In this document: piece by piece, positions 1-64,000 of the stretch
How positions within the stretch are numbered: the first letter of the stretch is position 1
Layout: the number at the start of each line of letters is the position of its first letter
From: Brenneria bubanii
Lineage (GTDB): Bacteria; Pseudomonadota; Gammaproteobacteria; Enterobacterales; Enterobacteriaceae
NCBI RefSeq assembly: GCF_022378355.1
Contig: NZ_JAKMAJ010000003.1
Span: 186,001-250,000, forward strand
Direction of reading: 5' to 3'
DNA length: 64,000 nucleotides
Made by a program: the position numbers and the translations under genes
Notes under the pieces: generated by a model
The model's database searches: none
Seen by the model: the letters and a program-made list of their open reading frames with translations, nothing else
What the model was told of the DNA's origin: nothing

Positions 1-405
1 ACGACTCTGAGTAGGGGGATTTGCTGATATGCATCAACAATGCCCTTGTGATGTAAATAACCGGGAACTTTCAGACCGCGGATCATGATTCGTTATTACA
101 GCAATCATATTGTTCAGCGGATTTTCATATATCAGGTCATGTATAACTGCGCCTGTGTAAATACCAGCCCATGCTTGGATTCTTTTCTTTTTAGCCTTTG
201 CATATTAATAACCAATTTCTAATTATCTGGTAATTGTTTTACTCTGAAAAAGTAAAAAATGCTTCTTCATCATATGGATGAGAATAAATATCAAGGACTT
301 TTTTTATTGAAGGCCGTCGGTTAGCGATAAGAAATTATTATTTTAATAAAAACAATGTGCTTATTTCCTTTGACGGTATGCATATTGCGATAATAGGGGT
401 TTTAG
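1..405. other. AT-rich intergenic region upstream of xdhC
   Basis: I see no convincing gene in this stretch. It is AT-rich, especially from about 180 to 360. It presumably holds the promoter of xdhC, and a ribosome-binding sequence AGGGG sits at 395-399, just before the xdhC start. Confidence 0.6.
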
Positions 406-1218
406 ATGGGGTTGTTTTCTTATGCTGCGGAGTTGGAAAAAAATAATCGCAGCTTTGCTTTTATCCAAATCGTCGAGTGTCATGGGTCTACGCCGCGCCA
501 TGACGCCTGCATGCTGATGGATGATCTCGGTAATATAATGGGTACGATTGGCGGCGGGATGATGGAAAGACGGGTACTGGAACAGGCGACGGACGCGCTG
601 GCGAAGGGGGAATCCCGCATTTTTCAGGGGCGCATGGCCCGGCGCGGCGAAGGCGCCATCGGGGCGGACTGCGGCGGCGCCATGACCGTGCATATTGCGG
701 TTCATGCCAAACAGCCGCAGTTAGTGCTTATCGGCGGCGGTCACGTCAACCGCGCGATTGCCCAACTGGCGGCGCATCTGGCGTTTACTATCTCCGTGGT
801 TGATACCTGGCAGGAGAACCTGACCCACCCGCAACTGCCCGCCGTCTGTTCGCGCCTGCACTGCGAAACCTTTACCCAGGGAATAAATCAGCTCGCGCTG
901 GACAATAACAGTTTCGTCATCATCGCCACCAACAGCAGCGACCGCGAAGCGCTCAGCCAGCTTATTCACGCCGATGTCGGCTATTTGGGACTATTGGCCA
1001 GCCGACGCAAAGTACAGACGCTCAAGGCCGCGCTTCAGGAGAACGGGGTATCCGATGAGCGAATCGGCGCCTTGCGTTCCCCTATCGGTCTGGATATCGG
1101 CGCCGAAACGCCGGCAGAGATCGCCATCAGCGTACTGGCGGAGGTGCTGCTGATAAAAAATAACGCGAAAGGAAAATCCATGAACATCGTCGACCAACCG
1201 CAACATCCGTCAAGCTGA
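406..1218 (+). CDS. xdhC: XdhC/CoxI family molybdoenzyme maturation protein
   Basis: The 270-residue protein has the XdhC layout. An N-terminal XdhC/CoxI domain carries a CHGSTPR motif near residue 25 and a GADCGG motif near residue 86. A C-terminal Rossmann-like domain opens with IGGGHVNRA near residue 108. Members of this family bind and sulfurate the molybdenum cofactor before it is inserted into xanthine dehydrogenase, which is encoded just downstream. The ATG at 406 is preceded by AGGGG at a good distance. The gene faces xdhB tail to tail instead of forming the usual xdhABC operon, so it must have its own promoter. The family call is firm; the partner enzyme is inferred from position. 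Confidence 0.88.
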   Translation: MGLFSYAAELEKNNRSFAFIQIVECHGSTPRHDACMLMDDLGNIMGTIGGGMMERRVLEQATDALAKGESRIFQGRMARRGEGAIGADCGGAMTVHIAVHAKQPQLVLIGGGHVNRAIAQLAAHLAFTISVVDTWQENLTHPQLPAVCSRLHCETFTQGINQLALDNNSFVIIATNSSDREALSQLIHADVGYLGLLASRRKVQTLKAALQENGVSDERIGALRSPIGLDIGAETPAEIAISVLAEVLLIKNNAKGKSMNIVDQPQHPSS

Positions 1219-1242
1219 TTCGCCACCTTCTGGCAAGCCGCG

Positions 1243-1281
1243 CTATCCGTCAATCCGCCACCTTAGCGGACTGACGGATAG
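1243..1281. terminator. Long hairpin between convergent xdhC and xdhB
   Basis: CTATCCGTCA (1243-1252) pairs perfectly with TGACGGATAG (1272-1281). Inside it, TCCGC (1254-1258) pairs with GCGGA (1266-1270) around a 7-nt loop, with one A/C mismatch between the stems. It lies between two converging genes, so it may stop transcription from both sides, but no clear T-run follows. Confidence 0.55.
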
Positions 1282-1330
1282 GCACGCATTTACCGATTAA
1301 TCACGGGTATGACCGTAGCGGCACAACATC

Positions 1331-3715
1331 CTAAAGGATGGCGAAAATTTCATCATCCGCGTCCCGATAGGCGCTTTTCAGCGCATCAATCGCCGCCAGC
1401 ACGCGCTCCGGCGTAGCCGGAATGTCCAAATCGACCGCGACGCGCCCCGTCGCCAGACTGGCTATCGCATCCCGCAACGCGCACCAGACGGCGATCGCCA
1501 ACATGAAAGGCGGTTCGCCGATGGCTTTGGAGTGAAAGACGGTCTGCTTGGGGTTCGCGCGGTTTTCCACCAGCCGGACGTTAAACCGGCGCGGACATTC
1601 GCCGAACGTGGGAATTTTATAGCTGGCCGGTCCGTCGGTAAGTAAGCGCCCCTGTTCGTTCCACACCAGCTCTTCGCTGGTCAGCCAGCCCATCCCCTGA
1701 ATGAATCCGCCCTCCACCTGACCAATGTCAATCGCCGGATTCAGTGAATCCCCCACATCATGCAAAATATCCGTCTGAACCACGCGATATTCGCCGGTCA
1801 GCGTATCCACCACCACCTCCGAGCAGGTCATACCGTAAACGTAATAATAGAACGGACGGCCTTCGCCCTGATCGCGATCGTAGTAGATGCTCGGGGTAGC
1901 GTAGTACCCCTGGCTGGCCAACGATACCTGACGGAAATGCGCCAGTTGCGCCACTTCCGCCATCGTCATCAGTTTTTCGCCGGCTTTGACCATGCCGTTA
2001 TGAAAAGCGATATCGTGCGCCGCAAGCCGGTATTCGCGGCATAGCAGCTCGATCAGCCGCTGTTTCAGGCGACGCGCGGCATTTTCCGCCGCCTTGCCGT
2101 TGAGATCCGTGCCGGATGACGCGGCAGTCGGCGAAGTATTGGGGACTTTACCGGTGTTGGTCGCGGTGATACGGATGCTCTGCGCCGGAACATCCAGCAC
2201 GCTGGCCACCACTTGGATAATCTTGGTGTGCAGCCCCTGCCCCATTTCCGTACCGCCGTGGTTAAGCATCAGGGTGCCGTCGGTGTACATTAGCAGCAGG
2301 GCCCCGGCCTGATTGAGAAAACTGGCGGTAAATGAGATGCCGAATTTTATCGGCGTAAGCGCCAGACCCCGTTTCAAAACCGGGCTGGCCTTGTTCCAGG
2401 CATCAATAGCGGCGCGCCGTTGAGCATAGCGGGCGCTTTGGCTTAGCTGTTCGGTCATCTCCGCCAGCAGGTTATCATCGACCGGCTGACCATAGTGCGT
2501 CACGTTACGTTCATTAATGCGATAGTAATTGAGACGACGGATCTCAAGCGGATCGCGCCCACAGGCCGCGGCGATACGATCGATTACGTCCTCAATGGCG
2601 ACCATGCCCTGCGGTCCGCCGAACCCGCGAAACGCGGTATTGGTAACGGTGTGGGTACGACAGCGGTAACCCGTCACGACCACATCGCTAAGATAATAGG
2701 CATTGTCGGCATTAAACATCGCCCGATCCACCACCGATGAGGAGAGATCGGCGGAGTGCCCGCAGTCGGCTATCAGATCCATCTTCAGCGCCAGCAATAG
2801 CCCCTGTTCGTTATAGCCGACCTCATAGCGCACCACGAAAGGATGTCGTTTGCCGGTCATCAGCATATCGTCATGCCGGCTAAGGCGCATTTTGGCCGGG
2901 CGTCTCGTCAGATAAGCCGCTACGGCGCACAGACAGGCAATGCCGGTCGCCTGTGTTTCCTTGCCGCCAAAACTTCCGCCGATACGCCGCATGTCGACGG
3001 TGATATCGTGCATGTTCAATCCTAAAACCGAGGCCACCAGTTTCTGCACTTCGGTCGGGTTTTGCGTGGCGCAGTAGACATTCATGGCATTTTCCTCAGG
3101 CACCACTACGGAAGCCTGAGTTTCCAGATAAAAATGCTCCTGCCCGCCAATTCGCAATTTTCCGCTCATGCGACGCGGCGCGGCCGCCAGCGCGGCGTCG
3201 GCATCCCCACGCCGATGCCGGTGCGTTTCATCGACAAAATCGCCGCGCGCCAGCGCCTCTTCCGGATCCAGCACCGCGTCGAGGGGCTGGTATTCGATAA
3301 TCGCCGCGGCGGCGGCGCGCCGAGCGACATCTTCATCCTCGGCGGCGACCACCAGCACCACCTGCCCATGAAAGGTGACCTCATCCTTGACCAATAACGG
3401 ATCGCCCGGCGCCAGCGCGCCGATATCCAGTTTTCCCGGCACATCACGCCAGGTGATCACGCGCTCCACGCCGGGAATAAGGTAGCAAGGCGCCGTATCG
3501 ATGTTTAACACCCGCGCATGCGCATGCTCACTGAGTCGCGGCGCCAGATGCAGCGTACCCGGCGGGAGCTGACGGTCGTCGATATATAACGCTTCGCCGC
3601 TGACGTGGCGCTGCGCGCTTTCATGAGGTAAGGATTTACCGACGCCGCCGTGCGAGGCGCTGGCAAAACGCTGCCGCCGTTCAGCGTCGCTCAGCGGAGA
3701 TGGCGAATTAGACAT
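1331..3715 (-). CDS. xdhB: Xanthine dehydrogenase, molybdopterin-binding subunit
   Basis: The 794-residue protein is the large subunit of a two-subunit xanthine dehydrogenase, which oxidises hypoxanthine and xanthine to urate. Family motifs are visible: GQEHFYLE near residue 190 (molybdopterin contact), GGSFGGKE near 248, FRGFGGPQG near 365, and GEPPFMLAIAV near 733, where Glu734 is the expected catalytic base. The length is normal for XdhB. Its start overlaps the end of xdhA by 8 nt, so the two are translationally coupled and form one transcript reading leftwards. Genes for urate or allantoin breakdown are not nearby. Confidence 0.95.
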   Translation of the reverse strand: MSNSPSPLSDAERRQRFASASHGGVGKSLPHESAQRHVSGEALYIDDRQLPPGTLHLAPRLSEHAHARVLNIDTAPCYLIPGVERVITWRDVPGKLDIGALAPGDPLLVKDEVTFHGQVVLVVAAEDEDVARRAAAAAIIEYQPLDAVLDPEEALARGDFVDETHRHRRGDADAALAAAPRRMSGKLRIGGQEHFYLETQASVVVPEENAMNVYCATQNPTEVQKLVASVLGLNMHDITVDMRRIGGSFGGKETQATGIACLCAVAAYLTRRPAKMRLSRHDDMLMTGKRHPFVVRYEVGYNEQGLLLALKMDLIADCGHSADLSSSVVDRAMFNADNAYYLSDVVVTGYRCRTHTVTNTAFRGFGGPQGMVAIEDVIDRIAAACGRDPLEIRRLNYYRINERNVTHYGQPVDDNLLAEMTEQLSQSARYAQRRAAIDAWNKASPVLKRGLALTPIKFGISFTASFLNQAGALLLMYTDGTLMLNHGGTEMGQGLHTKIIQVVASVLDVPAQSIRITATNTGKVPNTSPTAASSGTDLNGKAAENAARRLKQRLIELLCREYRLAAHDIAFHNGMVKAGEKLMTMAEVAQLAHFRQVSLASQGYYATPSIYYDRDQGEGRPFYYYVYGMTCSEVVVDTLTGEYRVVQTDILHDVGDSLNPAIDIGQVEGGFIQGMGWLTSEELVWNEQGRLLTDGPASYKIPTFGECPRRFNVRLVENRANPKQTVFHSKAIGEPPFMLAIAVWCALRDAIASLATGRVAVDLDIPATPERVLAAIDALKSAYRDADDEIFAIL

Positions 3716-5132
3716 AGTGGTTGACCTCCAGTTGTTCGGCGGGCAGGCGCTGCGACAGCGCGAAACGGCGCAGCAGATTTTGCGCCACCCGCAGACGATA
3801 GCCTTTGCTGGCGCGCAGGTCGCTCAGCGGCGAGAAATCACTGGCCAGCGCCGTCTCGGCCGCGGCCAGCGTCGAGCGATCCAGCGTTTTTCCCAGCAGC
3901 ACCTTTTCCGTCATCAGCGCCCGGGCCGGGGTCGACGCCATGCCGCCAAAGGCCAGACGTACCTGTTCAACGCGATTGTCGCGCACCGTCAACAGGCAGG
4001 CGGCAAACACCGCTGAAATATCATCCTCCTGTCGTTTGGCGACTTTGGCGGTCAATAGCCGCTGCATGGGTTGTGGCCGGGGGATCCTGATATCGCGGAT
4101 ATATTCGCCCGGCTGCAGCGCCGTTTTGCGGTACGCCAGAAAAAAGTCATCAAGCGGCAGATCCCGTTCCTGCCCATTGCGGCGCAGACGCAGACTGGCG
4201 CCTAGCGCCAGCAACACCGGCGACCCATCGCCGATGGGAGATGCATTGGCAATATTTCCGCCCAAGGTTCCGCGGTTGCGGATTTGCCGGGAAGCAAAGC
4301 GCGTCAGCGCCTGATTGAAAGCCGGCAGATGGGTCGCCATAAAATGTTCGCAATCGCTCAAGGGCGCCGCCGCGCCAATCACCAACCGGTCAGGCTCAGC
4401 CGACAGCGTTTGCAGCGCCTGGACATGGCTGATATCGATCAGTTGAGGAAGTCGGCTGCGGCGCTGCGTCACTTCCAGCACCAAATCCGTGCCGCCGGCC
4501 AGCAAGCGCGCTCCCGGATAGTCGGCTATCGCCTGATCCAATTGCGACAAATCGGCCGGAATCTGGCAATTGCGCCCCGCCCCCGTCAGCTCCGCCGCCG
4601 TGGCCATGGCTTTAAGTTGACGTATCGTTTCTCGCTCCCGTTCGGTAAATTGATCGGCGACGATGCGGTTGCACTCCGCCGCGGAATCGGCAATCGAGCG
4701 ATATCCGGTGCAGCGGCACAGATTGCCGCTAAGCGCCTCATCGAGCCGCGGCGTCGTTTCGGGGTGTTTGCCGATAGCAAATAGCGACATGGCGACGCCC
4801 GGCGAGCAAAAACCGCACTGCGAAGCATGATGTTTTATCATCGACCGTTGCACCGCGTGCAACTGGCCGTGGTGACGCAAATCCTCCACCGTCAATAGCT
4901 GTTTGCCGTGCAATGCAGACAACAGCGTAAGGCAGGCATTCACGCTGCGATAGCGCAGCGCCTCGTCATGCAGTTCGACCAGCACCACGGTGCAGGCGCC
5001 GCAATCGCCGGAAGCGCACCCTTCTTTGGTGCCGGTTCGTCCCCGCTGATGCCGCAGATAATTCAGCACCGTCGTATTGGGATCGATAGCCGTTTCGGTA
5101 ATTAGCGTCTGGTTCAGTAAAAATTCAATCAT
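3708..5132 (-). CDS. xdhA: Xanthine dehydrogenase, iron-sulfur/FAD subunit
   Basis: The 474-residue protein fuses the iron-sulfur and FAD parts of xanthine dehydrogenase. The N-terminal [2Fe-2S] domain shows CASGDCGAC (Cys39, Cys44, Cys47). The second [2Fe-2S] domain shows CGFCSPG near 109 and CRCTGYR near 143. A FAD-binding module from about residue 200 contains ARLLAGGTDL and GTLGGNIANASPIGD. Electrons pass from the molybdenum centre in XdhB through these clusters to FAD and NAD+. It is the first gene of the xdhAB transcript. A candidate sigma-54 promoter lies about 210 nt upstream. Confidence 0.95.
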   Translation of the reverse strand: MIEFLLNQTLITETAIDPNTTVLNYLRHQRGRTGTKEGCASGDCGACTVVLVELHDEALRYRSVNACLTLLSALHGKQLLTVEDLRHHGQLHAVQRSMIKHHASQCGFCSPGVAMSLFAIGKHPETTPRLDEALSGNLCRCTGYRSIADSAAECNRIVADQFTERERETIRQLKAMATAAELTGAGRNCQIPADLSQLDQAIADYPGARLLAGGTDLVLEVTQRRSRLPQLIDISHVQALQTLSAEPDRLVIGAAAPLSDCEHFMATHLPAFNQALTRFASRQIRNRGTLGGNIANASPIGDGSPVLLALGASLRLRRNGQERDLPLDDFFLAYRKTALQPGEYIRDIRIPRPQPMQRLLTAKVAKRQEDDISAVFAACLLTVRDNRVEQVRLAFGGMASTPARALMTEKVLLGKTLDRSTLAAAETALASDFSPLSDLRASKGYRLRVAQNLLRRFALSQRLPAEQLEVNHYV

Positions 5133-5351
5133 CCGATCTCCAGTAAAAAGCGAGAAGCGGGCAAGTCTGTAGCCATGGGCGCCGAAATGCGGCGACAGGG
5201 ACTCGCCCTATATACGCGTTATTTTTTGCGATTCGCACGCTTAGGCGCGTGCCGTTGGCGGGATAGGTCAGGCTAGCCAGTCGAATCAGGGGACATGTGG
5301 CAATGCGCCGATTATTCCAATTAATGCCGATCAATCCGGATAAAGACCGAT

Positions 5352-5367
5352 TGCAAAATCGATACCA
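5352..5367 (-). promoter_or_regulatory. Candidate sigma-54 promoter for xdhAB
   Basis: Read on the minus strand the sequence is TGGTATCGATTTTGCA. The GG and GC dinucleotides have the 12-base offset required of a -24/-12 promoter. The -12 element TTGCA is perfect, and the -24 element TGGTAT is the same as in the nifH promoter of this window. The predicted start of transcription is near 5342. Assigned by eye. Confidence 0.6.
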
Positions 5368-5404
5368 GCTTATTCTCTAATATTAGAAATAATTTTATTG
5401 TTGT

Positions 5405-5487
5405 TAATCAATTGATTATATTTATCCAATCGAATTGGTGACGTCGGCAGTGGAATATGTGCATGCTTGAATAAGCGCAATCGATTG
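5405..5487. promoter_or_regulatory. Cluster of three palindromes upstream of xdhAB
   Basis: TAATCAATTGATTA (5405-5418) is a perfect 14-bp palindrome. CCAAT-CGA-ATTGG (5426-5438) is an inverted repeat, and CAATCGATTG (5478-5487) is a perfect palindrome. They share CAAT/ATTG half-sites and lie about 70, 90 and 140 bp upstream of the predicted xdhAB start, where a sigma-54 activator would bind. The binding protein is unknown. Confidence 0.4.
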
Positions 5488-5649
5488 GCTTGATAGCAAA
5501 CGATTGCCAGCCAATTAATATGCTATATATTGATTTGTATAAAGCTTTTTATTCCGATAAATAATTGTTCTTGCTAAGAAAAAATGGCCAGTGGTGCACT
5601 TGCCCAGTGCAACTGCACAGATTTGGCGAGCGCGGCGCCGAGGAGGGAA

Positions 5650-5666
5650 CGCCTGCCGGGCAGGCG
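5650..5666 (-). terminator. Short hairpin after blc
   Basis: CGCCTGC (5650-5656) pairs with GCAGGCG (5660-5666) around CGG, just past the blc stop codon. No strong T-run follows on the minus strand. Confidence 0.4.
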
Positions 5667-5672
5667 CTCAAT

Positions 5673-6200
5673 TCATTGTTGCTTTATCCACACCAGCCGA
5701 CTAACGGGGAATTCAAGCTTTTCGGCTAGCGATACGTATTCCCGCTTCATATTATCGGGCATCGTCGGCTGACGAGAGAGCAGCCAGAGATAGTCGCGAT
5801 TCGGCCCGCTAACCAACGCATAGCGATAGTCATTGTCCAACGCAATTACATTATAACCGCCGTAAAAGGGCCAAAAGAAAGAGACTTTCAACGCCGCCTC
5901 TTGCGGCGACCCGGTAAAATACGCCCTGCCCCGACTCGCTTTCCAGACTCTCTTCTGCGGGTCATAACCTCGGTTATCCACCGTCAGACCGCCATCGTCG
6001 CGTTTGCTATAGGTGGCCGTGACCCGCTCCAGTCCGCGTTCAAAACGATTTTCCAAACGCGCTATTTCATACCATGATCCCAGATACCGTTCCGCGTCAA
6101 AATCGATAACTGGCTTTACGCCTTTAGGCCGGGTTGGCGATTTACAGGCTACCAGCGCCAGAGATAGCGCAACGCCGCCGAGTACAGGCCATAGTTTCAT
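5673..6200 (-). CDS. blc: Outer-membrane lipoprotein Blc (lipocalin)
   Basis: The 175-residue protein is a bacterial lipocalin. A signal peptide ends in the lipobox LVAC, so Cys19 should be lipidated. The mature part has the lipocalin GxW signature in LGSWYEIARL near residue 41, then the YNVIALDNDYRYALVSGP strand and the LWLLSRQPTM segment typical of Blc. It is expected to be anchored to the inner face of the outer membrane and to bind fatty acids or lysophospholipids. A good ribosome-binding site (AAGGAG) precedes the ATG. It is unrelated in function to its neighbours. Confidence 0.93.
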   Translation of the reverse strand: MKLWPVLGGVALSLALVACKSPTRPKGVKPVIDFDAERYLGSWYEIARLENRFERGLERVTATYSKRDDGGLTVDNRGYDPQKRVWKASRGRAYFTGSPQEAALKVSFFWPFYGGYNVIALDNDYRYALVSGPNRDYLWLLSRQPTMPDNMKREYVSLAEKLEFPVSRLVWIKQQ

Positions 6201-6834
6201 TCAGGCTCCTTATGCGGTATCGCAAGGAATATCGCGCTATCGCCGCGTGCATTACAGTATGAAAATTATAGCGTATGCGCTAATTTTTACTGCGCCGCCT
6301 GTATTCTTTCCCCAAACCGTCAATAGAGCGGTTTGTTGTTCTGTCGGCATATGCCATGACCGCGCAATGCACAAGAAAAAACATCAATCCCGCCGTTCTG
6401 CCATCACGGCGAAGATTAAAAAATACGGCGGGTGATAAGCGGCAACGCCACGCATCAGGACGATGCGACCTATTATTCCTCATCATTTTTAATTGATTTT
6501 ATTATTCTATCAATAAGCATTTAACGCAATGATGTTATGCATTAACAATATGGCAGCCGGTCATATTGAACATTTACAATTAAAAGAAAATATAACTCAA
6601 ATACGTTACCGGAAAATATACTCTTCCAATGTGTTTTATTACAATATAGAAATAACCATATTTAATTTTCGCGTTTGACATTTCAGATGCGAATAAATAT
6701 TGTTTTAAGTCATGTCGGATAATCAGTTGGTTATTGCCAATCTATTATCGCAGGCATAAAAAGCTAAAGCTAATGATTTTATTTCAGAGTTTAATTTGAA
6801 TTTATTTTACGCGTTGTCGTAACAAGGAGTCATT
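6201..6834. other. Intergenic region with no supported gene
   Basis: About 630 bp separate blc from the amino-acid transporter, which is transcribed divergently. Short open frames exist on both strands but have no ribosome-binding site or recognisable family. The part from 6480 to 6830 is very AT-rich and presumably contains the transporter promoter. Confidence 0.55.
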
Positions 6835-7581
6835 TTGCATAATTACAACACTGCATTACAGGTAAATAACTTAAGCAAAGCCTATGGGGAAAATATTATA
6901 CTGAATAATATTTCGTTTAATGTCGTCAAGGGGCAAACGGTTTCGGTTATTGGCCCAAGCGGCGCGGGGAAAAGCACGCTGGCTCGATGTGTTTGCGGAC
7001 TTGAGCCATTTTCTTCCGGCAAAGTACGGATTAATGACATCGAGATCACTCAACTGATCACTACCCCGAAAACAAGAAGCTATTACGTCGGCATGATTTT
7101 TCAGCAGTTCAACCTGTGGCCTCATATGACGGTCCTGGATAATGTTGCTTTTGCGCTATGCCGCCGCAGACAGCTGAAAAAAAAGGAGGCTTACGACTTA
7201 GCGATGGCCATGCTGGAGAAAGTGCATCTGCAACACCGATTCTCCTATCAACCCAATGCGCTTTCCGGCGGCGAACAGCAGCGTACCGCTATCGCCAGGG
7301 CGCTGGCGCTTAATCCCTCTCTTCTTGTTTTTGATGAGCCGACCAGCGCATTGGATCCCGAGCTGATTGATGAAGTGCTTGATGTGATGAAAAGTTTGTC
7401 GCTTGAAGGCATGAGCATGTTGGTGATTACGCATGAAATGTCTTTTGCCAGAGAGGTTTCCAATCATATCGTTTTCATGGATGAGGGCGTTATTGCCGAA
7501 CAGGGTAATCCTGGAAAACTTTTTTCCAATCCAACTTCTGTCAGAGCCCAGTCGTTTTTAAAACGCATGCTTACCCATTAA
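6835..7581 (+). CDS. Polar amino-acid ABC transporter, ATPase subunit
   Basis: The 248-residue ATPase belongs to the GlnQ/HisP group. Walker A is GPSGAGKST near residue 39, the Q-loop is FQQFNLWPH near 92, the signature is LSGGEQQR near 143, and Walker B is LLVFDEPTSALD near 161, followed by the switch histidine in VITHEMSFA. The start is a TTG at 6835, supported by AAGGAG at 6824-6829, five bases upstream; no better ATG is available. It is the first gene of an operon with the binding protein, the permease and a TudS-like enzyme. The gene order ATPase - binding protein - permease is complete for this transporter class. Confidence 0.93.
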   Translation: MHNYNTALQVNNLSKAYGENIILNNISFNVVKGQTVSVIGPSGAGKSTLARCVCGLEPFSSGKVRINDIEITQLITTPKTRSYYVGMIFQQFNLWPHMTVLDNVAFALCRRRQLKKKEAYDLAMAMLEKVHLQHRFSYQPNALSGGEQQRTAIARALALNPSLLVFDEPTSALDPELIDEVLDVMKSLSLEGMSMLVITHEMSFAREVSNHIVFMDEGVIAEQGNPGKLFSNPTSVRAQSFLKRMLTH

Positions 7582-7594
7582 CCAGGAAATAAAT

Positions 7595-8386
7595 ATGCAA
7601 GTCTACCTATCGGCGCCGCTCGGCTTTTTTTTGCTGTTTCTCTCTCACTCGTTATTCGCGGCCGACACCTCTTTGAGCGATATCCAGCGAAAAGGAGAAA
7701 TAACCATTGGATTTACCGCGGCTTATCCACCGTTCGAATCCAGGAATGAAAAAACAGGCCAATTTGAAGGGTTTGATATCGATCTCGCCAAGGCTATCGC
7801 GCGAGAACTGGGCGTCTCCGCGGTGCTGCGAGATGCGGAATGGCAAGGGCTCATTCTTTCGTTGAACAAAGGCGATTTCGATATTCTCATCACCGGAATG
7901 ACCCGAACCGAAGAACGGGAGCGGAATGTCGATTTTACAGTCCCCTATTATCAGCTTCGCGATGTCGTGGTGATACATAAGGATAACGGCGCAATTCGTT
8001 CAGCGACAGATTTGGCAGGGAAAACTGTCGGCGTGCAGCTGGGATCGGCATCAGAACAACGGGCGGATAAAGCGGCGGCGAAATACGGATTCGGCGAAGT
8101 CCGGCGCTATAATTATAATCCGGAAGCTTTTCTCGATCTCGAGCATAAACGCATCGACGCCATCATTGTGGGCTATCCTTATGCCGTCAATGCGCTGAAA
8201 ACCGCGCCGGCGCTAGGTGTCGCCGCCCCGATTGATGATGAGGTCTCGGATATTGCCATTGTGACGCGTAAAAATACGCCGTCGTTGAAAAACCAGTTGA
8301 ATAATATACTGCTAACGCTGAAACAAAATGGCGAATTACCGGCGCTGGAAAAAAAATGGTTAACGGTTAACAGCACAGGTAACTAA
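7595..8386 (+). CDS. Amino-acid ABC transporter, periplasmic binding protein
   Basis: The 263-residue protein starts with a hydrophobic signal peptide that ends near FAADTS. It then shows the family-3 solute-binding fold: GEITIGFTAAYPPFE, GFDIDLAKAIARELG, LILSLNKGDFDILITGMTRTEERE and GKTVGVQLGSASEQ. The family binds polar amino acids (glutamine, arginine, histidine, cystine and others). The exact ligand cannot be read from the sequence; the linked TudS-like gene makes a sulfur-containing ligand worth testing. It starts 13 bp after the ATPase gene and ends 4 bp before the permease gene. Confidence 0.92.
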   Translation: MQVYLSAPLGFFLLFLSHSLFAADTSLSDIQRKGEITIGFTAAYPPFESRNEKTGQFEGFDIDLAKAIARELGVSAVLRDAEWQGLILSLNKGDFDILITGMTRTEERERNVDFTVPYYQLRDVVVIHKDNGAIRSATDLAGKTVGVQLGSASEQRADKAAAKYGFGEVRRYNYNPEAFLDLEHKRIDAIIVGYPYAVNALKTAPALGVAAPIDDEVSDIAIVTRKNTPSLKNQLNNILLTLKQNGELPALEKKWLTVNSTGN

Positions 8387-8390
8387 AACA

Positions 8391-9038
8391 ATGAATTTCG
8401 ATTTCTCACTGATTTATGACAATTATGCCGCCATTGTCGAAGGTATCGGCATTACGTTGCTGGTTACCCTTCTTGCGTTTATTTTTGCCTTAACGCTTGG
8501 CGTTCTGGTGGGGGTATTGCGCAGCAATAAGGGGATTATTGAATCGATTTTGAGTTTATACGTTTCATTCTTTCGCGGCACGCCATTATTGATTCAGCTT
8601 TTTATTATCTATTATGGATTGCCTTCCATCGGCGTAAACATGGAGCGTTATCCGGCCGCCATTATTGCTCTGGGACTTAATTCGGCCGCATACATCTCTG
8701 AAATTATCCGAGGTGGGTTAAAGTCCGTCGGGAAGGGACAGATTGATGCGGCATGGATGCTTGGATTGAATCGCGTTGAAACCACTTTTTTTATTGTCAT
8801 ACCGCAAGCCTTGCGTGTTTCCCTACCCGCGTTGGTTAATACATTTACCTTAATTCTGAAGGATTCATCGCTCATCTCCGTGCTGTCGATCATGGAGCTT
8901 ACGCGCGTAGGCCAGCTTATCTATACCAGAACCTATAAGCCGCTAGAGGTTTATGTCATGGTCGCTTTAATTTATTACCTCCTTGTCATGTCTGTCGTCG
9001 TCCTTTCAAAACGCCTGGAAAACAAAATGAATTTTTGA
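8391..9038 (+). CDS. Polar amino-acid ABC transporter, permease subunit
   Basis: The 215-residue inner-membrane protein belongs to the HisM/GlnP permease family. It has about five hydrophobic segments, the family motif FFRGTPLLIQLFI near residue 61, and the coupling-loop sequence SVGKGQIDAAWMLGLNRVETTFFIVIPQAL, compared with the usual EAA loop. A single permease gene suggests a homodimeric channel. It lies in the same operon as the ATPase and binding-protein genes. Confidence 0.92.
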   Translation: MNFDFSLIYDNYAAIVEGIGITLLVTLLAFIFALTLGVLVGVLRSNKGIIESILSLYVSFFRGTPLLIQLFIIYYGLPSIGVNMERYPAAIIALGLNSAAYISEIIRGGLKSVGKGQIDAAWMLGLNRVETTFFIVIPQALRVSLPALVNTFTLILKDSSLISVLSIMELTRVGQLIYTRTYKPLEVYVMVALIYYLLVMSVVVLSKRLENKMNF

Positions 9039-9102
9039 CTAAAAAACCGGCATTTTAAAATACCTAACCCGCTGATAGCTGAAATATCTTCGTGAGGAGA
9101 AC

Positions 9103-9675
9103 ATGCAAAGAAAAAAAGAGATGGTCATTGTCAGCCACTGCATACTGAATGTTAATGCCAAAGTGTTCGGTATTGCCAAAACGGCGGGATCGTTAACTAT
9201 CGTAAAGGATATGCTGGATGACGGAATTGGCATCATTCAGCTCCCTTGTCCGGAAATGCTGTTTTCCGGTTGTAAACGCTGGGGGATGACCAGAGAGCAA
9301 TACGATACGCCGGTTTTTATCCGGCACTGTAGCGAGATCCTGAGGCCGATCGTCGATCAGGTTATTGATTACACCGCTAGCGGTTACCATATTCTGGGCA
9401 TCATCGGCATGGATGGCAGTCCCTCATGCGGCGTAGACACCACCAGCATCGGTTACACCGGCGGATCTTTTCGCTGCGGCGCGGTATCGCAACGTTATTC
9501 GCTCATTAGCGGAAGTGGCATTTATATCGAAATATTGCGCGCCATGTTGATTGAAGAAAATCTTTCCTTGCCGATGGTGGGGTTAGATGAGTTCGACCCG
9601 CAAAAGCTTTCATGGCTAAACGTGAAAAGCGCGCTGAGTAACGCCCCGGCTAAGAAAATCAACATCCCTTACTGA
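9103..9675 (+). CDS. TudS-related (CD3072-type) putative iron-sulfur desulfidase
   Basis: The 190-residue protein resembles the DUF523/TudS group, in which three conserved cysteines hold a [4Fe-4S] cluster that removes sulfur from thio-compounds. Here these are Cys13 (SHCILN), Cys49 (LPCPEM) and Cys109 (DGSPSCGVD). Cys57 and Cys125 are additional cysteines. The arrangement fits the CD3072-type branch rather than thiouracil desulfidase itself. It follows the permease gene by 64 bp in the same direction, with a GTGAGGAGA ribosome-binding region, so it is probably co-transcribed with the amino-acid transporter. Its end faces the end of nifY. The substrate is unknown. Confidence 0.72.
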   Translation: MQRKKEMVIVSHCILNVNAKVFGIAKTAGSLTIVKDMLDDGIGIIQLPCPEMLFSGCKRWGMTREQYDTPVFIRHCSEILRPIVDQVIDYTASGYHILGIIGMDGSPSCGVDTTSIGYTGGSFRCGAVSQRYSLISGSGIYIEILRAMLIEENLSLPMVGLDEFDPQKLSWLNVKSALSNAPAKKINIPY

Positions 9676-9716
9676 AGAAGGCGAAAAAATCAAAAATAGC
9701 GCGTCAGGCGATATAA

Positions 9717-9738
9717 CGGGCGGCCATGTGCTCGCCCG
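9717..9738. terminator. Hairpin between the TudS-like gene and nifY
   Basis: CGGGCG (9717-9722) pairs with CGCCCG (9733-9738) around a 10-nt loop, between two converging genes. A-rich and T-rich flanks are present but weak. Confidence 0.4.
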
Positions 9739-9746
9739 CCTTCAGG

Positions 9747-10418
9747 TTAAAAACCGAATTGCCGCTGTTGCAGCGGATTGTCTTTTCCCAGCCGCTTGGC
9801 CAGCCAGGGCGGCATATGCTCGGTAATCATGCCATGCAGCGCCTGAAGCTGTTCATCGATGGCGGTTGCCGGGGGAACCTTGATCGGGTGAATGTTATGC
9901 CTGATCACTTTCGCCGCGGCCGGCCCGCCTATCGACTCGCAAAACAGCAGATGGCAATCGGTCAGCAATTTCAGTCGCCCTTCATTGCCGTCCTCCCCCT
10001 CCCGCGGCTGATAACGGCGCAACCCGCTAAGGAACGGACCTTGCCGATCCCAGGCGTAAATAAACAGCAGGCGGCATTGACCAAAATGCCCGTTAATCGT
10101 CAGACCGTTGCTCGAAGCGAAGGCCACCTGTAGCTGCTGCCCCTGCTTGCGTTCGGACTGTTCGGTTAAATGCGGCGGAAGATTACCGTGCAGGCAATCC
10201 ATGACTTGCTGCCAGCGGGCAACGGTAAATACGTCATTATCCACCGGTAAATGACGTGATAACGCCTCAAGCGAGAGTGCTGACAGCCGTTCCAGCGTCA
10301 TGGATTCATCGCAGGTGGTTTCCAACCAGTTAATCAACGTCGCGGGGGCGATTTCGGGCAGCAGTTGCGCCAGGGCGAATAGCCGCCAGAAAAGTAAATC
10401 ATCCCGAGTCAGACTCAT
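9747..10418 (-). CDS. nifY: NifY, nitrogenase apo-protein/FeMo-cofactor binding protein
   Basis: The 223-residue protein matches Klebsiella NifY in layout: an N-terminal helical domain (LFWRLFALAQLLPEI) and a C-terminal NifX/NifY/NifB-type domain with VAFASSNGLTINGHFGQC near residue 110 and LLFCESIGGPAAAKVIRHNIHP near 170. NifY binds apo-dinitrogenase and the iron-molybdenum cofactor and helps in cofactor insertion. I chose the ATG at 10418 because GGAG lies six bases upstream and the protein then begins as family members do; an in-frame start exists further upstream at 10460. It is the last gene of the nif operon here, while in Klebsiella nifENX would follow. Confidence 0.88.
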   Translation of the reverse strand: MSLTRDDLLFWRLFALAQLLPEIAPATLINWLETTCDESMTLERLSALSLEALSRHLPVDNDVFTVARWQQVMDCLHGNLPPHLTEQSERKQGQQLQVAFASSNGLTINGHFGQCRLLFIYAWDRQGPFLSGLRRYQPREGEDGNEGRLKLLTDCHLLFCESIGGPAAAKVIRHNIHPIKVPPATAIDEQLQALHGMITEHMPPWLAKRLGKDNPLQQRQFGF

Positions 10419-10449
10419 GAGCATCTCCGGTTTTTGTCGTTGTCGACAG

Positions 10450-10665
10450 TTAGTTGTCATGTTTTTTGGCGCGTAAGCTGACGGGCAGCGCCGGTTTTTC
10501 GCTCAGCGGCGTAACAAACCACGCTTGCCCGTCTTCCAGTTCGATCCGGCCTCCCCAACAGTCGGGGCGGTCGAATTCAAGAAAGGTCACTCTGGCTTCC
10601 AGATCTTTTTTGGCGATATAACAATGCATACCGTCAACACGTTGGCGAAGAATGATGTTGGCCAT
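10450..10665 (-). CDS. nifT: NifT/FixU family protein
   Basis: This 71-residue protein begins MANIILRQRVDG and continues with the conserved NifT/FixU pattern (YIAKKDLEARV, WGGRIELEDGQAW). The start at 10665 is supported by AGGAGA five bases upstream. NifT lies between nifK and nifY as in Klebsiella. Its role is not settled; mutants elsewhere have mild effects on nitrogenase maturation. Confidence 0.9.
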   Translation of the reverse strand: MANIILRQRVDGMHCYIAKKDLEARVTFLEFDRPDCWGGRIELEDGQAWFVTPLSEKPALPVSLRAKKHDN

Positions 10666-10751
10666 AAGTTCTCCTGTGGCGCGCAAAAGCCGCGCCTGTT
10701 CCACTGGCTCCCTCACGGCCTGCTCCTTGCCGGGAGCAGGCGTCGACGCCG

Positions 10752-12317
10752 CTAGCGCACCAGGTCATAACCGTAATCGGTTTTTCCCAGCGCCATGGTG
10801 TCATCGTCGAGTTTTTCCAGAATGGCGTTTACCAACGTGGTCAGCAGCATCATCGCTCCTTCATAACCCCAGGTGGTGGCGCGGTGTAAATGGTGGCGAT
10901 CGAAAATCGGAAAGCCGATGCGAATCAGCGGGACCTCAAACTGTTCGCCTTTGGCTTTGGTGTCGCGCTGAATAAACTTGCCGTATGAGTTGCCGATCAT
11001 AAAGTCCGGCTGGCGGGTGAACATCAGCGAGCGAAAATGCCACAGGTCGCAGTTGATAAATACTTCACTGTCTTTGCCGTACGGTGACGACGCCAGCAGT
11101 TTGTTCATCGCTTTTTGCCAGCGTTTGGAACCGTTATGGCACAGGATCACCGCCGGTTCGCAACCCAGCTCCATTAAAAACCGGGTCAGGCCCATCAGGA
11201 AGTCGGGATCGCCATAAATGCCGAAGCGTTTGCCGTGCAGCCAGGTATGCGAGTCGAGCATCATATCGACCAGGCGGCCGCGCTCAAGGGTTAACGCCTC
11301 CGGGATGGGGGTGCCCGTCAGTTGGCTGACGGTCATCAGAAAGTCATCGGTAGCGGCCAGCCCCATGGGAATGGCGACCTCGGTGCAAGGCTGCGCCCAC
11401 TCTTCCTTTACCGTCTTTTTGGTTTTGACCAACTGCCAGGGTTGCAAAAGCAGCGTATCAATGGCGTTGGGCGCATCGCGCATTTCAGCCTGTGTGGTGC
11501 CGCCTGAATACAGGCGATAGTGACCGTCGGCCGGCGTATCCAGCACCTCTGACGGGTCGGACAGCAGCGCACACGGCACGCCCATCTGCGCCATCATGCG
11601 TTTCAGCACGCGGAAATTGCCGAGATAGGTTTCAAAGCCGGCGACCAGATTGATTTTGCCGCTGCTGCCAACCTGATAGCCTTCCACGCCCTGCGTAAAG
11701 GTGCGGGCAAAGCCCTCAAACATATTGTCCCAGCCGGTCACATGGCTACCGATAAAGCTGGGGGTATGCGCATAGGGGACGGCAATGGATTCGTCCACAA
11801 AGCCGTCTTTTTTGGCATTGCTGATAAATGCCTGTAGATCATCGCCGATCACTTCCGCCATGCAGGTGGTAGATACCGCGATAACGTCCGGTTTATACAA
11901 TGCGCTGGCGTTCTGTAGCCCCTGATTCAGGTTATTATTGCCGCCGAACACGGCCGCATCTTCCGTCATCGAGTCGGAAACGCAGGCTACCGGCTCTTTA
12001 AAGTGGCGGTTGAAATAGGTGCGAAAATAGGCCACGCACCCTTGAGAACCATGCACATAGGGTAAGGTTTTCTCAAACCCCAGCGAACACAGCACGGCGC
12101 CCAATGGTTGACAAGCCTTCGCCGGGTCGACCGTCAGCGCTTCTCGCTGAAAATTCAGCGCTTCGTATTCCGGGGTCGTGGTCCAGGCGAAAACTTCCTC
12201 AACGCTCGCCTTGCTGTGTCCTTCCTCCAGTTCGCTTTTGCTGGCGAACAGCGCCTGGTATTCCGGCTGTTCAAACAGCGGATAGCAGGGTTTCACTTTC
12301 TCGGTATTTTGGCTCAT
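10752..12317 (-). CDS. nifK: Nitrogenase molybdenum-iron protein beta chain
   Basis: The 521-residue protein is the beta subunit of dinitrogenase. P-cluster cysteines are in place: Cys69 (KACQPLGAVL), Cys94 (GSQGCVAYF) and Cys152 (STTCMAEVIGDD). The length matches the Klebsiella protein. I chose the ATG at 12317 because a strong GGAGGAGA lies just upstream. The beta subunit pairs with NifD to hold the P-clusters, which pass electrons from NifH to the iron-molybdenum cofactor. It is co-transcribed with nifH and nifD. Confidence 0.97.
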   Translation of the reverse strand: MSQNTEKVKPCYPLFEQPEYQALFASKSELEEGHSKASVEEVFAWTTTPEYEALNFQREALTVDPAKACQPLGAVLCSLGFEKTLPYVHGSQGCVAYFRTYFNRHFKEPVACVSDSMTEDAAVFGGNNNLNQGLQNASALYKPDVIAVSTTCMAEVIGDDLQAFISNAKKDGFVDESIAVPYAHTPSFIGSHVTGWDNMFEGFARTFTQGVEGYQVGSSGKINLVAGFETYLGNFRVLKRMMAQMGVPCALLSDPSEVLDTPADGHYRLYSGGTTQAEMRDAPNAIDTLLLQPWQLVKTKKTVKEEWAQPCTEVAIPMGLAATDDFLMTVSQLTGTPIPEALTLERGRLVDMMLDSHTWLHGKRFGIYGDPDFLMGLTRFLMELGCEPAVILCHNGSKRWQKAMNKLLASSPYGKDSEVFINCDLWHFRSLMFTRQPDFMIGNSYGKFIQRDTKAKGEQFEVPLIRIGFPIFDRHHLHRATTWGYEGAMMLLTTLVNAILEKLDDDTMALGKTDYGYDLVR

Positions 12318-12376
12318 CGTCTTCTCCTCCCGCGCCACAAATCAGTGAACTAACGGGACAAAAGGGTCATCAGGCC

Positions 12377-13825
12377 TCAGGCGGATTTCAGCCAGGGCGC
12401 GGTTAACTGCTTCCAACAGGGGTTGTTTAACGTCATGTCCATATCGCGGGCGAAAATCGCAAAGCCGTCATAGCCATGGTAAGGCCCGGAATAATCCCAG
12501 GAGTGCATCTGGCGGAACGGCATGCCTAATTTCTGGAATACATATTTTTCCTTGATGCCCGACCCCACCAGATCCGGTTTTAACCGTTTAACGAACTCTT
12601 CCAGTTCATAGGTGCTGAGGTCGTCAAACAGCAGCGTGCCGTCCTTCAGGTCGGGCAAGGTGCGGTCATAGTCGTCGTTGTGGGCGAACTCATAACCGGC
12701 CGCCATGATCTCCATGCCCAAATCTTCATAAGCGCCGATGACATGACGCGGACGCAATCCGCCGACATACAGCAGCACCTTTTTCCCTTCCAGACGCGGT
12801 CGGTATTTGGCGATCACCGCTTCAGTCTGCGCCTGATAGCGCGCAATCACCTCCTCGGCGTTGGCCTGGATCGCGCTGTCGAACTGGCTGGCAATTTTGC
12901 GCAATGACGCGGCGATTTGCGTCGGGCCGAAGAAGTTATATTCCATCCAGGGAATACCGTATTTTTCCTCCATATGGCGCGAAATGTAGTTCATCGAGCG
13001 GTAGCAGTGCACCAGATTGAGTTTCACCTTGGGCGTCTTTTCCATTTCCACCAGCGTGCCGTCGCCGGACCACTGGGCAACCACTCTCAGCCCCATTTCT
13101 TCGAGCAAAATGCGCGAGGACCAGGCGTCGCCGCCGATGTTGTAATCGCCGATAATGGCCACGTCGTACGGCGTGGCGGCGAAAGGCTGATCGTCACGGG
13201 CAGGCAATACCCAGTCGCGGATCACATCGTTGGCAATATGGTGCCCCAGCGACTGCGATACGCCGCGAAATCCTTCGCAGCGCACCGGGATCACCGGTTT
13301 GCCGATTTCTTGTTTGGCTTCGCGCGCCACCGCCTCAATATCATCGCCGATCAGCCCGACCGGGCATTCCGACTGAATACTGATGCCTTTGGTCAGCGGG
13401 AACAGCAGCTCCAGTTCATCAATCAGCTTGCGCAGCTTTTTGTCGCCGCCGAAAACAATGTCTTTCTCCTGAAAATCCGTGGTGAAGTTCACCGTACCGA
13501 AGCTATCGATGCCGCTCATCCCGGTGTAATAATTGCGGCGCCCGGCGCGGGAATACTGACCGCAGCCAATCGGGCCGTGCGAGATGTGGGCCATATCCTT
13601 GATAGGCCCGAAAACCACCCCTTTAGAACCGGCATAGGCGCAGCCGCGTACCGTCATGACCCCCGGTTGGGACTTGCGGTTGGAAATAATGCATTTGCCA
13701 ACGGACTCCATTCCCGGCTCAACGGTCATAATGTGTTTGGCGCGCTCTTTGCGCGTTCTGTCCGGGAAGACTTCAAGCACTTCCTCAATCAGCGCCCGAT
13801 TTTTTTGCATCATGGTGTCTGTCAT
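12377..13825 (-). CDS. nifD: Nitrogenase molybdenum-iron protein alpha chain
   Basis: The 482-residue alpha subunit carries the active site for N2 reduction. P-cluster ligands are Cys62 (VRGCAYAG), Cys88 (GCGQYS) and Cys154 ([11 protein letters not shown]). The cofactor ligands are Cys274 (VHCYRSMNY) and His441 ([16 protein letters not shown]). The SLGHHIAND segment holds the conserved histidine near 195. All are intact, so nothing suggests decay. The gene begins 11 bp after nifH, which matches one polycistronic nifHDKTY message. Confidence 0.98.
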
Positions 13826-13836
13826 AGGATATTCCC

Positions 13837-14754
<918 letters not shown>

Positions 14755-14760
14755 TTATAT

Positions 14761-14776
14761 TGCAGGGGACATACCA
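14761..14776 (-). promoter_or_regulatory. Sigma-54 promoter of nifHDKTY
   Basis: Read on the minus strand, TGGTATGTCCCCTGCA has GG and GC elements 12 bases apart. It is nearly identical to the well-known Klebsiella nifH promoter (TGGTATGTTCCCTGCA). The predicted transcription start is near 14750, about 30 bp before the nifH ATG. Confidence 0.92.
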
Positions 14777-14792
14777 CTATCCGAAGAGAGAG

Positions 14793-14805
14793 TAATTGAT
14801 TGATA
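14793..14805 (-). promoter_or_regulatory. IHF-binding site of the nifH promoter
   Basis: TAATTGATTGATA on the plus strand is the exact reverse complement of the IHF consensus WATCAANNNNTTR. It lies 43-55 bp upstream of the predicted start, between promoter and NifA site. There IHF would bend the DNA so that NifA can touch the sigma-54 polymerase. Confidence 0.8.
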
Positions 14806-14871
14806 AATAATGAAAATAATCAATAACCTCATCACGCTCGGCGAGGGGTTAGGTACAAAGACGTGACTAAT

Positions 14872-14887
14872 TGTTGTAAAAGAGACA
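14872..14887. promoter_or_regulatory. NifA upstream activator sequence (TGT-N10-ACA)
   Basis: TGT (14872-14874), ten bases, then ACA (14885-14887) fit the NifA site exactly. It is centred about 130 bp upstream of the predicted nifH start, as in Klebsiella. The nifA gene itself is not in this window. Confidence 0.88.
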
Positions 14888-15102
14888 AAAGTGACATAGG
14901 CCGTCCCCCGCTTGGTTTACGCGAAATAGCGGGTAGGCGGCGACGAATCAGACGGGATTGCCATATTGAAAATCGGGATAATGATCAATCAATGAAAGAC
15001 AAGAACCGTGGAAGACGATAGGATTTGCGTTAACATCTCTGACAATTGTGCCACACGGACGCGTTTCGCCGCGCCGCGGCGCCCCCGACTCGAAGCCTAC
15101 GC

Positions 15103-15267
15103 ATGAAAAGAAAACGTATTCTGATCCCGTTAATCGTCCTGGTATTGTTCGTCCTCTACCTCAATCGTGAAGCGCTGAATCCCTTCGCGCCGGACTGCGA
15201 TAAAACCCCGAAGCCGGAAGCATGCAATAAGCCAGTGAAGGTAGTGGCGCCGGGGTTTGAACTCTAG
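15103..15267 (+). CDS. Small putative membrane protein, unknown
   Basis: I do not recognise this 54-residue protein. It starts MKRKRILIPLIVLVLF, a positively charged N-terminus followed by one hydrophobic segment of about 16 residues. The short tail has two cysteines (PDCDKTPKPEACNK) that could form a disulfide on the far side of the membrane. No clear ribosome-binding site precedes the ATG, which lowers confidence. A hairpin follows it. Confidence 0.45.
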   Translation: MKRKRILIPLIVLVLFVLYLNREALNPFAPDCDKTPKPEACNKPVKVVAPGFEL

Positions 15268-15290
15268 CAAGGAGCGAAGCGCCGTCGCTA

Positions 15291-15313
15291 TCGGCCACCG
15301 CCCTGCTGGCCGA
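15291..15313. terminator. Hairpin between the small membrane gene and the LysR gene
   Basis: TCGGCCA (15291-15297) pairs with TGGCCGA (15307-15313) between two converging reading frames. There is no long T-run. Confidence 0.4.
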
Positions 15314-15315
15314 CA

Positions 15316-16245
15316 CTAGGGCATTTGCAGCGCGGCATGATGATGGGCCTGCCCCTGCTGCATCTCGCTTATCATAAAATCCAGAAACGTCTGCAGTGGT
15401 TCCGCATGCTGTTTACCGGCCAGGGTCTGAATCTGTAATGACCGCTGGTCAAGCTGTTTAATGGTCAACCATTTAAGACAGATGGGATCCTGTAAATATT
15501 TATACATTACCGAGTAGAAGCTACAGGCGGTTACCGCCTGCGGCGTATTCAGCGCATAGTAGTAGAGCGTGGCGAAGTTATTGCAGCACAGCGTTGGCTC
15601 CAGAAAAATGCCGCTCATGCGGCATGAGAGATCAAACAGCTGGCGCAGCGTGGTGGAGGGTTCCGGCAACGCCAATGGAAATTCGTGTAAATCAGAAAGT
15701 TGAACTGTTTTTTCAGCCAGCGGATGCTGAGCGGACATCAGCAGCATCAGCGGCGCGGGCAGCGATATCTCTACGTTAACGCCCTGCTCCGGCGCCAGCG
15801 CGAATTGCAGAGCGACGTCCACCTCGCCGTTGCGGATCATCTGGGATACCTGCATCGCCGAGCCTACATTAAGGTAAAACGTAATATCGGTATTGTGCTG
15901 CCGAAAGCGGGAAAATAGCGTCGGCAGCAAATCAAATGCGATGCCTTCAGTGCAGCCGATCCTCAGCAGTGTATGCTGACTGGCCTTTAACCCCTGAATC
16001 TCCGCCATCGCCAAATCCATATCCATCATGCTTTTACGCACGTGATTTTCCAAAATTCTCCCGGCATCATTGAGCACCATCCCCCGAGCATGGCGCTCAA
16101 ACAGCGGCACGCCAACGCGTTCCTCCAGGCGTTGGATTTGACGACTGATAGCCGAAACCGCCACAAAAAGATGTTCGCTGGCGGCGCTGAGTGAACCGGT
16201 TGTCGCCACAACCAGAAAATAACGGATCTCGGAACTGTGCAGCAT
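15316..16245 (-). CDS. LysR family transcriptional regulator
   Basis: The 309-residue protein has a LysR helix-turn-helix (YFLVVATTGSLSAASEHLFVAVSAISRQIQRLEE) in residues 9-42 and a C-terminal effector-binding domain (LRIGCTEGIAFDLLPTLFSRFRQ). It is divergent from the M20 peptidase gene, with about 140 bp between the starts, so it probably controls that gene and perhaps the nearby MetQ-like and enolase-superfamily genes. The inducer is unknown. Confidence 0.9.
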   Translation of the reverse strand: MLHSSEIRYFLVVATTGSLSAASEHLFVAVSAISRQIQRLEERVGVPLFERHARGMVLNDAGRILENHVRKSMMDMDLAMAEIQGLKASQHTLLRIGCTEGIAFDLLPTLFSRFRQHNTDITFYLNVGSAMQVSQMIRNGEVDVALQFALAPEQGVNVEISLPAPLMLLMSAQHPLAEKTVQLSDLHEFPLALPEPSTTLRQLFDLSCRMSGIFLEPTLCCNNFATLYYYALNTPQAVTACSFYSVMYKYLQDPICLKWLTIKQLDQRSLQIQTLAGKQHAEPLQTFLDFMISEMQQGQAHHHAALQMP

Positions 16246-16293
16246 GATGATGGCTCGTCCTGGCTAAGAAGAAAGTATAAGGTTTATATTAAA

Positions 16294-16306
16294 AGCAAAG
16301 CTTGCT
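16294..16306. promoter_or_regulatory. Inverted repeat in the LysR / M20 divergent region
   Basis: AGCAA-AGC-TTGCT (16294-16306) is a perfect short inverted repeat midway between the two divergent genes. It is a candidate LysR-binding site; a second TTGC follows directly. Confidence 0.35.
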
Positions 16307-16385
16307 TGCAAATTTCATTATTGATGTAAGGGTGGTTTTTCCTTTAACTATCCGTCAGTTCAGCCTTTATCCGTTAAGGAAAAAC

Positions 16386-17765
16386 ATGACCCGCGCAGAT
16401 GTTATTCAACAAGCGTATGACCGTTTCGATCGCGGCGATATCAAACATATCCTGGCGCGCCGTATCGCCTATGCCAGCGAAAGTCAGAATCAGGACGGTT
16501 GCGACATATTGCGCGCCTACCTGGAAGAGGAAATCCGCCCATCGCTGCAGGCCATGGGGTTTACCATCACGCTGATCGAGCATCCGCTTTACCAACAGGC
16601 GCCCTTTTTGATTGCCGAACGTATTGAGCACCCCGATTTGCCGACGCTATTGTCGTACGGTCATGGCGACGTGGTGTTTGGCGATAAAGAAAACTGGCGT
16701 GAAGATTTGCATCCCTGGGTATTGGCGGAAGAGGATGACCGTTGGTATGGCCGCGGCAGCGCCGATAATAAAGGTCAACACACCATTAATCTGATGGCGC
16801 TGGAGCAGGTTTACCGGGCGCGAGGCAATAAGCTGGGGTTCAACTGCAAGCTATTGTTTGAAATGGGCGAAGAGATTGGTTCGCCGGGACTGGCCGATAT
16901 CTGCCGCCGTTATAAACGGCAGCTCGCCGCCGATATTTTCATCGCCTCCGACGGCCCGCGCCTTAATGCCGACCGGCCTACTCTGTTTCTCGGCTCCCGC
17001 GGCTGCATTAATTTCAGGCTGAGCATTCATGCGCGTAAACAGGCATATCACTCGGGAAACTGGGGCGGTTTGCTCAGTAATCCCGGTACGCAATTAGCGA
17101 ACGCCATCGCCAGTCTGGTGGATGGCAAGGGGCGAATGCGCATTGAAACCCTGTTGCCGCCGCCGTTGACGTCGTCAATACAACGCATTCTCAGTCAGGT
17201 CGCCCCCGGGGGTAATGCCGGCGATCCGGAGATTGATCTGGATTGGGGCGCCGAGGGGTTAACGCCTTCAGAGCGTCTGTTCGGCTGGAACACGCTGGAA
17301 GTGCTGTCCTTTAGTGCCGGCGATCCCGACAAACCGGTCAATGCGATCCCGGCCTGCGCCTCGGCGCTTTGCCAGCTGCGTTTTGTGGTGGGAACCGACT
17401 GGCAACGGCTGGCAGCGCACTTACGCCGTCATCTGGATGCCCATGGTTTCGAAAACGTGCACGTTGAGACATTGAATGCGTCGCCCGCCACCCGCTTCGA
17501 TCCTGAAGATCCGCTGGTAAAGCGGACGCTGGCGCTGATGCAGGCGGTTACCGGCAAACAGCCGGCGCTATTGCCTAATCTGGGCGGGTCGCTTCCCAAT
17601 GATGTGTTTGCCGATATTCTCGGTTTGCCGACTTTATGGATCCCCCACTCTTATCCGGCATGCGGACAACATGGGGTCAATGAACATCTGCTCAAATCGG
17701 TGGCGCGTGAAGGATTGGCCATCATGACCGGACTGATGTGGGAACTGGGAGAGCGGAACAACTGA
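16386..17765 (+). CDS. M20 family metallopeptidase / deacylase
   Basis: The 459-residue protein is a zinc-dependent M20 hydrolase. Visible elements are YGHGDVVFGD near residue 86, with the first metal histidine, then WYGRGSADNKGQ near 120, with the bridging aspartate. The catalytic glutamates are in FEMGEEIGSPGL near 159, and a late histidine is in PHSYPACGQHGVNEH. The ATG at 16386 has AAGGA five bases upstream; the frame also extends to a TTG at 16302, but that has no such site. Members cleave dipeptides or N-acyl amino acids. Near an NSAR-like racemase gene, N-succinyl amino acids are one possible substrate, by inference only. Confidence 0.85.
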   Translation: MTRADVIQQAYDRFDRGDIKHILARRIAYASESQNQDGCDILRAYLEEEIRPSLQAMGFTITLIEHPLYQQAPFLIAERIEHPDLPTLLSYGHGDVVFGDKENWREDLHPWVLAEEDDRWYGRGSADNKGQHTINLMALEQVYRARGNKLGFNCKLLFEMGEEIGSPGLADICRRYKRQLAADIFIASDGPRLNADRPTLFLGSRGCINFRLSIHARKQAYHSGNWGGLLSNPGTQLANAIASLVDGKGRMRIETLLPPPLTSSIQRILSQVAPGGNAGDPEIDLDWGAEGLTPSERLFGWNTLEVLSFSAGDPDKPVNAIPACASALCQLRFVVGTDWQRLAAHLRRHLDAHGFENVHVETLNASPATRFDPEDPLVKRTLALMQAVTGKQPALLPNLGGSLPNDVFADILGLPTLWIPHSYPACGQHGVNEHLLKSVAREGLAIMTGLMWELGERNN

Positions 17766-17775
17766 AGTGAATAGC

Positions 17776-17797
17776 GGCGAGGCCGTGCGGCCTCGCC
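17776..17797. terminator. Strong bidirectional terminator
   Basis: GGCGAGGCCG (17776-17785) pairs perfectly with CGGCCTCGCC (17788-17797). A T-rich run follows on the plus strand (17808-17816). It separates the converging M20 and NlpA-type genes. Confidence 0.8.
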
Positions 17798-17809
17798 TGT
17801 ACGATCGTT

Positions 17810-18631
17810 TTATTTTGCCTGTGCGGCCTTCATCCATTCAGGTTGCTGAAATGCATGGAACATGGAGTTTTTATCAGCGAAAAACGCGGCAAACTGCGGT
17901 GATTGCACGGCGGCCTTCAGATCATGGGCAAAAGGCTTGTCGGCATCTTCCGCGCGCACCACAATCATGTTTTTCAAATCCTCGGGCAACACATCCAGCT
18001 GGATGGCATCAGACAGGTTCAGTCCGGCGGAAATGGCGAAGTTGGCATTGATCAAGGAACCGGTGACGCCGCCGAGAGCGCGCGGCAACTGCGCGGCTTC
18101 CAATGGCTTGAATACCAGCCCTTTAGGGTTTTCGGTGATATCGCGCAGCGAAGCCTTGGTCGGCGTGATGTTCGGGTTAATCTTGATCAAACCGTATTTT
18201 TGCAGGAAATCCAGCGAACGAGCCAGGTTGGACGGGTCGTTCGGCAACGTCACCACGTCCCCGGCCTTCAGTTCGTTCAGCGAGCGAACCTTGTTGGAAT
18301 AAAAACCCATGCTGGCCGTCGGCACGGTAATGACCTCGGCGAATTTTAACCCTTTGTCCGCGCTGAATCTGTCCAGATAACGGCGGTTTTGAAACAGATT
18401 GGCTTCAATGCTGTTATTCGCCAGCGCCAGATTAGGCTGAATATAGTCGCTGAACTCACGCACTTTGACGTCATATCCCTTCTTGACCAGCTCGGGTTTA
18501 ATCGCTTTGGTGACCATATCGCCGTAGGGACCCGGCGATACGCCGATGGTGATTTCTTTAGTTTGTTCAGCCGCCAGAGTCTGAGATATTCCCAGCGCCA
18601 GTAATAATGGAATAACTTTTCTTAATATCAT
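17810..18631 (-). CDS. NlpA/MetQ-family ABC substrate-binding protein (orphan)
   Basis: The 273-residue protein has a signal peptide (cleavage near LAAEQ, residue 21) and the NlpA/MetQ lipoprotein-family fold: GVSPGPYGDMV, EFSDYIQPNLALANNSIEANLFQNRRYLD and TLPNDPSNLARSL. MetQ is the methionine-binding subunit. Unlike MetQ there is no lipobox cysteine after the signal, so it should be soluble in the periplasm. No permease or ATPase gene accompanies it, so it would need to use a transporter encoded elsewhere. The ligand may be D- or L-methionine or another amino acid. Confidence 0.85.
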   Translation of the reverse strand: MILRKVIPLLLALGISQTLAAEQTKEITIGVSPGPYGDMVTKAIKPELVKKGYDVKVREFSDYIQPNLALANNSIEANLFQNRRYLDRFSADKGLKFAEVITVPTASMGFYSNKVRSLNELKAGDVVTLPNDPSNLARSLDFLQKYGLIKINPNITPTKASLRDITENPKGLVFKPLEAAQLPRALGGVTGSLINANFAISAGLNLSDAIQLDVLPEDLKNMIVVRAEDADKPFAHDLKAAVQSPQFAAFFADKNSMFHAFQQPEWMKAAQAK

Positions 18632-18791
18632 TATGCGTTCCTGTCTATCCTGTCTGAGTCAGGTTGTAGGTTATTACGGTTGCGGCGGTGAGTGCGTTCG
18701 ACCTAATCATGGCCGATACGAAAAAACACGCCCGCCTCAATCCGTATAGTGCGAGTTTCCCTGGTGTTGGAATGATTCGCCTTACTTAAAA

Positions 18792-19904
18792 TTAAAATAA
18801 AAAGGATTCTTGCTCATAACAATATTTTTCATATAACCGGGGATTAATCTCAAATCCAATACCCGGCTTATCCGGCACGGCCACGCAGCTGTCTTTATCA
18901 ATTTCCACCAGTGGCAGCATAAAGTCCTCATGCCAATAGCGTGAAGAAGGCGGAATATCGTGTGCATAGACAAAATTGGGTAAGGTAGATACCGCAATAT
19001 TGTGCGCTTTACCCACTGCGGTATCCAACATGCCGCCGCACCACACGGGAATATCATGCGCCTGGCAATAGTCGTGAATCAGTACGGTTTCGGTAATGCC
19101 GCCTACGCGGGCGACTTTAATATTGATTATCTTCGCACTGCCCAGTTCAATGGCTTTGCGCGCATCCTCGACCGAAGCGATACTCTCATCCAGGCAGATC
19201 GGCGTGTCGATGGCGGCCTGAAGTTTACGGTGATCGACAATATCATCGTGCGCCAACGGCTGTTCAATCATAATAAGATTGAATTTGTCGAGGCGTTTAA
19301 ACAGGTCGATATCATTCAGCGTATAGGCTGAGTTGGCGTCAGCCATCAGCGTAATATTGCCGAATGCCTGACGCAGCGCCAGAATATAATCGTAATCATG
19401 GCCGGGTTTTATTTTTATTTTTATCCGCTTGTAGCCCTGACGTAAAAACTCATCAACCACGCTGACCAATTTGTCAGGCGATTTCTGAATACCAATACTG
19501 ACGCCGGCCTCAATTTTATTCCTCTTGCCGCCAATAGCCTGGTGCAGAGGGATCCCCTTTATTTTTGTGTAGGCATCCCATATTCCGCATTCAATTGCCG
19601 CTTTGGCGCAATTATTTCGCTTCACCGCTGAAAATATATCTCTCACCAGCGAAGGATGCGGAATGTCGCCGGCTTGTTTAATCATCGGGATAAGAAAATC
19701 GCGCATGATGTGCCAGGCGGTAACATTGGTTTCTTCATTGTAAAACGGCAAAGAGATGGCGGAGCAGTCACCGTATCCGATGTGGCCTTCGGCATGAACT
19801 TCGGCAATGGAAAAATATTTTTCCGTTTGCGTGGCAAAGCTGGTGGTAAATGGCGTTTTCAACGTCATTTTCATTTTTCGTAAAACGATTTTATCGATTT
19901 TCAT
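18792..19904 (-). CDS. Enolase-superfamily racemase (N-succinylamino acid racemase / OSBS-like)
   Basis: The 370-residue protein is a muconate-lactonizing-subgroup enzyme. Catalytic elements are readable: KIKIKPG near residue 160 (KxK acid/base lysine), metal ligands in MADANSAY near 186, IEQPL near 212 and CLDES near 237, and the second catalytic lysine in NIKVARVGG near 261. The N-terminal part (LKTPFTTSFAT) resembles the N-succinylamino-acid racemase / o-succinylbenzoate synthase family. A menaquinone role is unlikely here because no men genes are nearby. The start at 19904 has AGGAC seven bases upstream. Racemase, epimerase and synthase activities cannot be told apart by sequence alone. 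Confidence 0.75.
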   Translation of the reverse strand: MKIDKIVLRKMKMTLKTPFTTSFATQTEKYFSIAEVHAEGHIGYGDCSAISLPFYNEETNVTAWHIMRDFLIPMIKQAGDIPHPSLVRDIFSAVKRNNCAKAAIECGIWDAYTKIKGIPLHQAIGGKRNKIEAGVSIGIQKSPDKLVSVVDEFLRQGYKRIKIKIKPGHDYDYILALRQAFGNITLMADANSAYTLNDIDLFKRLDKFNLIMIEQPLAHDDIVDHRKLQAAIDTPICLDESIASVEDARKAIELGSAKIINIKVARVGGITETVLIHDYCQAHDIPVWCGGMLDTAVGKAHNIAVSTLPNFVYAHDIPPSSRYWHEDFMLPLVEIDKDSCVAVPDKPGIGFEINPRLYEKYCYEQESFLF

Positions 19905-20399
19905 GACATAGTCCTGCGTGTAGTCTGAATGCCGCGATATTTTCATTCAGAACACAGATTATCGTGCTGAAAACGCCCTCTCTACCCGTGATACATCAAG
20001 CAGCATGCACAGTGGCTTCCCTCTGCGGAGAATGCCGATTTTTCTATGGTTTACAGGCACATGGGATAGATAAATATGTTTATAAATCAATTAATAATAA
20101 AAGAAATGCGGCGTTTAAATTAGAGAGAAACAGGCTTTGCGTCAATGATAAAAAAAACAAATTAGATTTGCTTTTTTTAGAACGATTCAGGCAAGTGTTG
20201 TTTTTTAGACAAGTATCGGCTGATTGTCGTGGCGTAATATTTCTTCGCGAGTCCGCTATGATTGTGCTGCCGAGGCCGTCATTATGGATTAATTTGTCCG
20301 TTAACCAACCAAGTCTGGCCTTCTTTTGGTCGATTTGCCCGTGATCTATACTGCCGCGTAACGGTTTTGTAACGTTGCGCTTATCAGAGGAACTTAACC
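19905..20399. other. Intergenic region between divergent genes, no supported gene
   Basis: Roughly 500 bp hold the promoters of the racemase-like gene (leftwards) and the serine hydrolase (rightwards). The middle part (20070-20220) is AT-rich. Open frames on both strands here lack ribosome-binding sites and recognisable domains. Confidence 0.5.
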
Positions 20400-21578
20400 A
20401 TGCCAGAGATATCGCCATCGGCTATTGCGCCGGCATCCTCGCACAACGAGTTATCCGCTCGTCTGAATGCGACCATCAACCAGGCCATTACCGATAAACG
20501 GCTGGTCGGCGCCGTGGTTCTCGTTCGGCGGCGGGGTAAAGAGGTATATCGCGGCGCGGCCGGTCTCGCCGATCGCGAAAGCGGGCGACGGATGACGGAA
20601 GATACGCTGTTTCGCCTGTCATCCGTCAGCAAACCCATTGTCGCGACGGCGGCACTGGCGCTGGTTGCACAGCGCAAACTGGGGCTGGATGACGATATCC
20701 GCCGTTGGCTGCCTGAGTTCCAGCCGCGGCTGGCCAACGGCGAAAGCCCCGTCATCACCCCTCGTCAGTTACTCAGTCATACCGCCGGACTGAGCTACCG
20801 CTTTCATGATAAAGATGAACACGGTCCTTATACCCGCGCCGGTATTTCCGACGGTATGGATGAGGCCGATATCACGCTGGCGGAAAATATGCATCGACTA
20901 GCCGGCGTAGCGCTGCGCTATCAGCCGGGCAGCGCATGGGAATATTCACTGGCGATCGATGTGCTGGGCGCGGTCATTGAGCGGGTGTGCCGCCAGCCGC
21001 TCGGCGAGGCCGTTCGCACACTGGTCACGTCGCCGCTGCGTATGGATGATACCGCGTTTCATACCGCGGATGCCGATCGTCTGGCCACGCCTTATGTCAA
21101 TGACGCGCCCGTCCCCCATCGCCTGCAGGAGGGGGAAACCGTGCGGTTTTCAGAACAGGCCGTCGGCGTTCGCTATTCTCCCGGCCGGGCATACAACCCA
21201 CGCGCCTATCCCTCGGGCGGCGCCGGCATGGTCGGCACCGCCGCTGATGTTATGACATTGCTGGAAACGCTGCGTCAGGGCGGCGCGCCGCTGCTCTCCG
21301 TCGATCTGGTTGATGAGATGGGACGCGATCAAACGGCAGGATACCCTATTCCCGACGCCCCCGGCATTGGCTTCGGACTGGGGTTTTCCGTGCTGCGCGA
21401 TCCGGCCGCCGCCGGCTCGCCGGAGTCGCTGGGAACCTGGCGCTGGGGTGGCGTCTACGGCCATTCGTGGTTCGTTGACCGCCGTCAGGGCATCAGCGCG
21501 GTGGCGCTCACCAATACCCTGTATGAAGGAATGTCCGGCAGCTTCGTGACCGAGCTGCGCGATGCGATTTACCGTTAG
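20400..21578 (+). CDS. Serine hydrolase of the class C beta-lactamase / esterase family
   Basis: The 392-residue protein has the SxxK motif in FRLSSVSKP (about residues 75-78). A tyrosine motif lies in WEYSLAIDV near 180, and a third motif in YGHSWFVDR near 354, where true beta-lactamases have KTG. There is no signal peptide, so it is likely cytoplasmic and acts as an esterase or peptidase rather than as an antibiotic-resistance enzyme. AGAGGAA precedes the ATG. It stands alone and converges on urtE. Confidence 0.82.
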   Translation: MPEISPSAIAPASSHNELSARLNATINQAITDKRLVGAVVLVRRRGKEVYRGAAGLADRESGRRMTEDTLFRLSSVSKPIVATAALALVAQRKLGLDDDIRRWLPEFQPRLANGESPVITPRQLLSHTAGLSYRFHDKDEHGPYTRAGISDGMDEADITLAENMHRLAGVALRYQPGSAWEYSLAIDVLGAVIERVCRQPLGEAVRTLVTSPLRMDDTAFHTADADRLATPYVNDAPVPHRLQEGETVRFSEQAVGVRYSPGRAYNPRAYPSGGAGMVGTAADVMTLLETLRQGGAPLLSVDLVDEMGRDQTAGYPIPDAPGIGFGLGFSVLRDPAAAGSPESLGTWRWGGVYGHSWFVDRRQGISAVALTNTLYEGMSGSFVTELRDAIYR

Positions 21579-21639
21579 CGGGAAGGCGATGCCGCTCATC
21601 GCGACGAACAATAAACGGCATCCCTGCACTCGGTTAAAC

Positions 21640-21667
21640 GCCGCCCGAGGCGCCTGCAACGGGCGGC
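21640..21667. terminator. Hairpin between the serine hydrolase gene and urtE
   Basis: GCCGCCCG (21640-21647) pairs perfectly with CGGGCGGC (21660-21667), between converging genes. There is no T-run. Confidence 0.5.
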
Positions 21668-21681
21668 ATGGCGAGACGCCA

Positions 21682-22380
21682 TCAGATGGCGACGAGATGA
21701 CGCACGCCGTCTTTTTCCATGTCTTCGCCGCGACCGCGTTGGACGATTTCTCCGCGCGACATCACCAGATAGTTGTCCGCCAGTTCGGCGGCGAAGTCGT
21801 AGAACTGCTCAACCAGCAGGATCGCCATATCGCCGCGCTGCGCCAGTTTAAGGATGACGGCGCCGATTTCTTTGATCACCGACGGCTGAATCCCCTCCGT
21901 CGGTTCATCCAGAATCAATAACTGCGGTTTGCAGGCCAGCGCCCGTCCAATAGCCAACTGCTGTTGCTGCCCGCCCGACAGATCGCCCCCGCGTCGCTGC
22001 TTCATCTCTTTCAGCACCGGGAAAAGCTGATAGATCTCATCAGGCACCTGTCTGGCTTGCGCGCCGGAAAAGCGCGATAACCCAAGGAGCAGGTTCTCTT
22101 CCACCGTCAGGCGCGGAAAAATCTCGCGCCCTTGCGGCACATAGGCGATGCCGGCCTGAACCCGCTGATGCGGCTTGCGGTGATTGATGGAATTGCCCTG
22201 CCAGAGAATACTGCCCGATTTGGCCGGAATTAAGCCCATCAGGCACTTGAGCAGTGTGGTTTTACCCACGCCATTGCGGCCCAGCAGACAGGTTATTTCG
22301 CCGGGTTTGGCTTCAAACGACAGCCCGCGCAGAATGTGACTGCCGCCATAATATTGATTGAGTTCAGATATCTGTAACAT
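21682..22380 (-). CDS. urtE: Urea ABC transporter ATPase UrtE
   Basis: The 232-residue ATPase belongs to the LivF branch. Walker A is LLGRNGVGKTT near residue 36, the signature is LSGGQQQQLAIGRAL near 133, and Walker B is LLILDEPTEGIQPS near 153. The EGIQPS pattern is typical of UrtE. The ATG at 22380 begins one base after the urtD stop codon, so translation is coupled. It is the last gene of the urea operon. Confidence 0.93.
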   Translation of the reverse strand: MLQISELNQYYGGSHILRGLSFEAKPGEITCLLGRNGVGKTTLLKCLMGLIPAKSGSILWQGNSINHRKPHQRVQAGIAYVPQGREIFPRLTVEENLLLGLSRFSGAQARQVPDEIYQLFPVLKEMKQRRGGDLSGGQQQQLAIGRALACKPQLLILDEPTEGIQPSVIKEIGAVILKLAQRGDMAILLVEQFYDFAAELADNYLVMSRGEIVQRGRGEDMEKDGVRHLVAI

Positions 22381-22381
22381 C

Positions 22382-23173
22382 TCAGCGCCCCAGGTAAACG
22401 TCAATAACCTGCTCATTGGCCTGTACTTCGCGCAGCGAACCTTCCGCCAGTACCTGCCCCTGATGCAATACGGTGACATGATCGGCGATGGTTTCGACGA
22501 ATCCCATATCGTGTTCCACCACCATTAATGAATGTTTTCCCGCCAGATTACGAAATAACTCGGCGGTATATTCCGTTTCGGCATCGGTCATTCCGGCGGC
22601 CGGTTCGTCAAGCAGCAGCAGATGCGGCTCCTGCACCAGCAGCATGCCGATCTCTAAAAACTGCTTTTGCCCGTGCGACAGCAACCCGGCCAGCCGCTGC
22701 CGTTCACTGCCCAGGCGCAGCAACGTCAGCATCTCGTCGATGCGATCGCGCTGCTCGCCGCTCAGGCTGGCGCGCAAACAGGCCCATACCGATTTATCCG
22801 TTTTTAAGGCGATTTCCAGATTTTCAAAAACCGTCAATGCCTCAAAGACCGTCGGTTTTTGGAATTTTCGCCCGATACCGGCCCGGGCGATTTCCACCGG
22901 GGAAAGCGCGGTGAGATCGGTTTGCTGATCGTAAAACACGCGGCCGTTGTCCGGCCGCGTTTTACCGGTAATCACGTCCATCAGCGTGGTTTTACCGGCG
23001 CCGTTCGGCCCAATGACGCAGCGCAGCTCCCCTACGCCGATTTGCAACGACAGGTCGGTCAAGGCGCGGAAGCCATCGAAACTGACATTGATTTTCTCCA
23101 ACTGCAGTACCGGATCGGTTTGATGACGATGGCGATCCGCTGGTTGTGACTGCGTAAAAAGTGATTCAGTCAT
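22382..23173 (-). CDS. urtD: Urea ABC transporter ATPase UrtD
   Basis: The 263-residue ATPase belongs to the LivG branch. Walker A is VIGPNGAGKTT near residue 55, the signature is LLSHGQKQFLEIGMLL near 165, and Walker B is LLLLDEPAAGMTDAE near 185. The ATG at 23173 follows GGAGGAA and overlaps the end of urtC by 8 nt. Confidence 0.94.
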   Translation of the reverse strand: MTESLFTQSQPADRHRHQTDPVLQLEKINVSFDGFRALTDLSLQIGVGELRCVIGPNGAGKTTLMDVITGKTRPDNGRVFYDQQTDLTALSPVEIARAGIGRKFQKPTVFEALTVFENLEIALKTDKSVWACLRASLSGEQRDRIDEMLTLLRLGSERQRLAGLLSHGQKQFLEIGMLLVQEPHLLLLDEPAAGMTDAETEYTAELFRNLAGKHSLMVVEHDMGFVETIADHVTVLHQGQVLAEGSLREVQANEQVIDVYLGR

Positions 23174-24242
23174 GTTTCCTCCGATTGAGCAAACCAATAA
23201 CGCCGCGTGGCAGGAATAGCGTGGCAAGAATAAAAATCAGGCCGAGGAAGAACAGCCAGTACTCGGGAAACGCCACGGTAAACCAGCTTTTGGCGCCGTT
23301 GACGATCCCGGCGCCAAGCAGCGGGCCGATCAGCGTCCCTCTTCCTCCCAGCGCCACCCAGATCGCAGCCTCAATCGAGTTGGTCGGCGACATTTCGCTC
23401 GGGTTGATAATGCCGACCTGCGGCACATACAGCGCGCCGGCCAAACCGCACAGCACGGCTGAAAGCGTCCACACAAACAGTTTGAAGCCTTTGGGATCGT
23501 AGCCGCAAAACATCAGACGATTTTCCGCGTCACGCACCGCCGTCAGTACGCGGCCAAATTTGCTGCGAGCCAGCGCAAAGCCGACAACTAGACTGATAAA
23601 CAGCAACAGTACGGTGGCGATAAACAGGCCGATGCGCGTCCCCGTCGCCGTTACCTGAAAACCCAACAACGTTGTGAAGCCGGTAAAGCCGTTATTGCCG
23701 CCGAAACCGGTCTCGTTGCGAAAGAACAGCAACATGCCGGCATAGGTCAGCGCTTGCGTCATGATGGAGAAATAAACGCCTCTGATTTTGGAGCGGAAGG
23801 CGAACCAGCCGAATACCAGCGCCAATAGGCCGGGCACCAGAATAATCAGGCATAGCGCCCAGGCAAAGTGCTGGGTTCCGGCCCAGAACCACGGCAGCTC
23901 ATTCCATGACAGAAACGACATAAAGGCCGGCAGCCCTTCCCCGGTAGCCTGCCGCATCAGGTACATCCCCATGGCATAACCGCCCAGCGCGAAGAACAGG
24001 CCGTGCCCCAGCGAAAGCAGTCCGGCGTATCCCCACACCAAATCCAGCGCGACTGCCACAATCGCATAGCAGAGAATTTTGCCGACCAGCGTCAGGGTGT
24101 AGGTGGAAACCGACAGTGCATTATCCGGCGGCAAAAGTGATAAAAACGGCAGAATCAGCAGCGCTAGTAGCGCCACAATGCCGATGCCGGTTGTCAGTCC
24201 CGGCGCCTTTTTCGCGATGGCTAACGTTATTGGTTGTTTCAT
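23166..24242 (-). CDS. urtC: Urea ABC transporter permease UrtC
   Basis: The 358-residue inner-membrane permease belongs to the LivM family, with eight or more hydrophobic segments. Family motifs are DLVWGYAGLLSLGHGLFFALGGYAMG near residue 67 and GGRGTLIGPLLGAGIVN near 294. It begins at the last base of the urtB stop codon (TGATG arrangement), which indicates coupled translation. With UrtB it forms the channel. Confidence 0.94.
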   Translation of the reverse strand: MKQPITLAIAKKAPGLTTGIGIVALLALLILPFLSLLPPDNALSVSTYTLTLVGKILCYAIVAVALDLVWGYAGLLSLGHGLFFALGGYAMGMYLMRQATGEGLPAFMSFLSWNELPWFWAGTQHFAWALCLIILVPGLLALVFGWFAFRSKIRGVYFSIMTQALTYAGMLLFFRNETGFGGNNGFTGFTTLLGFQVTATGTRIGLFIATVLLLFISLVVGFALARSKFGRVLTAVRDAENRLMFCGYDPKGFKLFVWTLSAVLCGLAGALYVPQVGIINPSEMSPTNSIEAAIWVALGGRGTLIGPLLGAGIVNGAKSWFTVAFPEYWLFFLGLIFILATLFLPRGVIGLLNRRKHD

Positions 24243-25816
24243 CAGTCAATTACCCGCCCTTTGAACGCAAACAATCCCTGTGGCCGTTTCTGAATAAACA
24301 ACACGATCAGGATCAGAATCAGGATCTTGCCAAGCACGGCGCCGATCTGCGGCTCCAGTACCTTATTAATAATGCCCAGACCAAAGGCCGCGACCACCGT
24401 TCCCGCCAGTTGTCCCACGCCGCCGAGCACCACCACCAGGAAAGAGTCGATGATATAACCCTGTCCCAGTTCCGGCCCGACGTTGCCCAACTGTGACAGT
24501 GCAACGCCGCCCAGTCCCGCGATGCCCGAGCCCAAGCCAAAGGCCAGCATGTCGACGCGGCCGGTCGGCACGCCGCAGCAGTCGGCCATCGCCCGATTTT
24601 GCGTCACCGCGCGCACGTTGAGGCCGAGTCGGGTTTTATTCAGCAGCAGCCAGGTGAGCAGCAGGACGCCAATAACAAACAGGATCACCGCGATACGGTT
24701 ATAGGGCAGCACCAGATTGGGCAACACTTGCAGACCGCCGGACAACCAGGCGGGGTTGGCCACTTCCAGGTTTTGCGCGCCAAACAGCACTCGCACCAGT
24801 TGAATCAGCATCAGGCTGATGCCCCAGGTCGCCAGCAGCGTTTCCAGCGGCCGGCCATAAAGATGACGGATAATTGTGCGTTCCAGCGCCATGCCGATAG
24901 CGGCGGTAATGAAAAAAGCGACCGGCAGCGCCAACAGCGGGTAATACGCCAGCCACTCCGGCGCAAAGCGCTGAAATAATGACTGCACCAGCCAGGTTGA
25001 ATACGCGCCCAGCATCAGCATTTCGCCGTGCGCCATGTTAATCACGCCCAGCAGACCGTAGGTGATCGCCAGCCCCAGCGCCGCCAATAATAAAATCGAT
25101 CCCAGCGATAGGCCGCTGAAAGCCTGTCCCAATAGATCGCCCAGAACCAGACTCTTTTTGATTTTCGCCACGCTTTCCTGCGCCGCCGCCCGCACGTCGG
25201 CATCCGCTTCGTTTTGCGGCTGGACAAGCTGCTGCAAGCGCGACTGCATTTGCGGATCGCCGGTTTCGCCCAACTGCTTCACCGCATTAAGCCGCACCTG
25301 CGGGTCGACGTCGGTCAATTGCAAACTGGCGATGGCGATCTTCAGCGCCGCGGAGACATCCCGATCCTGCTCAGCGGCCAGCCGCTGCGTCAACATCGGC
25401 AGTTGCGCCGCCACGGCTTCATTCTGCAGCATGCGCGCGGCATTGAGCCGGGTGGCCGCGTTATCGCTGACTAATTGATGAGAAGCCAGCGCGCTGGTAA
25501 TCAATACGCGCAGGCGGTTATTCATAAACAGTTTCTTGGTGCCGCCCACCGGCTGCGCGTTGCCTTCCAGCGCGACAAGTTTGCCCTGCTGCTCGCTGAA
25601 CGGCTGTTTATTCTGATCGATCACTATCGATTCGCGCTGCAGCGCCTGTAGCAAGCTCAGGCGGCCGGCGTCCGGCGCAATCGCCCATTGCTGTAGCATT
25701 TCCGCCTGCTGGGTGCGGCTGGCCGCCGCAAAATCAGCCGCCGGCCCAGCCAGCGCGGTCATCGGCGCCACTAAGCACAGTGACAGAAACAAATTACGTA
25801 ATTGACGAATAATCAT
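24242..25816 (-). CDS. urtB: Urea ABC transporter permease UrtB
   Basis: The 524-residue protein combines a signal peptide (MIIRQLRNLFLSLCLVAPMTALA) and a periplasmic helical domain of about 200 residues with HEAT-like repeats (VRLNAVKQLGETGDPQ, VRAAAQESVAKI). The LivH-type permease follows (YGLLGVINMAHGEMLMLGAY near residue 265). This extra N-terminal domain is typical of proteobacterial UrtB and absent from LivH. I prefer the ATG at 25816 because the signal peptide then begins normally; ATG 25831 and TTG 25837 are also in frame. Confidence 0.92.
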   Translation of the reverse strand: MIIRQLRNLFLSLCLVAPMTALAGPAADFAAASRTQQAEMLQQWAIAPDAGRLSLLQALQRESIVIDQNKQPFSEQQGKLVALEGNAQPVGGTKKLFMNNRLRVLITSALASHQLVSDNAATRLNAARMLQNEAVAAQLPMLTQRLAAEQDRDVSAALKIAIASLQLTDVDPQVRLNAVKQLGETGDPQMQSRLQQLVQPQNEADADVRAAAQESVAKIKKSLVLGDLLGQAFSGLSLGSILLLAALGLAITYGLLGVINMAHGEMLMLGAYSTWLVQSLFQRFAPEWLAYYPLLALPVAFFITAAIGMALERTIIRHLYGRPLETLLATWGISLMLIQLVRVLFGAQNLEVANPAWLSGGLQVLPNLVLPYNRIAVILFVIGVLLLTWLLLNKTRLGLNVRAVTQNRAMADCCGVPTGRVDMLAFGLGSGIAGLGGVALSQLGNVGPELGQGYIIDSFLVVVLGGVGQLAGTVVAAFGLGIINKVLEPQIGAVLGKILILILIVLFIQKRPQGLFAFKGRVID

Positions 25817-25949
25817 CGCAATGCCCGTCATTTCCAAAGAGAGTGTTAACGCTTATTCCCCTGTCCGGGGAATAAGTCAGAGCGCCGGTCAGACCGGACT
25901 CCGGGATAAAACGCTTAAGCATCGGTTGTCGATCGCATCAGTCCGGATT

Positions 25950-25973
25950 GTGCGCCCCTTGGACCGGGCGCAC
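25950..25973 (-). terminator. Hairpin between urtA and urtB
   Basis: GTGCGCCC (25950-25957) pairs perfectly with GGGCGCAC (25966-25973) around an 8-nt loop, in the roughly 190-bp gap after urtA. It may stabilise the urtA message or partly stop transcription, so that more binding protein than permease is made. No T-run follows on the minus strand, so it is more likely a processing or stabilising stem than a full terminator. Confidence 0.5.
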
Positions 25974-26002
25974 GCCTCATTCCTTTAGCGATGGCATTAG
26001 CC

Positions 26003-27271
26003 TTATTGTGCCGACTTCACCGGATGATCGGGTTTCTTATCGTTACCCGCGATGTATGGGCTCCACGGTTGGGCGCGAACCGGCTGTTCCGTTTCCCACA
26101 CCACGTTGAACTGACCATTGCCTTCGATTTCGCCGATCATCACCGGTTTGTGCAGATGATGGTTGGTCTGATCCATGGTCAACGTATAGCCATCCGGCGC
26201 GGCGAACGTTTGTCCCGCCATTGCCGCGCGCACTTTATCCACGTCCGTCGAACCGGCTTTTTCCACTGCCTGCGCCCACATATGCAGCCCGACATAGGTG
26301 GCTTCCATCGGGTCGTTGGTCACCACGGTATTGGCGTTAGGCAGATTGTGGGCTTTGGCGTAGGCGCGATAGCTGTCGACAAACTTGGCGTTTGTCGCAT
26401 TATCGATCGACTCAAAGTAGTTCCACGCCGCCAGATGTCCCACCAGGGGTTTGGCGTCAATACCGCGCAGCTCTTCTTCCCCTACCGAGAAAGCCACCAC
26501 GGGCACATCGGTCGCTTTAATGCCCTGATTGGCCAGCTCTTTATAGAAAGGAACGTTGGAATCGCCGTTGATGGTCGATACCACGGCGGTTTTGCCGCCG
26601 GTCGAGAATTTTTTGATATCGGACACGATGGTCTGATAGTCACTGTGGCCGAACGGCGTATAGACTTCCACGATATCTTTATCCTGGACGCCCTTCGCAT
26701 GCAGGAACGCGCGCAGGATTTTGTTGGTGGTGCGCGGATAGACGTAGTCGGTTCCCAGCAAGAAGAAACGTTTTGTGGCGCCGCCGTCTTCGCTCATCAG
26801 GTATTCCACCGCAGGGATGGCCTGCTGGTTAGGCGCCGCTCCGGTGTAGAACACATTCGGCGACATCTCTTCGCCTTCATACTGCACCGGGTAAAACAGC
26901 AGTCCGTTTAACTCTTCAAATACCGGCAGGACGGATTTACGCGATACCGATGTCCAACAGCCGAACACCACGGCGGCCTTATCCTGAGTCAACAGCTGGC
27001 GAGCTTTTTCAGCAAACAGCGGCCAGTTTGACGCCGGATCAACCACCACCGGCTCCAGCGTTTTCCCCAATACGCCGCCCTTGGCATTGATTTCGTCAAT
27101 CGTCATCAACGCCACGTCTTTCAGCGGCGTTTCAGAGATCGCCATCGTGCCGGAGAGCGAGTGCATGATGCCGACCTTTATGGTATCCGCCGCGTACGCG
27201 CCCCATGAGAGCCCCATACCGACAACCGTAGCGGAGAGAGCGAATACCTTGATCAATGAACGTCTTTTCAT
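26003..27271 (-). CDS. urtA: Urea ABC transporter binding protein UrtA
   Basis: The 422-residue periplasmic protein has a signal peptide ending near WGAYAADT. It then shows the UrtA pattern: KVGIMHSLSGTMAISETPLKD, VFGCWTSVSRKSVLPVFEE, YPVQYEGEEMSPNVFYTGAAPNQQ and VAFSVGEEELRGI. These sequences are characteristic of urea- or short-amide-binding proteins of the branched-chain transporter superfamily. It starts 13 bp after the GntR gene and is clearly in the urea operon. Confidence 0.95.
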   Translation of the reverse strand: MKRRSLIKVFALSATVVGMGLSWGAYAADTIKVGIMHSLSGTMAISETPLKDVALMTIDEINAKGGVLGKTLEPVVVDPASNWPLFAEKARQLLTQDKAAVVFGCWTSVSRKSVLPVFEELNGLLFYPVQYEGEEMSPNVFYTGAAPNQQAIPAVEYLMSEDGGATKRFFLLGTDYVYPRTTNKILRAFLHAKGVQDKDIVEVYTPFGHSDYQTIVSDIKKFSTGGKTAVVSTINGDSNVPFYKELANQGIKATDVPVVAFSVGEEELRGIDAKPLVGHLAAWNYFESIDNATNAKFVDSYRAYAKAHNLPNANTVVTNDPMEATYVGLHMWAQAVEKAGSTDVDKVRAAMAGQTFAAPDGYTLTMDQTNHHLHKPVMIGEIEGNGQFNVVWETEQPVRAQPWSPYIAGNDKKPDHPVKSAQ

Positions 27272-27284
27272 CTCTGACCCTTAA

Positions 27285-28013
27285 TTAAATAGTGTTGAAT
27301 GATGATTTATGTGAAACAACCTGTGGTCTTGCCTGCTGTAGCATGTGCAGGGTGATTTTCCTCACCTCCGCTTTACTTTCTGATATATGGGCGGTCAGAA
27401 TGCGCTGAACCTCCTCTGTCTGTTGTTGCAATATCGCCAGCAAAATACGGGCGTGTTCGCTGTAGGTCGCATCCACCCGATCTTCGCGGGTGAAATCAAG
27501 GCGACGAATGATGCGAATCTTTTCGGTCAGCTCGGCATGCGTCCGCGCCATTTGGCGGTTGCCGGCCGCCGCCACCAGGCTCATATGGAAACCTTCGTCA
27601 TGACGGGACACCGTTTTGCCGTCCTCAAGACGCGGATCGTCAATCCAGAATCGTTTCAGATCGGTCAACAACTCCGCGCAGCGCGCCGGCGGCATCGCGC
27701 ACAGGCGACGTACGGCTTCGCGTTCCAGCACGATACGAAACTCGTACAGTTCTTCGAAGTACTCGAAATCGAACGGTTTGACCTGCCAGCCGCTGCGAAA
27801 ATAGACTTCGACATAACCTTCATGCTCCAGCCAAAACAGCGCCTGACGCACCGGCGTACGGCTGACGTCCATGCGTTCGGCGATTTCACTTTCGCTAAAG
27901 CGGTCGCCCGGCATCAGCCGAAAGTCAAAAATGTCGTTTTTCAGCGTCTGGTAGACACGTTCCGCCAGCGCTTCGGGCCGGCCTTTACCGCCTTTTCGCC
28001 TATCGGTTTTCAT
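27285..28013 (-). CDS. GntR family regulator (FCD type) of the urea operon
   Basis: The 242-residue protein has an N-terminal winged helix (LAERVYQTLKNDIFDFRLMPGDRFSESEIAERMDVSRTPVRQALFWLE) and a C-terminal FCD ligand-binding domain with the expected metal histidines (RHDEGFHMSLVAAAGN and SEHARILLAI). It lies inside the operon, 4 bp after the urea carboxylase gene and 13 bp before urtA, so it is almost certainly its own operon's regulator. A GTATAC-centred near-palindrome at 33439-33450 is a likely operator. Confidence 0.9.
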   Translation of the reverse strand: MKTDRRKGGKGRPEALAERVYQTLKNDIFDFRLMPGDRFSESEIAERMDVSRTPVRQALFWLEHEGYVEVYFRSGWQVKPFDFEYFEELYEFRIVLEREAVRRLCAMPPARCAELLTDLKRFWIDDPRLEDGKTVSRHDEGFHMSLVAAAGNRQMARTHAELTEKIRIIRRLDFTREDRVDATYSEHARILLAILQQQTEEVQRILTAHISESKAEVRKITLHMLQQARPQVVSHKSSFNTI

Positions 28014-28017
28014 TTAT

Positions 28018-31000
28018 TTATTCCTGTTCCAGCCATAGCAGAGGATCGCCAGGGCTCACCTGACGCCCCGGCTGGCAAGCAATACGTTTAATCCGCCCCG
28101 ACTGCATGGCGCGGATCGTCAGTTCCATTTTCATGGCTTCGACAATAATCAGCGGCTGGCCGATCTCGACCCGATCGCCGCGTTTTACCAATACCTTCCA
28201 GATATTGCCGTTCATATCAGCGTTAATCCGTTGCGCGCCGTCCTCTTGGTTATCCGGCGATAGCGGCGGCTCATGCATCGGGACGTCCTCGTCCTTTTGC
28301 CAGCGCGCCGCCTCCGCAGCAAATGCCGTGGCCTGACGCTGACGGAATTCCGCGATGCTCGCCGCGTGCTGTGCCAGAAAATGCCGGTATTGGGCGAAGT
28401 CGAACTCACTCGATTCAATGTCGATCGTGGCGCGTCCTTCGCGGAAATCCTCACGCAGCCGATCCAACTCGAATTCGCTCACCGGGTAAAAACGGATCTG
28501 ATCGAAAAAATGCAGCAGCCAGGGTTGACCGGCGGCGAAGCGGTCGTTTTTGACGAATTTGTTCCAGATAGGCAGCGTGCGCCCCACCAGTTGATAGCCG
28601 CCCGGCGAGTCCATGCCGTAGATGCACATGTACATACCGCCGATCCCCACGCTGCCCTCGGCGGTGAACGTGCGCGCGGGATTGTATTTAGAGCTCAACA
28701 GGCGGTGACGCGGGTCGAGCGGCACCGCACAGGGGGCGCCAAGATAGACATCGCCCAGACCAAGGATCAGATAGCTGGCATTGAAAATGATGTCGCGCAC
28801 CGCGTCGCGGTTGGCCAGTCCGTTAATGCGCTGAATGAAGTCGACGTTGTTCGGCAGCCAGGGGGCATTCGGCCGCACGGTTTCTTGATAACGAGCCACC
28901 GACGCCAGCGTGCTGCTGTCCTCGAAAGCCATCGGCAGGTGAATGATGCGTGATGGCACGCTCATCTGGCGAACGTCGCCCAGCGTATTTTCCAGCGCCA
29001 GCAGCAGCGTCATCAACCGGCGCTGGCTGAGGGTCCGGCTGTCGTAGCGAACCTGCAGCGAACGAACGCCGGGAGAGAGCGCTTCGACGCCGGACTGATT
29101 GGCGTTACGCAGGGCAGTCATCAACCGATGGATACGTAACCGCAGCGCCAGATCCAATACGTTGTCGCCGTACTCGACCAGAATATTGTTGTCTCCCGCC
29201 TGACGATAAACCGCGGTTGGGGTCGTGGCGGTGGCGGCGATCGTCGCCAGTACGGCGCGCTTCTCCGCTGCCGGCGACGCGTCGTGAGCATCGGGCGGCG
29301 CCGAGGCGACGGCCAACCTTCTTATACTGTCGGCCTGAGCGATATCCAGCGCCAGCGCTTGATCAACCTCAAGCGGATGAAAACGAATGCGATCCCCCGG
29401 CTTCACCTGCCCGACTTTCCATAGCTCGGCTTTAGCGATGGTTACCGGACAAACGAAGCCTCCCAGACTGGGCCCGTCGCGGGTCAGGATCACCGGAAAA
29501 TCACCGGTAAAATTCACCGCGCCAACCGCGTAGACGCAGTCATGGACATTGGACGGATGCAGTCCGGCTTCGCCGCCGTTATCGCGCGCCCAGCCCGGTT
29601 TCGGCCCTATCAGCCGCACGCCCAGACGGTTGGAGTTATAATGAACCCGCCACTCGCTGGCAAAAAACGCATCAATCGCTTGCTGGGTAAAAAAGTCCGG
29701 CGCGCCGTGCGGCCCGTAAAGCACGCCGATGCGCCATTCATTGCCGTATGTCGGTATCAAGGCGTCATCGACCGGCCGGGGAGCGCAAACCGGCGGCGGC
29801 GTGGCGCAGGCCGCCAGCGCCGGCTGCGAGATAGCCAGCATATCGGCCACGCGCAGCGTTCTGCCGGCATGACCGCCGAACTGCCCCAGGGCGAACGTCG
29901 AGCGGCTGCCAAGATAGAGCGGCACATCGATACCGTTGCGCACCGCCAGGTAAGTCCGACAGCCGGACTGCGCCCGCCCCAGCGTCAGCGTCTGTCCGGC
30001 GTTGACGAACTGCGGCCGCCAGTAAGCGACGGCGGCGCCGTCAAGCTCGGCCGGACAGTTCGCGCCGGTCAGCGCAATCAGCGCATCGCAATGAAATCGC
30101 AGCGTTGGCCCCTGCAACGTAAACTCGAGGCCGGCGGCGACATCGGCATTGCCGACGATGCGATTTGCCAGGCGGAAAGCGAAGTCATCCATCGGACCGG
30201 AGGGCGGCACGCCGATATCCCAATAGCCGAGACGCCCGGGATAATCCTGCACGCTGCTCCAGGTTCCCGGCTCGACCACTTCGATGACGCTCGCCGCCGG
30301 CGTAAGGCGATCAAGCAGGCGCGTCCAGACATGTCCGTGGTGAAACGCGTCGGTGGCGACAATCTGGCGCAGGTAATCCAGGTTGGTGGCGATGCCGTGC
30401 AGCCGCGTTGCATTCAAGGCTTGCCGCATATCAGCCAGCGCCTGCGTTCGGCTTTCCGCATAAACGATCAGCTTGGCAATCAGCGGATCGTAATACGCGG
30501 AAACCTCCGTGCCGGTGCTGACCCAGCTATCCACCCGCACGCCTTGCGGAAAATAAACCTCCGTCAGTACGCCGGGACTGGGCTGAAACTGCCTCAGCGG
30601 ATCTTCGGCGTAAATCCGAACCTCAATCGCCGCGCCCTGCGGCGCCTGGGACAGACGCTGCCAATCGAGGGGCTCGTCGGCCGCCACTTGCAGCATACAG
30701 GCCACCAGATCGAGCCCGGTGACGCACTCCGTCACCGGATGCTCAACCTGCAGCCGGGTGTTCACTTCCAGGAAAAAGAATTCGTCGCGCTGCGCGTCAT
30801 AGATATACTCCACCGTCCCGGCGCTGCGGTAGCTGACCAACTGGCCCAGCTTAACGGCCGATGCCAGTAACGCGGCACGCGTGTGGGCGGGAAGGTGCGG
30901 CGCCGGCGTTTCCTCGACCACTTTCTGGTTGCGGCGTTGCAGCGAGCAGTCGCGCTCGCCCAGCGCCACCACCTTTCCCTTGCCGTCGCCGAAGATTTGC

Positions 31001-31629
31001 ACCTCCACATGGCGAGCGCGATCGATGCAGCGCTCAAGAAAAACGCCGGCGTCGTTGAAAAACTGCGTTCCCAGACGGCGTACGCTTTCCCAGGCGGCGC
31101 TCAGCGCATCGGCGTCGGCACAGCGGGTCAGACCGATGCCGCCGCCGCCGGCGGTGCTTTTCAACATGACCGGATAGCCAATATTGTCCGCCGCCGCCAG
31201 CGCGTCCTCCAACGAAGCCAGCAAGTCGCTGCCCGGCGTGACGGGTACCCCCGCCGCCGCCGCCAGCGCTCTGGCCCGGTGCTTCAGGCCAAACTCGCCG
31301 ATCTGTTGCGCGGTGGGGCCGACGAAGACGATTCCCGCTTGCGCGCAGGCGGCGGCAAACGGCAGGCTTTCCGACAGAAAACCATACCCCGGCCAAACTG
31401 CCTGCGCGCCCGTTTGTTGCGCGGCCGCGATTATTTTGTCGATACACAGGTAGCTATCGCCGGCCTTTTCACCGCCAATGGGGATGGCGATATCGGCATC
31501 CATGACATGCTGTGCGTTTTTATCCGCAGCGGAATAAACCGCGATGCTGGTAATGCCCAAACGCTGCAGGGTGCGGATGGCCCGACAGGCAATTTCACCG
31601 CGATTGGCGATCAGTACGCGGCTAAACAC
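28018..31629 (-). CDS. uca: Urea carboxylase (biotin-dependent)
   Basis: The 1203-residue enzyme converts urea, bicarbonate and ATP to allophanate. In order: biotin carboxylase domain (LIANRGEIACRAIRTL, GGGGIGLTRC, EVNTRLQVEHPVTE), two KipI/KipA-type carboxyltransferase regions (about 480-1080, with YTVE-like EPGTWSSVQDYPGR and YNSNRLGVRLIGP), and a biotinyl domain with VEAMKMEL, Lys1167. I chose the GTG at 31629 because GGGAG lies eight bases upstream and the protein then begins as relatives do; it overlaps the allophanate hydrolase gene by 8 nt. A guanidine carboxylase is possible, but no carboxyguanidine deiminase genes accompany it and a urea transporter does. Confidence 0.93.
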   Translation of the reverse strand: MFSRVLIANRGEIACRAIRTLQRLGITSIAVYSAADKNAQHVMDADIAIPIGGEKAGDSYLCIDKIIAAAQQTGAQAVWPGYGFLSESLPFAAACAQAGIVFVGPTAQQIGEFGLKHRARALAAAAGVPVTPGSDLLASLEDALAAADNIGYPVMLKSTAGGGGIGLTRCADADALSAAWESVRRLGTQFFNDAGVFLERCIDRARHVEVQIFGDGKGKVVALGERDCSLQRRNQKVVEETPAPHLPAHTRAALLASAVKLGQLVSYRSAGTVEYIYDAQRDEFFFLEVNTRLQVEHPVTECVTGLDLVACMLQVAADEPLDWQRLSQAPQGAAIEVRIYAEDPLRQFQPSPGVLTEVYFPQGVRVDSWVSTGTEVSAYYDPLIAKLIVYAESRTQALADMRQALNATRLHGIATNLDYLRQIVATDAFHHGHVWTRLLDRLTPAASVIEVVEPGTWSSVQDYPGRLGYWDIGVPPSGPMDDFAFRLANRIVGNADVAAGLEFTLQGPTLRFHCDALIALTGANCPAELDGAAVAYWRPQFVNAGQTLTLGRAQSGCRTYLAVRNGIDVPLYLGSRSTFALGQFGGHAGRTLRVADMLAISQPALAACATPPPVCAPRPVDDALIPTYGNEWRIGVLYGPHGAPDFFTQQAIDAFFASEWRVHYNSNRLGVRLIGPKPGWARDNGGEAGLHPSNVHDCVYAVGAVNFTGDFPVILTRDGPSLGGFVCPVTIAKAELWKVGQVKPGDRIRFHPLEVDQALALDIAQADSIRRLAVASAPPDAHDASPAAEKRAVLATIAATATTPTAVYRQAGDNNILVEYGDNVLDLALRLRIHRLMTALRNANQSGVEALSPGVRSLQVRYDSRTLSQRRLMTLLLALENTLGDVRQMSVPSRIIHLPMAFEDSSTLASVARYQETVRPNAPWLPNNVDFIQRINGLANRDAVRDIIFNASYLILGLGDVYLGAPCAVPLDPRHRLLSSKYNPARTFTAEGSVGIGGMYMCIYGMDSPGGYQLVGRTLPIWNKFVKNDRFAAGQPWLLHFFDQIRFYPVSEFELDRLREDFREGRATIDIESSEFDFAQYRHFLAQHAASIAEFRQRQATAFAAEAARWQKDEDVPMHEPPLSPDNQEDGAQRINADMNGNIWKVLVKRGDRVEIGQPLIIVEAMKMELTIRAMQSGRIKRIACQPGRQVSPGDPLLWLEQE

Positions 31630-33424
31630 GGGATATCTCCCGACCAGCCAGCCAATTGCGCCAACCGCCGAATGCGGTGATATCAACGGCATCGGTCAGC
31701 GCCGCCGGTTCACAAATAAATCCTTTCACCTGACGGCCATCCGCCAGCGTCAAGGTACCGATGCCCAACGGAGCCGGAATCTCCGCGACGAATTCGCCAA
31801 AACGCGCCAGCGGTATATCCCAAAGCTCAACCGTAATGGCCCTGCCCGCCGCCGCTTTCGCCAACGCGGGCTTCGCCGGCTGTGTATCGGCCAGCGCATA
31901 CAGGCGATAATCGCCGGCGGTTTGTGTCTCTTCAACCAAAACGGCATTGCGGTTGGTTAGCTGATGGTTAAGGGGCATGCCGCTCAGGTGGGCGCCGACC
32001 ACCGCCAGACGGATGTGCTGCGTGGACGGCGGCAACGGCTGAGGGCCGGCCGGTTGGACTTTGTCTAACGCCCCCAGCCTGATGGTCTGCCGTGACTGCC
32101 AACGCTGACCAAACGCCGCCAGCGCGCGGTCGTGCCAGGCGGGCGCAATGAGCGTAATGCCGGCCGGGATATCGTCGGCCCGGAATGGCCCAGGCAAGGC
32201 CAGCGCCGACAGATCCGCAAGATTGGTGAAATTGGTGTATACCCCGAGCTGCGAATTATAGCGAATCGGCTCCTGGGCAATTTCGGCGATAGTGTGAATG
32301 GTCGGCGTGGTCGGTACGACCAGCGCGTCAAACTGATTGAGCGTGTGTTGAATCCGGCGGGTTAATTGCGCGCGCAGGTATTCGGCGTTAAACGCGTCGA
32401 CCGCGCTGAAGCGCTCGCCGCTGGCAATGATGCGATACACGACCGGATCCATCTTTTCCGGGTGCAGCAGCATCTTGCCCACTGACGCGGTACGCTCCGC
32501 CACCCAGGGACCTTGATAAAGTTGCTCGGCAAGCTGCTCGAATGGCGTAAAGTCGATGGGATGCAGCGTCGCGCCCATATTTTTCAGCGTGTCGCAGGCG
32601 CTCTCCCATGCGCGCTGCGCCAGTTTGTCATTAAAAAAAATCGGCGTGGCGGGAACGGCAAAATGCGGTCGGACGGACAACGCGGCCGGCGCCAGCGCGG
32701 GGTTATGCCGCGAATAGGCGTCGCCGGCGTCATATCCCCCGGCGATCTCGGCAACCTGAAAAGCATCTTCAACGGTTAAGGCAAAAACGGAAATCGTGTC
32801 GTTCAAACGGCAGGCCGGCACCACGCCGCTGGCGGATAACCATCCTTTGGTCGGTTTTAATCCGACGACGTTATTGAAGGAGGCGGGAACCCGTCCCGAG
32901 CCCGCAGTGTCGGTTCCCAACGCAAAACCGACCAGTCCGCGCGCCAGAACGGATGCGGAGCCTGAACTTGAGCCGCCGCTGACGTATTGCGTGTTAAAGG
33001 TGTTGGCGACGGCGCCAAACGGCGAGCGGGTTCCGACCAAGCCGGTCGCGTATTGGTCAAGGTTGGTCTTCCCCATCGCCACCGCCCCCGCCGCCTTGAG
33101 TTTGGCGACGACCGCCGCATCCCGCTGCGCGACATAGGTGAAGTCCGGGCAGCCGGCGCTGGTCGGGCAGCCGGCGACATCGATATTGTCCTTTACCGCG
33201 AAGGGTACGCCAAACAGCGGCAGTGAAGCCGGATTCTCGGCATAGGCCGCCAGTAAGGGCGCTATTTGAGCGCGCAATTGCGCTGGGGTGATCAGGTAGA
33301 TCCAGGCGGGATCGGCGGTGGAAAGCTGCGCCAGCAAATTTGCCAATGTTTCGCCGACCCGGCCAGCGTGTTGCTGGTGGTAGCGTGTCCACTCCTGAAG
33401 AGTCAACCCTGACATTGGCGGCAT
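31622..33424 (-). CDS. atzF: Allophanate hydrolase
   Basis: The 600-residue amidase-signature enzyme splits allophanate to two ammonia and two CO2, completing urea breakdown without urease. The Ser-cisSer-Lys triad is readable: PFAVKDNIDVAGCPTSAG near residue 87, SGGSSSGSASVLA near 150, and TDTAGSGRVPASFNNVVGLKPTKG near 175. A C-terminal domain of about 140 residues (LAVVGAHLSGMPLNHQLTNR onwards) is the AtzF-type second domain. It is the first gene of the operon. No Shine-Dalgarno is visible before either possible ATG (33424 or 33415). Confidence 0.93.
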   Translation of the reverse strand: MPPMSGLTLQEWTRYHQQHAGRVGETLANLLAQLSTADPAWIYLITPAQLRAQIAPLLAAYAENPASLPLFGVPFAVKDNIDVAGCPTSAGCPDFTYVAQRDAAVVAKLKAAGAVAMGKTNLDQYATGLVGTRSPFGAVANTFNTQYVSGGSSSGSASVLARGLVGFALGTDTAGSGRVPASFNNVVGLKPTKGWLSASGVVPACRLNDTISVFALTVEDAFQVAEIAGGYDAGDAYSRHNPALAPAALSVRPHFAVPATPIFFNDKLAQRAWESACDTLKNMGATLHPIDFTPFEQLAEQLYQGPWVAERTASVGKMLLHPEKMDPVVYRIIASGERFSAVDAFNAEYLRAQLTRRIQHTLNQFDALVVPTTPTIHTIAEIAQEPIRYNSQLGVYTNFTNLADLSALALPGPFRADDIPAGITLIAPAWHDRALAAFGQRWQSRQTIRLGALDKVQPAGPQPLPPSTQHIRLAVVGAHLSGMPLNHQLTNRNAVLVEETQTAGDYRLYALADTQPAKPALAKAAAGRAITVELWDIPLARFGEFVAEIPAPLGIGTLTLADGRQVKGFICEPAALTDAVDITAFGGWRNWLAGREISRV

Positions 33425-33438
33425 AATTTGAATCCCAT

Positions 33439-33450
33439 CTAGTATACAAG
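33439..33450. promoter_or_regulatory. Candidate GntR operator before the urea operon
   Basis: CTAGTATACAAG (33439-33450) is palindromic in 10 of 12 positions around GTATAC, a common core for FCD-type GntR regulators. It lies just downstream of the candidate promoter and 15 bp before atzF. Two direct copies of TTGAATCC flank it at 33428-33435 and 33452-33459. Confidence 0.5.
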
Positions 33451-33464
33451 ATTGAATCCATGAA

Positions 33465-33480
33465 AGCCAAAATCATGCCA
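33465..33480 (-). promoter_or_regulatory. Candidate sigma-54 promoter of the urea operon
   Basis: On the minus strand TGGCATGATTTTGGCT has GG and GC dinucleotides with the correct 12-base offset. The -24 element TGGCAT is strong; the -12 element TGGC has one mismatch to TTGC. Predicted start is near 33454, about 30 bp before atzF. Confidence 0.55.
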
Positions 33481-33542
33481 GTTTTTTAATTTATTGATCT
33501 TATTATTTTTATTCTATTTTACGATCAGGATATTCATTGGTA

Positions 33543-33580
33543 TGCACGAAGAATGGGCAGTGTTGCGCCATTGTGGAGCA
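33543..33580. promoter_or_regulatory. Two tandem NtrC-like sites upstream of the urea operon
   Basis: Compared with TGCACC-N5-GGTGCA, the site at 33564-33580 (TGCGCC-N5-GGAGCA) matches 10 of 12 positions. The site at 33543-33559 (TGCACG-N5-TGGGCA) matches 9 of 12. Their centres are 21 bp apart, two helical turns, and about 97 and 118 bp upstream of the predicted start. This is the usual NtrC enhancer geometry. Confidence 0.45.
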
Positions 33581-33630
33581 GGACAGGCCGCCAGGAAAAG
33601 CGCCGTCACGGCGCGCGTGAGCAAAATCGT

Positions 33631-34020
33631 TTACATCCCGCTTGACGGGGAAACAAACAGGTTGGCACTGAGAAAATCGATAAAGGCGCGCAGTTTTGGC
33701 GTCATATAACGTCCTGAGGGCCAGACGACGTGTAGACTGACCGTGCGTTCGACGTAATCTTCCAATACCCGGCGCAAGCGGCCGGCGGCTACGGAAAAGT
33801 CGGGCAGACAGGCAATCCCCAAACCGCGCAGCGCGAAACACACCCGGGTTTCAATATTATTGCAGACCATGGAGATGGGAATATGCAGCTCACTTTCCTT
33901 AGCCAGAGGCCAGGTTTCCAGCTTTCCGCTATTGGGAAAACGATAATGCAGGCAGGAATGCTGCGCCAGATCGACCGGCTGCTGCGGGATGCCCGCCCGC
34001 GCGAGATGAGCGCAGGCGCA
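33631..34020 (-). pseudogene. LysR regulator remnant (C-terminal part only)
   Basis: The frame from about 34020 to 33631 encodes the last 125 or so residues of a LysR effector domain. It has LARAGIPQQPVDLAQHSCLHYRF, then GKLETWPLAKES, LRGLGIACLPDFSVAAGRLRRVLEDY, LHVVWPSGRYMTPKLRAFIDFL and a normal end. Upstream of that the frame gives sequence unlike LysR, and no helix-turn-helix is found in any frame. The gene has therefore lost its 5' half by deletion or rearrangement. Confidence 0.75.
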
Positions 34021-34146
34021 GCCGGTATTCCCTGGATATTGGTGGCGCTGTTGATTGCCGGCTGGGTCATCGCATTGCTGGCCGATGAATATGGCTTCAA
34101 ACCGGGCACAAGAGGGACAATCATCCGGGGAGCCGGCAGAGAATAA
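34003..34146 (+). pseudogene. Possible 3' remnant of a membrane protein gene
   Basis: On the plus strand, opposite the point where LysR similarity ends, a short frame reads GIPWILVALLIAGWVIALLADEYGF followed by a basic tail and stop (ends 34146). It looks like one transmembrane helix plus a C-terminus, with good codon usage. It has no start of its own with a ribosome-binding site. It may be the tail of a deleted transporter gene; this is tentative. Confidence 0.25.
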
Positions 34147-34296
34147 TGCTCCGCTTCTACGTACTTCGCGCCAAAAGCGTGTCATTCAGTTAAGCAGTAT
34201 CTCGAAATGTATCCTGTAATAAATTCATCATAAATGGGGGCTACTTTGAAAAAAACGCATTTCCCCCTGTTTATAACGACGAAAAAGGAGCGCCTT

Positions 34297-35574
34297 ATGC
34301 GCTACAACAAACCCGTAATAACGGTGCTCGGCAGCGTTCTGATGATGAATTCGGCCTGGTCGATGCCGCAGAGCGAACAGAGTAAAGATATTGGCGCAAT
34401 CGTGGATACCACCACGCCGGCGAGTAAAAGTCGTCCGTTCACGGAACTGGAATTGAATATACAGACGGCGTTGCGTCAGGCTTTGCAGGGTGATGCCCCT
34501 TCCCTGACGCGACCGCGGCTGGAAACCGCCAAACAGAGCGCTCAGGTTGCCGATACTCAATGGCTGCGCGCCAGCGGCTATGACTTTGCCGAAAAGAAAA
34601 ACCAGCAGGCGGATATAGACATTCTCGGCGCTTTTTCACAGCTGCCTGCCGATGTTTTACAGCAGAATCTGGCGACCGTAACGCAGATTAACCGCGACGC
34701 TACGCAGGGCCAACGCGAGCAGGCGTTAGCCGATGCGGAAGGCATCAGCTATCTCTATTTTCTGGCCGATGCGCTGGGCCCGCGCCTCGGCGGCGCTTTT
34801 ATCAATGCTTACAATAAAGGCGAGCTGAATAAAGCCGCGGCGTTAATTAAAGCGTCAGAAGTCAGTACTTCCGCCTCCAAGGCGCATTTTAACTATCCTC
34901 GACCTTTCCTGCAGCCCGGCAACACCATTCATCTGGTGGCGGACAGCGTGGTGATAAAGGATAACAAGCCGTACAGCGCCACGGGCGGCGCCTTCCCCAG
35001 CGGCCACACCAACACCGGTTATACCGACGCATTATTGCTGGCTGAAATGCTGCCGGAGCGTTTTGTTCCGCTGATCGACCGGGGCGCTCGCTACGGTTTT
35101 TCCCGCGTGGTGTTGGGCGTGCACTATCCGCTTGATGTCATCGGTTCCAGAATGGTCGTGGAACGCAACGTGGCCAACTATCTTAACGATCCCCAGTATC
35201 GTCAGCTCTTTGAACAGGCGAAAACACAGTTGCGCAGCGCATTGGAAAAAGAGTGTGGTTCAACGCTGTCAGCCTGCGCGAAAAGCCAGGGCCGCGACGA
35301 CCCCTATACCGATCCGGCGATGGCAACTTTCTACCGCTTCACGATGACATACGGTTTGCCGGCACAGCATAAAGACGTTTCGCCGCTTAAGGATCCACAG
35401 GGCGCAGAGGTGCTGCTTGAGGCGCCGTTGCCTCAGTTATCTGCCGCGCAGCGTAAAAATTTGCTGGTTAAAACTGCCTATGCCGGAGGCTATCCGCTGT
35501 CTGGATCCGCCGAACAAAGTTTCTGGCACCGTCTGAACCTGCACGACGCGGTTTATCAGGGGACGACGCACTGA
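34297..35574 (+). CDS. PAP2-family periplasmic acid phosphatase
   Basis: The 425-residue protein begins with a signal peptide (cleavage near SAWSMPQ). The three PAP2 motifs are present: KAHFNYPRP near residue 194, GAFPSGHTNTGY near 232, and SRVVLGVHYPLDVIGS near 269. These are the residues that bind and transfer phosphate in class A acid phosphatases, but the protein is longer than PhoN (about 250 residues) at both ends. The ATG at 34297 is preceded by AAGGAG. It probably dephosphorylates organic phosphates in the periplasm. It stands alone. Confidence 0.88.
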   Translation: MRYNKPVITVLGSVLMMNSAWSMPQSEQSKDIGAIVDTTTPASKSRPFTELELNIQTALRQALQGDAPSLTRPRLETAKQSAQVADTQWLRASGYDFAEKKNQQADIDILGAFSQLPADVLQQNLATVTQINRDATQGQREQALADAEGISYLYFLADALGPRLGGAFINAYNKGELNKAAALIKASEVSTSASKAHFNYPRPFLQPGNTIHLVADSVVIKDNKPYSATGGAFPSGHTNTGYTDALLLAEMLPERFVPLIDRGARYGFSRVVLGVHYPLDVIGSRMVVERNVANYLNDPQYRQLFEQAKTQLRSALEKECGSTLSACAKSQGRDDPYTDPAMATFYRFTMTYGLPAQHKDVSPLKDPQGAEVLLEAPLPQLSAAQRKNLLVKTAYAGGYPLSGSAEQSFWHRLNLHDAVYQGTTH

Positions 35575-35621
35575 TACCCGTAATGGGTGTTGCAAGAAAA
35601 GCGTCGGCCTAAGAGAAATAC

Positions 35622-35652
35622 GGGATGAGCTTGCTGTTACGCGCCTCATCCC
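35622..35652. terminator. Hairpin after the PAP2 phosphatase gene
   Basis: GGGATGAG (35622-35629) pairs perfectly with CTCATCCC (35645-35652), about 50 bp after the stop codon, between converging genes. There is no T-run. Confidence 0.45.
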
Positions 35653-35669
35653 ATTGTAACCGGCGCCGC

Positions 35670-35750
35670 TCATTGCGTCGCCTGAACGTTACTCCTTACC
35701 CCGCCATGACTCATCTGAATCCGCCAGCGCCGCGGCACAACCAGCAGCAT
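35670..35750 (-). other. Short frame after the kinase gene, possible gene remnant
   Basis: A 26-codon frame (begins MLLVVPRRWRIQM, ends VQATQ) lies directly after the phosphotransferase gene. Read upstream, the frame has a short hydrophobic lead-in, as in the tail of a membrane protein. It may be chance; no ribosome-binding site is visible. Confidence 0.2.
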
Positions 35751-35752
35751 CG

Positions 35753-36817
35753 TCAAGATGAGGCTATCGGTTGTTGACAAGCCTGCAGTAGCCTGGCGTG
35801 ACATTGTTCGTATGTGTAATCCGCCAATCGCATCAGACCTAGCCAGCATGTCGACTGGTTGCGCAGCAGATAATCACGGTTTTCAGGATATAACGACGAT
35901 CGCCACTGCGGAATGGTTATGCCTAATGCCATACGCGTCGCTATCAGATCAGGAAGTAATGCGATCTCTTCGGTTTCCAGCGGCAGTTGATGATGATAGG
36001 CGGCCAGAAACGGCACCACGAATGCCAGCGGATCGTCCTCGCCACTGATTTGGTAAGCCAGCGCCGTGGCCAGCTCGGCAATCAGCGGCGCGTGCAGCGC
36101 ATCGCCAAAATCAATGATCCCCGCGACCTGCCGCGGATTATCCAACGCGACCAATGCATTATGCGGATTAAGATCGTTATGGATGGTTTGCTGACGCAGC
36201 GTTTTTAACCGCGGCGCCACGAACTGGTCGTAACGGTCGAAAATACGTTCGATGTGCGGCCGTTGCCGGGGGTCGACAAAGGTCAGATAAGGCCGTGTCT
36301 GCTCTGCCCGGCTGATATCCCATAATAACGGACGAGACGCGGCGGGATGCGAAAAATGCTGTAACGCCAGATCCAACTGCGCCAGGTTTTTCCCCAACCC
36401 CGCCATCAGTTCAACCGACGGCGGCACTTTATGCTGCGGCATCCCGTCCAGATAGCTCATCAGACGGATCCGCAGGGAAACGCCGTTAACCTCAACCAGC
36501 GGCTCCGCCAGTTGGCTCTGGGTGATAACGATTCGCGGAACGCACAATGCCGGCGCCTGTTGGGCGATATGCAACAATAAACTGGTCTGAAAGTGGCTGA
36601 CCTCGGCAGGTTCAGCCGTATTAATGACCTTGAGCATATAACGACGTTCCGCCGTGACCGTCAGACAGAAGTTTAGATCGCGCTCACCCTGCAACAATTC
36701 GATATGTCCACGCAGCCCGTATAAACGCCAGGCGATATCTTCCGCCTGACGGCAGGAAACCTGAGGTACTGACTGCGCCATCAAATCGTCGGCAAGCGCT
36801 GTTTTTTGCTGGTTCAT
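35753..36817 (-). CDS. Phosphotransferase of the APH/choline kinase fold
   Basis: The 354-residue protein has the kinase-like fold of aminoglycoside, homoserine and hydroxylysine kinases. The nucleotide-binding lysine is in YMLKVIN near residue 60, the catalytic loop is TIHNDLNPHNALV near 212, and the metal-binding loop is IIDFGDALHAPL near 234. It is the last gene of the polyamine-transport transcript. Related kinases occur beside class-III aminotransferases and phosphorylate amino alcohols or hydroxy amino acids (for example hydroxylysine). The substrate here is unknown but is probably an amine taken up by the transporter. Confidence 0.8.
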   Translation of the reverse strand: MNQQKTALADDLMAQSVPQVSCRQAEDIAWRLYGLRGHIELLQGERDLNFCLTVTAERRYMLKVINTAEPAEVSHFQTSLLLHIAQQAPALCVPRIVITQSQLAEPLVEVNGVSLRIRLMSYLDGMPQHKVPPSVELMAGLGKNLAQLDLALQHFSHPAASRPLLWDISRAEQTRPYLTFVDPRQRPHIERIFDRYDQFVAPRLKTLRQQTIHNDLNPHNALVALDNPRQVAGIIDFGDALHAPLIAELATALAYQISGEDDPLAFVVPFLAAYHHQLPLETEEIALLPDLIATRMALGITIPQWRSSLYPENRDYLLRNQSTCWLGLMRLADYTYEQCHARLLQACQQPIASS

Positions 36818-36850
36818 TGGCGATACCTCTTATCCGTCATGCTCGCCTGG

Positions 36851-37669
36851 TTAATGCCCGCCGCGCAGACGCTCTGACCTGCGGCGCAATATTTCCATAA
36901 CAATCAAAAGGATTAGCGCCGCACCTACCATCATGGAGGCGGCTGCGGCAATCGTTGGGTCAAGGTTTTCCCGAATACCGGCGAACATCTGCAGTGGCAG
37001 CGTGCGCTGACGCGGACTAGCGAGAAACAGCGTGACGATCACCTCATCGAATGAGGTGGCGAAGGCGAACAAGGCGCCGGAAAAAACGCCCGGCGCAATC
37101 AGTGGAAACGTCACTTTTCGGAAGGCCAGTAATGGCGGCGCGCCGAGACTTGCCGCCGCTCGCGTCAGATTTTGATCATAATTTTTCAGCACCGCGGTGA
37201 CGGTAATAACGACGAAGGGGACGCCGAGCATGGCATGCGCCAGCACCAAACCGATATAACTGTTCAATAAAGACAGCTTGGCGAAAAAGAAAAACATGCC
37301 GACCGCCACAATGACCACCGGTGCAATCATCGGCGATATCAGTACCGCCATCACCAATGATTTCCCTCTAAATTCGCCGCGCACCAGGCCCACTGACGCC
37401 AGAACGCCCAACACGGTCGCCAACAGGGTTGCCAGCGGCGCTATCAGCAGGCTGTTGCCCAGCGCGCTCAGCCATTCGTTGGAATTGAAAAACTCATGGT
37501 ACCAGCGCAGTGAAAAACCGCTCAGCGGATAACTCAGGAAAGATCCGGCGTTGAATGAAAGCGGTACAATGACCAGCACCGGCACGATCAGAAACAGGAG
37601 CATGGCCGCGCCGTAAAAGTTAAAGAACGTATTCCACAAGCGAATAACTGTTTCACCCTGCTGTTTCAT
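36851..37669 (-). CDS. Polyamine-type ABC transporter permease (PotC/PotI-like)
   Basis: The 272-residue inner-membrane protein has six hydrophobic segments and the binding-protein-dependent permease signature RAAASLGAPPLLAFRKVTFPLIAPGVFSGALFAFATSFDEV near residue 175. FDEVIVTLFL is typical of the PotC/PotI branch. I chose the ATG at 37669, with AAGGGA upstream, over an earlier in-frame start at 37702. It follows the PotB/PotH-like gene by about 130 bp. Confidence 0.9.
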   Translation of the reverse strand: MKQQGETVIRLWNTFFNFYGAAMLLFLIVPVLVIVPLSFNAGSFLSYPLSGFSLRWYHEFFNSNEWLSALGNSLLIAPLATLLATVLGVLASVGLVRGEFRGKSLVMAVLISPMIAPVVIVAVGMFFFFAKLSLLNSYIGLVLAHAMLGVPFVVITVTAVLKNYDQNLTRAAASLGAPPLLAFRKVTFPLIAPGVFSGALFAFATSFDEVIVTLFLASPRQRTLPLQMFAGIRENLDPTIAAAASMMVGAALILLIVMEILRRRSERLRGGH

Positions 37670-37800
37670 ATTCGTTTTCCCTTTGTTTATACCTGTCGCC
37701 AATCAGACCGCAGCGGCGCTCTGCTTATGTTTGCCGCTGACTGAGCTCCGGCAGATATAGCAATCGCATGTAAAAATAGTGGGTGTGCAACGCGCTGGCG

Positions 37801-39072
37801 TTAACGTGCCGCCACTTCGGCATTGGTTTTCGTCACCCGGATATAAACCACATACAGCAGCGTCACGATAATCAGCAACTGTGTTCCCAGTGCCGCGGCC
37901 ATACCCCAGTTCATGGTGGTATTGGTAAAGAAGGCGACGAAGTAGCTCAGCATTTGATCGCTTGGTCCGCCCAGCAGCGCCGGCGTGATGTAGTAGCCAA
38001 TCGCCATCATAAACACCAATAGCGCGCCAGCCGTGACGCCGGCATAGGTTTGCGGGACATAGACGCGCCAGAACGCGATGAAGGGATGCGCCCCCAGTGA
38101 GACGGCCGCTCTGACGTAGTTCGGCGAGATGCCCTTCATCACCGCATACAGCGGCAGGATAAAAAACGGCAACAAGATATGCGTCATCGAGATATAAACC
38201 CCGATGCGGTTAAAAACCAGTTCCAACGGTTGTCCAATGATGCCGAGATTAATCAACGATCGGTTAATTAGTCCGCCGGACTGCAACAGCACAATCCAAC
38301 TGGCGGTACGCACGATCAGCGATGTCCAGAACGGCAGCAGCACCAAAATCAGCAACAGATTGGCCCGGTTGGACGGCTGCTTTGCCAGCCAGTAGGACAA
38401 CGGATATCCCAGGCCGACGCACAGGAGCGTGACGACGCCGGCCATGAGCAACGTGCGCAATAATACATCGACATACAGCGACTGGTCGGGGGACTGCGGT
38501 ACGATTTCCTGGGTTTTAGCATCGACCTTGTGGTCAAAAACCGCGAGCAGGTAATAACTGGTAAACGGCCGCGATGCGCGATCCAGCGTCTGCCAGGTGG
38601 AGCGTTCTCCCCACAGCGGCTGATCGCCGATCAGTTTGCTTCGCATATCCGTACTGCCCTCGGCCGGCAGGTTACGCAGCGTACGGGTTATCAGCGTACG
38701 GTATTCCGCGCCTTCGTAACCGAGTCGTTTGGTAATCGCCGAGAGCTTACCGCCGCTACGCGCGGCGCGTAAATCGGTAATCACCGCCTGAAATACCGCT
38801 TCATCCGGCACGTCTTTACCGGACCATAGCCGCATCGCGGCTATGGTGGCTGGCATATTCTCCCTCAGTTCCGGATTGGAGACGCTTTTTCCCAGAATCG
38901 AGGTGATTGGGAAGAGAAAACTCACCACAATAAACAGAAACAAAGGCGCTATCAGCAGCAGGGAGCGTTTTTTATACACTGACTGAGCTTGACGTAGCTG
39001 CTGTTTCAGATTGGCGTTCCCTTCTTTTTCGCCGGACGGCGGCATGGCCGCCATCGTTTCGCTCTGGGTCAT
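37801..39072 (-). CDS. Polyamine-type ABC transporter permease (PotB/PotH-like)
   Basis: The 423-residue permease is longer than PotB/PotH (about 280-320) because a periplasmic insertion of about 140 residues (SNPELRENMPATIAAM to SLYVDVLLRT) follows the first transmembrane helix. The conserved core LPFWTSLIVRTASWIVLLQ and the EAA loop RAAVSLGAHPFIAFWRVYVPQTYAGV are clear. I prefer the ATG at 39072, which has GGAG eight bases upstream. With the PotI-like protein it forms the channel. Confidence 0.9.
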   Translation of the reverse strand: MTQSETMAAMPPSGEKEGNANLKQQLRQAQSVYKKRSLLLIAPLFLFIVVSFLFPITSILGKSVSNPELRENMPATIAAMRLWSGKDVPDEAVFQAVITDLRAARSGGKLSAITKRLGYEGAEYRTLITRTLRNLPAEGSTDMRSKLIGDQPLWGERSTWQTLDRASRPFTSYYLLAVFDHKVDAKTQEIVPQSPDQSLYVDVLLRTLLMAGVVTLLCVGLGYPLSYWLAKQPSNRANLLLILVLLPFWTSLIVRTASWIVLLQSGGLINRSLINLGIIGQPLELVFNRIGVYISMTHILLPFFILPLYAVMKGISPNYVRAAVSLGAHPFIAFWRVYVPQTYAGVTAGALLVFMMAIGYYITPALLGGPSDQMLSYFVAFFTNTTMNWGMAAALGTQLLIIVTLLYVVYIRVTKTNAEVAAR

Positions 39073-39118
39073 AGGCATTTCTCCATTTATGCTGATTGCC
39101 GATATCGCTATTTCTTAA

Positions 39119-40147
39119 TTACTGTGCAGCCCATGAGTTAAAGCGCTGTTCCAGTTCTTCACCGTGGTCGATCCAGAACTCGGTATCCACCTGCAGCGCC
39201 TGAGCCAGGTTCTCCGGCGCCGTTGGCAGGTTGCTGACGATTTCAGGCGCAATCAGACTCGTTGTTTTGATGTTGGTTGGGCCATAGGGGATATTTTCAG
39301 CAAAGATTTTCTGATTTTCAGGCTGGTTGGCGAAAGTGATAAATGATTCAGCCAGTGCTTTGTTTTTGGTGCCCTTCACAATCGCCCAGCTATCCAGATC
39401 GTAAATACTGTCGGCCCAGACGATACGGAAGTCATGCCCTTCTTTTTGCGCGGCGGCGACGCGACCATTGTAGGCCGAGGTCATCACCACATCACCGGAG
39501 ACCAGCCATTGCAGAGGCTGCGCACCGGACTCCCACCACTGGATATTGGATTTGATCTGATCCAGTTTTTTGAATGCGCGGTCAACGCCGGCCGGCGTTG
39601 CCAATACTTTATAAAGATCTTCACGTTTCACGCCATCGGCCAGCAGCGCAATTTCCAGCGTGAATTTAGCACTTTTACGCAGCGCGCGTTTCCCGGGGTA
39701 GTTTTTTACATCCCAGAAATCCGCCCAGCTCTTCGGCGCCTGTTGCAGTTTTTGGGCGTTGTAGGTTAATACGGTTGACCAAAGGAAAATGCCGGCGCCG
39801 CATTCAGATACCGAACCTTTTACAAACTGCGACTCATCGCCCAGTTTCTTCCAGTCCAGCGGTTCGAACAGGCCTTCGTTGCAGCCACGCAGCAATTCCG
39901 GGCCTTCCACTTCAACGACGTCCCAGCCAATCTGACCGGTTTCCACCATGGCGCGGATACGCGCCATCTCGCCGTTGTATTCTCCGGCTTGAACCGTGCC
40001 TTTGCCCGCCGCGGCAAACGGTTTATAAAATGCTTTGTCCTGCGCATCCTTATTGGTGCCGCCGAAGGAGATCACGGTGATGGATTCCGCCTGCGCCTGA
40101 CAGGCCATTGTGACGAGAAACGCTGATACGGCAATTTTCTTCAACAT
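39119..40147 (-). CDS. Polyamine-type ABC transporter substrate-binding protein (PotD/PotF-like)
   Basis: The 342-residue periplasmic protein has a signal peptide (MLKKIAVSAFLVTMACQAQA) and the polyamine-binding-protein pattern: VISFGGTNKDAQDKAFYKPF, VVEVEGPELLRGCNEGLFEPLDW, WADFWDVKNYPGKRALRK and IVWADSIYDLDSWAIVKGTKN. It is the first gene of the transcript PotD-like, PotH-like, PotI-like, kinase. AGGAG precedes the start. The ligand may be putrescine, spermidine or a related amine; the adjacent GABA genes favour putrescine. Confidence 0.9.
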   Translation of the reverse strand: MLKKIAVSAFLVTMACQAQAESITVISFGGTNKDAQDKAFYKPFAAAGKGTVQAGEYNGEMARIRAMVETGQIGWDVVEVEGPELLRGCNEGLFEPLDWKKLGDESQFVKGSVSECGAGIFLWSTVLTYNAQKLQQAPKSWADFWDVKNYPGKRALRKSAKFTLEIALLADGVKREDLYKVLATPAGVDRAFKKLDQIKSNIQWWESGAQPLQWLVSGDVVMTSAYNGRVAAAQKEGHDFRIVWADSIYDLDSWAIVKGTKNKALAESFITFANQPENQKIFAENIPYGPTNIKTTSLIAPEIVSNLPTAPENLAQALQVDTEFWIDHGEELEQRFNSWAAQ

Positions 40148-40225
40148 AGTTTGGCTCCTGAAGTGTGTTAGTCAACGTAAAGCAGGAAGTCAAGCATCAA
40201 GTCCTTGATGCGTCATGCATTATTA

Positions 40226-40241
40226 AGCATAAACCGTGCCA
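40226..40241 (-). promoter_or_regulatory. Candidate sigma-54 promoter of the polyamine transporter operon
   Basis: On the minus strand TGGCACGGTTTATGCT has a perfect -24 element (TGGCACG) and GC in register for -12. The predicted start is near 40215, about 70 bp before the PotD-like gene. Confidence 0.7.
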
Positions 40242-40353
40242 CTTTGGTGATTTGTGAATATACGGCGCAGCGGCCGGCGAGGACGCCTGAACAACCCACA
40301 GTGATGAATGAGCTGCCGTTTGCACTCGTTTCCTTGGTCAGGCATTTTCTTCT

Positions 40354-40392
40354 AATGGTGCGTCATGATAAAAACCGCACCATTCAGGTGCG
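40354..40392. promoter_or_regulatory. NtrC-binding site upstream of the polyamine transporter operon
   Basis: CGCACC-ATTCA-GGTGCG (40376-40392) contains the exact NtrC core GCACC-N5-GGTGC. An additional inverted copy, AATGGTGCG (40354-40362) against CGCACCATT (40376-40384), extends the element to one side. It lies about 170 bp upstream of the predicted sigma-54 start. Confidence 0.7.
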
Positions 40393-40462
40393 TGAGGGGT
40401 TTGCCAGACAAATACAAAAAAATGCACAATGCATTCGTATCCCCCTCTCGCCTTCACTCGAA

Positions 40463-41917
40463 CTAGCTGGAAAGATCGACGCAGAGGTACTTCATTTCCA
40501 GATAATCCTCGATACCGAAACGCGATCCTTCGCGTCCCAGCCCCGACTGTTTCACACCGCCGAAGGGCGCGACTTCATTAGAGATAAGTCCGGTGTTGAT
40601 ACCAACCATGCCGTAATCCAGCGCTTCGGGCACGGTCCATTGGCGCACGGCATTCCGCGTATAGACATAGGCAGCCAGTCCAAACTCCGTATCATTAGCC
40701 ATGGCGACCGCATCGGCTTCATTTTCAAACTGAAACAGCGGCGCTACCGGACCAAAGGTTTCTTCGCGGGCAAAACGCATATCGCGCGTCACATCGCCGA
40801 TGATGGTCGGGGTAAAAAAGGTGCCGCCCAGTTCATGCGGTTTACCGCCGAGAAGTAATGTAGCCCCTTTCGACAGCGCATCGGAAATATGCTGCTGGAC
40901 TTTGCCGATGGCATCGGCATCAATCAGCGGACCTTGCGTAACGCCGGGCTGAGTACCGTCACCCACCTTGAGTTTTTTGACTTCTGCAACCAGCTTTTCA
41001 ACCAGCGTCGGATAGATGCCCTTTTGTACATAAATCCGGTTGGCGCAAACGCAGGTTTGCCCGCTATTACGGAATTTTGAAGCCAGAATGCCTTTCACCG
41101 CCAGATCCGGGTCGGCATCGTCAAAGACGATAAAGGGCGCGTTGCCGCCCAGTTCCAGCGACAGCTTTTTCACCGTCGGCGCGCTTTGCGCCATCAGAAT
41201 CCGGCCGACTTCGGTTGAGCCGGTAAAGCTCAGCTTCCGCACGACCGGGCTATCGCACAGCGTTTTGCCCACCGACTGGGCATCTCCGGTGATGACCTGA
41301 AGCACGCCGCGCGGGATCCCCGCCTGCTGAGCCAATTCGCCCAACGCCAGCGCGGTAAACGGCGTTTGCTCCGCCGGTTTGACAATCATGGCGCAGCCGG
41401 CAGCCAGCGCGGGCGCCACTTTACGGGTGATCATCGCCGCTGGGAAATTCCAAGGGGTGATGGCCGCGCACACGCCGATTGGCTGTTTTATCACCAGCAA
41501 ACGCTGCTGCCCTTGCGGGGATTGCAATACGCTGCCTTCAACGCGTTTAGCTTCTTCGGCAAACCAGTCGATAAACGACGTGGCGTAGCCGATTTCACCT
41601 CGCGCCTCCGCCAGCGGTTTGCCTTGTTCCGCGGTTAACAACGCCGCCAGATCTTCCTGATTTTCCATAATCAGGCGCGACCATGCCTGCAGTACGGCCG
41701 CCCGCTCTTTACCGGTACGCTTGCGCCATTCGGCCTGCGCCCGCTCCGCGGCGGCAATCGCTTGTTCAGTTTGTGACGACGTCACTAATGGAATGGTTCC
41801 CAACACCTCCCCGCTGGCCGGATTGACCACCTCAAGATGCTCGCCGCTCTGGCTGTCGCGCCATTCACCGTCAATTAAACAGTGCTGGCGAAATAATGCT
41901 TTTTGATTCAGTTGCAT
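40463..41917 (-). CDS. gabD: Succinate-semialdehyde dehydrogenase
   Basis: The 484-residue aldehyde dehydrogenase oxidises succinate semialdehyde to succinate, the second step of GABA breakdown. The catalytic glutamate is in LELGGNAPFIVFDDAD near residue 255, and the catalytic cysteine is in FRNSGQTCVCANRIYV near 288. The sequences ITPWNFPAAMITRK and GKPLAEARGEI are typical of GabD. The length equals the E. coli enzyme. It begins 10 bp after gabT with GAGGAA upstream, so gabTD is one transcript. A related aldehyde dehydrogenase activity, for example glutarate semialdehyde, cannot be excluded. Confidence 0.93.
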   Translation of the reverse strand: MQLNQKALFRQHCLIDGEWRDSQSGEHLEVVNPASGEVLGTIPLVTSSQTEQAIAAAERAQAEWRKRTGKERAAVLQAWSRLIMENQEDLAALLTAEQGKPLAEARGEIGYATSFIDWFAEEAKRVEGSVLQSPQGQQRLLVIKQPIGVCAAITPWNFPAAMITRKVAPALAAGCAMIVKPAEQTPFTALALGELAQQAGIPRGVLQVITGDAQSVGKTLCDSPVVRKLSFTGSTEVGRILMAQSAPTVKKLSLELGGNAPFIVFDDADPDLAVKGILASKFRNSGQTCVCANRIYVQKGIYPTLVEKLVAEVKKLKVGDGTQPGVTQGPLIDADAIGKVQQHISDALSKGATLLLGGKPHELGGTFFTPTIIGDVTRDMRFAREETFGPVAPLFQFENEADAVAMANDTEFGLAAYVYTRNAVRQWTVPEALDYGMVGINTGLISNEVAPFGGVKQSGLGREGSRFGIEDYLEMKYLCVDLSS

Positions 41918-41927
41918 GGCCTTCCTC

Positions 41928-43193
41928 TTACTTGGTAAGCACGCGAGTCAGAATGGTCATCGCTTTGCTAAACTGGTCGTCTGGAATGGTCAGCGGATGC
42001 AGAAAACGAATGACGTTGCCGTGCACGCCACAGGTCAGCAGCAGCAGCCCCTGATCCAGCGCTTCTTTCTGAAACTTACGCGTAATGTCAGCAGACGGTT
42101 TGCCGGTCTGAGGATCGTTGAATTCCGCCGCCACCATTGAACCCTGCGCGCGAATCGCCACCAAAGCCGGACACTGCTGTTTTGCCTTTTCCAGGGTCTC
42201 CACCAGTGCCGCGCCCAGACGTTGCGAACGCTGACACAGCTTTTCTTCTTCAATCACTTTGAGAACCGCCAGTGCCGAGGCGACCGCCAGCGGGTTACCG
42301 GCATAGGTTCCCCCTAATCCGCCGGGACCGGGCGCATCCATCACGTCGGCACGGCCCACCACGCCGGAAATGGGGAAGCCGCCGCCCAGGCTCTTCGCCA
42401 TGGTGATCAGGTCAGCCTGCTCAGCGTAATATTCCATGGCAAACAGCTTACCGGTACGGGCGAAACCTGTCTGTACCTCATCGGCAATAAGTAAAATACC
42501 GTGTTTATCACACAATTCGCGCAATGCGCTGATAAACTCCGGCGGCGCAACGTTGAATCCCCCTTCGCCCTGAACCGGCTCCAATAGGATCGCGGCCACC
42601 TGATCGGCGGCGATATCGGTATGGAACAGGCGGTCGATACTTTCCAGCGACTGTTCTACCGTGATGCCGGTCAGCGCATTCGGATACAACGCATGAAAGA
42701 TAGAGCCAGGGAACGGACCAAAACCGGTAGAGTAAGGCGCGACCTTTCCGGTTAAGGTCATCGTCAGCAGCGTACGGCCATGGAACGCCGCGCCAAATGC
42801 GATAACGCCGGGACGCTTGGTATAGGCCCGCGCAATTTTTACGGCATTTTCCACCGCTTCCGCACCGGTGGTGAAAAAAGTGGTTTTCGCCGCTCCCTTG
42901 ATAGGGGCCAGCGCATTGATACGCTCCGCCAGTTCGACATAGCTGCCGTAAGGCACAATCTGATAGGCGGTATGGGTAAAACATTCCAGTTGTTCACGCA
43001 CCGCGGCCAAAATTTTCGGGTGGCGATGACCGGTATTCAGCACCGCGATCCCTGCAGCGAAGTCGATAAACTCACGCCCCTCGATATCCCATAACGTGGC
43101 GTTTTCCGCGCGGGCGGCATAAAAATCACACATCACACCGACACCACGTGGCGTGGCCGCCAAACGACGTTGATTTAGTTCGCTATTATTCAT
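41928..43193 (-). CDS. gabT: 4-aminobutyrate aminotransferase
   Basis: The 421-residue class-III aminotransferase transfers the amino group of GABA to 2-oxoglutarate. The PLP aspartate is in LIADEVQTGFARTG near residue 240, and the Schiff-base lysine is in MAKSLGGGFPISGVVG near 269. TTGAEAVENAVKIARAYT and AFHGRTLLTMTLTGK are family motifs. I chose the ATG at 43193, with GGAG six bases upstream. It is divergent from a MocR regulator, the usual arrangement for gabT control. Confidence 0.94.
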   Translation of the reverse strand: MNNSELNQRRLAATPRGVGVMCDFYAARAENATLWDIEGREFIDFAAGIAVLNTGHRHPKILAAVREQLECFTHTAYQIVPYGSYVELAERINALAPIKGAAKTTFFTTGAEAVENAVKIARAYTKRPGVIAFGAAFHGRTLLTMTLTGKVAPYSTGFGPFPGSIFHALYPNALTGITVEQSLESIDRLFHTDIAADQVAAILLEPVQGEGGFNVAPPEFISALRELCDKHGILLIADEVQTGFARTGKLFAMEYYAEQADLITMAKSLGGGFPISGVVGRADVMDAPGPGGLGGTYAGNPLAVASALAVLKVIEEEKLCQRSQRLGAALVETLEKAKQQCPALVAIRAQGSMVAAEFNDPQTGKPSADITRKFQKEALDQGLLLLTCGVHGNVIRFLHPLTIPDDQFSKAMTILTRVLTK

Positions 43194-43297
43194 TTTCTGC
43201 TCCGATTTAAAGAACACATCCAACGCATTAATAACATGCTGTGGGACGTGATGCGGTTGGTCTATTCACTTCTTTATGTTGCTATTTATGCGCCAGA

Positions 43298-43318
43298 TGG
43301 CTCTATAATCCAGAGCCA
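43298..43318 (+). promoter_or_regulatory. Inverted repeat overlapping a -10 box, MocR/gabT control
   Basis: TGGCTCT (43298-43304) pairs perfectly with AGAGCCA (43312-43318). The sequence across the left arm and spacer contains TATAAT (43304-43309), a perfect -10 box reading toward the MocR gene. A repressor bound here would block that promoter. Confidence 0.6.
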
Positions 43319-43344
43319 GTTTTTAATATTTGAGGGATCCAATT

Positions 43345-44829
43345 TTGCGCTCGCTCTTGACCGATTTATTGCTCCAGCGTTTGAGTAACCAGCAGGAAGG
43401 CACGTTGAATAAACGCCTTTATGACAGTATCCGGCTGGCCATCCTCGATGGCGCCATCGCGGCCGGCAGCCGGTTGCCTTCGTCTCGTGATTTGGCGCAT
43501 GAGCTGTCGCTGTCCCGCAACACGGTGCTGGCGGCCTATGAACAGCTGATGGCCGAGGGCTATATCGAAGCCCGGACCGGAAGCGGCACATTCGTCACCG
43601 AGCAGCTCCCCGACGGCAACATGGCGCCGGTACGCAATGAGCATGAAATTTTTTCCCGCCAGCCCATGCAGGAGCTGTCGCGCCGTGGAATGCACCTGCT
43701 GGGGTACGCCGGCGCGTCGGCCCGGCAATGGGGGGCATTTATGCCCGGAATTCCCGACATATCCAGTTTTCCTCACGATCTGTGGCGCAGGATACAAACC
43801 CGGCTTGCCCGCCGCGCGCTTCCCGAGCAACTGTCCTATTCTCCTGTCGGAGGCCGCCCTGAGCTGCAATTGGCTCTGGTGGATTATCTGCGCGTCGCCC
43901 GCTCCGTCGAATGTGCCCCGGAGCAGATTTTGATTACCGAAGGTACGCATCAGGCGATGGACCTGCTGGCTAAGATGCTGTGTAACCCCGGCGATCTGGC
44001 CTGGATTGAAGACCCTTGCTACTGGGGCACGCGGAATCTATTGACGATTAACGGGCTTCGGGTCGCGCCAGTCGAAGTGGATGATCAGGGCATGGCGCCG
44101 CCGGATACCGTTTCCCCTCAATCAATACCGCGGCTGATCTGCGTGACGCCCTCGCATCAATATCCGCTCGGCGCCGTGATGAGTCTGGCGCGGCGTCAGC
44201 GATTGCTGGCCTTGGCGCAGGAGCATGGCTGTTGGGTGGTGGAGGATGACTACGACAGCGAGTTTCGTTTCTCCGGCAACCCCATCCCCGCGCTGCAAGG
44301 GCTGCAAACGCCATCGCCGGTGATTTACATTGGCACCTTCAGCAAGACGCTTTATCCGGGGCTGCGCGTCAGCTACATGGTGCTGCCGCCGCAATTGGCG
44401 CGTGAGCTGAAGGTCGCCCATTCCGAACTGTACCGCGGCGGCCACTGGTTGACGCAGGCGACGCTCGGTCAGTTTATCCGCGAAGGACATTATGCCGCCC
44501 ACATACGCCGTATGCGCTTGCTTTATGCGAAACGGCGGGCCATGTTGACCGAGCTGATAGAACAGCATTTAGGCACGGATTACGTCGGCGACAACAGCAA
44601 TGCGGGGTTGCATATGCTGCTTAGACTGCCCGCCAACCTTGATGACGTACTGCTTAGCGCGCATATCCTGCGCCGCGGCGTGATGGTAAAGCCGCTTTCC
44701 AGCTACTATCTGCGTCAGACCAGGGATCGTGGATTACTGTTGGGATACGCCGGTGTGGAAGAGAGTAAAATGGCGCAGTCGTTTGCGGTCATTGTCGAGT
44801 GCATTCGCGCACAAATATCCACAAAATAG
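43345..44829 (+). CDS. MocR-type regulator (GntR helix-turn-helix fused to aminotransferase fold)
   Basis: The 494-residue protein has a winged helix (LPSSRDLAHELSLSRNTVLAAYEQLMAEGYIEARTGSGTFV) joined to a class-I aminotransferase-like domain that binds PLP. The PLP lysine is in YIGTFSKTLYPGLRVSYM, and VEDDYDSEFRF holds the PLP aspartate. Such proteins (GabR, PdxR) sense PLP and GABA or related amines. I chose the TTG at 43345, with GAGGGA at 43332-43337. Its position, divergent from gabT, makes GabR-like control of gabTD likely. Confidence 0.9.
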   Translation: MRSLLTDLLLQRLSNQQEGTLNKRLYDSIRLAILDGAIAAGSRLPSSRDLAHELSLSRNTVLAAYEQLMAEGYIEARTGSGTFVTEQLPDGNMAPVRNEHEIFSRQPMQELSRRGMHLLGYAGASARQWGAFMPGIPDISSFPHDLWRRIQTRLARRALPEQLSYSPVGGRPELQLALVDYLRVARSVECAPEQILITEGTHQAMDLLAKMLCNPGDLAWIEDPCYWGTRNLLTINGLRVAPVEVDDQGMAPPDTVSPQSIPRLICVTPSHQYPLGAVMSLARRQRLLALAQEHGCWVVEDDYDSEFRFSGNPIPALQGLQTPSPVIYIGTFSKTLYPGLRVSYMVLPPQLARELKVAHSELYRGGHWLTQATLGQFIREGHYAAHIRRMRLLYAKRRAMLTELIEQHLGTDYVGDNSNAGLHMLLRLPANLDDVLLSAHILRRGVMVKPLSSYYLRQTRDRGLLLGYAGVEESKMAQSFAVIVECIRAQISTK

Positions 44830-44851
44830 GTTTTTATCGACATCATCTCAC

Positions 44852-44868
44852 TGCACCAAACAAGTGCC
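44852..44868. promoter_or_regulatory. NtrC-like site upstream of the transporter ATPase gene
   Basis: TGCACC-AAACA-AGTGCC matches the core GCACC-N5-GGTGC in 9 of 10 positions. Its centre is about 130 bp upstream of the start predicted from the sigma-54 promoter at 44964-44979. Confidence 0.6.
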
Positions 44869-44963
44869 TGTAAATTGATTAAACTCACCAAAATAATGCA
44901 ATGCGCCTGCGTGTTTTCGCCCTAATGGTTTTAACTCATTCTCTGAGTTCGATTTAATCAAAT

Positions 44964-44979
44964 AGGCACGATTTATGCA
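44964..44979 (+). promoter_or_regulatory. Candidate sigma-54 promoter of the transporter ATPase gene
   Basis: AGGCACGATTTATGCA has GG and GC in the correct register. It matches the PotD-operon promoter closely (GGCACGRTTTATGC in both). The predicted start is near 44990. Confidence 0.65.
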
Positions 44980-45016
44980 TATAGTCAGGTTAAGACACGT
45001 TACCGCGAGAAATGGA

Positions 45017-46114
45017 ATGATGAGAACCTATGTCAGTTTCAAGAACATTCAGAAGACTTATGATGGCGATCGCTTGGTGGTAAAAAATCTCAATCTGGAT
45101 ATTAAAGAAGGCGAATTCCTGACCCTGCTCGGTCCTTCCGGCTCAGGGAAAACCACTAGTCTGATGATGCTTGCCGGGTTCGAAACCCCGACTCAAGGTG
45201 AGATTTTCCTGCATGATACGCCGTTGCATAATTTGCCGCCGCACCAACGCGGCATCGGCATGGTTTTTCAAAACTACGCGCTGTTTCCTCATATGACGGT
45301 GGCCGAAAACCTGGCCTTTCCCTTGTCTATCCGACGGTTGAATAAAGCGGATATCAAAGAAAAGGTCGATCGCGTTTTGGATCGCGTTAAGCTGACCAGC
45401 CTGGCCGACCGCTACCCGGCGCAAATGTCCGGCGGCCAGCAGCAGCGCGTCGCGCTGGCGCGCGCGCTGGTTTTTGAGCCCAAACTGGTGCTGATGGATG
45501 AACCACTGGGCGCATTGGATAAACAGTTGCGCGAACACATGCAGTTGGAGATCAAGGAACTGCATGAATCTCTCGAGCTTACCGTGGTTTATGTGACTCA
45601 CGACCAAAGCGAAGCGATGACGATGTCTAACCGGGTTGCCGTATTCAACGACGGCGTTATTCAGCAGATGGATAGCCCGAGCGATATTTATGAAAAACCG
45701 GAAAATGCCTTCGTGGCGCAATTTATCGGGGAAAACAATACGCTGATTGCGACTCAGGCCGGTGCGGAAGGAAACTTCTACCGCGCAACGCTGGATGATG
45801 GCACGCAGCTACGGGCGCTTAAGGTGCGTCCAAGTTCGCCGGGTAAAAAAATCACCCTTTGCATTCGACCGGAACGCATCCGCATTAATGCGCCAAACCC
45901 AGGCGCCGATGTCCAGCAGGTCAAAGCGCGCATCCAACAGTTTATTTATCTGGGCGACCACGTACGCATGATGACGGAAGTCGCCGGTCAGCCGCAGTTT
46001 ATGGTCAAACTGCCCGCCAGCGAAATTCAACCACAGTGGAAGGCCGGTTCCGAAGTGACATTGTCCTGGCATCCGGAACATTTACGCGCATTGGATGTGA
46101 TAAAAACGCATTAA
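45017..46114 (+). CDS. Polyamine-type ABC transporter ATPase (PotA/PotG-like)
   Basis: The 365-residue ATPase has Walker A LLGPSGSGKTT near residue 38, signature MSGGQQQRVALARAL near 136, Walker B LVLMDEPLGALD near 155, and a C-terminal TOBE domain (about 280-365) typical of PotA/PotG. The frame begins upstream at 44975, but that lies inside the sigma-54 promoter, so I place the start at the ATG pair 45017/45020. It should power the PotD/H/I-like transporter encoded 5-8 kb away on the opposite strand, because no other permease in the window lacks an ATPase. Confidence 0.9.
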   Translation: MMRTYVSFKNIQKTYDGDRLVVKNLNLDIKEGEFLTLLGPSGSGKTTSLMMLAGFETPTQGEIFLHDTPLHNLPPHQRGIGMVFQNYALFPHMTVAENLAFPLSIRRLNKADIKEKVDRVLDRVKLTSLADRYPAQMSGGQQQRVALARALVFEPKLVLMDEPLGALDKQLREHMQLEIKELHESLELTVVYVTHDQSEAMTMSNRVAVFNDGVIQQMDSPSDIYEKPENAFVAQFIGENNTLIATQAGAEGNFYRATLDDGTQLRALKVRPSSPGKKITLCIRPERIRINAPNPGADVQQVKARIQQFIYLGDHVRMMTEVAGQPQFMVKLPASEIQPQWKAGSEVTLSWHPEHLRALDVIKTH

Positions 46115-46128
46115 TAAAGACAAATAAA

Positions 46129-46157
46129 AAACCGCACGCCCTTTCGGGGTGCGGTTT
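46129..46157 (+). terminator. Terminator after the transporter ATPase gene
   Basis: ACCGCAC (46131-46137) pairs with GTGCGGT (46149-46155), with further CCC/GGG pairing inside and A/T flanks on both sides, so it can work in both directions. It separates this gene from the converging GlsB-like gene. Confidence 0.75.
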
Positions 46158-46176
46158 CACGCGGAGACGACTTGCT

Positions 46177-46425
46177 TTAGCTGCTGATTTTACGGTAAAT
46201 CCACAGCACGACAATGGCGCCAATCACCGCGACGATGAAACTGCCGAAGTTGAAACCGTCCACTCGTCCGAAGCCAAAGAACGTGCTGATATATCCCCCA
46301 ACCACGGCGCCCACGATCCCCAGAACCACCGTCAGGATAAAACCACCGCCGTCTTTGCCCGGCATTATCCACTTAGCTAAAATACCTGCGATCAACCCAA
46401 AAATAACCCAAGACAAAATTCCCAT
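46177..46425 (-). CDS. GlsB/YeaQ/YmgE family small membrane protein
   Basis: The 82-residue protein is a transglycosylase-associated-type membrane protein with three hydrophobic segments separated by glycine-rich turns (GILSWVIFGLIAGILAKWIMPG, ILTVVLGIVGAVVGGYI, GSFIVAVIGAIVVLWIYRK). Members are stress-induced, and their biochemical role is not known. GAGG lies five bases before the ATG. Confidence 0.9.
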   Translation of the reverse strand: MGILSWVIFGLIAGILAKWIMPGKDGGGFILTVVLGIVGAVVGGYISTFFGFGRVDGFNFGSFIVAVIGAIVVLWIYRKISS

Positions 46426-46799
46426 ACTAACCTCGCTTTTTTGTGAAGGGTCATCTTACCCGCCCTCCGTCGGGTCACCGCGGTGCAGCACGCCAAGCAC
46501 TTCCGGCGTTTTTATTATTTCATGAAGGTTTTTATCTGCAAATGAACTTATGCAGACAAAACGCGACTGTAATTATAGACAAGAATTATCATTCGGGGAG
46601 AAACCGGCAAAATTAGACTAACCGATTGATTATATTATCGACACTCCGTCATGGTTACCCTTTTGTAAACGTTTCCTAAACGAAGTGGTTATTTATGATT
46701 AATTATAGAAGTAATCCTAACGGACGGCATATTTCACTCGGCTAAACTGTTTATTACAGCACCTTCCCGCTGTTGCAACTGGATTGACTGAGGAACGAC
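46426..46799. other. Intergenic region between divergent genes
   Basis: About 370 bp with the promoters of the GlsB-like gene and the acyltransferase gene. It is AT-rich in the middle. I see no gene or strong structure. Confidence 0.5.
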
Positions 46800-48086
46800 A
46801 TGACGGAAGTGAGTAAGGTCAGAAAAGAACGATTTATCGGGCTGGAATGGTTGCGTTTCCTGCTTGGCTGCTATGTGATGATTTATCACACGGTGCATAC
46901 TTATCCACAACGAGCCAGCGTGCCGTTTCTGGAAGAGTTCACCAGTATGGGATTTTTTGCCACCAGCACGTTTTTCGTGCTGTCTGGTTTTTTATTGGCG
47001 CACGTTTACATCAAGGATGGCCGCCTGCGTGAACCTGCCCGACGCTTCTGGGCAAAACGTTTTTTTAATCTCTATCCGATTCATATTATCGCGTTACTGG
47101 CGTCAATTGCCGTTGTCTCCCTGATGCAATGGCTCGCCATACCGCCTGAAGGCCAGGTCGCCAGCGCCCGTTTTGTGATTTATGACACTAACGAGGCCAA
47201 TATCGATCCGCAAACCCTGCGTCACTATATGACGAACGCCCAACTGGCGTTTAACAGCGTGCTGCAATTGTTGATGCTACAGGCGTGGAATCCCTATTTC
47301 CTCACCTTCAATGCCCCATTGTGGTCTCTTTCCACCCTGTTCTTCTTCTATCTGATGTTTCCTCTGATGGCGCCCCGCCTGCTGCGAAGTCTTCATCCCT
47401 GGGTATGGATGGGGATTATCTGCTTGCTTTATTTGCTGCCGCCGATTTGGGTTATCTGGCAACAGCAGTACGGCATGCCGTATACCGGCCTGTTGCAGCG
47501 GGGACCTATTTTCCGTCTGCCTGAGTTTTTAGCCGGCATTTTGGGCTATGCGATCTTCCGCGATTATCGTCAAAAAGGCATCGCGCCGCTGAGCAAAAGG
47601 CAGTATTACGGCATAATTCTGTTCATCGTCGGCAACTTCATTATCGGCACCTGGCTGTATACCCATGGTGAAGCCTATTGGTACTTCCTGCTGCATAACG
47701 GTCTGCTGCTGCCCGCCCAGGTCGGTCTGGTGTGCCTGTGCGCGCTGGCTCGCGAACCCGATAGCGAATGGCTGAGACACTGGTCGCCGCGGCTGGGCGC
47801 CGCATCCTTATCGATCTTCGCGCTGCATGTGCCGCTATTTAATTTATTTCGCACGATTGAACAACTGGTGCGCGGCAATCCGCTGGCCTGCTTTAGCGAT
47901 TGGCCTCTGTGCGTGGCCGCCGCCGGACAGGTTCAACTGTCGCTGACGGGCTATGTTATTTTCCTGCTGTCGACGGTGGCGCTATGCGTACTGTTCCAGG
48001 AACAGATCGTTTTTCGCGTCCGGCAATTTCTGACCAACCATTATCTGAACCGCGGCCTCTCATCCCGCTCACCGCGCGCGACCTGA
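46800..48086 (+). CDS. Acyltransferase family 3 membrane protein
   Basis: The 428-residue integral membrane protein has about ten hydrophobic segments and the acyltransferase_3 opening GLEWLRFLLGCYVMIYHTVH, where the histidine in YHTVH is the expected catalytic residue. FFATSTFFVLSGFLLAHVY and RFWAKRFFNLYPIHI are also family motifs. Relatives (OafA, WecH, ExoZ) O-acetylate polysaccharides or sugars at the membrane. No polysaccharide genes are nearby, so the substrate is unknown. GAGGAA precedes the ATG. Confidence 0.88.
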   Translation: MTEVSKVRKERFIGLEWLRFLLGCYVMIYHTVHTYPQRASVPFLEEFTSMGFFATSTFFVLSGFLLAHVYIKDGRLREPARRFWAKRFFNLYPIHIIALLASIAVVSLMQWLAIPPEGQVASARFVIYDTNEANIDPQTLRHYMTNAQLAFNSVLQLLMLQAWNPYFLTFNAPLWSLSTLFFFYLMFPLMAPRLLRSLHPWVWMGIICLLYLLPPIWVIWQQQYGMPYTGLLQRGPIFRLPEFLAGILGYAIFRDYRQKGIAPLSKRQYYGIILFIVGNFIIGTWLYTHGEAYWYFLLHNGLLLPAQVGLVCLCALAREPDSEWLRHWSPRLGAASLSIFALHVPLFNLFRTIEQLVRGNPLACFSDWPLCVAAAGQVQLSLTGYVIFLLSTVALCVLFQEQIVFRVRQFLTNHYLNRGLSSRSPRAT

Positions 48087-48094
48087 GCCATTCG

Positions 48095-48137
48095 ACAGCT
48101 ATGACGCGAACGATGACCCGCGTCGCGTTATAGCTGT
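48095..48137. terminator. Long hairpin after the acyltransferase gene
   Basis: ACAGCTATGACGCGA (48095-48109) pairs with TCGCGTTATAGCTGT (48123-48137) in 14 of 15 positions. The loop is 13 nt. It probably ends the acyltransferase transcript. Confidence 0.6.
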
Positions 48138-48315
48138 TAATAATCAATATCATCTTTTATAACTATTTACATTCTAATCAATTGTTGTTTTGGGCTAGAG
48201 CATCCATTCATTTCCTGCTAATGTTTTCCCTCCGGGCTGAACCGGTTCATGAATCATCGGCTGCACGTCTTTAATGACGTCTTTCAATACATGTCACAAC
48301 TGTTTATCTGGCAAA

Positions 48316-49359
48316 ATGACACTATCCAAACACGCAATATCTTCCCTGAGTCTGGTTATCGCCCTTGCTTCCGCAGGCATTACCCAAAGCCGAGCCGACA
48401 CCATTTGGCTAACGAACGGCGATCAGCTCAGCGGTAAAATCACGCTGCTCGACGGCGGTAAATTATTCATCACTACCGATTATGCCGGTTCGATCTCCGT
48501 TTCATGGGATAAGGTAAAAACCTTTGAAACCGATCACGGACTGGTGATTCAGGGTGAACGTTATAAAGCTGGCGAACTGTATCCGGTGATTAAAGCTGGC
48601 GAGAATCGTGCGATTGTCGCTACGCCATCGATTTCCAGTGAATCAAGCGGGCCGAAAACGTTGCAACTTTCCGATATCACCGCCATTGTCGCACAGAAGC
48701 CACTGGTCACGGACTTATCCTGGAAAGGCAATATTGACGCCGGGATGTCGCACAAGAAAAGTTCGACGACGACAGATAACTACGACACCACCCTGAATAC
48801 TCAGGCGCGTCATGGGACCTGGCGTCATAATATTGATGCCAGCTACCATATGGCGAAAGAAAATGATGTAGAAAGCACCAAAAACGCCGGCGGCGAATAT
48901 GCGTTGGATAAATTCATCGACGAGAAATGGTTCTGGCAGGGGCGCTATCAATACAAGCGTGACTGGATTGAAAATATTAAAATCAATCGTTCATTCGCGT
49001 TGGGTCCTGGTTATCAGTTCTGGGATAACGACCTTGGCGCGTTCTCACTGACGACCCTGGTCGGTACTCAGGCCTATGTTTATCAGGATAACGATAAAGA
49101 TAACTTCTATTCGGGCGGTATCAAATGGGCTTACAACCGCTTCCTGTACAGTAAATCGATCGAAGCCTTCACCAGCGGTGAACTGGGCCGTTCCTTTGAC
49201 TCTACCGCCCCGCTTTATCTGCAAGCCGATGCCGGCCTGCGTTTCAAGCTGACCAACTGGTCTTCCATGAATATGAAAGTGTCGCGTACCCGAACCGAAA
49301 GCAAGCAGGGTAACGTTAACGATACGCTATATACGATGGGCGTCGGCGTCGGCTGGTAG
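48316..49359 (+). CDS. DUF481 (YdiY-like) outer-membrane protein
   Basis: The 347-residue protein has a signal peptide (cleavage near QSRADT), then a small N-terminal domain (TIWLTNGDQLSGKI to VKTFETDHGL). This is followed by a DUF481 beta-barrel-like domain from about residue 145, with alternating hydrophobic strands ending in the aromatic YTMGVGVGW, as outer-membrane barrels do. YdiY of E. coli lacks the N-terminal domain. The ATG at 48316 gives the best signal peptide; no strong ribosome-binding site is visible. Function unknown, possibly acid or salt response. Confidence 0.8.
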   Translation: MTLSKHAISSLSLVIALASAGITQSRADTIWLTNGDQLSGKITLLDGGKLFITTDYAGSISVSWDKVKTFETDHGLVIQGERYKAGELYPVIKAGENRAIVATPSISSESSGPKTLQLSDITAIVAQKPLVTDLSWKGNIDAGMSHKKSSTTTDNYDTTLNTQARHGTWRHNIDASYHMAKENDVESTKNAGGEYALDKFIDEKWFWQGRYQYKRDWIENIKINRSFALGPGYQFWDNDLGAFSLTTLVGTQAYVYQDNDKDNFYSGGIKWAYNRFLYSKSIEAFTSGELGRSFDSTAPLYLQADAGLRFKLTNWSSMNMKVSRTRTESKQGNVNDTLYTMGVGVGW

Positions 49360-49383
49360 TCACTTATCCGTGCCGTTTGAATC

Positions 49384-49429
49384 ACGGTCAGCGAACCTTA
49401 TGAATATGGCGTTTTCTGACCGTTTTTTT
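49384..49429 (+). terminator. Rho-independent terminator after the DUF481 gene
   Basis: ACGGTCAG (49384-49391) pairs perfectly with CTGACCGT (49416-49423), followed by a run of seven T (49423-49429). The loop is 24 nt. Confidence 0.8.
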
Positions 49430-49471
49430 ATGCCGACCGCCGCCGGCAAAGATTTAAATAACACCTGCGGT

Positions 49472-50152
49472 TTAGCTATTATTCCCGCTTTCTGTCGCCT
49501 GTTGCAGCGCACGAACCTGCTTAGCCAGCTCGCTCAATCCATCATCGTCCATACCATAGTTTTTTAACTCTCGTTCGAGCGCAAACAGGTATTGCGCATT
49601 GGTGCCCAGCGGACCGCTGGCCTGAGCGATAAGCGGAGCAACCTGTTTAATACAGGTATCCTGTTCAAGAAGCGGATGATCGAGATCTGAAACAAAAACC
49701 AAAGCAGTGACAGTGTCACCATCGGGTTGCTGAAGTTCAAACCAGCCGGGACGATAGCATCCAGTCAGCATTTCGCGTTTCCATAACAGCTCTAGGTCCT
49801 CACGCAGTGAGGATTCGGCCAGGCGAAACGCCAGCCCGGTGGTTTTTCCTCCCGGAATCAATGCCAGCATACGGCCAGGACGATTCAGCGTCCCTCGCCC
49901 AATGGTCAGGCGCAGACAAAAAGATCGATGCCAGTCATGCAGAGTCGCCAGGCAGGCTTCCTCCGCATCAAAAACCGGATTCCACATCAGCGAACCATAG
50001 CCGAATACCCAAACAGGTCCGTGGTCGGGTCGACAGGCCAATGTTTTTTCCAGGGATTCCGCCCGCTGTTGCGGCGTAAGCAACAACCGTTCCTCAATAC
50101 ATCCAAAAGACGTTCTACAATCTGCTTTTTGCAAAAAATCACGTGTTAACAC
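49472..50152 (-). CDS. chaC: Glutathione-specific gamma-glutamylcyclotransferase ChaC
   Basis: The 226-residue enzyme cleaves glutathione to 5-oxoproline and Cys-Gly. The substrate-binding signature VFGYGSLMWNPVF near residue 50 is present, as is the catalytic glutamate region LLWKREMLTGCY near 121. The N-terminus (LTRDFLQKADCRTSFG) aligns with E. coli ChaC. The start is a GTG. In E. coli chaC lies in the chaABC operon, whereas here it is on the opposite strand from chaA, about 800 bp away. Confidence 0.93.
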   Translation of the reverse strand: MLTRDFLQKADCRTSFGCIEERLLLTPQQRAESLEKTLACRPDHGPVWVFGYGSLMWNPVFDAEEACLATLHDWHRSFCLRLTIGRGTLNRPGRMLALIPGGKTTGLAFRLAESSLREDLELLWKREMLTGCYRPGWFELQQPDGDTVTALVFVSDLDHPLLEQDTCIKQVAPLIAQASGPLGTNAQYLFALERELKNYGMDDDGLSELAKQVRALQQATESGNNS

Positions 50153-50952
50153 GGCTTACCACTCCCGAACCATTCTACTTACTGCCCATCTGGCATGTTA
50201 TCGTTCCATCCTTAAAACCCAACACTGTCGCTTGGTTGTATTTACGGCAGTAACAGCAACGAGATTATTCATTTCCTGCTTTGCAATCAAGTTCGATCTA
50301 GCCCACAGAAAATGAAAAAGCGCGGCGTTGGGGGCATCATGATAATTGAACCCCGGCCCCCTGAACCCAACAGAGATCAAAGCGCATCTAACCAATCTTA
50401 AATAGCGTAGTAAACTGTGCAAGGCAGGGTCAACCGGCGAAAACTATCGCCTATGCTCACATTAGCGAATTAATCTACACTGGATAACGATGGATGTCGG
50501 ATTGAATACTCACGCCGGCGGCACCATACCGACGTTTCCAAACCAGATAATGAAAGCAGCTTTCCGCTCAGCGAGCGGATAATGCTGATTTTTATTATAA
50601 ATATACGGCTAATAGACATTAGAATAAGAGTTTTCTTTAAGATGAGCCAAAAATAAAGTAATCCTGCAACAAATGCTCGTATATCGCAGAAAATCATGAA
50701 TGCTAATAATGAAAAACATATTTAATATTATTGTGATAGAAAGAAAAGTGGCTAATTCCAGGTCATTCGCTTTAATTATCAATTTTTCGCGTAAAAATCG
50801 GTAAAAAAAACACGAAAAACCGTCAGATCTGTTAATCTATACGTTCTTTTTACGCTATAACTACTTTTCAGCAACCTGATGGCTAAAAAATAAACATTTT
50901 CTCATGTTTTTTGCTATAGGCATAATTCCGCTGGATAAGGAGAACCCCCGTA
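50153..50952. other. Large intergenic region between chaC and chaA
   Basis: No gene is supported in 800 bp. The left half has normal base composition and a short open frame on the minus strand without a ribosome-binding site. The right half (50550-50900) is AT-rich. A chaB gene, which separates chaA and chaC in E. coli, is absent. A strong ribosome-binding site for chaA (AAGGAGA) lies at the right end. Confidence 0.5.
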
Positions 50953-52050
50953 ATGAAGTCGCACTCAGAGGTTGTCAAAACCCGCCACCAGGAATATTCA
51001 CTTATTCTACCGATCATCGCACTGATCGTCTTGTTCCTATGGGGAGGCGCACAAGATTTCCTCGCCATTCTGGGTATCAATTTGCTGGCGCTGGCCGGTA
51101 TTCTGTTCAGTGCATTTAGCGTTGTCCGCCATGCCGATGTGCTTGCCCATCGTTTAGGTGAACCCTATGGATCGCTGATCCTTAGCCTTTCGGTGGTCAT
51201 TCTTGAGGTTAGCCTGATTTCAGCCTTGATGGCGACCGGCGATGCCGGCCCCGACCTGATGCGCGATACGCTCTACTCGATTATCGTGATTGTTACCGGC
51301 GGTCTGGTCGGCTTTGCGCTGCTGTTGGGCGGACGCAAATTCGCGACTCAGTACGTTAATCTGAGCGGCATCAAACAGTATTTAATGGCCATTTTCCCTC
51401 TGGCGGTGATTGTTCTGGTTTTCCCCAGCGCCCTGCCTGAAGGCAACTTCAGCGTTGCGCAATCATTGATTGTGGCGCTGATTTCCGCGGCGATGTACGG
51501 CGTATTTCTGTTGATTCAAACTCGTACCCACCAAAGTCTGTTTGTTTACGAACATGAAGATGAAGGCGATGACGATACGCATCATGGCAAGCCGTCGGCG
51601 CACAGCTCGTTATGGCATACGGTGTGGTTATTAGTCCACCTGATTGCCGTGATCAGCGTCACCAAGATGGATTCTCAGCCGCTGGAAGCCTTGCTGACGA
51701 AAATGAATGCGCCAGCCCAATTCACCGGTTTTCTGGTCGCTTTATTAATCCTGTCGCCTGAAGGCCTGGGTGCGATCCGCGCCGTGCTGAAAAACCAGGT
51801 GCAGCGCGCCATGAATCTGTTTTTCGGCTCGGTATTGGCAACGATTTCATTGACGGTGCCCGCCGTCACCATTATCGCCATGCTGACCGGCCGCACCCTG
51901 AATTTTGGGCTGGATATGCCGCATATCGTGGTGATGCTGGCGGTACTGGTGCTATGCCATATCACCTTTTCAACCGGCAGAACCAACGTTCTGAGCGGTA
52001 GCGCGCACCTGGCGCTATTCGCCGCCTACCTGATGACCATCATGCTTTGA
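50953..52050 (+). CDS. chaA: Sodium-potassium/proton antiporter ChaA
   Basis: The 365-residue inner-membrane antiporter belongs to the CaCA family and exchanges Na+, K+ or Ca2+ for protons, mainly at high pH. It has eleven or so hydrophobic segments. The two CaCA motifs are recognisable as PYGSLILSLSVVILEVSLISALM near residue 73 and LLILSPEGLGAIRAVLKNQVQRAMNLFFGS near 262. An acidic cytoplasmic loop rich in histidine (YEHEDEGDDDTHHGK) near 199 is as in E. coli ChaA. Confidence 0.95.
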   Translation: MKSHSEVVKTRHQEYSLILPIIALIVLFLWGGAQDFLAILGINLLALAGILFSAFSVVRHADVLAHRLGEPYGSLILSLSVVILEVSLISALMATGDAGPDLMRDTLYSIIVIVTGGLVGFALLLGGRKFATQYVNLSGIKQYLMAIFPLAVIVLVFPSALPEGNFSVAQSLIVALISAAMYGVFLLIQTRTHQSLFVYEHEDEGDDDTHHGKPSAHSSLWHTVWLLVHLIAVISVTKMDSQPLEALLTKMNAPAQFTGFLVALLILSPEGLGAIRAVLKNQVQRAMNLFFGSVLATISLTVPAVTIIAMLTGRTLNFGLDMPHIVVMLAVLVLCHITFSTGRTNVLSGSAHLALFAAYLMTIML

Positions 52051-52061
52051 TTCCTTTCCTT

Positions 52062-52092
52062 TTGCCGGCACAGCATGCTTGCCTGCCGGCAA
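52062..52092 (+). terminator. Hairpin after chaA
   Basis: TTGCCGGCA (52062-52070) pairs perfectly with TGCCGGCAA (52084-52092), 12 bp after the chaA stop codon. There is no T-run. Confidence 0.5.
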
Positions 52093-52222
52093 CCTTAACC
52101 ACCATCTATTGATGTATATCTGGATTTTCTAAGAACATCAGGCGTATCGTATATAGCGCATATCTACGACGGACCCAGCCGGCCCGCCATTTTGTTTTTC
52201 TTTTAGATTGGTTCTTCCTTAG

Positions 52223-53941
52223 ATGAAAACGCATGGAATTAACGGCATCAAACCGTTCAGCGCGCTTATTGATGCGTGCTGGCGCGAAAAATATACGCTA
52301 CAACGTTTTACCCAAGATATTATTGCCGGCATCACGGTTGGTATTATCGCCATCCCCTTGGCCATGGCGCTGGCGATAGCCAGCGGGGTTCCTCCTCAAT
52401 ACGGATTGTATACTGCGGCAATTGCCGGGATTATCATTGCCATCAGCGGCGGATCCCGGTTCAGCGTCTCCGGACCGACGGCCGCTTTTGTGGTGATCCT
52501 GTATCCCGTTTCTCAGCAATATGGCCTGTCAGGATTGCTGATCGCCAGCCTGCTCTCCGGGGTATTCCTGTTACTGATGGGCATATGCCGCTTTGGGCGG
52601 TTGATCGAATATATTCCTTTATCGGTCACCCTGGGCTTTACGTCCGGTATTGCCATCACCATCGGCACCATGCAGATCAAAGACTTCTTCGGCCTGCATA
52701 TGGATGTCGTCCCTGAGCATTATGTCGGCAAGGTGATTGCGCTGGCGCAGTCAATGCCCACGTTGCATATTGGCGATACGCTGATCGGCGTCGTCACGCT
52801 GGCGGTACTGATTGGCTGGCCGAAATTGGGTATCCGCTTGCCGGGACACCTGCCGGCGCTACTGGCGGGTGTCGCCGTAATGGGCATCCTGTCGCTATTC
52901 GATATTCACGTCGCCACTATCGGTTCTCGTTTCAGCTACCTGCTGGCTGACGGCACGCAGGGTCAGGGGATCCCCCCTATTCTGCCGCAGTTGGTTCTGC
53001 CGTGGAACGTCGCCGCACCGGGCGGTCAGGCGATGGATCTCAGTTGGCAAAGTATTTCCGCTCTGCTGCCGGTGGCCTTTTCGATGGCGGTACTGGGGGC
53101 GATTGAATCCTTACTGTGCGCCGTAGTGCTGGATGGCATGACGGGTAAGAAGCATAATTCCAATACCGAGCTGATCGGTCAGGGCTTTGGTAATATCATC
53201 GCCCCGTTTTTTGGCGGGATCACCGCTACCGCGGCTATCGCCCGTTCCGCAGCTAACGTTCGTGCGGGCGCGACCTCGCCGGTTTCAGCCATCATCCACT
53301 CGTTGCTGGTGATACTGGCGCTGCTGGTTCTGGCTCCCTGGCTCTCTTACCTGCCGCTGGCGGCGATGGCTTCATTGCTGCTGATGGTAGCCTGGAACAT
53401 GAGCGAAGCTCACAAGGTGGTCGATCTGCTGCGCCATGCGCCAAAAGACGACATCATCGTGATGGTGCTCTGTCTGTCGCTGACCGTGCTGTTTGATATG
53501 GTCGTCGCCATCACCATCGGCATTGTGCTGGCGTCGCTGTTGTTTATGCGCCGTATCGCCCAGATGACCAGACTGAGCGAACTGCCGGGCACCGAGCTGC
53601 CGCACCAACTGGTTCTGCGCGTCAACGGCCCGCTGTTCTTTGCCGCCGCCGAACGTATTTTCAACGAACTGCTGAATCGTAGCCAAGACTACCAGACGAT
53701 TATCCTGCAGTGGGATGCGGTTCCGGTACTGGATGCCGGCGGGTTAAACGCTCTGCTGCGTTTCAGCGAAGCGCTGCCGGAAGGAAAGCACCTGATTATT
53801 ACCGATATTCCGTTCCAGCCGCTGAAAACCCTGGCGCGGGCGAACGTGAACCCGATTGATGGGCGTCTTAGCTTTTACGGCTCTTTAGCTCAGGCATTGG
53901 AAGCCGTTCAGGAAACGACCTTGCTGAACGCGCCGGCATAG
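52223..53941 (+). CDS. dauA: C4-dicarboxylate transporter DauA (SulP family)
   Basis: The 572-residue protein is closely similar to E. coli DauA (YchM) along its length. The SulP membrane part (ten or more helices, residues 25-440) includes [31 protein letters not shown] and [19 protein letters not shown]. The C-terminal STAS domain (about 455-555) has [16 protein letters not shown] and [16 protein letters not shown]. DauA imports succinate and other dicarboxylates aerobically at acidic pH. chaA upstream and dauA are neighbours in E. coli too. Confidence 0.95.
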
Positions 53942-53993
53942 TCCGCCACGCGCGTTAGCCTGACCGTATTCAGGTCAGCAAGGCCTGATACTC

Positions 53994-54029
53994 AAAAGGC
54001 ACGTCGGCTTTCGCGGACGCGCCTTTTTT
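53994..54029 (+). terminator. Rho-independent terminator after dauA
   Basis: AAAAGGC (53994-54000) and CGTC (54002-54005) pair with GACG (54016-54019) and GCCTTTT (54021 onward), followed by a T-run to 54029. Confidence 0.8.
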
Positions 54030-54090
54030 ATTAATCATAGCCCGGCAAGAGCCGCTTTCTGCGCCATTCGCCATCTCATGCGTTGCCGGT

Positions 54091-54522
54091 TTATTTTTCT
54101 CGGGCATCCGAGATGGTTACTATCTGCACAGACAGACACTCATCCTGCTGGCTAAGCGCCAACGCATCATGACTCTCCTCGTCGATGACGCCCAGTTGCT
54201 CATTCGTCAATGAGTAAGGCAAGCGAATATCAAATCGATTCAGGCCCTGCTGCCGAGCCAGCTCAATCAGCCTGACAATATTTATTTCATCGCTAACCTG
54301 GGTGGAAAGAACCTGCATCGCGAGCATTTTCAGACCATCTTTGAAGGATATTTTTTGCCGCGACAGCGGAATTTTTGTCACCATGCCGAAAAACGGCCAT
54401 ACGCCGTATATTGCGTCAATAAAACGCCAATGTTTATTGCACAACGCCGCCAGGTAATCTGTATAGTCGAGGCATATTTTTTCGTTGAAATATGCCGGCT
54501 CGGGGTGATACTTCGCCATCCC
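54091..54522 (-). CDS. Hypothetical protein, unknown
   Basis: I do not recognise this 143-residue protein. It starts MAKYHPEPAYFNEKICLDY and has an aromatic segment (HWRFIDAIYGVWPFFGMV) that could be membrane-associated, then a soluble C-terminal half with acidic residues. I chose the ATG at 54522 because GAGGAGAAAGGGG lies directly upstream; the longer frame to 54786 has no such support. It is divergent from rstA, with about 300 bp between the two starts. Confidence 0.6.
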   Translation of the reverse strand, partial: GMAKYHPEPAYFNEKICLDYTDYLAALCNKHWRFIDAIYGVWPFFGMVTKIPLSRQKISFKDGLKMLAMQVLSTQVSDEINIVRLIELARQQGLNRFDIRLPYSLTNEQLGVIDEESHDALALSQQDECLSVQIVTISDAREK

Positions 54523-54829
54523 CTTTCTCCTCTTTTCCGGTGACTTCGCCGTACAGCGTTGCAATAAAATCTGATTAGGCGAAACCGTAATACGAATATA
54601 GTGGCACGATTTCCTGTGGTTTTGCCAGTCAGGCTGAAGGATTGCTTGTGGCAACTTTTCCTTCCGCTCCCCGCTTTGATTTTCAGTGGTAAATACCGCG
54701 CTGGACAGCCTTTCCCCGCCACAGCATGGCCAGAGATCGGCAGTTAACACCCGTTTACGCTTCATGGCTGGAGCTTGTGTGGTCATCGGTCTATGCTAGC
54801 CAAAGAGATTTTCAGACAACACGAGCGCT

Positions 54830-55564
54830 ATGCATAAAATTGTTTTTATCGAAGATGATGCCGAGGTCGGTAAGCTGATCGCCGCTTATCTTGGCAAACA
54901 TGACATTGAGGTTAAGGTCGAAATGCGCGGCGATCGGGCGCTGGCGTTTATTCAACAGCAACAGCCTGATCTGGTGCTGCTGGATATCATGCTGCCGGGT
55001 AAAGACGGTATGACCATCTGTCGTGAATTACGCCCGCAATACAGCGGCCCCATAGTCTTGCTGACTTCGCTGGATAGCGATATGAATCATATTCTGGCGC
55101 TGGAAATGGGCGCCGATGACTATATTCTGAAAACCACGCCGCCCGCCGTTCTGCTGGCACGTCTGCGCCTGCACTTCCGTCAGTATGGCAATGCGCCGCA
55201 GGCGGCGATAGAGCAAAGCACCGCGCCTTTGCAGGTTCACAAATCCCTGCACTTTGGCCTGCTGTGTATCGACCCCGTCAATCGCGAAGTCACATTGGGG
55301 GAAGAAACTATCGCGCTATCAACCGCTGATTTCGATCTGCTCTGGCAACTGGCGACCCACGCCGGAAATATCATGGATCGCGATGCCTTACTGAAAAATC
55401 TGCGCGGCGTGAGCTACGATGGTATGGATCGAAGCATCGACGTGGCGATCTCGCGCTTGCGCAAAAAGCTCTACGATAATCCCACCGAACCTTTTCGCAT
55501 CAAGACGGTACGCAACAAGGGCTATCTTTTCGCGCCCAATACATGGGAAAGCGTTGCGTCATGA
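54830..55564 (+). CDS. rstA: Response regulator RstA
   Basis: The 244-residue OmpR-type regulator is closely similar to E. coli RstA. The receiver domain has the phosphorylation site Asp52 (DLVLLDIMLPGKDG) and the lysine near 102 (YILKTTPP). The C-terminal winged helix has ADFDLLWQLATHAGNIMDRDALLKNLRGVSYDGMDRSIDVAISRLRKKL. With RstB it is a two-component system under PhoPQ in enterics. In E. coli RstA activates asr, which lies 6.5 kb downstream here with a matching site. Confidence 0.97.
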   Translation: MHKIVFIEDDAEVGKLIAAYLGKHDIEVKVEMRGDRALAFIQQQQPDLVLLDIMLPGKDGMTICRELRPQYSGPIVLLTSLDSDMNHILALEMGADDYILKTTPPAVLLARLRLHFRQYGNAPQAAIEQSTAPLQVHKSLHFGLLCIDPVNREVTLGEETIALSTADFDLLWQLATHAGNIMDRDALLKNLRGVSYDGMDRSIDVAISRLRKKLYDNPTEPFRIKTVRNKGYLFAPNTWESVAS

Positions 55565-56871
55565 GAAAGCTGTTTATCCAGTTTTTTTTGTTGTTGTTCG
55601 CCTGTTTTGTGGTCATGACGCTGTTGGTGGGGCTGGTATATAAAGTCACCGCGGAACGAGCCGGCCGGCAGTCCATGGATGATCTGATGAAAAGCTCGCT
55701 TTACCTGATCCGCAATGAACTGCGCACCATTCCCCCGCGTGACTGGCATAAAACAATCAGCCAGTTGGATTTAAATCTATCGTTTCAACTGCAAATCGAA
55801 CCGCTGAATAAATACACGTTGAGCGCTAAAACGCAACAGCGGCTGAATCAGGGCGAGATTATCGCGCTCGACAATGAATATACGTTTATTCAACGCATTC
55901 CCCGCAGTCATTATGTACTGGCGGTCGGGCCGATCCCTTACCTGTTTTTCCTGCATGAAATGCGCCTGCTGGATCTGTTATTGGTTATGCTGATCGGCTT
56001 ATCGCTGGCGCTACCGGTGTTTTTGTGGATGCGGCCCCACTGGAAGGCGATGCTGCAGTTGGAAAACGCGGCACAGCGATTTGGCGACGGGCATTTGGAA
56101 GAACGAACCCATTTCGACAATACCTCCAGCCTGTTTCGCCTCGGTATCGCTTTCAATCTGATGGCGGATAATCTGAACCAGCTAATCGCCAGCAAAAAGC
56201 AGCTGATCGACAATATCGCTCATGAATTACGCACGCCGTTGGTACGTTTGCGTTATCGACTGGCGATCAGTGAAAACCTGACGGACGAAGAGCAACAAGC
56301 GTTGAACCGGGATATCGGCCAGCTTGAAGCCTTGATCGACGAGTTGCTCACCTATGCCCGATTAGACCGGCCGCAGGTCACATTGCATTTGGCTGAAATG
56401 GATCTGCCCGCCTGGCTACAAACCAAAGTTGATGATTTCCGGCTTATCCATCCCGATAAAAACATCACGCTGGCTATCCCGCATCGCAGCGATTTTGGCT
56501 ATTTGGATCTGCGGTTGATGGAGCGCGTGTTGAATAATCTCGTCAATAACGGACTACGTTTCTGCCGCACCCGTCTGCATATCAGTCTGCTGCTGGACGC
56601 TGACGACACGGCCAGTTTATACGTTGAGGATGATGGCCCCGGCATCGAACCGGAACAGCGGGAACACATTTTTGAGCCCTTTATCCGCCTGGAGGCGGGG
56701 ATCGAAAATAGCAGCGGCGGTTGCGGACTCGGGCTGGCTATCGTTCATGCCATCTCCCGTGCGCACGAAGGGACCATCGTCGTGGATAATAGCTCGCTGG
56801 GCGGCGCCAGATTTTGCTTTTCCTGGCCGCTAAAGCATCGCGCCCCGCCGCGGGCTTTGCCGCATCAGTAG
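55561..56871 (+). CDS. rstB: Sensor histidine kinase RstB
   Basis: The 436-residue kinase has two transmembrane segments (residues 4-25 and about 135-155) flanking a periplasmic sensor. A HAMP region follows, then a HisKA domain with NIAHELRTPLVRLRYRL (His about 221) and an ATPase domain with NNLVNNGLRF, DDGPGIEPEQ and GGCGLGLAIV. The ATG overlaps the rstA stop codon as ATGA, so the two are co-translated. It ends three bases before the convergent LacI gene. Confidence 0.96.
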   Translation: MRKLFIQFFLLLFACFVVMTLLVGLVYKVTAERAGRQSMDDLMKSSLYLIRNELRTIPPRDWHKTISQLDLNLSFQLQIEPLNKYTLSAKTQQRLNQGEIIALDNEYTFIQRIPRSHYVLAVGPIPYLFFLHEMRLLDLLLVMLIGLSLALPVFLWMRPHWKAMLQLENAAQRFGDGHLEERTHFDNTSSLFRLGIAFNLMADNLNQLIASKKQLIDNIAHELRTPLVRLRYRLAISENLTDEEQQALNRDIGQLEALIDELLTYARLDRPQVTLHLAEMDLPAWLQTKVDDFRLIHPDKNITLAIPHRSDFGYLDLRLMERVLNNLVNNGLRFCRTRLHISLLLDADDTASLYVEDDGPGIEPEQREHIFEPFIRLEAGIENSSGGCGLGLAIVHAISRAHEGTIVVDNSSLGGARFCFSWPLKHRAPPRALPHQ

Positions 56872-56874
56872 CGC

Positions 56875-57885
56875 TCAGCGCGGCGGGCAGTCGGTGTCGC
56901 CCTGCCCCAGCGCCGGTTGCCATAGCTCCTGCACCTGCTGTGGTTCGCAGCCGTCCAGCAGCCGGCGGATCATGCCGGCTATCTGTTTACCTACGTTGGT
57001 CCGGGTATTTTGCACAATCGGCGTTACCGCAACGTCGATTAAATTGTCATCCGGCAGGCCATCGTAGACGATCAGGGATACGCCCTGTTTTCCCAGGCAT
57101 CCGGCTTGCTGCAGCGCGCCGGCCGCGCCTTCCCCCAGCATATTGCAGTCGGTAATAATCGCCGTCGGCGGCGTATCAAGCGCCAGCAGTCGGCGGGCGG
57201 CGTTGTAACCGCCAGGACGATTAGGCTCGGATTTTTGTATGTAATGCGCAATCGGCGGTAATGAACAATGGGCCAGCGCATCAGAATAGCCCTGCAGGCG
57301 TTGCTCCACATAGGCGAGCGGCGCATCGGTGCTTAAAAAGGCGATGTGCCGATGCCCTAACTTGACCAGCCGCTCTACGGCCATGACCGAACCGGCATGG
57401 TTGTCGAAATCAAACCAGGCGTAGGGCTGGGGCAAATTGCTGCGCCCCAGCGCCAGAAAAGGAAAATTTTGTTCCTGTAAATACTTGAGGCGGCGATCGT
57501 CAGGCTTGGTGTGCGCAACTAACAACGCATCCACTCGCCGGGTTTCCACCAAACGGATTAAAGAATGGTAAGTCTCATTGGGATCATCAGGAATAAGCAG
57601 TAAATCAATGCCGAATTTGGCCAGTTCAATACTGATCCAACCAATCATTTCCAGAAACGTTGAATTATTCAGCACCCGAGGTCGCGAAGGATAAGCCAGA
57701 GCCACCGCATCGGTTTTGCCCATTTTCAGACGCCGGGCCATCGAATTGGGCTGATAACCTAAACGTTTGGCGGCTTCCCTAATCCTTTCACGCGTAGCGG
57801 GCGCAACGTCATCATATCCGTTCAATGCACGGCTGACCGTCGTTGAGGAAATACCCAATTCACTCGCTATTTTTTTTAATGACAT
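56875..57885 (-). CDS. LacI family repressor of the alpha-galactoside operon
   Basis: The 336-residue protein has the LacI helix-turn-helix (LKKIASELGISSTTVSRALNGYDDVAPATRERI) and hinge (LGYQPNSMARRL). A periplasmic-binding-protein-like sugar domain follows (LLVAHTKPDDRRLKYL, AIITDCNMLGEGAAGALQQAG). I chose the ATG at 57885; a TTG two codons upstream is in frame. It is divergent from the permease and alpha-galactosidase genes and is most likely their repressor. A galactoside is the expected inducer. Confidence 0.9.
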   Translation of the reverse strand: MSLKKIASELGISSTTVSRALNGYDDVAPATRERIREAAKRLGYQPNSMARRLKMGKTDAVALAYPSRPRVLNNSTFLEMIGWISIELAKFGIDLLLIPDDPNETYHSLIRLVETRRVDALLVAHTKPDDRRLKYLQEQNFPFLALGRSNLPQPYAWFDFDNHAGSVMAVERLVKLGHRHIAFLSTDAPLAYVEQRLQGYSDALAHCSLPPIAHYIQKSEPNRPGGYNAARRLLALDTPPTAIITDCNMLGEGAAGALQQAGCLGKQGVSLIVYDGLPDDNLIDVAVTPIVQNTRTNVGKQIAGMIRRLLDGCEPQQVQELWQPALGQGDTDCPPR

Positions 57886-58303
57886 ACTCAACCCGGAATC
57901 TGCTGTTTAAGGGGAAGGACACGCTCTGGATGTATCATATACCTATAAATAAACTCAAGGAGTTGCCAAGTTCTCAATCAACATTTTTACCATTACGCCG
58001 CCGCTGGAAATATTTCGCGCCCGCACAATTCATCATCGGGTGGAATTCTAGCATTGCATTCATCGTCCCACCGTTGCCCCAAATAGCCAAACCGACAATT
58101 TTTTTAACCTCATCACAGATCCGAAACGTTTAGATTCAAAATCTAAACGTTTCGGATGTATGTTTACTGCCAAGTGGTTCAGATGGCGGCATGTGCATTA
58201 ACGGCTAAACCGCACTCAGATAACCGTTACAAAGAGCGTTCCGCAAACGATGAAGGCGCCAGCACGCTTACCTTTGCAGTATCAGCGACATCACGAGGTG
58301 TTT
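57886..58303. other. Divergent control region of the alpha-galactoside operon
   Basis: About 420 bp with no gene. It holds the 39-bp double operator at 58119-58157. The stretch 57900-58110 shows nothing else recognisable. Confidence 0.6.
58119..58157. promoter_or_regulatory. Perfect 39-bp palindrome containing two LacI-type operators
   Basis: Two 18-bp arms, 58119-58136 and 58140-58157, are exact reverse complements around the trinucleotide CAA. Each arm contains AAACGTTT (58124-58131 and 58145-58152), the CG-centred core of LacI-family operators. The two core centres are 21 bp apart, two turns of the helix, so two repressor dimers could bind on the same face. It lies about 147 bp before the permease start. 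No T-run follows, so a terminator is unlikely. Confidence 0.75.
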
Positions 58304-59623
58304 ATGAACGAAATCAGTGAAGAAAAATCCTACAGGGGAAACCGCAATTTCTGGCTATTCGGCCTCTTTTTCTTCTTTTATTTTTTTATCATGGCCTCCT
58401 ACTATCCATTCTTCCCAATATGGCTGCATGATATTAATAATTTAAGTAAAACCGATACCGGTATTGTATTCGGCAGCATTTCGCTATTCGCACTGGCTTT
58501 CCAGCCCATTATGGGACCATTGTCAGATAAACTTGGCCTAAGAAAAAACCTGATGTGGATTATCGTCGGGTTGTTAATTCTGTTTGCGCCGTTCTTCATT
58601 TACGTTTTCAGTCCGCTGCTGCAATTTAATATCTTCATCGGCGCGCTGGTCGGCGGCTGCTATCTGGGTTTTGTCTTCACCGGGGGGTCACATGCGATAG
58701 AGGCTTATATCGAGAAGGTCAGCCGCAACAGTAATTTCGAATACGGCCGCACCAGAATGTTTGGCTGTATTGGCTGGGCGCTGTGCGCCAGCGTCGTAGG
58801 CATGCTGTATACCGTTAATAATGAATTGATATTCTGGTTGGCATCCGGTTGTGCGCTGATCCTGGCCATTTTGTTATTTTTATCCCGGCCCGATCGGCAG
58901 TCCACAGCGTACGTGGTTGATAAACTGGGCGCCAACAAGCCGGCATTTAATCTGAAAAACGCCATTGAATTATTGAAAAAACCGGCATTGTGGTTCTTCA
59001 TTCTTTATATCGTCGGCGTGCCCTGCATTTATGATGTTTTCGATCAGCAGTTCGCTAACTTTTTTACCTCTTTCTTCGAAACAAAACAGCAAGGCACTGA
59101 GATTTTTGGTTTTGTCACAACCGGCGGCGAGTTATTAAATGCGACGGTTATGTTTTTCGCGCCGGTGATTATTTCCCGTATCGGCAGCAAAAACGCGTTA
59201 TTGCTGGCTGGCGCCATTATGTCGGTAAGAATTATGGGCTCAGCGTTCGCCACATCCGCCGTGGAAGTCGTTATTTTGAAAATATTACATATGTTTGAAG
59301 TACCATTCCTGCTGGTCGGCTCGTTCAAATATATTACCCAGGTGTTTGAAGTCCGCTTTTCCGCCACGGTTTATTTGATCGGTTTCTGCTTCAGCAAGCA
59401 ATTATCGATGATTTTCATGTCTGTTTTCGCCGGCCGCATGTACGACCACATGGGATTCCAGGATACCTATCTGGTTTTAGGCTGTATTGTGCTGGCGTTT
59501 ACCCTGGTTTCAGCCTTTACGCTTTCCGGACAGGGGGTGGTCGAAAGTATTCGTTCTTATTTCAGCAGCGATAAGCAAATTGCCCAGACTGATGACAAAT
59601 CCCGTATTCAGGATGTGAAATAA
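58304..59623 (+). CDS. Oligosaccharide:H+ symporter of the LacY/RafB family
   Basis: The 439-residue permease has twelve hydrophobic segments and strong LacY family sequences. [31 protein letters not shown], near residues 140-170, includes the glutamate and arginine corresponding to LacY Glu126 and Arg144. [18 protein letters not shown] and [13 protein letters not shown] are also family motifs. The ATG at 58304 has GAGG in front of it. Together with the linked alpha-galactosidase it most likely imports raffinose or melibiose, like RafB, but sucrose- or lactose-type specificity is possible. Confidence 0.9.
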
Positions 59624-59687
59624 CCACCGTTATAGTAAAGAGCGGAACCGTCACCGCTGATAAACGAGTTAATTTTTTGGAGCTGTT

Positions 59688-61811
59688 ATGAATAATATTG
59701 TCAGGCTATCCAGCCATGATTCAGATGTTATTTTACGCTGTCGGCCCTATGTGGAAATTATTTATTGGGGCAGGCATCTGCAAAATTACCAACCTGAAAT
59801 GATAGAGGCCTTAACTCGCCCGGTGGCGAACAGCCGTTTGGATAACGACGCGCCATTGACGATTTGTCCAGAAACCGGGCGCGGCATATTCAGTTCGCCC
59901 GGCATGGAAGGAAACCGCGATGGCAAAGACTGGTCGCCGGTTTTCACTACCCGGCGTCACTCGGTTGACGAACACGGCCTGACGATTATCAGTGAAGATC
60001 CGATCGCCGGCCTGCGGCTGGTCAGCGAGATACAGCTTTGCCCGCACAGCGGCGTGTTAAAGACCCGTAACGCCCTGACCAATATTCGCCCGGGACGCTA
60101 CCTTGTCGATCGACTGTCCGTCACCTTGCCTTTACCGGAGCGCGCCAATGAAATCATGGCGTTTAATGGCCGTTGGATAAAAGAATTTCAGCGTCACTCG
60201 CTCAAGCTGGAGCACGGCGGTTATATTCAGGAAAACCGCCGCGGCAGAACGTCGCATGAATATTTCCCCGGTCTGGTGGCGGGCAAAAGCGGATTCAGCG
60301 AACAGCAAGGCGAAGTCTGGGGATTACACCTGGCCTGGAGCGGCAACCACCGTTTGCGCGCCGACAGCAAAAGCGATGGCCGCCGTCAGCTACAGGCGGA
60401 GGCGCTCTACTTTTCAGGCGAGATCGCGTTGGAAACCGAGCAAAGCGTCACAACCCCCTGGGTCTATGCCGTGTACTCCGCCGACGGTCTGAACGGCATG
60501 AGCCGGCGCTTCCATCAATATGTCCGCCGGCAGCTCATTCCGTCTCTGGCGGACAAGCCCCGCCCCGTTCACCTGAATACCTGGGAAGGCATCTATTTTA
60601 ATCACGATCCGGATTACATCATGCGCATGGTGGAAAACGCCGCCAAAATCGGTATTGAACGTTTCATCATCGACGACGGCTGGTTCAAAGGACGCAACAA
60701 CGACCTTAGTTCACTGGGTGACTGGTACATCGATGCGGAAAAATATCCTCACGGGCTGAAACCGGTAATCGATGCGGTAAGAAAACAGGGGATGGAATTT
60801 GGCATCTGGGTGGAACCGGAAATGATCAACCAGGACTCCGATCTGTTCCGCGCCCACCCGGATTGGGTATTGAAACTGGACGGTTATCCGCTGTTGCTCG
60901 GGCGCAATCAGCTGCTGCTCGATCTGTCAAACCCGCAGGTTTATGACTATCTGCTGGAGCGGATGAACTGGCTGTTGGGCGAACATCACATCGACTACGT
61001 TAAATGGGACTTTAACCGTGAAGCGGTTCAATCGGCGCATCGGGGGCATGCGTCTCAGGTAAGTCAAACCAGGCAACTGTACCGGCTATTCGACCAACTC
61101 AATAGCCGCTTCCCCGACGTGGAATTTGAGTCTTGCGCATCCGGCGGCGGCCGTATTGATTATGAAATACTGCAACGGTGCCGCCGTTTTTGGCCATCGG
61201 ACAGTAACGATGCGCTCGATCGGTTGCAAATCCAGCGCGGCATGAGCTATTTCTTTCCTCCCGAGGTCATGGGCGCGCATATCGGCGGCAGCCCCTGCCA
61301 CACCACCTCCCGCCGGCACAGTATTAATTTCCGCGGCCTGACCGCCTTGTTCGGACATATGGGCGTTGAGCTGGATCCGGTGTCTGAACCCCAGTCAGAG
61401 CAACAGGCTTTCGCCCGTTATATCGCACTGCATAAACAGTTGCGTCCTCTGCTGCACAGCGGCACTCAACTGCGTATCGACTATGCCGATAAAAGCACCC
61501 TGATCAATGAAATCGTGGCGCCAGACCAGCGGCAGGCGATCGTATTGATAAGCCAGCTCGCGCTGCCGGAATATGCGCTGTGCGGCAGTTTGCAAATCCC
61601 CGGATTGAAGCCTCAGGCGCAGTATCGCCTTGAGGTGCTGGATATGCCGGAGAGTATGCATAAAGCCAGAAATAACACGATGAAGAAATATCCGGCCTGG
61701 TTGAAACACCCCATGACGCTGAGCGGAGACTGGCTTGAAAATGCGGGGATTGCGCTGCCGATCCTCGATCCTGAATCGGCTATCCTGCTTCGGCTTGTCG
61801 AAGTGCCGTAG
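59688..61811 (+). CDS. Alpha-galactosidase, GH36
   Basis: The 707-residue cytoplasmic enzyme has the GH36 layout: an N-terminal beta-supersandwich (about 1-320), a catalytic barrel and a C-terminal beta domain. The nucleophile is the aspartate in VKWDFNREAVQ near residue 440, and the acid/base is in WPSDSNDALDRLQIQ near 505. FIIDDGWFKGRNND near 327 and ESCASGGGRIDYEIL near 482 are typical of GH36 alpha-galactosidases such as RafA. It hydrolyses alpha-1,6-galactosides (raffinose, melibiose). It follows the permease gene by 64 bp and is co-transcribed. Confidence 0.95.
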   Translation: MNNIVRLSSHDSDVILRCRPYVEIIYWGRHLQNYQPEMIEALTRPVANSRLDNDAPLTICPETGRGIFSSPGMEGNRDGKDWSPVFTTRRHSVDEHGLTIISEDPIAGLRLVSEIQLCPHSGVLKTRNALTNIRPGRYLVDRLSVTLPLPERANEIMAFNGRWIKEFQRHSLKLEHGGYIQENRRGRTSHEYFPGLVAGKSGFSEQQGEVWGLHLAWSGNHRLRADSKSDGRRQLQAEALYFSGEIALETEQSVTTPWVYAVYSADGLNGMSRRFHQYVRRQLIPSLADKPRPVHLNTWEGIYFNHDPDYIMRMVENAAKIGIERFIIDDGWFKGRNNDLSSLGDWYIDAEKYPHGLKPVIDAVRKQGMEFGIWVEPEMINQDSDLFRAHPDWVLKLDGYPLLLGRNQLLLDLSNPQVYDYLLERMNWLLGEHHIDYVKWDFNREAVQSAHRGHASQVSQTRQLYRLFDQLNSRFPDVEFESCASGGGRIDYEILQRCRRFWPSDSNDALDRLQIQRGMSYFFPPEVMGAHIGGSPCHTTSRRHSINFRGLTALFGHMGVELDPVSEPQSEQQAFARYIALHKQLRPLLHSGTQLRIDYADKSTLINEIVAPDQRQAIVLISQLALPEYALCGSLQIPGLKPQAQYRLEVLDMPESMHKARNNTMKKYPAWLKHPMTLSGDWLENAGIALPILDPESAILLRLVEVP

Positions 61812-61823
61812 CATGCCCATACC

Positions 61824-61853
61824 GCAGGCGGCCACGCTTGCCCGACCGCCTGC
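61824..61853 (+). terminator. Hairpin after the alpha-galactosidase gene
   Basis: GCAGGCGG (61824-61831) pairs perfectly with CCGCCTGC (61846-61853). Only weak T-rich sequence follows. Confidence 0.6.
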
Positions 61854-61922
61854 CTCCTCAGTCTTCACCGGCGACGTTCGCCGGCCGACGCCGCCTTTCT
61901 CCATCAGGTTAATCCGGCGTTG

Positions 61923-61936
61923 TACATTCGGTTACA
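61923..61936 (+). promoter_or_regulatory. RstA box upstream of asr
   Basis: TACATTCGGTTACA matches the RstA box TACATNTNGTTACA at every defined position except one (C for T at position 7). It lies about 105 bp before the asr start. In E. coli RstA binds such a box to activate asr at low pH. Confidence 0.8.
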
Positions 61937-62041
61937 CGCCGAAACCAATCACTTACGGAAGCGCATTCATTTTTTCCCTATTCTCTGTTCACCGACCCGG
62001 GTTAGGGTCACGAAACGTGAACGAGTAATGAGGAAATGATA

Positions 62042-62392
62042 ATGAATAAAGTATTAGTTATGATCGCGGGTGCGGCTTTGGGTCTGTCCTCTGTAGCCTT
62101 TGCCGCTGAAACAGCGCCTGGCGCGCCGGCTCAAGCTACCGCTACGTCAACGAAATCCGCACCGGCTAAAGTCACCCACAAAAAGCATGTGAAGAAAGCC
62201 AAAGCAGCCGAACAAAAAGCGCAGGCGACTAAAAAGCATGTGAAGAAAGTTAAACCGGCAGCGCAAAAAGCGCAGGCTGCCAAGAAGCATGTGAAGAAAG
62301 CGCAACCTGCGGCTCAGAAGGCGCAAGCGGCTAAAAAAGCAGTGAAAAAATCGCATACTGCCAAGCCAGCGACCACGACGCCGGCCGCTTGA
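62042..62392 (+). CDS. asr: Acid shock protein Asr
   Basis: The 116-residue protein has a signal peptide ([21 protein letters not shown]) followed by a lysine-, alanine- and glutamine-rich repetitive region. Four related units of KKHVKK plus a [10 protein letters not shown]-like spacer are visible (about residues 45-103). Asr is a periplasmic, very basic protein strongly induced by acid and needed for acid survival. The ATG at 62042 is preceded by GAGGAAA. The neighbour order asr, ydgU, ydgD matches E. coli. Confidence 0.95.
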
Positions 62393-62552
62393 TAAATCAT
62401 CTGCGTCCTGTACGTAATGGCCGGGGCATCGCTTGACGTGATGAGCCTCTCGCCGCGACGACGGCCAGATAACCGCTTGAGGTAATACACAAACACCCGG
62501 CTAATCGTAGCGGTATTACGGTCAGCCGCGTGTTTATTTCATGGGATATCAG
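62393..62552. other. asr to ydgU spacer
   Basis: This 160-bp spacer contains the terminator at 62491-62535 and no other recognisable element. Confidence 0.4.
62491..62535 (+). terminator. Terminator after asr
   Basis: AAACACCCGGCT (62491-62502) pairs with AGCCGCGTGTTT (62524-62535) in 11 of 12 positions, followed by ATTT. Read-through would reach ydgU. Confidence 0.65.
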
Positions 62553-62636
62553 ATGATGGCACACCGTTACTCATTTGAAATCACGTTATCACTGGTTCTT
62601 ATCTGCGGAGTCATCACCCTGATCTTCTTTCTATAG
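62553..62636 (+). CDS. ydgU: Small acid-inducible membrane protein YdgU
   Basis: This 27-residue single-helix membrane protein (MMAHRYSFEITLSLVLICGV, then ITLIFFL) resembles E. coli YdgU in length, in its charged RYxFE start, and in its position between asr and ydgD. It may start at 62553 or 62556; an in-frame ATG at 62541 would add four residues. Ribosome-binding sequence is weak (GGGAT). Role unknown; in E. coli it belongs to the asr acid-response transcript. Confidence 0.72.
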   Translation: MMAHRYSFEITLSLVLICGVITLIFFL

Positions 62637-62770
62637 TTCATTAGGTTAAGGCCTTTCCCTCGTAAAAAAACATCATCAGACCTGACCACCTACCCATAAA
62701 ATGCATCTATAGTTATTTAACTTAATTTGTTTAATAAGACGCTGACTTTAAACGTAAGGCTTAATATTAC

Positions 62771-63592
62771 ATGCGCGTATCGGCCTGGTTGTTATGTTCG
62801 TTATCTTTTATTGCCTCTTTTTGTTGGGCGGAAGACGCGGTTTCAGATGCCGCCAGACAGCAGCAGATTTTATTTTTTAATCATGACGATCGGGATCGCG
62901 TGCCTGACGCAACCCAATGGCCTTGGCATGCAATTGGGCAGCTAGAGACCGCCAGCGGCAATCTGTGCACCGCAACCCTGATCTCGCCGCATCTGGCGCT
63001 CACCGCAGGTCATTGCGTACTGCTGCCGCCTACCGGCAAAGCGGATCGGCTTGTCGCATTGCGTTTTCTCGCCGCGGATAATGGCTGGCAATATGAAACA
63101 AAAGATATCGAAGCTCTGGTAAATCAGAAACTTGGACGAAAACTGGAAGCCGACGGCGATGGTTGGATCGTTCCTCCGGCGGCGGCTCCGTTAGATTATG
63201 CGTTAATTCGGTTAACACAGACGCCGCCGGGGATTGAACCACTTCCGCTATGGCGCGGCAGTCGTCGTGAATTGACGCAGTCATTGGCGCAACATGGGCG
63301 GCATGTCACTCAGGCCGGCTACCCCGAAGATCATCAGGATACGCTTTATCGTCATCAGGACTGCCTGATAACCGGCTGGATTCAGCAGGTGGTGCTATCG
63401 CATCGGTGCGATACGTTGCCTGGAGATAGCGGTTCGCCTTTAATATTACGCACCGAATCAGGATGGGCCATCGTCGGAATTCAAAGTTCCGCGCCTGCCG
63501 CCGACGATCGCGATATTGCCGATAATCGCGCCGTTTCCGTTATCGCGATTCGCAATATGCTGGTGAGAGCGGAGTTATCATTCGCGCCTTAG
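62771..63592 (+). CDS. ydgD: Trypsin-like serine protease YdgD
   Basis: The 273-residue protein has a signal peptide (cleavage near FCWAED) and a trypsin-fold domain. The catalytic triad is visible: His in LTAGHCVL near residue 80, Asp in PLDYALIRL near 143, and Ser in [11 protein letters not shown] near 219. A cysteine pair frames the histidine region. It is expected to be periplasmic. In E. coli the same gene follows asr; its substrate is unknown. Confidence 0.9.
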
Positions 63593-64000
63593 AGTTAACA
63601 AATGGAGCTATATTTTACAATTGAACAAATTTACCGCTAATGCACAATTTAAGACAAACCATTCGGCCGAATAGGACCATAATTTATGCATTATTAAGGC
63701 GGTACCTAATAGCATTCTACGATTTTAACAAAAAAACAATTCCCACTAACATGCAACTCATTAATGCATAAAGATTTTTATAAGTAACAAATATTAAAAT
63801 AGATAATTACGGACGATAAAATTATTAAGGTAACTTTATTTTCATTGCCGTCAGGCAGAATTCTTTTTATTTATTTCTTTGAATATATCCATATTCACTA
63901 TGGTCTTGGTTACTCCTGTAATAAACTACCCTATCATTATCCATACATGTTATTGTGTAAGGATAGCTTTAATATAATTTTACAATAGCTATTGTTACAT
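63593..64000. other. AT-rich intergenic region at the right end
   Basis: No gene or strong structure is visible in the last 400 bp. It is markedly AT-rich. Confidence 0.5.

Follow-up and report, generated by a model that had tools for sequence, protein, structure and literature searches.

Bacterial uptake of GABA through ABC importers has been described in several forms. AgtABCD of Pseudomonas aeruginosa PAO1 imports GABA and 5-aminovalerate, and three related binding proteins (SBPs) of that species, predicted to bind spermidine and putrescine, prefer GABA or 5-aminovalerate according to the same report (PMC11113362). GbtABCD, described in proteobacterial GabR regulons, is a GABA transporter found with gabT, gabD and a MocR-family regulator; one of these regulons also includes a COG2334 kinase and a gabT paralogue (PMC5320631). 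On the regulatory side, the accounts of E. coli glnA, glnHPQ and potFGHI describe -24/-12 promoters with upstream NtrC sites, an arrangement that can precede a nitrogen-source transporter (PMC8743547, PMC4591121), and the gab cluster of Bacillus thuringiensis is reported to place GABA genes under sigma-54 (PMC4279683). The locus analysed here, within a 64-kb stretch of Brenneria bubanii DNA (the window), has an SBP of the same family as those of AgtABCD and the following features.

35753-36817, minus strand: small-molecule kinase with the APH fold, resembling the N-terminal part of PRK06148 (profile and domain models)
36851-37702, minus strand: ABC permease, PotC/PotI-like (profile and domain models)
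37801-39078, minus strand: ABC permease, PotB/PotH-like (profile and domain models)
39119-40147, minus strand: SBP gene, GABA/5-aminovalerate type, ATG at 40147; best solved matches 9d57, 4eq7 and 6dgv
40226-40241, minus strand: predicted -24/-12 promoter serving the SBP, both permeases and the kinase as one transcript; start predicted at about 40215
40353-40362, minus strand: half-site CGCACCATTA, degenerate in the window, at the place of the relatives' second NtrC site
40376-40392, minus strand: predicted NtrC site of the SBP promoter, centred 143 nt upstream of the -24 element
40405-40450, minus strand: candidate gabTD terminator, AATGCA-TTG-TGCATT then T7; -12.3 kcal/mol, z -2.9, for the window only
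40463-41917, minus strand: gabD, succinate-semialdehyde dehydrogenase; TIGR01780 723.7 bits, cut-off 646.35
41928-43193, minus strand: gabT, 4-aminobutyrate transaminase; NF005272 846.6 bits, cut-off 725; TIGR00700 623 bits, cut-off 506.65
43298-43318, no strand assigned: TGGCTCTATAATCCAGAGCCA, candidate MocR operator between gabT and mocR
43330-44829, plus strand: MocR-family regulator gene; TTG start, alternative start at 43345
44852-44868, plus strand: first predicted NtrC site of potA, centred 104 nt upstream of the -24 element
44884-44900, plus strand: second predicted NtrC site of potA, lying 32 bp further downstream
44964-44979, plus strand: predicted -24/-12 promoter of potA; start predicted at about 44990
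45020-46114, plus strand: potA-type ATPase gene ("potA"); ATG at 45020, or 45017

The importer genes are split over two transcripts that both run outward from a central mocR-gabTD block. The preliminary description of this DNA had already placed the binding protein, permeases and kinase on the minus strand and the ATPase on the plus strand, with gabTD and MocR between, and both the sequence and its conservation bear this out. An ATG at 44975 falls within the potA promoter element. An Rfam scan of 34000-48000 of the window and of the Erwinia gap returned no credible match, only eukaryotic families far under their gathering scores.

The same description named the importer a polyamine transporter, a name that traces to the ATPase, which scores above the cut-off of TIGR01187, 'polyamine ABC transporter ATP-binding protein' (372.3 bits, cut-off 355.6); this broad subfamily model is the sole polyamine-type model passed. 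Closer comparison does not support the name. Among solved structures the SBP matches GABA binders best (9d57, E 1.7e-58; 4eq7, E 3.2e-56; 6dgv, E 1.8e-55), with PotD and PotF chains far lower (E 1e-14 to 6e-4), and all Pot equivalog models score below cut-off (bits/cut-off: PotD 53.8/582, PotF 20.1/636, PotC 183.1/326, PotI 131.2/476, PotH 168.2/489, PotB 156.4/348, PotA 363.6/482, PotG 293/613). By hand mapping onto the GABA-contacting residues listed for the iGABASnFR2 structure (PMC12999171), four of eight are identical in the SBP (F100, R205, D228 and Y264, thus including the arginine and the aspartate) and the other half differ (W9 to F, T13 to N, position 102 to W, W202 to Y). Overall, these comparisons suggest that the importer is most likely of the GABA/5-aminovalerate type, with GABA or a close relative as its substrate; the differing half of the pocket counts against this. 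A transporter mainly of putrescine or spermidine is unlikely: such a role would fit the TIGR01187 match, the similarity of the permeases to PotB, PotC, PotH and PotI, and the E. coli putrescine operon potFGHI being an RpoN target (PMC8743547, PMC4591121), but it is opposed by the missed equivalog cut-offs, the GABA-binding matches of the SBP, the position of gabT and gabD between the transporter halves and the ligand preference of the three P. aeruginosa proteins (PMC11113362).

Each half of the importer is preceded by a strong sigma-54-type element. When an independent weight matrix, built on sigma-54 ChIP sites of E. coli (n = 42), is run over either strand of the whole window, the elements at the SBP gene and potA (16.7 and 16.3) take first and second rank; in leave-one-out scoring they equal or exceed 30 and 28, respectively, of the 42 sites behind the matrix. 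Both carry the -24 GG and -12 GC at the right spacing. The first reads TGGCACGGTTTATGCT on the minus strand (40241-40226), its first base 94 nt before the SBP ATG, and the second AGGCACGATTTATGCA on the plus strand, its first base 56 nt before the ATPase ATG at 45020; the letters and coordinates given for them earlier are correct. Their shared pattern GGCACGRTTTATGC occurs twice in the 4.89-Mb assembly, both times at these promoters (reversed control pattern, 0). In conservation, the SBP element ranks first among 301 16-mers preceding its gene, and the potA element, offset by one base, first among 175. The gabT-mocR gap was rejected as a sigma-54 promoter region, its best matrix score in the window being 10.1, compared with 16.3 and 16.7 at the transporter elements, and that in most loci being below 6.

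Upstream of both elements lie predicted NtrC sites, of a kind that often occurs in pairs. Of the two proposed earlier, 40376-40392 (CGCACCATTCAGGTGCG) is an exact match to the 5+5 core and 44852-44868 (TGCACCAAACAAGTGCC) matches 9 of 10 core bases; both stand, and potA does better than was claimed, with a second site (CTCACCAAAATAATGCA), absent from that account, completing a pair that 0 of 300 shuffles equalled. The exact core occurs ten times in the genome (control, three): seven times within long ORFs, twice as the glnA pair and once at 40376-40392. At the SBP promoter this one exact site is accompanied by the degenerate half-site, and the window's own SBP promoter has no significant NtrC pair in the shuffle test (p = 0.79); in relatives the second site is fuller and lies 31-32 bp from the first. 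At glnA of the same genome the two NtrC sites, also spaced by 32 bp, lie at -115 and -83 relative to the -24 element, compared with -104 and -72 at potA. A profile search of the genome gave a single NtrC gene and a single rpoN gene above the model cut-offs.

Both units recur among relatives, where a search had been suggested by the preliminary description. In 10 of 10 genus genomes the two -24/-12 elements are the two best matrix hits of the orthologous interval, at fixed places relative to the paired NtrC sites, the potA element often being the weaker by matrix (11.0-15.9 across the nine genus relatives). The NtrC pair at potA is significant in all nine relatives and the window (p <= 0.007), that at the SBP promoter in eight of nine relatives (p <= 0.003), the exception being B. 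alni (L171; p = 0.157). In the gabT-mocR gap, our negative control, no pair reached p < 0.05 in any of 24 loci (lowest, 0.07). Among the 17 other Pectobacteriaceae loci, a 12-base consensus search found the potA site in all and the SBP site in 16; three of these loci (L003, L006 and L009) belong to genomes already counted as genus relatives G001, G009 and G004. Outside the genus, NtrC pairs at p <= 0.01 were found at 10 of 13 SBP and 7 of 14 potA promoters; in Dickeya, Lonsdalea and Prodigiosinella, which make up the other 7 of the 14 non-genus Pectobacteriaceae loci, the potA promoter is kept and no NtrC pair was found there.

Further away the picture differs. All six Erwiniaceae/Rahnella loci retain the SBP promoter (matrix 14.4-17.4); at potA the forward element is missing from its conserved position and a similar one lies on the opposite strand; the matrix maximum within 300 nt upstream of potA is 9.8, and L021, L022 and L026 have consensus matches of 9-10 of 12 further up, 282-304 nt from the gene. 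Among 57 non-enterobacterial loci, 39 have a co-directional ATPase match, one of which (L067) is not assessable; a matrix score of at least 13 was found upstream of the ATPase in just 3 of 38 (L023, L025 and L081) and directly before the SBP gene in 0 of 57. In most of the non-enterobacterial loci having both genes, ATPase and binding protein share one operon. By sequence comparison, then, the twin-promoter arrangement is lineage-bound.

Might both promoters be of the sigma-54 type, with one or both activated by another enhancer-binding protein? The genome encodes at least seven further strong NtrC-model matches (163-395 bits) below cut-off, most of which are probably other sigma-54 activators, half of the non-genus potA promoters are missing NtrC pairs, and TGTGCA-N3-TGCACA palindromes precede both promoters in two Dickeya loci. 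We nevertheless regard such an activator as improbable, given that the paired sites of the genus loci fit the NtrC consensus TGCACCAnnnTGGTGCA (as given in PMC8743547) with 31-32 bp spacing and a fixed distance to the -24/-12 element, and that glnA has the same layout. It is very unlikely that the shared GGCAYGNTTTATGCA element is no promoter and instead an orientation-free operator of another regulator; that it faces the other way, roughly as far from potA, in 6/6 Erwiniaceae/Rahnella loci would suit an operator, but at the SBP gene the -24/-12 bases are exactly kept while the middle bases vary, those six loci included, and the spacing to the NtrC sites is fixed. Very unlikely, too, is that the palindrome at 40376-40392 is the gabTD transcription terminator: it is itself terminator-like, listed as a six-pair hairpin followed by GTTTTTATCA, but the scan found 6 such hairpins in the region against 6.2 expected by chance, the T run is missing after the site in 13 other loci (L003-L009, L014-L018 and L074) where the NtrC match stays at the same distance, and a separate T7 hairpin lies just upstream.

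Control of the catabolic genes appears to differ. The regulator has PF00392 (GntR) and PF00155 (aminotransferase-fold) domains above cut-off, passes the PdxR model NF052282 (431.3 bits, cut-off 320), fails the GabR model NF052285 (303.3 against 600) and scores best with the rhizopine MocR model, under its cut-off (481.4 against 650). The TGGCTCTATAATCCAGAGCCA block is kept across the 24 loci shown and is also listed as an inverted repeat. Since gabTD has no comparable sigma-54 site and shares this operator-like block with the divergent mocR, catabolism probably follows substrate through MocR, whose signal would be that substrate. A TGCA-N3-TGCA palindrome considered as an operator for the whole cluster was not adopted; none of the 24 gabT-mocR gaps contains it and elsewhere it is only scattered, the stretch counted in the window (1780 nt) being wider than the gap.

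Taken as a whole, the evidence favours, with good confidence, the following reading. An Agt/Gbt-type importer for GABA, and probably 5-aminovalerate, would be made from two transcripts that each start from their own sigma-54 promoter. The sites, their spacing and their conservation point to co-ordinated nitrogen control of both as most likely: under nitrogen shortage, phosphorylated NtrC would occupy the upstream sites and loop to the sigma-54 holoenzyme, and as it would open both promoters together, binding protein, permeases and ATPase would appear in step.

How the split arose can be sketched only tentatively. In the enterobacterial lineage potA may have moved to the far side of mocR, after which Pectobacteriaceae potA could have gained a full enhancer-promoter unit, leaving one importer kept in step by two independent nitrogen switches and catabolism under its own substrate switch. 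Uptake would then track nitrogen need and breakdown would track substrate, and the flipped element of Erwiniaceae would represent another result of that relocation. If these readings are true, they matter in several ways. First, GABA is plentiful in plants, and Brenneria, Pectobacterium, Dickeya and Lonsdalea, all plant-living, would fetch it on demand as a nitrogen source. Second, the locus would be a natural case of a broken operon whose halves are joined by duplicated or convergent regulation, with graded relatives that allow the origin of the second switch to be tested. Finally, the common 'polyamine transporter' label would be corrected.

Searches of an open-access library turned up no account of NtrC/sigma-54 promoters for this transporter; many regulatory sites have been predicted in P. 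atrosepticum, and the tables of that study (PMC4888284) may already list the two promoters. The known systems differ from the locus in instructive ways. The agtABCD genes are described as a single operon with the AgtSR two-component system (PMC11113362), whereas the present locus has a detached ATPase gene and NtrC/sigma-54 sites at both halves; in two loci with the gene order described for agt (L065 and L071), both SBPs are 57-58% identical to that of the window, with the same pocket letters. For GbtABCD, MocR-type control of the transporter is predicted (PMC5320631), whereas the transporter promoters here are of the sigma-54/NtrC type, the operator-like block is found at gabTD only and the regulator fails the GabR model. 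In B. thuringiensis a dedicated sigma-54 activator, also called GabR, is reported to control gabT (PMC4279683), whereas the sites here fit NtrC and gabT has no comparable element. The locus is a neat example of a well-known type of control, which differs from the E. coli NtrC-sigma-54 operons in the type of substrate and in devoting two separate enhancer-promoter units to one transporter.

Our best reading of this locus is that two NtrC-sigma-54 units control the importer and that MocR controls gabTD: nitrogen shortage would switch on the importer through both units, and MocR would set gabTD. The sites, their spacing and their conservation are direct observations; binding, activation and the ligand are inferred. 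The genome is a draft assembly of 4.89 Mb, and the transporter binding protein (SBP) is closest among named matches to that of B. alni (95% identity), which points to Brenneria as the probable genus. Gene models and profile matches give the following arrangement.

Features of the locus and its surroundings (window positions)
10752-14721, minus strand: nifH, nifD and nifK, over the cut-offs of their models
33465-33481, minus strand: sigma-54 promoter ranked third by matrix (15.15), 41 nt upstream of the allophanate hydrolase gene
35753-36817, minus strand: kinase gene; with two permease genes and SBP it forms the left part of the locus
39119-40147, minus strand: SBP gene
40226-40241, minus strand: -24/-12 element of the SBP promoter
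40376-40392: NtrC site of the SBP promoter
between SBP and mocR, minus strand: gabD and gabT
43298-43318: inverted repeat formed by the gabT-mocR block
right part of the locus, plus strand: mocR, then potA (ATPase, 45020-46114)
44852-44868 and 44884-44900: NtrC sites of potA
44964-44979, plus strand: -24/-12 element of the potA promoter

The gabT and gabD products passed curated models; the transporter parts matched broad models only. At one compared locus (L006, 11449-14556) a presumably short-chain-dehydrogenase-like gene, a kinase gene and a second class III aminotransferase gene come after the transporter genes. A kinase and aminotransferase also lie downstream of the transporter genes in L004-L012 and L019, and of these the window retains the kinase only. 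Speculatively, a hydroxylated GABA analogue could be the substrate of the two enzymes, one acting as kinase and the other as phospholyase.

Twin -24/-12 promoters had been proposed before both transporter transcripts, and this is borne out. With a weight matrix derived from 42 intergenic sigma-54 ChIP sites in E. coli (PMC4591121, Table 1), the two elements rank first and second on both strands of the 64-kb window (16.7 and 16.3), and the 14-mer they share has no further copy anywhere in the genome. The third-ranked promoter serves another nitrogen operon, in which genes for urea carboxylase and a urea transporter come after allophanate hydrolase; upstream of it (33543-33580) lie NtrC-consensus matches at 33564 (12/14, the window's best) and 33543 (10/14), and its best 31-bp NtrC pair has p = 0.003. 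A sigma-54-like element 40 nt upstream of nifH scores 10.5 (rank 16 in the window), and about 5.4 kb ahead of the window's first base lies nifE, which also exceeds its model cut-off. Near the predicted SBP transcript start (~40205-40222), a palindrome around GATGCATCA recurs in many relatives (L003-L012, L019), as a perfect TTGATGCATGATGCATCAA in L010-L012 and as GACGCATCA in the window.

The exact NtrC core, GCACC-N5-GGTGC, occurs ten times in the genome, against three for a control pattern. Seven copies are within long ORFs, one is the SBP site and two form a pair upstream of a gene that we take, from its sequence, to be glnA, with an NtrC gene 3 kb beyond. The second potA site lies 32 bp from the one originally described, a pair equalled in 0/300 dinucleotide shuffles; the glnA pair is also 32 bp apart. 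Relative to the first base of the -24 element, pair centres fall at -104 and -72 for potA and at -115 and -83 for glnA. The proposal of an NtrC-type site at each promoter holds for the exact core at SBP and for potA, where the site is part of a significant pair. At the window's SBP promoter the second place holds a half-site only, and the pair test fails to reach significance (p = 0.79).

Conservation of both promoters had been set as a check, and it holds in every genus genome compared. We compared the orthologous interval from nine genomes with the window; SBP is present in 10/10 available genus genomes, and in all ten the SBP and potA promoters take the first two places among the matrix hits of both strands, the second in L173 scoring barely above the third hit (11.6 and 11.2). 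The potA NtrC pairs reach p <= 0.007 in 9/9 relatives and the SBP pairs p <= 0.003 in eight of nine, the exception being B. alni (p = 0.157). The same pair test in the gabT-mocR gap of 24 loci gave no p < 0.05 (lowest 0.07). Between these divergent genes the block ACTGGCTCTGGATTATAGAACCA, or one close to it, is conserved in the 24 loci. The mocR product passed the PdxR model and failed the GabR model; an excerpt of PMC5320631 gives proteobacterial GabR motifs as two direct repeats and one inverted repeat.

Beyond the genus, a consensus count over 17 other Pectobacteriaceae loci (three from the same genomes as genus relatives) detected the potA element at all of them and the SBP element at 16; the symbiont L012 has a damaged -24 GG. 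Across 14 loci outside the genus, the best-conserved 16-mers of both regions are those covering the two elements. NtrC pairs outside the genus were found at SBP in 10/13 and at potA in 7/14, with none at potA in Dickeya, Lonsdalea or Prodigiosinella. In the Dickeya loci L013 and L014, where potA has no NtrC pairs, TGTGCA-N3-TGCACA-like palindromes precede both promoters. Six Erwiniaceae/Rahnella loci keep the SBP promoter (matrix 14.4-17.4), and the forward potA element is at its conserved place in none of them. The mocR-potA gap of L019-L022, L024 and L026 holds a -24/-12-like element on the opposite strand at about the same distance (6/6), and L021, L022 and L026 have consensus matches (9-10 of 12) 282-304 nt upstream of potA. 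A conserved GTTGTGGTAGNGCTAAAAAA block is also present in this gap in the five Erwiniaceae loci; a search of the L021 gap returned no Rfam families of note. In 57 non-enterobacterial loci the ATPase gene, when found, mostly lies ahead of SBP and is co-directional with it (39 loci), and sites scoring >= 13 precede the ATPase gene in 3/38 assessable loci.

The preliminary description was sound in observation and largely right in interpretation, but it mislabelled the importer as a polyamine transporter. The top solved matches of SBP are a Pf622-based GABA sensor (9d57, 6dgv) and Atu4243 (4eq7), with PotD and PotF far lower; an excerpt of PMC12999171 names Pf622 and Atu4243 as GABA-binding, lists eight ligand-site residues of the sensor and reports that D228 contacts the GABA amino group. 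SBP is identical at four of the eight, including R205 and D228, and has F, N, W and Y at the remaining positions. The pattern F-N-F-x-W-Y-R-D-Y is common to 71/92 homologous matches, among them both SBPs of the compared loci L065 and L071. These matches, the pocket residues, the pattern shared with agt-like loci and the three such SBPs that, in an excerpt of PMC11113362, bind GABA or 5-aminovalerate despite being predicted spermidine/putrescine binders lead us to propose, with moderate confidence, GABA or a near relative as the likely ligand. The kind of control at this locus is well known, and the gene order of L065 and L071 fits the agt locus as that excerpt describes it.
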